This document shows positions 1 through 19,525 of a stretch of 19,525 nucleotides of DNA, piece by piece. The position numbers were made by a program, and so were the translations under genes. Below the pieces are notes generated by a model. It was not told where the DNA came from. It did no database searches and saw only the letters and a list, made by a program, of their open reading frames with translations. The DNA comes from Candidatus Tectimicrobiota bacterium (lineage in GTDB: Bacteria > UBA8248 > JACPRG01): contig JACPRG010000066.1 of assembly GCA_016190025.1 (NCBI GenBank), forward strand, positions 1-19,525, written 5' to 3'. Positions within the stretch are counted from its first letter, which is position 1; the number at the start of each line of letters is the position of its first letter.

Positions 1-252
1 GACCTTATCGCTCGACGCAATGACGATGTGGATATAGAAGTAACCCTTTACGTTCAATGTAAGAACCACTCGTCGCCTGTCGGCGTTGATGTGGCTCGAG
101 AACTGAACGGCTCGCTGCCGAAACAATTGTCCGGGACACGCGGCGTGCTCGTCTGTCCCAGCGGTTTCACAGCCGACGCAGTGGCCTTTGCCAAGGATCG
201 CGGAATTGCTCTCTGGGGGCGACATCATCTATTCGAGCTATCAGGCGAATGA
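1..252 (+). CDS. Mrr-like restriction endonuclease domain protein, C-terminal fragment
   Basis: The reading frame is open from the first base, so the gene begins outside the window; 83 residues are visible. They resemble the Mrr_cat (PD-(D/E)xK) nuclease fold. The window starts at an Asp in a D-L-I context that would be the first catalytic Asp, and VQCK at residues 18-21 supplies the Q-x-K pair. A Rossmann-like strand-helix continuation follows (GVLVCPSGFTADAVAFAKD), typical of Mrr domains that cut modified or foreign DNA. An internal GTG at 28 is possible as a start but would remove the catalytic Asp, so I treat it as not the start. The gene is convergent with the amidohydrolase that ends at 378 and is unlikely to belong to the catabolic cluster. 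It could be a stand-alone defence gene or the tail of a larger protein. The domain call is fairly sure; the function of the whole protein is not. Confidence 0.7.
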   Translation, partial: DLIARRNDDVDIEVTLYVQCKNHSSPVGVDVARELNGSLPKQLSGTRGVLVCPSGFTADAVAFAKDRGIALWGRHHLFELSGE

Positions 253-275
253 ATCGATAGCGAAAGGCAGTCCTA

Positions 276-297
276 AGGGATAGGAAAATCTATCCTT
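276..297. terminator. Possible bidirectional hairpin between convergent genes
   Basis: Bases 276-283 pair with 290-297 (GGATAG with CTATCC at the core, one G-T wobble) around the loop GAAAAT. The hairpin lies 23 bases after the Mrr-like stop and in the 125-base gap between two convergent genes. A second small hairpin (CCCTT 309-313 with AAGGG 317-321) follows. Neither has a clear T-tract, so terminator function is inferred from position. Confidence 0.3.
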
Positions 298-377
298 CGT
301 CCGCGCGCCCCTTGTGAAGGGCGGTCCCGCGCCGGACCTCCCGCCCTTGCGTTGGCTTTCCCTCCGGCGCGAGGGCG

Positions 378-1763
378 TTATTGGATCTTCCAGGCGCCCG
401 CGCGGACGAGGTCCTGCGCGCCCACGCGCTCGACCAGCGCCCGGATCGCCTCCTGCGCGGTCGCCATCACTTCCCCCTCGTCCAGGGACAGGACCCGGCC
501 TTTCTCCATCAGCACGTTGCCGCCCACGATCACCGTGTCCACGTCGGCCCCGCCCGAGGCGTACACCAAATTGGACCACGGCCGGAGGCTGGGGACCATG
601 TTCGGCCGGTTCAGGTCGAACAGGATGATGTCGGCTTGCTTGCCCGCCTCCAGGGAACCGATCCGGTCCGCCATGCCCAGCGCGCGGGCCCCGTCGATGG
701 TGGCCATTTCGATCACCTTCTCGGCCGTGAGGGCGCTCGGGTCCAGCATGTGGTTCTTGTGGAGAATCGCGCACATCTTCATGGACTGGACCAGGTCCTG
801 GCAGTTGTTGCTGGCCGCGCCGTCCGTCCCGAGGCCGACCACGACGCCTTCCCGGAGCATGGTCAGGACGGGCGCGACCCCGTACCCCAGGTACGAGTTG
901 GCGACGGGACAATGGGCGACCCGGGTCTCGGTGTCCCGCATCAGCCGGATCTCGCGGTCCGTCACGCAGGCGCAATGGGCGGCCAGCAGGTCCGGTCCCA
1001 GGACGCCGAGGCTCTCCAGGTACTCCACGTAGCTTTTGCCCAGGCGTTTTCGGACGAAGTTGACGTTGTGAAGGGTGGAGGCCACGTGGGTGTGGCACCC
1101 CACCTTGTAGTGGCTGGCCATCTCCTTCAGGGTCCGGACCAGCTCGTTGGAGGACGTCATGAGGTTCGTGGGGGAGGGGCAGATCGTGATCCGGCCGTCG
1201 GCCCTCCCGTTCCACCGCTCGATCATGCGCTCGCATTCGCGGACCGCGGTCGGGACGTCCTCCCGGAACGGCTCCGGGATGGGGTCGAGGTCTCCCGTCG
1301 CCCTGGCCAGCAAGGCCCGCAGCCCCGATTCCTCCACGGCCTCGGCGCAGCCGTGGAAGCCGTCCTTGTCCACGTGCATGTTGTAGCAGTCGGCGAAGGT
1401 CGTGGTGCCGGTCCGGATCATCTCCAGGCAGCTCAGCCGCGCCGCCGCGCGCGTGCCCTCCAGGTCGAGCCCCCCCGAGAGCCGGTAGACCACGTTCCGG
1501 AGCCAGTCCTGGAGCGGGCGGTCGTCTCCCAGTCCCCGGTAGAGGGACTGGAAGATGTGGGTGTGGCAGTTGACGAGGCCCGGCAGGACGAGCTTGGACC
1601 TGCCGGGGATGACTCTGGCGGATGTGTATCGGCCGCGGAGCTCCGCCGCCTTGCCGACTTCCACGATCCGGGTCCCCTCGACCGCGACCGCCCCGTCGGC
1701 GATCATCCGCCTGTCCGGGTCCATCGTCAGGATCAGGTCGCCCTCAATCAGGAGGTCCGCCAT
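378..1763 (-). CDS. ATZ/TRZ-type metal-dependent amidohydrolase (SAH/MTA deaminase-like)
   Basis: This is a 461-residue protein of the amidohydrolase superfamily, the branch containing S-adenosylhomocysteine/methylthioadenosine deaminase and the triazine hydrolases AtzA/TrzN. Visible metal-site motifs are NCHTH (H67, H69), CHTH (H226), AHC (H263) and GTDG (D314). The C-terminal beta-sandwich returns after residue 355 (GKQADIILFDL). The family usually carries H-x-A-E-T at the third His, where the Glu takes part in catalysis. Here it reads HVAST, so that Glu appears to be Ser229. This makes ordinary deamination uncertain. The likely reaction is hydrolytic removal of an amino or other leaving group from an N-heterocycle in the cytoplasm. 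The start ATG at 1763 has a moderate AAGGG ribosome site. It is the last gene of the minus-strand cluster, 167 bases after the binding protein. Family call firm, substrate unknown. Confidence 0.85.
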   Translation of the reverse strand: MADLLIEGDLILTMDPDRRMIADGAVAVEGTRIVEVGKAAELRGRYTSARVIPGRSKLVLPGLVNCHTHIFQSLYRGLGDDRPLQDWLRNVVYRLSGGLDLEGTRAAARLSCLEMIRTGTTTFADCYNMHVDKDGFHGCAEAVEESGLRALLARATGDLDPIPEPFREDVPTAVRECERMIERWNGRADGRITICPSPTNLMTSSNELVRTLKEMASHYKVGCHTHVASTLHNVNFVRKRLGKSYVEYLESLGVLGPDLLAAHCACVTDREIRLMRDTETRVAHCPVANSYLGYGVAPVLTMLREGVVVGLGTDGAASNNCQDLVQSMKMCAILHKNHMLDPSALTAEKVIEMATIDGARALGMADRIGSLEAGKQADIILFDLNRPNMVPSLRPWSNLVYASGGADVDTVIVGGNVLMEKGRVLSLDEGEVMATAQEAIRALVERVGAQDLVRAGAWKIQ

Positions 1764-1930
1764 GTGACACCCTTCCGCATCGATGCCGTCGGATCTTCGC
1801 CGGGCGCGCCGGGTGAGGCGAAAGCCTGCCCCCCTTACGCGTCGGTTCGACCCGTCCGGTCCGGGCAGAGCGGGCCAGTCCGGGCCACATTGGGCCGGAG
1901 ACAGGTCGCGCCGATGCCGCGGGGGCCGCC

Positions 1931-2941
1931 CTATTTCAGGAAATCGTTCGTGTAGATCTCGCCCAGGGGCACGTCCTTCTTCAGTTGCATGTACTTGGAG
2001 ACGATCTCTTTCGTCTGCTTCATTTCTCCTTCGTCCATCCGCCCGAGCTTGGACAGATCGCCGAGCAGAGGGACGGCCATCGCCAACTGGACCCGCATCA
2101 CCTTTCGGTCCTGCGTTTTGTGGTGCTTGAGGAGGTTCTCGATGGCTTCCTCCGGGTGCCGGGCCGTCCAGGCCACGGCCTGGTTGGTGGCCACGACGTA
2201 TTTCCGCGCGATCGCGGCCCCGCTCGTCACTTGCGCGTCGGAGGCGGCGATGCCGCTGCCGTAGAGCGTGAACCCCACGTCGGAGAAGAGAAAGGTGACG
2301 GCGTCGATCCCTTTCGCCTGGAGGGTCCCCCCGAAGGTGTCGATGAATCCCGTCGTGACGTCAATCTTGCCTGCGAGGAGGGAGGCGGTCTCCGACCCCG
2401 GCGAGAAGGTCACCCAGTTCACCTTGTTGGCGTCGATCCCGGCGAGGCGCGCGTAGGCCGGGAAGAAGATCCGCATCACGTCGAATTTGGGCGCCCCGAA
2501 CGTCTTCCCCTCCATGTCCTTGGGCGCGCGGATGTTGGATTTCCTCAGGGCGAAGAAGGCGAAGGGCGATTTGCGGAGGTGGATGGAGAGGAGCTTGACC
2601 TTCACCCCCTCCGCCCGGGCCTTGATGAGGGTCGCCGCGTCCAGCTCGGCGAACTGAATGGCGTTGACCGCCAGATTCTTGGCCGTCGCGCCGCCTCCGA
2701 AGCCCCGGATCAGCTTCACGTCGAGCCCCGCCTTGGCGTACAGGCCCTGTTCCACGGCCGTGAAATACCAGGAATGCCGCCCCGTCCACAGCCACGACAT
2801 GCCGACGGTGAGGGGCGTCTTTTCCTGGGCGAGGGCGACTCCCTGGCCCGGAGGTCCGCCGCACAGCCAGAAAAGCGACCAGAAAGTCGCAGCGCCTGCA
2901 AGGCACAACCCCGTCCTTCTGAGCTTTGCCGTCGGTTTCAT
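1931..2941 (-). CDS. NMT1/THI5-like ABC transporter substrate-binding protein
   Basis: This is a 336-residue periplasmic or lipid-free secreted binding protein. The frame stays open further upstream, but ATG at 2941 is chosen because an excellent AAAGGAGGAGAAG site precedes it and it begins a proper signal peptide: basic MKPTAKLRR, a hydrophobic stretch to about residue 28, and a probable cleavage after VALAQ near residue 39. The mature part (LTVGMSW, GLYAKAGLDVKL, GGATAKNLAV, GKTFGAPKFD) is typical of the NMT1/THI5 family, whose members bind pyrimidines, taurine, sulfonates, nitrate or aromatic acids. No permease or ATPase gene adjoins it on this strand, so it may share the importer encoded at 13482-15100. 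It lies between the M20 enzyme (146-base gap) and the ATZ-type hydrolase. Ligand unknown. Confidence 0.85.
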   Translation of the reverse strand: MKPTAKLRRTGLCLAGAATFWSLFWLCGGPPGQGVALAQEKTPLTVGMSWLWTGRHSWYFTAVEQGLYAKAGLDVKLIRGFGGGATAKNLAVNAIQFAELDAATLIKARAEGVKVKLLSIHLRKSPFAFFALRKSNIRAPKDMEGKTFGAPKFDVMRIFFPAYARLAGIDANKVNWVTFSPGSETASLLAGKIDVTTGFIDTFGGTLQAKGIDAVTFLFSDVGFTLYGSGIAASDAQVTSGAAIARKYVVATNQAVAWTARHPEEAIENLLKHHKTQDRKVMRVQLAMAVPLLGDLSKLGRMDEGEMKQTKEIVSKYMQLKKDVPLGEIYTNDFLK

Positions 2942-3087
2942 CTTCTCCTCCTTTCCGCCGGCGGGAATGATCCCCCCGGACATTCCCGGAACCTGAAAAG
3001 GGGGTTGTCCGGGCTGGAACCGAGCGCCCGGGACTCCTGAAAAACAGTCGGGCAACCGGTGTGCGACGCGGTCCGCCGCGAGGGCAT

Positions 3088-4356
3088 CTATCGGGGTCTC
3101 CGGCAGATGTCCAGGGCGACCGACGCGTAGCTCTTGCAAATCCCCAGGAGGTCCTCGACCCTCACGTAATCCTTGTCGAGCCCCGTCTCGAAGGACCTCA
3201 TCACCATCGGCCCGTAGCTGACCGCCGGGATCCCCACCTCATTGAACACGTTGATGTCCTGCCACATGCTGGTCATGGGGGGAGAGGGCCGGTCCGTCTC
3301 GCGGCCGAAGACCGTCCGGTGCGCCCGCTCGATGGACTCGACCAGGGCCTCGGCGTTTCGAGCCACGTATCCCCGGCGGAAGAGGTACGTCTCCACCTCG
3401 GCCTCGATGCCGCAGTCGGCGATCCGGGCGAGGATCTCCTCCCGGGTCCGGGCGGGGTCGTCCGGCGGGGGGACGCGGACGTCCAGGTAGAGGCTGCAGA
3501 CCCCGACGGTGTTCCCGATCTTGTACGGCAGGCCGCCGCGGACGGCCCCGAAGCTGACCTTGGGGACCATGGCGCCCCCGTCGAATTCGAACCGGTGGGC
3601 CTTCTCGTACTCGCAGGCCCAGTCCTCCAGCGCCTGGACGACCTTCGCCATCTTCACGATGGCGCTCGGGTTCCTCTCCGCCGGGACCGGCCGGGGGATG
3701 AAGGGCGTGTACAGGGAGGCTCCCCGGACGGTGATCTTGAAATAGGCCGCTCCCGCCTGGGCGCGGATGATGCAGTTGTGGGTCGGCTCCCCGATGAGGG
3801 CGAAGTCCGCGGTGACGCCGTGCTCCACCAGGTGGCGGCTCCCCGCCCCCTTTCCCCAGTACCTTCCGCCCTGGAACTCGTCGACCGGCGCCATCCCGAT
3901 CTCGCCGACGACGAGAGCGAGAAGGAGGTCTCCCTTCAAATCGACGCCGCTCGCCCGGATGGCCTTGGCGGCGATGAGGAAGGCCGCGATGAGCCCCTTG
4001 GCGTTGTAGACGCCGTGGCCGAAGATCCGGTCCTGTTCCATCCAGCCGCTCGTGTACTCGGGCCGGAGCTCGCCCACCGTCCAGACGTCGTCCGGCGAAC
4101 CGTACTTGGAGTCCATGTGGGTGTTGAAGATGAGACTCCGCCCCCCGCCGCTCCCCGCTAGGACGCCGATGACGTTTCTCCGGTCCGGGGCCACTTCCTG
4201 TCGAAAGACCCGGAACCCGTTCGCCTTCAGCCACTCGTACAGGAAGTCCCCCGCCTCCCTCTCGTGCCCGGTGAAGCTGTTGATCTCCCCCAACGAGACG
4301 GCCAGGTCGACCAGCTCGTCCCGGTCGATGAGTTTCAGGACTTGGTGTGGGTCCAT
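3088..4356 (-). CDS. M20-family amidohydrolase/peptidase, divergent metal site
   Basis: A 422-residue protein with the overall M20 (ArgE/DapE/carboxypeptidase G2) architecture: a catalytic domain, a dimerisation insert at about 195-310, and the return of the catalytic domain. NTHMDSKYG provides H80 and D82, and LIGEPT provides E190. By eye several canonical residues differ. The bridging Asp in GxxDxKG is Asn118 (GVYNAKG). The usual EE pair is GE (Gly151, Glu152). The C-terminal metal His after the GIPAVSYGP motif is not evident. Similar YN-x-KG sequences occur, as I recall, in a subset of proteins annotated as acetylornithine deacetylases, so this may be a natural subfamily and not decay. It would hydrolyse an amide of an N-acyl amino acid or similar product. 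The start ATG at 4356 has a GGGAG site. It sits between the alpha/beta hydrolase and the binding protein. Function beyond family is uncertain. Confidence 0.8.
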   Translation of the reverse strand: MDPHQVLKLIDRDELVDLAVSLGEINSFTGHEREAGDFLYEWLKANGFRVFRQEVAPDRRNVIGVLAGSGGGRSLIFNTHMDSKYGSPDDVWTVGELRPEYTSGWMEQDRIFGHGVYNAKGLIAAFLIAAKAIRASGVDLKGDLLLALVVGEIGMAPVDEFQGGRYWGKGAGSRHLVEHGVTADFALIGEPTHNCIIRAQAGAAYFKITVRGASLYTPFIPRPVPAERNPSAIVKMAKVVQALEDWACEYEKAHRFEFDGGAMVPKVSFGAVRGGLPYKIGNTVGVCSLYLDVRVPPPDDPARTREEILARIADCGIEAEVETYLFRRGYVARNAEALVESIERAHRTVFGRETDRPSPPMTSMWQDINVFNEVGIPAVSYGPMVMRSFETGLDKDYVRVEDLLGICKSYASVALDICRRPR

Positions 4357-4551
4357 GGGTGTGGTGCTCCCAGGTGTCTGCGGCCCCGGTGGGTTCCCAG
4401 TTCAGGAAAACCCGCGCCCCGAGGCTCCCGTTCTGTCGTTCCGGAGGACGACAAATGATAACGGTGAGCGTCGGGTCAGTCAAGGGACGACTGTGGACAG
4501 ACCCCGAACGGAAGAATACCCATCCGTCCCCATTGCCCGGAGCGGAGCCGC

Positions 4552-5619
4552 TCAGCCGGCCAGCACCTTCGCCAGGTGGTCCGCCATGGGGTGGCGGGTC
4601 CTGTGATACAGGTTGTGGCAGCAGTGGTTCCCCTCGGGCTCGTACTGGGTGACAACCTCCTTGGCGTGGACGGCTTCCCGCTCCAGGCGCTCAGCCTGGT
4701 GGAAGGGGATCAGGTCGTCCTTCCTGCCGTGCTGGAGGTAGAGGGAGCAGGTGATCTTCTCCGCCCAGCCGGAGAGGTCGATGAACTTGAGGGTTTCCTT
4801 CCCCTTGGCCGGGTCGGTCTCGCCCGCGCAGTAGGTGAAGCCGTTGCGGGTGAGGAAGTGCATGTCCTCCCAGTAGGTCTGAAGCTCGTAGAGGACCCCC
4901 CAGCAGACGCAGACCGCGATCCGCTTGTCGTGGGCCGCGCTCTTGGGCGCGTAGTGGCCCCCGAGGCTTCTGCCCAGGACGCCGAACTTGGCGGGGTCGA
5001 TCTCCGGCCGCTTTTGGAGGTAATCGATCACCGCCGAGGTGAACCGCTCGAAGTCGGGCCGCATCTTCGTCTGGAAGAACATCTCCCCCTGGCCGGGGCC
5101 GTCGAAGGCGAAGGTGGCGAGACCCCGGTCGTGGCACATCCGCTCGAAGAGGAAGCTCTCCTCTTTCGTGCTCTCCAGCCCGCCGATGAGGATGGCGCAG
5201 GGGGGCTTTTTCACGCCCGGGGGCAGGCGCAGGTAGCCGGGGATGGAGAAGCCCTCGAAGGGGATCTCCACGCGCTCGGCCGGGGGGAAGAAAAGGGGCG
5301 CCGCCCGCCTGTAGAGATCGACCTTTTTCTTCTGCCCCGCCTCCCGCAGGTCCGGCCGCTCGAACATGTAGAACTGGGCGTAGTGGTAGCACATGCAGGC
5401 GCGCCACAGGAGCTCCCCGGCCGATGTCTTGAATCCCTTCGACATGCGCTCCTCGGCCATGCGCTCGTAGCGGTCCCCGATGCCGGTCACCACCTCGTAC
5501 CAGTCGCCCCACCCCGTGCAGCGCTCCAGGATCTCGTCGATGTCGGCGGCGTGGATGCCGTCGCCGATCATCCTGCCCTTGCTGCTCTCCATCACCTCGG
5601 CGATGACTTCTCTGCTCAC
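4552..5619 (-). CDS. Alpha/beta hydrolase, 2,6-dihydroxypseudooxynicotine hydrolase-like
   Basis: A 355-residue alpha/beta hydrolase with a helical N-terminal cap of about 115 residues before the fold begins at RVEIPFEG. The nucleophile elbow is GRSLGG (Ser218), the acid is in GRKDD (Asp301 or 302) and the His is in EGNHCCHN (His332). The length, the N-terminal cap and the spacing of these residues recall the C-C bond hydrolase that cleaves 2,6-dihydroxypseudooxynicotine in nicotine breakdown, which uses a similar Ser/Asp/His set plus a Glu; Glu245 (GVLYELQ) is a candidate for that Glu. FrsA/DUF1100-type esterases are the alternative. The start is GTG at 5619 with a strong GGAGG site 7 bases upstream. 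A possible promoter lies at 5770-5778. In context it could cleave a carbon chain from an N-heterocyclic intermediate. Fold certain; reaction inferred. Confidence 0.82.
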   Translation of the reverse strand: MSREVIAEVMESSKGRMIGDGIHAADIDEILERCTGWGDWYEVVTGIGDRYERMAEERMSKGFKTSAGELLWRACMCYHYAQFYMFERPDLREAGQKKKVDLYRRAAPLFFPPAERVEIPFEGFSIPGYLRLPPGVKKPPCAILIGGLESTKEESFLFERMCHDRGLATFAFDGPGQGEMFFQTKMRPDFERFTSAVIDYLQKRPEIDPAKFGVLGRSLGGHYAPKSAAHDKRIAVCVCWGVLYELQTYWEDMHFLTRNGFTYCAGETDPAKGKETLKFIDLSGWAEKITCSLYLQHGRKDDLIPFHQAERLEREAVHAKEVVTQYEPEGNHCCHNLYHRTRHPMADHLAKVLAG

Positions 5620-5769
5620 CCTTGTTCCTCCGTCCCCCGGGGTTGGAAAACGCCCTGATCTTGCGAGGCCCGGCGACGGCCTCCGCGATCGGCTTTCAGT
5701 TCCGTCGAACGGCTTTGCCTGGGGTTCATGGGGGTCTTCCCGCGCGCGGTTCGGTGCGGCCCTCGCAGA

Positions 5770-5778
5770 AGTATACCA
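5770..5778 (-). promoter_or_regulatory. Possible extended -10 promoter for the alpha/beta hydrolase
   Basis: Read on the minus strand this is TGGTATACT, matching the extended -10 pattern TGnTATAAT with one change. It lies about 150 bases upstream of the hydrolase start, in the 192-base gap after the CMD-like gene, within otherwise very GC-rich DNA. No good -35 box is seen, which is tolerated for extended -10 promoters. It suggests that the hydrolase and the genes after it can be transcribed separately from the genes before it. Confidence 0.35.
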
Positions 5779-5811
5779 TTGCGGCGGGGTCCGGCGCGGG
5801 CGAGAGGGCGG

Positions 5812-6228
5812 CTACTTGCCCGGGTCGCCGAACCCCAGGACCGGACTCTCCGCTTTCCGGAACCGCTCGAACTCGTCCAGGGCGGTCAGGGAGGCCGCCA
5901 TGCCCCCGTAGACCGCCATCTGAAGGACGACCTCGCGGATCTCCTCGTCGGTCGCGCCGTAGTTCCGGCAGGCCTGGAAGTGGGCCCGCAGCTGGGGGAA
6001 GTATCCCGCGACCGTCAGGGCGGCGACGGCGCAGAGCTCCCGCGTCTTGTGGTCGATCACGTCCCGGTCGTACATCCCTCCGTAGACGAAGGCCTGGAAG
6101 AGCTGCGAGAACTCGGGGTCGATGGAGTTCAGCCGGTCGAGGATGCGCTGGGTGTACACCTCGCCGTAGTTCTTGCTCCCCCGGGCGAAGGCCTTCGGGT
6201 TGTAGGGCGGCTGGACCGACTCGCTCAT
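5812..6228 (-). CDS. Carboxymuconolactone decarboxylase (CMD) family protein
   Basis: A 138-residue all-helical protein of the CMD/AhpD superfamily. The family core spans about residues 58-120 (DHKTRELCAVAAL, RAHFQACRNYGATDEEIREV, YGGMAA). It keeps the His83 and Cys87 neighbourhood, but has no CxxC thiol pair as in AhpD peroxidases, so it resembles the 4-carboxymuconolactone decarboxylase branch. True decarboxylase activity on carboxymuconolactone is not implied; in catabolic islands such proteins often have unassigned roles in ring-product processing. The ATG at 6228 follows a strong GGAGGAGA site. It lies 73 bases after the nitrilase-like gene and probably in the same transcript. The tail after residue 125 (LGFGDPGK) is ordinary. 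Family call strong, reaction unknown. Confidence 0.85.
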   Translation of the reverse strand: MSESVQPPYNPKAFARGSKNYGEVYTQRILDRLNSIDPEFSQLFQAFVYGGMYDRDVIDHKTRELCAVAALTVAGYFPQLRAHFQACRNYGATDEEIREVVLQMAVYGGMAASLTALDEFERFRKAESPVLGFGDPGK

Positions 6229-6301
6229 CGCGTTCTCCTCCGTTCGGTTTGTCCGTTGCGGCTGGTTGTCCGCTGGATGCGGCGTGGCGCCCGTCGGCCT
6301 C

Positions 6302-7147
6302 TCAGCGCGTCAGCTCCGCGTAGAGGTCCGGGCGGCGGTCCCGGTAGAAGCCGTACATGTTCCGCAGTTCCTCAATGAGGGCCGGGTCCACCTCCCCGTA
6401 GATGATCTCATCGTCCTCATCCCCGGCGCCGGCGAGGATCTCCCCGCGGGGGCTCACGAACATCGCGCTCCCGTAGTAGTGGTTCCGGTTGTTCACCCCG
6501 CGGTCCACCCCGACCTTGTTGACGCCGCCCACGTAGTAGGCGTTCTGGTAGGCGTAGGCGCGCAGCTCGATCTCCCACAGGGGCCGGTAGTGCCGGCCGA
6601 AAGAGGCGGTGGGCACCAGTAGGAGATCCGCCCCGCGCAGGCCGAGGATCCGCGGGCCCTCGGGGAAGTGGCGGTCGTTGCAGATCACCATCCCGAACCG
6701 GATCCCCCACGGGGTGTCGAAGACGGGGTAGCCCAGGTTGCCCGGCTTGAAGTAGAGCTTCTCGTTGCCGGAGGGGTTCTCGGGGCGCTTGGCCATGGGG
6801 ATGTTGGTCTTCCGGTACACCCCCTGGATCGACCCGTCCGGGTTGATCACGGCGGCCGCGTTGTACAGCTCCCCCCGCATCGCCTTCTCGTAGAGGGGGA
6901 GGACGACGACCATCCCGTATTCCCGGGCGACCTCGGCGACCCGCCCGGTCGCGGGGCCGGGGATCGGCTCCGCCAGGGCGCAGTGGTCGTAGTTCTCCTC
7001 GTAGCAGAAGTAGGTGGTCGTGCAGAGCTCGTGGAAGCAGATCAGGTTCGCCCCGTTGTCGCCCGCCTGCCGCGCGTAGCGCAAGACGTTCTGGATGTTG
7101 GCCTCTTTGTCGACGTCTCCGATGAACTGGCAAAGCGCCACCTTCAT
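6302..7147 (-). CDS. Nitrilase-superfamily amidohydrolase (N-carbamoyl amino acid hydrolase-like)
   Basis: A 281-residue C-N hydrolase with the complete nitrilase triad: Glu40 (FHEL), Lys113 (YRKTNIP) and Cys156 (VICNDRHFPEG). The latter context and the TASFG and NHYYGSAMFVSPRGEIL segments resemble beta-ureidopropionase and N-carbamoyl amino acid or N-carbamoylputrescine amidohydrolases more than true nitrilases. It would release ammonia (and CO2 for a carbamoyl substrate) from an amide or ureido intermediate in the cytoplasm. The frame is open far upstream, but ATG at 7147 is chosen because AGGAGG precedes it by 8-9 bases and family members begin with this KVALCQ strand. It follows the amidohydrolase by 59 bases. 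With a ring-opening amidohydrolase and an aminotransferase beside it, it matches the middle step of a reductive-pyrimidine-like route, which is inference. Confidence 0.88.
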   Translation of the reverse strand: MKVALCQFIGDVDKEANIQNVLRYARQAGDNGANLICFHELCTTTYFCYEENYDHCALAEPIPGPATGRVAEVAREYGMVVVLPLYEKAMRGELYNAAAVINPDGSIQGVYRKTNIPMAKRPENPSGNEKLYFKPGNLGYPVFDTPWGIRFGMVICNDRHFPEGPRILGLRGADLLLVPTASFGRHYRPLWEIELRAYAYQNAYYVGGVNKVGVDRGVNNRNHYYGSAMFVSPRGEILAGAGDEDDEIIYGEVDPALIEELRNMYGFYRDRRPDLYAELTR

Positions 7148-7206
7148 GGATGGAATCCTCCTGTGCCCCCCGGAGGCTCGCCGGGCGCCCGGACGGCCGT
7201 CTCGTT

Positions 7207-8478
7207 TCAGTCCCTGCGGACCCTGACCTGGCCCTCCAGCATGACCATCTTGATGCGGCTCGCGTCCTGGAGGACCTTGATGTTCTTCAGGGGGTCGCCG
7301 TCGACCAGGATGAGGTCGGCCAGCTTTCCCTTCTCGACGGTCCCCAGTCGCGCGTCCAGGTTGAAGAGCTCGGCGTTCCGCCGGGTGGCCGTCACCAGGG
7401 CTTCCATCTCGCTGAGGCCGCAGCGGACCTGCATCTCCAGCTCGAAGGCCTCCTCGCCGTGCGGGTCCGCCGGCGTGCCGAGGAAGTCGCTGCCCGAGGC
7501 CCGCTTGACCCCCATCTTCTTGGCCCGGGGCGTGGTGTCGGCGATGGATTCCACGGCCCGCTTGCACTTGTCCACGTAGATGGGGCTCAGGTTCAGGTCC
7601 TTGCCGTGCTCCACGGCCCGCTGCAGGTAGCCGATGGTCGCGATCCACACCACGCCCTTCTCGGCCATGAGCTCCAGCGTGGGGTCGTCGATCCAGTAGC
7701 CGTGGTCGATGGCGTCCACCCCGCCCACGATGGCCTTGCGGATTCCCGTGCAGGGCTCCCCCATCAGGACGTTGTTGTGGGCGGTGATCTTCTTGCCCAC
7801 GTTGTGGGCGACCGACGCCATGGCCCGGATCTCCTCCACGGTGAAGGCGGACTCGGCCACGATGAAGGACGGGTCGATCCCGCCCGTGGTCCCGATCTTC
7901 AGCTCCGTCGCCCCGCCCCGCAGCTGCTCCCGCGCGGCCTTCAGGCACTCGTCCACCCCGTCGGTCAGGCGGCAGAAGCCGCGGCCGTCCCGCCCCTCCA
8001 TGACGGAGAGGGGGAGGAAGGGCAGGTCGGGGATCCCCCCCGTCTGGCACATGAACCGGCCGACCGCCCGCAGGCGGGGCCCCGCGATGCTCCCCTCCTC
8101 GATGGCCTGCTTGATGAAGAGGGCGTTGTCGCTCCCGCAGTCCCGGACGGTGGTGAACCCCGCCTCCAGGATCCGCCGGACCTCGTAGACGCTCCGGATG
8201 GCGTGGAGCGCGACGTGCTCCATGGCCCACAGAAGGAACTCGTACCTCCGGATACCGAAGAAGTGCAGGTGCGCGTCGATGAGCCCCGGCATCAGGGTCA
8301 TCCCTTTGGCGTCGATGACCTCGGCCCTCGGGGGGGCCTGGACCTGGCTCGCCGGGCCCACCGCAGAGATGGCGTCTTTCTGGATGACGACCGTCGCCTT
8401 CTCGAGGGGCTTTGCGCCGGTCCCGTCAATGACGCGGGCGTTCTGAATGACCTTCGTCTGGCCGTCTGCTTTCGCCAT
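7207..8478 (-). CDS. Binuclear metal-dependent amidohydrolase (imidazolonepropionase/prolidase-like subgroup)
   Basis: A 423-residue amidohydrolase-superfamily member. The N-terminal beta-sandwich (VIQNARVIDGTGAKPL) leads into DAHLHFFG (H70, H72). A lysine that could be the carbamylated bridging residue is in ELKIGTTGG (K194), and H234 (TAHNN), H259 (IDHG) and D331 (SGSDF) complete a typical HxH-K-H-H-D site. The sequence closes with GTVEKGKLADLILVDGDPL. This pattern is shared by the Xaa-Pro/Xaa-Arg dipeptidase and imidazolonepropionase-related enzymes that hydrolyse cyclic or linear amides. The start ATG at 8478 has GGGAGAGGA upstream. It lies 30 bases downstream of the aminotransferase and 59 bases before the nitrilase-like gene, so it is almost surely co-transcribed with them. 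The likely role is opening of a lactam or cleavage of an N-acyl bond; substrate unknown. Confidence 0.87.
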   Translation of the reverse strand: MAKADGQTKVIQNARVIDGTGAKPLEKATVVIQKDAISAVGPASQVQAPPRAEVIDAKGMTLMPGLIDAHLHFFGIRRYEFLLWAMEHVALHAIRSVYEVRRILEAGFTTVRDCGSDNALFIKQAIEEGSIAGPRLRAVGRFMCQTGGIPDLPFLPLSVMEGRDGRGFCRLTDGVDECLKAAREQLRGGATELKIGTTGGIDPSFIVAESAFTVEEIRAMASVAHNVGKKITAHNNVLMGEPCTGIRKAIVGGVDAIDHGYWIDDPTLELMAEKGVVWIATIGYLQRAVEHGKDLNLSPIYVDKCKRAVESIADTTPRAKKMGVKRASGSDFLGTPADPHGEEAFELEMQVRCGLSEMEALVTATRRNAELFNLDARLGTVEKGKLADLILVDGDPLKNIKVLQDASRIKMVMLEGQVRVRRD

Positions 8479-8508
8479 CGTCGTCCTCTCCCTGCGTGCG
8501 CCGTCCCG

Positions 8509-9861
8509 TCAGGCCGGGCCGGCGAGGTCGCGAAAGAATGCCTCCGCCACTTCGAGGAAGCGGTCGATCTCGGGTTGCTGCGTCACCGTCGAGAGGCAGC
8601 CCCGGGCGAGGGTGTTGATGAACACCCCCCGGTTGAGGGCGTAGAGGAACATCAGACGCTCCAGCTCCCGGTTGGAGGTGTGGGCCGAGCGGGAGTCGGT
8701 GATCTCCTCGCCCGTGAAGTGGAGCTTGAAGAGGGAGCACTCCCCCGTGACCTGGACCGGGATCCCGGCGGAGCGGACGAGCTCCCGCAGGTTCCGCCGC
8801 AGGTATTCCCCGTCGGCCGCCATCCGCCCGAAGGCGTCCTCGTCCAGGAGCCCCAGCGTCGCCACGCCGGCCGCCATCGTGACCGGATTGGCATTGAACG
8901 TCCCGGCGTGCGGGATGCGCGTGCGCCCCGAGGTGGGGTCGAACAAGGCCATGACATCGGCCCGCCCGCCCAGGCCGCCGACGGGCAGGCCCCCGCCGAT
9001 GATCTTCCCGAGGGTGGTGACGTCCGGCGCGACGCCGAAAAAGCCCTGGGCCCCGGCCTTGGAGAGGCGGAACATCATGACCTCGTCGAAGACGAGGAGC
9101 ATGCCCAGTTCCCGGGTGAGGTCCCGAAGCCCCTGCAGGAAGCCCGGCCGGGGGGAGATCATCCCCGCCGAGCCCATCACCGGCTCGATCAGCACCCCGG
9201 ACACCTCGCGCGCCAGGGGCCGCAGGCGCTCGGCGACCGCCTCCAGGTCGTTGAACGGCAGGACGACCACGTTGCCGATCACCTCGGGCGGGATGCCGTC
9301 CGAATCGGGGACCGCCCGCGGGAACCGGCGGTCGCCGGCGGCCTCCGCCGAGGGGTGGACGCTGACGCTCACGTCGTCGAAGGAGCCGTGGTAGCCCCCC
9401 TCGAACTTGGCGATCTTCGGCCTTCCGGTGAAGGCCCGCATCGCCCGCACGGCCATGACGTTGGCCTCGGTCCCGCTGTTGCAGAACCGGACGCGCTCCA
9501 CCGACGGCAGCCGCTCCACCAGGATCTCGGCCAGGCGGATCTCCCATTCCGTGGCCGAGGCGAAGGCCGTCCCAAAGCCGGCCACCTCCTGGATGGCGCG
9601 GACGACCTCGGGGTGGCTGTGGCCGTGGATGAGGGAGGTGGCGTTGTTGAACAGGTCGACGCGGACGTTGCCGTCCACGTCCCACAGGCGCGGTCCTTCC
9701 CCGCGCGACACGTACAGGGGGAAGGGGGGAAAGTAGGTCAGCGTCCGCGTGCTGCCGCCGGGAAGGGAGCGGACCGCCCGCTCGTAGAGCGCGCGCGCGC
9801 GCGGGTTCTGTTTCGCATAGGTCTCCTCTTCCCGGCGCCGGATCTCGGTCAAGGGGGTCAC
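8509..9861 (-). CDS. Class III PLP-dependent aminotransferase, glutamate-1-semialdehyde aminomutase-like
   Basis: A 450-residue fold-type I PLP enzyme. Seen are the N-terminal LPGGSTRT segment, DVDGN, NSGTEAN (129-134, phosphate binding), GGYHG (155-159), FDEVMMFR with the ring-contacting Asp259, TTLGKIIGGGLPVGG with Schiff-base Lys286, and HAGTFNANPV. These resemble HemL, but HemL-like relatives in catabolic clusters act on beta- or omega-amino acids, and the neighbours here are catabolic rather than tetrapyrrole genes, so I do not use the name hemL. The start is GTG at 9861, one base after the TAG stop of the upstream amidohydrolase, with AGGAGA 8 bases before it, so translation is probably coupled. 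It may deaminate an amine released by the hydrolases or rearrange an amino aldehyde. Family call firm. Confidence 0.9.
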   Translation of the reverse strand: MTPLTEIRRREEETYAKQNPRARALYERAVRSLPGGSTRTLTYFPPFPLYVSRGEGPRLWDVDGNVRVDLFNNATSLIHGHSHPEVVRAIQEVAGFGTAFASATEWEIRLAEILVERLPSVERVRFCNSGTEANVMAVRAMRAFTGRPKIAKFEGGYHGSFDDVSVSVHPSAEAAGDRRFPRAVPDSDGIPPEVIGNVVVLPFNDLEAVAERLRPLAREVSGVLIEPVMGSAGMISPRPGFLQGLRDLTRELGMLLVFDEVMMFRLSKAGAQGFFGVAPDVTTLGKIIGGGLPVGGLGGRADVMALFDPTSGRTRIPHAGTFNANPVTMAAGVATLGLLDEDAFGRMAADGEYLRRNLRELVRSAGIPVQVTGECSLFKLHFTGEEITDSRSAHTSNRELERLMFLYALNRGVFINTLARGCLSTVTQQPEIDRFLEVAEAFFRDLAGPA

Positions 9862-9862
9862 G

Positions 9863-11161
9863 CTAGGGGTCTCCTGAAAGGGGGGCCGGTCTCCGGGGAG
9901 GCGCCGCCGGTTTTCCGCCCCCCTCCCATGCGGACCACCGCGCGACCTCCGCCCTCGCGATCACCCGGCCCCGGCGGATGACGAAACGCCGCGGAGGGGC
10001 CAGCCGAAAGGCGTCCCGCACGCACTCCACCGGCGTGATGACCAAATCCGCCCGGCAGCCGGGCGCCATCCCGTAGTCGGGGAGGGCCAGGACCTTGGCG
10101 GCATTCTCCGTCGCCATGTCGTACAGGACCTCCAGGTCCCGCCGGCTCCCGAACTGGGCCGCGTAGGCGGTGAGGAAGCCGGTCTTGAGGGGGTCGGCGT
10201 CGCCGAAGTTTTCGTTGAACGGGTCCAGGACGTTGTCCTGGGCGAAGGCGATGTTGACCCCGGCTTGCAGGAAGTCCTTCACCCGGGTGATCCCGCGGCC
10301 CCGGGGCTCCGGGTAGAGGCGCGCGCCCAGCATGGTGGTGGTGGGCGGACAGGTGGTGATGCTCATCCCGGCGCGTCTCACCGTCTCGATGACGTGCGCC
10401 GCCTCGTAGGGGTCGTAGTAGGGAAGGGCGGACACGTGGCCCGCGGCGACCCGGCCGTTCCATCCCTCCTGGAGGGTCTTCCAGGCGGTGTAATGCAGGT
10501 AGCGGGTCTGGGGCGAATAGCGGATGTCCAGGTGCATGTCGATGGGGCGGTCGAAGCGCCGGGCCAGCGCGAAGACCCGGTCGATGTGCCGGCGGCCGGC
10601 CTCCTCGTGGAGCTCTTCCTCCGGAAAGCCGCCCACCACGTCGGCCCCCATCCGGAGGGCCTCCTCCAGGAGGTCCTCCGTCCCCGGGTCCGCGAAGATG
10701 CCGTGCTGGGGCATCGCGACGACCTGGAGGTCCGCGTAGTCCGCCATCTTCTCGCGCAGGGCGAGGATCGCCTCCAGCCCCCGGAGGCCGGCAGCCGTGT
10801 CCACGTCCACGTGGGTTCGAACGGCCGTCGCGCCCGCCGCCAGCGCCCAGCCCAGCACGACCTGGGCGCGCTCCAGGACGTCCCCCACGGTGAAGCGGCC
10901 CTTCTCGGCCCGGAGGTTCCTTCTGGCCTCCTCCGAGGACAGGCTGACGTTGGGCGGCATGCGGTCGCTGATGAGGGCCTTGTCCAGGTGCGTGTGAGGC
11001 TCGACGAAGGCGGGGGTCGTCAAGTGCCCGGCGGCGTCGAGGGTTTCCCGGCCGTCGGGCGGCAGGTCCGGGGCGATCTCGGCGATGCGCCCCTTCCGGA
11101 TCCCTACGCACAGGAGACCGGAATGGCCCCGCAGACGCGCGTTTCGGATGAGGAGGTCCAT
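9863..11161 (-). CDS. CodA/cytosine deaminase-like amidohydrolase
   Basis: A 432-residue amidohydrolase taken from ATG 11161, where the conserved N-terminal strand MDLLIRNARL begins; the frame is open to 11299 but that extension looks non-homologous. No strong ribosome site is seen. Motifs follow the cytosine deaminase group: EPHTHLDK (H56, H58), HVDVD, MHLD (H210), AGHVSAL (H242) and AQDNVLDPF (D309), the last very like CodA. CodA has HCDE at the third His, and its Glu is the proton shuttle; here the residue after HLD is Ile, so the Glu seems absent. This argues against plain cytosine deamination and for a related hydrolysis, as in AtzC-like N-alkyl amidohydrolases. It is the first gene of the minus-strand cluster and diverges from the monooxygenase gene. 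The C-terminal 25 residues are Pro/Ala/Arg-rich and probably disordered. Confidence 0.85.
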   Translation of the reverse strand: MDLLIRNARLRGHSGLLCVGIRKGRIAEIAPDLPPDGRETLDAAGHLTTPAFVEPHTHLDKALISDRMPPNVSLSSEEARRNLRAEKGRFTVGDVLERAQVVLGWALAAGATAVRTHVDVDTAAGLRGLEAILALREKMADYADLQVVAMPQHGIFADPGTEDLLEEALRMGADVVGGFPEEELHEEAGRRHIDRVFALARRFDRPIDMHLDIRYSPQTRYLHYTAWKTLQEGWNGRVAAGHVSALPYYDPYEAAHVIETVRRAGMSITTCPPTTTMLGARLYPEPRGRGITRVKDFLQAGVNIAFAQDNVLDPFNENFGDADPLKTGFLTAYAAQFGSRRDLEVLYDMATENAAKVLALPDYGMAPGCRADLVITPVECVRDAFRLAPPRRFVIRRGRVIARAEVARWSAWEGGGKPAAPPRRPAPLSGDP

Positions 11162-11385
11162 GGGCGCCCAGTCGGCCGGAGTCCCGGCCCTGGAGGAATG
11201 CGCTAAGACGGCCCCCCCGTCTCTCATCTGTCTTGAGACCGGTACCGTCCCTTGTCGGTCCGTGGGAAGTATGCTAACCTTTCCCCGTTTCGACTTCAAG
11301 GTTGACCGCCGACGGGGCAGGGATTCGGTCCAGATTCTGGATCAGGAGAGGGTTGGCTTGTCCTTGTCCTGGGAGGGATGCAGAG
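11162..11385. promoter_or_regulatory. Divergent intergenic control region
   Basis: This 224-base gap separates the divergent CodA-like and monooxygenase genes and should carry promoters for both sides. On the minus strand TTGAAG (11294-11299) and TAGCAT (11270-11275) are 18 bases apart, a plausible -35/-10 pair. A dyad TCAA-GG-TTGA lies at 11296-11305, inside a wider inverted repeat CCCCGT (11283-11288) and ACGGGG (11312-11317). The dyad overlaps the proposed -35 and could be an operator. All of this is read by eye and weakly supported. No riboswitch was recognised. Confidence 0.3.
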
Positions 11386-12345
11386 GTGATCCGCTTCGGC
11401 GCTTTTCTTCCGGGGTTCGGCTATCCGGCCATCAGCATGGACTTTTTGAAAGAGGCCGCCCAGGAAGCCGAGGCCCTCGGCTACGAATCTCTCCAGCTGC
11501 CCGACCACCCCATCTACACCGAGGGCCTCGCCGCCTTCGGCCAGAAGGGGCTCTATGACCCCATCGTCGCCATGTCCCAGCTGGCGGCCGTCACCCGACG
11601 GATCAAGGTGGGGACGGCCGTGCTCCTGGTGCCCCTTCAGAACCCCTTTCTCCTGGCGAAGGCGATCTCCACCCTCGACCAGGCCTCGGGCGGCCGGGTG
11701 GAACTGGGGGTCGGCATCGGCGCCTACGAGCCGGATTACAAGGCCACAAACGTCCCCTATCGAACCCGGGGCCGGGCCTTCGACGAGATTCTGGATCTCT
11801 TGGTCCGCCTCTGGACGGAGGATGAAGTGACCCACCGGGGCGAATTTTTCCAGATGGACAAAGTCACCCTGGAGCCCAAGCCGGTTCAAAAGCCCCATCC
11901 GGGCCTGTGGTTCGGAGGCGGGGTCCGCAAGACCTGGGAGCGCGCGGCGCGCCTGGGCGTGGGGTGGGGGCCCTGGGCGCCGACCCTGGAACACATGGCG
12001 GAGGGGATCGGGGCCATCCGGGAGATGGCGAAGACGGCCGGCCGGGACCTGTCGAACTTCCGCTTCATCTGTGAGGCGTGGACGGCCGTTGATTATGATA
12101 TAAAGAGGGCGGAAGACGCCGTCCGTCCCGCGCTGGCCTATTTCCAAAAGCATCACGCCATGGACGTCGGCATGGATTTCATGCACGAGAACTCCTTCAT
12201 CGGCCCGCCCGAGAAGATCGCGGACCGGATGCAAGAGTTTGTCGAGGTGGGGGTCAACGAGTTTCACTTCGCGTGTTGCCCTTGGGAACGTTGCCGGGAA
12301 GGGATGCGGTTGGTGGCCGAGAAGGTTCTGCCGCGGTTTCGGTGA
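11386..12345 (+). CDS. Luciferase-like flavin/F420-dependent monooxygenase
   Basis: A 319-residue protein of the bacterial luciferase-like (LLM) superfamily with a TIM-barrel fold. Family landmarks are IRFGAFLPGFG at the N-terminus, AQEAEALGYESLQLPDH, VAMSQLAAVTRRIKVGTAVL, QASGGRVELGVGIGAYEPDY (near 95-120) and PHPGLWFGGG. The start is GTG at 11386, preceded by GGGAGG about 9 bases upstream; the frame is open back to 11302 but that part is not LLM-like. Members use reduced flavin or F420 to oxygenate or reduce a substrate; RutA of pyrimidine breakdown and alkanesulfonate monooxygenase belong here. The gene leads an operon with an ABC importer whose binding protein starts 78 bases downstream, which suggests that it oxidises the imported compound. 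Flavin versus F420 cannot be decided from sequence. Confidence 0.87.
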   Translation: MIRFGAFLPGFGYPAISMDFLKEAAQEAEALGYESLQLPDHPIYTEGLAAFGQKGLYDPIVAMSQLAAVTRRIKVGTAVLLVPLQNPFLLAKAISTLDQASGGRVELGVGIGAYEPDYKATNVPYRTRGRAFDEILDLLVRLWTEDEVTHRGEFFQMDKVTLEPKPVQKPHPGLWFGGGVRKTWERAARLGVGWGPWAPTLEHMAEGIGAIREMAKTAGRDLSNFRFICEAWTAVDYDIKRAEDAVRPALAYFQKHHAMDVGMDFMHENSFIGPPEKIADRMQEFVEVGVNEFHFACCPWERCREGMRLVAEKVLPRFR

Positions 12346-12423
12346 CGGAGACCCGTCGGCTGTGAGTTCGACGCTGCGCTGCCGTTGGAACCCTTTGGGA
12401 ACAGGGGGAGGGAGGCAGGGAAA

Positions 12424-13407
12424 ATGAAAAGAAGGCTCGGTTTGATTTTGGCTGTCTTGGCGTCGGTGGGGCTGTTCTGGACTTCGGGTCCGTCGGCGGC
12501 CGCCGAGAAGATTTCGGTGGTCGTCAACCCGTCCTTCGGCTTCGCCTTCATTTTTGACCTCAACCGGTTCGCGAAAAAGTACGACCTCGAATTGACCTTC
12601 CGCCGGATGGCGACCTTCGGCCAGCAGCAGCAGGCCCTGGAGTTGGGGCAGGCGGACGTGGGGACCATTGGATACCAGAACCTGGTCCTCATGGCGGTGG
12701 CCGGGGGGGCCCCCAAGGCCCAGGCCGTCGCCGGGGTTTACCTCTCGGGGCAGGACGTGGTCTTCAACAAGAACGTGAAGATCACGAAGTGGAAGGACAT
12801 CGAGGGGAAGACCATCGCCCGCATTCCGGGCACCTTCGCCGAGTTCCTCTTCCGGGCCGCGGCCATCCACAACGGGGTGGACCTGAGCAAGGTCAAGCTG
12901 AAGGACTTCGCCTACTCGCCCTCCACCCTGACCCTGAGCCTGGAGCGCCGGGACATCGATGGCCTCGTCATCTGGGTTCCCACGCTGGCCTACCCCATCG
13001 CCAAAGGGGTCGGCTACCGGCCGCCCATCAGCGTGAACGACACGCCGGTGGGGAACATCAACGCCCTGTTCGCCGCGAGCCGGAGCTTCATCGAGGGCCG
13101 GCCGGACGTGTTGGTGAAGCTGATGAAGGCCTACGTAGAGGCGGTCGATGCGTACGTGAAGGACCCCGACATCTGGGTGAAACAGGCCCGGGCTATCACC
13201 GGGGCGGAGCAGGACGTGCTCAAAGAGTCGCTCAACCACATCACCCTCCATGCCAAGATGTATCCGGCGCGGGCCCGCGAGCTTGCCAAACTGTCCCATT
13301 CGCTTAATATGGTGAAGAAAGACGTGAGCGGGACCATCACGCAATGGATGAGATTTGATTTCCTCCAGAAGGCGACCGGCAAGAGCCTGAAGGAATTGGG
13401 CGGCTGA
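12424..13407 (+). CDS. NMT1/THI5-like ABC transporter substrate-binding protein
   Basis: A 327-residue exported binding protein. ATG at 12424 is chosen over an earlier ATG because it starts a clear signal peptide (MKRRLGLILAVLASVG, probable cleavage after PSAAA near residue 26) and follows a GGGAGGGAGGCAGGG ribosome site. The mature domain has the family pattern: KYDLELTFRRMATFG, QALELGQADVGTIGYQN, KITKWKDIEGKTIARIPGTF, then a second lobe with RSFIEGRPDVLVKLMKAYVEA. Ligands in this family range from pyrimidines and sulfonates to nitrate and aromatic acids. A strong stem-loop follows the gene at 13414-13446, before the permease, an arrangement that commonly keeps the binding protein in excess over the membrane parts. 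It is unlike the minus-strand binding protein in sequence, so the two probably differ in ligand. Confidence 0.88.
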   Translation: MKRRLGLILAVLASVGLFWTSGPSAAAEKISVVVNPSFGFAFIFDLNRFAKKYDLELTFRRMATFGQQQQALELGQADVGTIGYQNLVLMAVAGGAPKAQAVAGVYLSGQDVVFNKNVKITKWKDIEGKTIARIPGTFAEFLFRAAAIHNGVDLSKVKLKDFAYSPSTLTLSLERRDIDGLVIWVPTLAYPIAKGVGYRPPISVNDTPVGNINALFAASRSFIEGRPDVLVKLMKAYVEAVDAYVKDPDIWVKQARAITGAEQDVLKESLNHITLHAKMYPARARELAKLSHSLNMVKKDVSGTITQWMRFDFLQKATGKSLKELGG

Positions 13408-13413
13408 AGGCGC

Positions 13414-13446
13414 CGGGGGAGGAGGGAAGAGGCCCCTCCTCCCCCG
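13414..13446 (+). other. Strong intercistronic stem-loop
   Basis: GGGGGAGGAGGG (13415-13426) pairs perfectly with CCCTCCTCCCCC (13434-13445) around a 7-base loop, and C13414-G13446 extends the stem to 13 base pairs. There is no following T-tract, so it is probably not a full terminator. Between a binding-protein gene and its permease it more likely protects the upstream mRNA from 3' decay or attenuates readthrough. Confidence 0.65.
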
Positions 13447-13481
13447 CGTCGTCGGATCCGAAAAGGGGGGCGGGTCGTTCC

Positions 13482-14264
13482 ATGAAGAGCAAGAACTACC
13501 AAAAGGTCATCGTCCCCATCGTCTTTCTTATCATTTGGCAGCTGGTCACGATGGCCGGGATGCTCGACCCCAAATACACCCCCTCCCCCATCCAGGTCGT
13601 CCGCGCCTGGGGGGAGTGGATCTTCGGCTCCGCGGAAGACCCTTCCCTGTGGTACTCGAAGACGTGGCTCCTCCACCTGGAAGGGAGCTTCTACCGGGTC
13701 ATCATCGGGTTCGTCATCGCCAGCCTGGTCGGGGTCTTCCTGGGCGTTCTTATCGGCTGGTTCTCGCTCGTCTCCAACCTCTTCGACCCGTTCATCCAGC
13801 TCCTGCGTCCCATTCCCGTCACGGCCTGGCTTCCTTTCGCCATTGTCTTCTTCGGCATTCGGGACCCCTCGGCCATTTTCCTGATCGCCTTCGGGGCCTT
13901 TTTCCCCATCGTCGTGAACGCGGCCGCGGGGGCGCGGGGGGTTCCGAAAGTCCTGATCCGGGCGGCGCTCATGCTGGGGACCAAGCCGAGGACGCTTCTG
14001 TCGCGGGTGGTCATCCCCACCGCCCTCCCCTCCATTTTCACCGGCCTGCGGTTGGGCGTGGGCCTCGCCTGGGTCCTGGTCATCGTGGCGGAGATGCTGG
14101 CCGTGGACTCCGGGCTGGGCCGCGCCCTGTGGACCGCCTACGAGTTCATCCGCATGGACCTCATCGTGGCCGCCATGGTGAGCATCGGGCTGATGGGGTT
14201 TCTGTGCGATCAGCTCATTGTGCTCATCCGCGACCGGGTTCTCCGCTGGGCCATAGGCATCTAG
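13482..14264 (+). CDS. ABC transporter permease, SsuC/TauC-like
   Basis: A 260-residue inner-membrane protein with about six hydrophobic segments; the first is VIVPIVFLIIWQLVTMAGM. The BPD_transp_1 domain covers roughly residues 70-250. The EAA loop that contacts the ATPase is seen as RAALMLGTKPRTLLSRVVIPTALPSI written in two parts: RAALMLGTKPRTLLS then RVVIPTALPSI, with the conserved Gly and the I-x-x-ALP end. It belongs to the group serving NMT1/THI5-type binding proteins (sulfonate, taurine, nitrate, pyrimidine importers). The start ATG at 13482 follows GGGGGGCGGG at a usual distance. The gene ends with TAG 5 bases before the ATPase start, so the two are translationally coupled. Presumably a homodimer, since only one permease gene is present. 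Confidence 0.9.
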   Translation: MKSKNYQKVIVPIVFLIIWQLVTMAGMLDPKYTPSPIQVVRAWGEWIFGSAEDPSLWYSKTWLLHLEGSFYRVIIGFVIASLVGVFLGVLIGWFSLVSNLFDPFIQLLRPIPVTAWLPFAIVFFGIRDPSAIFLIAFGAFFPIVVNAAAGARGVPKVLIRAALMLGTKPRTLLSRVVIPTALPSIFTGLRLGVGLAWVLVIVAEMLAVDSGLGRALWTAYEFIRMDLIVAAMVSIGLMGFLCDQLIVLIRDRVLRWAIGI

Positions 14265-14269
14265 TCACG

Positions 14270-15100
14270 ATGGAAACGCCTTCTCCCCCGCCTGCGGGCA
14301 TTCTGATCCGGTGTCAGGGCCTTCGGAAATGTTTCCGGGACATCTCCGAGGGGAAGGAGATCGAAGCGCTGCAAGACCTGACCCTGGAGGTGAGGGAGCG
14401 GGAGTTCCTCACGATCCTGGGGCCGAGCGGGTGCGGGAAATCGACCCTCCTCAACATCATCGCCGGCTTCGAGAAGCCTACCGCGGGCGAGGTGATGCTC
14501 GACGGCCGCCCCATCCGGGAGCCGGGGGCGGACCGGGGCGTGGTGTTCCAGGAATATGCCCTGTTCCCCTGGCTGACGGTCTTGGACAACGTCTGCTACG
14601 GTCTCCGGGAAAAGGGCATTCCGCGCCGGGAGCGGATCGAAAGGGCCCGGACGTACCTGAAGGCGGTGGGGCTGGAGGACTTCGAGCGGCGCTATCCCCA
14701 CGAGCTGTCCGGGGGGATGAAGCAGCGGGTCTCCCTCATCCGGGTGCTGGCCAACGACCCCCAGATCCTGCTGATGGACGAGCCGTTCGCCGCGCTGGAC
14801 GCCCAGACCCGCAAGGACCTCCAGCGGGAGCTCATCGCCCTCTGGCAGGAGACCCACAAGACCATCCTCTTCATCACCCACAACGTGGAGGAGGCCGTCT
14901 ACCTGGGCGACCGAGTCGTGGTCATGACCGCCCGCCCCGGACGGGTCAAGCGGATCCTCGAAATCCCCCTGGAGCGCCCGCGGGACGAAACCGCCCCCGA
15001 CTTCAACCTCCTCCGCCGGGACGCGACCCGCCTGGTGGAGGAGGAGCTGAAGGGCTGGCAGGCCGCCCTCCTGGGCGGGTTCGGCCGGACGACGCCGTGA
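14270..15100 (+). CDS. ABC transporter ATPase, SsuB/TauB-like
   Basis: A 276-residue nucleotide-binding subunit. Walker A is GPSGCGKST (51-59), the Q-loop is Gln94 (VVFQEYALFPW), the signature is LSGGM (146-150), Walker B is ILLMDEP (166-172) and the switch His is 204 (ITHNVEEA). The frame is open far upstream, overlapping the permease, but the ATG at 14270 begins the domain with a short 12-residue lead and lies 5 bases after the permease stop. No clear ribosome site is present there, so coupling to permease translation is likely. It powers import together with the permease and the binding protein just upstream, and possibly with the minus-strand binding protein as well. The last 30 residues (VEEELKGWQAALLGG) are typical for this family. 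Confidence 0.92.
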   Translation: METPSPPPAGILIRCQGLRKCFRDISEGKEIEALQDLTLEVREREFLTILGPSGCGKSTLLNIIAGFEKPTAGEVMLDGRPIREPGADRGVVFQEYALFPWLTVLDNVCYGLREKGIPRRERIERARTYLKAVGLEDFERRYPHELSGGMKQRVSLIRVLANDPQILLMDEPFAALDAQTRKDLQRELIALWQETHKTILFITHNVEEAVYLGDRVVVMTARPGRVKRILEIPLERPRDETAPDFNLLRRDATRLVEEELKGWQAALLGGFGRTTP

Positions 15101-15156
15101 CCGCCGCCCGGACCTGACCGCCCGACCCCTCCTTCGCGGCGGGCCAGCCCCGGTGT

Positions 15157-15171
15157 TTGGCCGCCGGCCAA
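15157..15171 (+). terminator. Possible terminator hairpin after the ABC operon
   Basis: TTGGCC (15157-15162) pairs with GGCCAA (15166-15171) around a GCC loop, 56 bases after the ATPase stop. A run of six T lies further on at 15213-15218 but not directly behind the stem, so intrinsic termination is doubtful. The rest of 15101-15247 shows no gene. Confidence 0.25.
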
Positions 15172-15247
15172 GGCGGACCCCGAAGGCCCATTCTCCCTTC
15201 TTTCGCGCCCCCTTTTTTCCGGCTCTGCGTCGCGGCGAAAAAATCCC

Positions 15248-15279
15248 TTGACCTTCCAGTAAGCTGGAAGGTGTAAATA
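15248..15279 (+). promoter_or_regulatory. MerR-type metal-responsive promoter with CueR-like operator
   Basis: The -35 box TTGACC (15248-15253) and a -10-like TAAATA (15274-15279) are separated by 20 bases (19 if the -10 is taken as GTAAAT). This over-long spacer is the hallmark of promoters that MerR-family activators untwist. A perfect dyad fills the spacer: ACCTTCCAG (15251-15259) and CTGGAAGGT (15264-15272) around TAAG. ACCTTCC and GGAAGGT arms are the known pattern of copper (CueR-type) operators. The site lies 27 bases before the merR-like gene, so the regulator would control its own operon including the ATPase. Confidence 0.85.
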
Positions 15280-15306
15280 GAGAGTCGCGTCGGCGAGGAG
15301 GAGGCG

Positions 15307-15822
15307 ATGACAACAGAAAAGAGACCCATGCGCATCGGGGCTCTCGCCCGGGAGGCGGGAGTCCCGGCCAAGACCATCCGCTACTATGAGGAGATCGGCC
15401 TCCTCCCCGGAGTCCCCCGGACCGAGGCCGGATACCGCCTGTACGGGCCGGAAGCAGTGGATTTGCTCCGGTTCATCCGAAAGGCCCAGGGCCTCGGGCT
15501 CTCTCTGGGCGAGATCCGGGAGCTGGCCGAGATCCGCGCGGGCGGGAGCCTTCCCTGCGCCCACCTGCGGTCCCTGCTCGCGGCCAAGGTAGCGGAGCTC
15601 GACGCGCGCATCCGCGCGATGAAGAGGCTGCGCGATGAAATGCAAGGGACGCTCCGGACCTGGGACCGGCGGGTGAAAAGCGGCCGGGAGGCCGTGGTCT
15701 GCCCCCACATTGAAGGCCGGCCCGAGGGGGAGTCTCCGCCGCAAGGCGCGGCGAGGGCGAGCCTGAGGGAGGCGAGAAGGCCGCTCCGTCCGACCGCTTC
15801 GCGCCTGCGGGGAGATCGCTGA
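15307..15822 (+). CDS. MerR-family heavy-metal-responsive transcriptional regulator
   Basis: A 171-residue regulator. The N-terminal winged helix-turn-helix is IGALAREAGVPAKTIRYYEE (10-29 region) followed by GYRLYGPEAVDLLRFI, and the dimerisation helix spans about 85-118. Candidate metal ligands are Cys84 and His86 (LPCAH) and Cys132 with His134 (VVCPHIE). In CueR the residue matching Cys84 is Ser and there are two C-terminal Cys; here Cys is present at the first site, as in ZntR/PbrR/MerR, and only one C-terminal Cys is visible. The ligand set therefore does not assign a metal although the operator looks CueR-like. The tail after residue 140 is Arg/Ala-rich and of low complexity, longer than usual. 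The ATG follows GAGGAGGAGG. The stop lies one base before the ATPase GTG start, so the pair is coupled. Confidence 0.92.
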   Translation: MTTEKRPMRIGALAREAGVPAKTIRYYEEIGLLPGVPRTEAGYRLYGPEAVDLLRFIRKAQGLGLSLGEIRELAEIRAGGSLPCAHLRSLLAAKVAELDARIRAMKRLRDEMQGTLRTWDRRVKSGREAVVCPHIEGRPEGESPPQGAARASLREARRPLRPTASRLRGDR

Positions 15823-15823
15823 C

Positions 15824-18268
15824 GTGCCCACGGAAAAGCTTCATTTGCGGCTGGGCGGGATGCACTGCTCCTTCTGCGCGGAGACCATCCGCAAGGGCCT
15901 GGGCCGCATGGAGGGGGTCCGGGAGGTCAGCGTCAGCCTGGCCCACGAGGAGGCCCTCATTCACTACGACCCGGAGAAGCGAAGCCCTACGGAGTTGTTG
16001 GACGCCCTGCGCGACCTGGGCTTCACGACCTCGGACCCCAAGAAGGCGCGCACCCATGAAGAAGAGGAGGCCGAGCTGCGGCGCGAGAAGGATCGGCTCG
16101 TCCTGACGGGCGCCCTCGCCTGGATGGCTTTTGTGAGCATGGTCCTCATGTGGGTGGGGAAGCCCCACCCCTGGACGCCGTGGGCCATGATGGCGCTTGC
16201 GCTCATCACGGTTTTCGGCCCGGGGCTCTACATCCTCCGCATGGCCGTCGGCTCGGCCCGGCGGGGGATCTTGAACCAGCACTTCCTCATGGAGTTCGCC
16301 GCCTTCGCGGGCCTCGCGGGGGGCTTCCTGGGCCTCGTCTACCCCGCCTTCCCTTCGCCGGACTTCTTCGGGGTGGCGGTCTTCGTGACGGCCTACCACA
16401 TCCTGAGCGGCTACACCTCCCTCCTCGTGCGCACCAAGGCCTCCCAGGCCGTTCGCAAGCTCTTGAGCTTGCAGCCCGCCACGGCCCGGGTGGTGCAAAA
16501 CGGGAGAGAGGAGGAGGTCCCGGTCGAAGCGATCCCGCCCGGGGCGCTGGTGCGCATCCGCCCCGGCGAACACGTGCCGGTAGACGGCGTGGTGGCCGAG
16601 GGCCACTCGACGGTGGACGAGAGCCTGGTCACGGGAGAGCCGATTCCGAAGGAGAAAGGCCCGGGCGAAGAGGTGATCGGTGGCTCGCTCAACCATCACG
16701 GAAGCCTTCTCGTCCGGGTGACCCGGGTGGGGGAGGAGAGCTTCCTCTTCCGGGTCGCCCGGAGCATCGAGGAGGCGCGCGCCCTCAAGCCGGGCATCCT
16801 CCTCCTCGCCGAGCGGGTCCTGCTCTACTTCGTGCCGGGGGTCCTCGCCTTCGCCGGCGGCGCCTTTCTCTTCTGGGCGGCCGGGGCCTGGCTCCTGTGG
16901 GGTTCGCCCCTGTGGGCGCGCGCGGGCTTCGCGGCCCTGGCCGTCCTGGTCATGGGATACCCCTGCGCCTTGGGCATGGCCACGCCGCTCGCCTTGATCA
17001 ACGCGGGGGGGGAGGCGGCGCGCCGGGGCATCCTGCTGCGGAGCGGCGAGGCCATCCAGGCCTACAAGGACGTGTCCGTCTTCGTCTTCGACAAGACGGG
17101 GACGCTCACGGAGGGGAAGCCCTCCGTGGCCGAGATCGTCCCCCTCGGAGGCCGAGCCTCCCAAGAGATCCTCCAGACGGCGGCCAGCCTGGAGAACGCC
17201 TCCGAGCACCCCTTGGCCGGGGCGATCGTGACGCGCGCGGAAGAAGAAGGGCTTGAGCTTCTCCCATCCGAAGACTTCCGGGCCGTTCCAGGCCGCGGGG
17301 TCCGCGGGCGCGTGGCGGGGAAGGAGACCTGGGTCGGCACGCTGCGCTTCCTGGCGGAGGAGGGTGCGGATGTCCGCGAGGTCCAGAGGATTGCGGGAGA
17401 GTTCGAGGCGAAGGGCCTCACGGTGGTCGGCCTCGCCGAAAGCGCCGAGGTGACGGGCCTCTTCTGCCTCTCCGACCGGATCAAGGAGGACACCCAAGAG
17501 ACGGTTGAGCGCCTCCGGCGCATGGGCCTCGAGACGGTCATGATCACAGGGGACAACCGGCGGACGGCCGAGCGGGTGGCGGAAGAGCTCGGCATCGAAG
17601 AGGTCCTCGCCCAGGTCCTCCCCCAGGACAAGTCCGAGCGCGTGCGCCAGATCCAGCGCCAGGGCAGGCGCGTCGCCTTCGTCGGGGACGGCATCAACGA
17701 CGCGCCCTCCCTGATGCAGGCCGACGTGGGCCTCGCCATCGGCTCGGGCACGGACATCGCCATCGAGTCGGCGGACATCGTCCTCGTGGGCGAGCGGATG
17801 GGGTCGGTCTACGAATCCTTCCTCATCGCCAAGCGCAGCTACCGAAAGACGGTCCAGAACATCGCCCTGGCCTTCGCCTTCAACGGCCTCGGCGTCCCCC
17901 TCGCGGCGACGGGCGTCGTCGAGCCGGTGTGGGCCATGATCGCAATGGCCGCCAGCGTGGGGACCGTGCTCCTCAACTCCTTCGGCGGGCGGCTCATTCC
18001 CAAGGGCCGGGAGAGCGCCCCGGAGGGGCGCCCCGGGGAGGCGGAGGGGGTCTCCGGAGAGGCCCGGACCCTCGCCTTCACCGTGAAGGGGATGCACTGA
18101 CACGGCTGCCTTTCGGCCATCGAGCGGGCGCTCGATACGATTCATGGGGTGGTCAGGGTGGAAGGCGATCCCCGGACGAAGCGGCTGGAGGTGCGCATCC
18201 AGGACGAGACCGCCGGGGAGGAGGTGGTCCGGGTCATGAAACAGATCGGTTACCCGGTGGAGGGCTGA
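15824..18268 (+). CDS. P1B-type heavy-metal ATPase, predicted selenoprotein with in-frame UGA
   Basis: Predicted 814 residues, reading TGA at 18098-18100 as selenocysteine 759; without recoding it ends at 758. Order: N-terminal HMA domain (GGMHCSFC, Cys15 and Cys18), membrane segments from about 92, actuator TGE (270-272), TM6 with YPC (379-381), DKTGT (Asp423), HP (462-463), TGDN (575-578), GDGIND (621-626), TM7 with Phe686-Asn687, TM8 with Met708 and Ser711. A second HMA domain follows at about 747-814: FTVKGMH, then UGA, then HGCLSAIERAL, HGVVRVEGD and QIGYPVEG. The TGA stands at the first Cys of GMxCxxC, giving Sec759-x-x-Cys762, and the 55 codons after it are fully open and HMA-like. P1B ATPases export soft metals; TM7 and TM8 look copper-like while TM6 lacks the first Cys of CPC. 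GTG start at 15824 with GGGGAG upstream. Family certain; recoding strongly supported but unproven; metal unknown. Confidence 0.85.
18098..18100 (+). other. In-frame UGA, predicted selenocysteine codon
   Basis: The triplet TGA follows GGG ATG CAC and precedes CAC GGC TGC, so the encoded motif is G-M-H-U-H-G-C. The equivalent N-terminal domain of the same protein reads G-M-H-C-S-F-C. TGA differs from Cys codons TGC and TGT by one base. It is the only stop triplet between the GTG start and 18266 in this frame. Other genes here end in TGA, so the triplet is not generally reassigned. Confidence 0.8.
18101..18136 (+). promoter_or_regulatory. Predicted bacterial SECIS element
   Basis: ATCGAGC (18119-18125) and GCTCGAT (18130-18136) form a perfect 7-bp stem with the tetraloop GGGC (18126-18129). 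The loop begins after 25 bases counted from the UGA. Published bacterial SECIS rules ask for an apical loop about 16-37 bases after the UGA, a short stem of at least 4 bp and a G among the first two loop bases; all three are met. The element would bind the selenocysteine elongation factor SelB. The stem lies in codons of the HMA helix (IERALD), so it is compatible with coding. Confidence 0.75.
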
Positions 18269-18272
18269 TTCG

Positions 18273-18926
18273 GTGTGGGACGCGGTCCGTTTCGCCGGAA
18301 TCCCGCTGGGGTTCGGTCTCATCGGCTTCTTCGAGCCCTGCTCGATGGGGGCGAACCTTCTCTTCCTCGCCTACCTCCGGGGCCGGTCTCCCGGCGAGCG
18401 CGTCGGACACGCCTTGGCCTTCGTCCTCAGCCGCTCCTTTTTCCTCGGTCTCCTGGGGGGCGCCGTCGCCTGGCTGGGCGGGTCCATGGCCGCCGGCGCT
18501 TATCTCTACAGCGCGGGCCTGGGGGCCCTTTTCGCGCTGTCGGGCCTCGCGGCGCTGGGGGTCTATTTCGGCTGGCTGCGCCTTCCGGTGAAAGACGTGG
18601 GCGCCTGGCTCCAGAGGAGGGCGGGCCTGTCCCTCCCCATGGGCGTGGCCTTCGGGCTGAGCGCGCCCATTTGCGCCGCCCCCCTGTTCTTGGCCCTGCT
18701 CGGGCAGGCGGGCGTCGCCGGCGCCGCGAGAGGGTTCCTCTCCCTGTTTCTGTTCGGCTTCGCCCTGTCTGCGCCCCTGCTCGCCGTCGCGGCGTCCGGC
18801 CGGGCGTCCGAGTTTCTTTCCCGCGTCGGGCGGCACTCCCCGCGGATGCCCCTGGTCGCGGGGGTCTTCTTGCTGATCGTCGGCCTGTGGAGTCTCGTCA
18901 TCGGTTGGGGGGGTGTCCGGGTCTAG
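18273..18926 (+). CDS. CcdA/DsbD-like transmembrane protein
   Basis: A 217-residue integral membrane protein with about six hydrophobic segments, resembling the CcdA/DsbD transmembrane domain that passes reducing equivalents from cytoplasmic thioredoxin to the outside. The paired cysteines expected in the first and fourth helices are Cys23 (FFEPCSMGANLL) and Cys134 (SAPICAAPLFL). The first motif lacks the downstream Pro of the usual PCxxP, so it belongs to a divergent group. The start is GTG at 18273, 8 bases after GGAGGG (18259-18264). That ribosome site lies inside the last codons of the selenocysteine extension, so ribosomes that read through the UGA would pass directly over it. The gene probably works with the ATPase in metal handling or in redox care of its Sec/Cys site. 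A generic transporter of similar topology is the alternative. Confidence 0.8.
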   Translation: MWDAVRFAGIPLGFGLIGFFEPCSMGANLLFLAYLRGRSPGERVGHALAFVLSRSFFLGLLGGAVAWLGGSMAAGAYLYSAGLGALFALSGLAALGVYFGWLRLPVKDVGAWLQRRAGLSLPMGVAFGLSAPICAAPLFLALLGQAGVAGAARGFLSLFLFGFALSAPLLAVAASGRASEFLSRVGRHSPRMPLVAGVFLLIVGLWSLVIGWGGVRV

Positions 18927-18992
18927 GGTCTTGGTTGCAACAATCGTGGTCGCCCGGGTCCGTCCCGGCCCGGAGCGGCGGGAGGGAGAATC

Positions 18993-19525
18993 ATGCATCG
19001 CTCGGCCAGAATCGCGGTGATCGCCGCCGTCGCCTTCACGGGCTACGCCGTCGGGTTCTACGTCCAGCCCCCCGCGGCGCCGGGGCAGGGGATGGGCATG
19101 AGGCCCGCGGGAGGTGAGGCTCCGGCCGTGCCGCCCGTCACGGGGTACAGCGAAGGGGAGAGGATCCTCTTCCTGCACACGGAGACCTCGGACCCCAAGA
19201 TCGCCAAGATCCTCACGGACATGATGGGATCGCCCGTCCTGGTCGTTCCGTCCCTCGCCCAGGCGCCGCCGGAGATGCTTGCCCGCGAGTACGTGTACGC
19301 CAACGTCGTGAAGGGCGACGGGCCGCTGGGCCCCCTCGGCTTCCAGCCCGACGTGTTCGAAAGCCCGCCGGGGTCCGGGGGATACAGCCCGCTGCGGCGG
19401 GTTATCCTGGTCAAGTGGAAAGACGCCTCGGCCGCGCGCGTCCAGAAATCGGCCGCCGAGGTGCGGGAGGCCGCGCAGAAAGGGGAAATAACGCTCGAGG
19501 AGACCGGCGTCGTGGTGAACATGCC
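18993..19525 (+). CDS. Signal-anchored or secreted conserved protein, C-terminus beyond window
   Basis: The frame is open from ATG 18993 to the window edge, 177 residues so far. A GGGAGGGAGA site precedes the start. An N-terminal hydrophobic stretch (ARIAVIAAVAFTGYAVGFYV, about 5-24) should be a signal peptide or anchor. It is followed by a Pro/Gly/Met-rich linker (QPPAAPGQGMGMRPAGGE). The outer domain begins at GERILFLHTETSD and contains KILTDMMGSPVLVVPSL, then SPLRRVILVKWKDAS and EITLEETGVVVNM. I recall this last pattern from an uncharacterised domain of secreted proteins, sometimes found with cupredoxins, but I cannot name it with certainty. It starts 66 bases after the CcdA-like gene and probably shares the metal-induced transcript, which points to an extracytoplasmic role in metal handling. 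Function unknown. Confidence 0.75.
   Translation, partial: MHRSARIAVIAAVAFTGYAVGFYVQPPAAPGQGMGMRPAGGEAPAVPPVTGYSEGERILFLHTETSDPKIAKILTDMMGSPVLVVPSLAQAPPEMLAREYVYANVVKGDGPLGPLGFQPDVFESPPGSGGYSPLRRVILVKWKDASAARVQKSAAEVREAAQKGEITLEETGVVVNM

What the first reader, a model, noticed from the sequence alone, without database searches (positions are those of the whole stretch)
15824..18268. Metal-transporting P1B ATPase predicted to be a selenoprotein (Sec-x-x-Cys in a C-terminal HMA domain)
Seen: TGA at 18098-18100 replaces the first Cys codon of a canonical GMxCxxC metal-binding motif, and the same frame continues for 55 codons that complete an HMA domain (IERAL, HGVV, V-x-V, QIGYPVEG) before a real stop. 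Known: Sec often substitutes for redox or metal-binding Cys in CxxC motifs, and I recall small Sec-containing mercury-transport-type proteins from metagenome surveys (unchecked). Inference: the ATPase uses Sec for tighter or faster binding of a soft metal. Standard annotation would truncate it to 758 residues and lose the second metal-binding domain. I do not know of a characterised P1B ATPase of this kind.
Basis: partly seen in the sequence, partly recalled or inferred. Interest (0 to 1): 0.95.

Follow-up and report, generated by a model that had tools for sequence, protein, structure and literature searches.

The report
Selenium-containing metal pump, annotation truncated
A bacterial metal-pumping protein very probably uses the rare selenium amino acid selenocysteine at one metal-binding site, encoded by a UGA that gene annotation mistakes for a stop; selenium-containing pumps of this broad type had already been predicted.

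Summary
Observation confirmed. TGA 18098-18100 lies in frame at the first metal-binding Cys of a C-terminal HMA domain, and 55 further codons complete the domain. Two other genomes carry TGA at the same codon. Of the 120 listed homologues, 7 (one is the window's own entry) end exactly before it and 113 have Cys there. Post-TGA codons are under purifying selection. A hairpin fitting the bacterial SECIS model follows, identical in three genomes. Relatives carry tRNA-Sec, SelA, SelB and SelD; SelD has its own in-frame TGA in 14 of 14 genomes where found. Only 2 of 52 HMA matches in 18 related genomes contain a TGA: this domain. The window's own genome is not held.

[quoted passage not shown] Apparently distinct here: a YPC-type P1B ATPase with HMA domains at both ends, Sec in the C-terminal one, next to a MerR regulator and a DsbD-like protein. 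The metal, the transport direction and the benefit of Sec are inferred.

The parts
15307..15822 (+). MerR-family regulator, immediately upstream of the ATPase (stop 15820-15822, next start 15824)
   Evidence: Pfam MerR_1 73.7 bits and MerR-DNA-bind 67.7 bits; best NCBIfam CueR 87.6 bits, below its cut-off 147.4, ZntR/CadR/MerR models score almost the same; 68% identical copy upstream of the ATPase in G004
15824..18268 (+). P1B metal ATPase, 814 aa when TGA 18098-18100 is read as Sec
   Evidence: TIGR01525 548.4 bits, cut-off 346.25
15848..16024 (+). N-terminal HMA domain, GGMHCSFC, residues 9-67, ordinary Cys
   Evidence: Pfam HMA best stretch 9-67; both Cys in 119 of 121 aligned rows, gap in 2
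16958..16966 (+). TM6 metal motif Tyr-Pro-Cys (residues 379-381) in place of Cys-Pro-Cys
   Evidence: Y and C in 121 of 121 aligned rows (window read through plus 120 hits)
18065..18262 (+). C-terminal HMA domain, residues 748-813, strand-helix-strand-strand-helix; only the first strand lies before the TGA
   Evidence: Pfam HMA 43.2 bits; fold prediction, pLDDT 85-91 for residue blocks 751-810
18098..18100 (+). In-frame TGA, codon 759, probable selenocysteine, in KGMH-U-HGC
   Evidence: same codon in G001 and G004; Cys in 113 of 120 listed homologues, the other 7 end just before it
18119..18136 (+). Candidate SECIS hairpin: 7 bp stem, loop GGGC, 25 nt between TGA and loop
   Evidence: -9.2 kcal/mol, identical in 3 genomes; 8 of 8 silent sites identical at codons +6 to +13 against 290 of 539 elsewhere
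18266..18268 (+). Actual stop codon (TGA)
18273..18926 (+). DsbD_TM-like membrane protein
   Evidence: Pfam DsbD_TM 23.0 bits, below its cut-off 27.1; 70% and 67% identical copies near the ATPase in G001 and G004
18993..19523 (+). DUF7482 protein, runs off the window end
   Evidence: Pfam 67.1 bits; 71% identical copies in G001 and G004

Best explanation
The gene encodes an 814-residue P1B-type metal ATPase in which UGA at codon 759 is decoded as selenocysteine by SelB and tRNA-Sec, guided by a hairpin 19-36 nt downstream. The Sec replaces the first ligand of a CxxC soft-metal site in a second, C-terminal HMA domain. Shown by sequence: conserved UGA, coding conservation past it, a conserved hairpin, Sec machinery in relatives, a full HMA domain only on read-through. 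Inferred: the Sec-Cys pair binds a soft metal ion, most likely Cu(I) or Ag(I), possibly Hg(II), and loads or gates the pump, which belongs to a MerR-controlled metal-handling gene group. The metal, the transport direction and the advantage of Sec over Cys are not established.
For: TGA at the same codon in 3 genomes. Cys at this column in 113 of 120 listed homologues, and the remaining 7 (including the window's own entry) end just before it. The Sec rows form one side of a branch with support 100. Post-TGA dN/dS 0.153/0.684, 0.144/0.436, 0.103/0.323 in the three pairs. Hairpin meets the published stem, loop and spacing limits and is conserved at silent sites. G001: tRNA-Sec with anticodon TCA on the ATPase's own contig, selA, selD. 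Phylum of G001: selB over cut-off in 14 of 18, selC 16 of 18, selD 14 of 18, each of the 14 selD with one TGA. 2 of 52 HMA matches in 18 genomes hold a TGA, both this domain. HMA fold completed only after the TGA.
Against: The window's own genome is not held, so its Sec genes were not tested. G001 has no selB over cut-off and G004 no selD at the limit used; both are drafts in pieces. For the rows P0005-P0008 only the protein end was seen, not the codon. Hairpin stability alone is not rare: 96 of 789, 71 of 849 and 44 of 731 codon positions and 92, 189 and 145 of 2000 synonymous shuffles do as well, and 6 of 7 ordinary TGA stops of the window also have some hairpin, one far stabler. Rfam shows no match. 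dN is somewhat higher after the TGA than before it. No expression or protein data.
Confidence: 0.85

Rival explanations
1. UGA is a genuine stop: this clade lost its C-terminal HMA domain and the downstream sequence is a decaying remnant.
For: Database annotation ends there in all 7 listed members; dN is somewhat higher after the TGA than before.
Against: The frame stays open and HMA-like in 3 genomes, dN/dS stays at about 0.22-0.33, HUxGC and the hairpin are conserved; 50 of 52 other HMA matches in these genomes have no stop.
Confidence: 0.04
2. UGA is read through, but another amino acid (for example Cys or Trp by near-cognate decoding) is put in, without Sec.
For: The nucleotide after the TGA is C in all three genomes, which I recall as a leaky stop context.
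Against: Replacement of a Cys, Sec machinery with Sec in SelD in relatives and a conserved hairpin at SECIS spacing all point to Sec. TGA ends 7 of 12 window ORFs checked, so it is not a general sense codon.
Confidence: 0.03
3. About the metal (can hold together with the best explanation): the pump handles a divalent soft metal such as Hg(II), rather than Cu(I)/Ag(I).
For: The MerR regulators of window and G004 have a Cys in LPC, which I recall as typical of divalent-metal sensors. G004 has a MerP-like HMA protein beside the ATPase. Both Sec genomes already have a CPC-type CopA. The TM6 motif is YPC, not CPC. TIGR01512 (cadmium type) also exceeds its cut-off, 382.6 against 313.5 bits.
Against: TIGR01511 (copper) scores higher, 447.5 against cut-off 397. 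S. solfataricus CopA, described as verified for Cu resistance, has YPC (passage of PMC4541151). CopAL6, YPC with HMA at both ends, changed Cu accumulation in E. coli (passages of PMC11082258). The best structural matches are mostly copper ATPases. The MerP score, 46.4 bits, is below its cut-off 92.55.
Confidence: 0.3
4. About novelty (can hold together with the best explanation): it is simply a further member of the published Sec cation-transporting ATPase family, with Sec at the same place.
For: Same motif UxxC and same broad family TIGR01525.
Against: C-terminal HMA domains are rare in P1B ATPases as far as I recall, so the published Sec is more likely N-terminal; this was not tested, as the original paper and sequence are not held.
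Confidence: 0.35

Closest known systems
[quoted passage not shown] representative ABB15669.1)
   Same: Predicted Sec in a UxxC motif of a P1B ATPase; TIGR01525 in the 2026 review (PMC13188914, section 7 part 1), also listed in PMC2398784, PMC9312934 and PMC5029168 (passages); our protein exceeds the TIGR01525 cut-off
   Different: Where the published Sec lies was not found; ours is in a C-terminal HMA of a YPC pump
Sec-containing small metal-binding proteins: NCBIfam NF041115 (UxxU metal-binding) and NF045683 (MerT/CopZ fusion-like selenoprotein)
   Same: Named by NCBIfam as selenoproteins or (seleno)proteins of the metal-binding HMA/CopZ kind
   Different: Separate small proteins; our domains score below the cut-off (whole pump 82.6 and C-terminal piece 32 bits to NF041115, cut-off 95); NF045683 was hit only by G004's MerP-like protein, 30.9 bits, cut-off 375
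CopAL6 (metagenomic CopA-like, PMC11082258)
   Same: HMA domains at the two ends and YPC in TM6, as described in passages
   Different: No Sec is mentioned in the passages; sequence not compared
CopA-type copper ATPases (P1B-1)
   Different: YPC instead of CPC, extra C-terminal HMA, Sec; both Sec genomes hold a separate CPC CopA

Membership tests
Bacterial selenoprotein | In-frame UGA conserved in relatives, with Cys in more distant homologues | tested here: met
   TGA in 3 of 3 genomes with DNA; Cys in 113 of 120 listed homologues, 7 end before it
Bacterial selenoprotein | SECIS hairpin: 4-16 bp stem, loop 3-9 nt with G in its first two places, 16-37 nt from UGA, energy at most -7.5 (limits from PMC13188914) | tested here: met
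   7 bp, loop GGGC, 25 nt, -9.2; not specific by itself
Bacterial selenoprotein | selA, selB, selC, selD in the same genome | tested here: inconclusive
   Window's genome not held. G001: selA, selC, selD yes, selB none over cut-off. G004: selB, selC yes, selD none at the limit, selA not searched
Bacterial selenoprotein | Selenium in the protein at residue 759 | not testable with these tools
   needs 75Se labelling or mass spectrometry
P1B (heavy-metal) ATPase | TIGR01525, DKTGT phosphorylation site, HMA domains, E1-E2 and HAD domains | tested here: met
CopA type (P1B-1) | CPC motif in TM6 (recalled as the P1B-1 hallmark) | tested here: not met
   YPC in 121 of 121 aligned rows
[quoted passage not shown]
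[quoted passage not shown]
   Original paper and sequence not held; position not given in the passages seen

The most novel reading that the evidence does not exclude
A separate subfamily of Sec ATPases: a YPC-type pump with HMA domains at both ends, in which Sec sits only in the C-terminal HMA and arose once from a Cys ancestor, so that UGA recoding adds or withholds a regulatory metal site (an 814-residue and a 758-residue product) and couples selenium supply to soft-metal transport.
Probability: 0.35. Interest if true: 0.75.

Novelty: new variant of a known kind. Interest (0 to 1): 0.58.

Why it matters
Most known selenoproteins with known function are redox enzymes (PMC2398784, PMC13188914 passages and sections). 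A Sec as a probable metal ligand in a transport ATPase, with Cys homologues at about 60% identity for comparison, would let one ask directly what selenium adds to soft-metal binding. It also shows a clade of pumps mis-annotated: the 7 listed database entries lack their second metal-binding domain.

Tried and rejected
Pseudogene or genuine stop: rejected on conservation of the post-TGA frame. Global TGA reassignment: rejected because TGA ends 7 of the 12 window ORFs checked, the ATPase's own end included. Stand-alone HMA protein started after the TGA: rejected because the post-TGA part lacks the first strand and the first ligand.

Searches that led nowhere: Rfam on 17900-18400, no match. Homologue search with residues 735-814 only: 196 candidates, none at E <= 0.001. 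A DNA pattern for Sec-HMA sites in another, unnamed phylum (that of G002): 2 of 396 genomes, neither an HMA protein on translation; a looser form matched 6 of 21 genomes, not followed. Viral contigs: 40 distant P1B relatives, not followed. A window permease used to place the organism: 3 of 18 genomes, 38-39% identity. L002, the other hit, carries KGMHCHGC with ordinary Cys at its N-terminus. The fold list covers model residues up to about 722, so it does not test the C-terminal HMA; that domain rests on Pfam, PDB sequence matches and the prediction itself. Position of Sec in the published Sec ATPases: not found.

What was dropped or partial: the tree (quick method) used 57 of the 113 Cys homologues (odd-numbered ids) and left out P0002 and P0004; of its 8 Sec rows 5 are proteins that merely end at the column. 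P0003 lies next to G004's protein on the tree and P0004 has the same C-terminus as G001's, so they are probably the same or very close organisms; about 7 distinct members are known, the window included, 3 with DNA. The homologues listed are the best 120 of 7935 hits. P0001, used in several searches, has one extra residue at its end, the real stop read as U/C.

Full report
What is there. On the + strand the window holds a MerR regulator (15307-15822), a P1B ATPase (15824-18268), a DsbD_TM-like protein (18273-18926, Pfam score below cut-off) and a DUF7482 protein (18993 to the end). The ATPase ORF is interrupted by TGA 18098-18100, in frame. Read through, it gives 814 residues with position 759 in KGMH-U-HGC. 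The 55 residues after it complete an HMA domain: Pfam HMA 43.2 bits for the 70-residue C-terminal piece, cut-off 24.8. The fold prediction (whole model: mean pLDDT 72.9, pTM 0.49) gives strand 748-754, helix 760-770, strands 776-782 and 787-792 and helix 795-807, with pLDDT 85-91 for blocks 751-810; residue 759 lies just before the first helix, where HMA domains hold their metal ligands (the last point is family knowledge).

Homologues. The protein search listed the best 120 of 7935 hits. Seven, at 76% identity or more and including the window's own entry, end exactly at VK[GS]MH. The other 113, at 57-64%, continue, and all 113 have Cys at the TGA column. DNA of two further genomes shows the codon itself: G001 (record title: Candidatus Tectomicrobia bacterium RIFCSPLOWO2_12_FULL_69_37, contig MGDP01000154.1) and G004, each with one TGA and an open frame after it. 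Of 18 genomes searched in that phylum, 2 have the ATPase at E <= 1e-150. In a quick tree that leaves out the C-terminal columns, the 8 Sec rows (3 with DNA, 5 proteins that end at the column) are one side of a branch with support 100, against 57 Cys rows, consistent with a single change.

Selection and RNA structure. In the three pairwise comparisons the post-TGA codons give dN/dS of 0.153/0.684, 0.144/0.436 and 0.103/0.323, so they look coding, though somewhat less constrained than the rest of the gene. A hairpin AUCGAGC-GGGC-GCUCGAU begins 19 nt after the TGA; it fits the published bacterial SECIS limits and is identical in three genomes. At codons +6 to +13 all 8 informative silent sites are identical, against 290 of 539 in the rest of the gene. 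By my arithmetic that is about 0.7% by chance, not corrected for choosing the stretch. Stability alone is not decisive: 96 of 789, 71 of 849 and 44 of 731 codon positions do as well, as do 92, 189 and 145 of 2000 synonymous shuffles, and 6 of 7 ordinary TGA stops in the window also have some hairpin by the same rule, one far stabler. The selD genes of three relatives have a hairpin of the same form at -7.1, a little short of the published -7.5.

Machinery. The window's genome is not held. G001 carries tRNA-Sec (anticodon TCA) on the same contig as the ATPase, selA at 550.6 bits and selD at 330.3 bits, the last with its own Sec codon, KAGG-U-GSK; no selB over cut-off. G004 has selB and selC but no selD at the limit used; selA was not searched there. 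Over cut-off in the phylum: selB 14 of 18, selC 16 of 18, selD 14 of 18; all three in 12 of 18, counted from those tables. All 14 selD matches have exactly one TGA. As a control for sporadic stops, 2 of 52 HMA matches in the 18 genomes hold a TGA, and both are this domain.

What kind of pump. All 121 aligned rows have Tyr-Pro-Cys in TM6 and F686, N687, M708 and S711. The copper model TIGR01511 and the cadmium model TIGR01512 both exceed their cut-offs. Both Sec genomes also hold an ordinary CopA with two GMTCASC HMA domains and CPC, so this is a second metal pump. MerR, DsbD-like and DUF7482 neighbours recur in G004, where about 3 kb lies between the ATPase and the DsbD-like gene; DsbD-like and DUF7482 recur in G001, whose contig ends inside the ATPase. 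G004 has a MerP-like HMA protein next to the ATPase, and one Cys homologue has a MerR DNA-binding domain fused to the pump. Two literature hints on YPC pumps, seen as passages only: S. solfataricus CopA (PMC4541151), and the metagenomic CopAL6, with HMA at both ends, which lowered Cu resistance and raised Cu accumulation in E. coli lacking copA (PMC11082258). Copper is therefore the likeliest metal, but mercury or another soft metal is not excluded.

What is known. [quoted passage not shown] 25 and 32 in its table, which I take as organisms and genes) and the 2026 review PMC13188914 (abstract and outline, section 5, parts 1-2 of section 7, one part of the reference list, passages), which credits the 2007 NAR paper on the Olavius symbiont (not held). 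The review says most such transporter selenoproteins are implicated in metal resistance and that Sec may be a metal ligand in some families (passage). NCBIfam has two related Sec families, NF041115 and NF045683. The deep-Sep paper PMC12013277 gave no passage on ATPases, copper or heavy metals. My paper searches (listings) showed no experimental study of a Sec P1B ATPase and none evidently about Sec in a C-terminal HMA; the library holds open-licence papers only. I call this a new variant because of the YPC pump with Sec in its C-terminal HMA. That the published members carry Sec elsewhere is a guess from the rarity of C-terminal HMA domains (recalled), not a result.

Verdict. Selenoprotein: very likely (about 0.93). 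The whole explanation with a soft-metal site in the pump: 0.85. Role of Sec: inferred. Interest is moderate to high because the case is clean and testable, held down because the broad kind was predicted long ago.

Noticed in passing
L015:1898-2662 and 2584-3198 (-): Two ORFs with repeated NPCAxKNPC motifs beside a cytochrome c gene, on the same contig as the Sec ATPase of G001; no Pfam match for the first, no NCBIfam match for the second.
   Followed up: no
P0017 (955 aa): A Cys homologue in which a MerR DNA-binding domain is fused to the front of the ATPase, a hint that regulator and pump belong together.
   Followed up: partly
L036:9886-10191 (-): MerP-like secreted HMA protein with CPFC directly downstream of the Sec ATPase in G004, followed by an outer-membrane-like protein (Phenol_MetA_deg) and a cyclase.
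   Followed up: partly
18993-19523: DUF7482 protein of unknown function kept beside the Sec ATPase in all three genomes.
   Followed up: partly
L019, L038, L039 and 11 further selD matches: SelD is itself a probable selenoprotein throughout the phylum: one in-frame TGA in 14 of 14 matches, KAGG-U-GSK in the three loci read.
   Followed up: yes
1-15100: The rest of the window looks like catabolic genes: amidohydrolases, an aminotransferase, ABC transporter parts with NMT1-like binding proteins; named from the translations by eye, no family search made.
   Followed up: no
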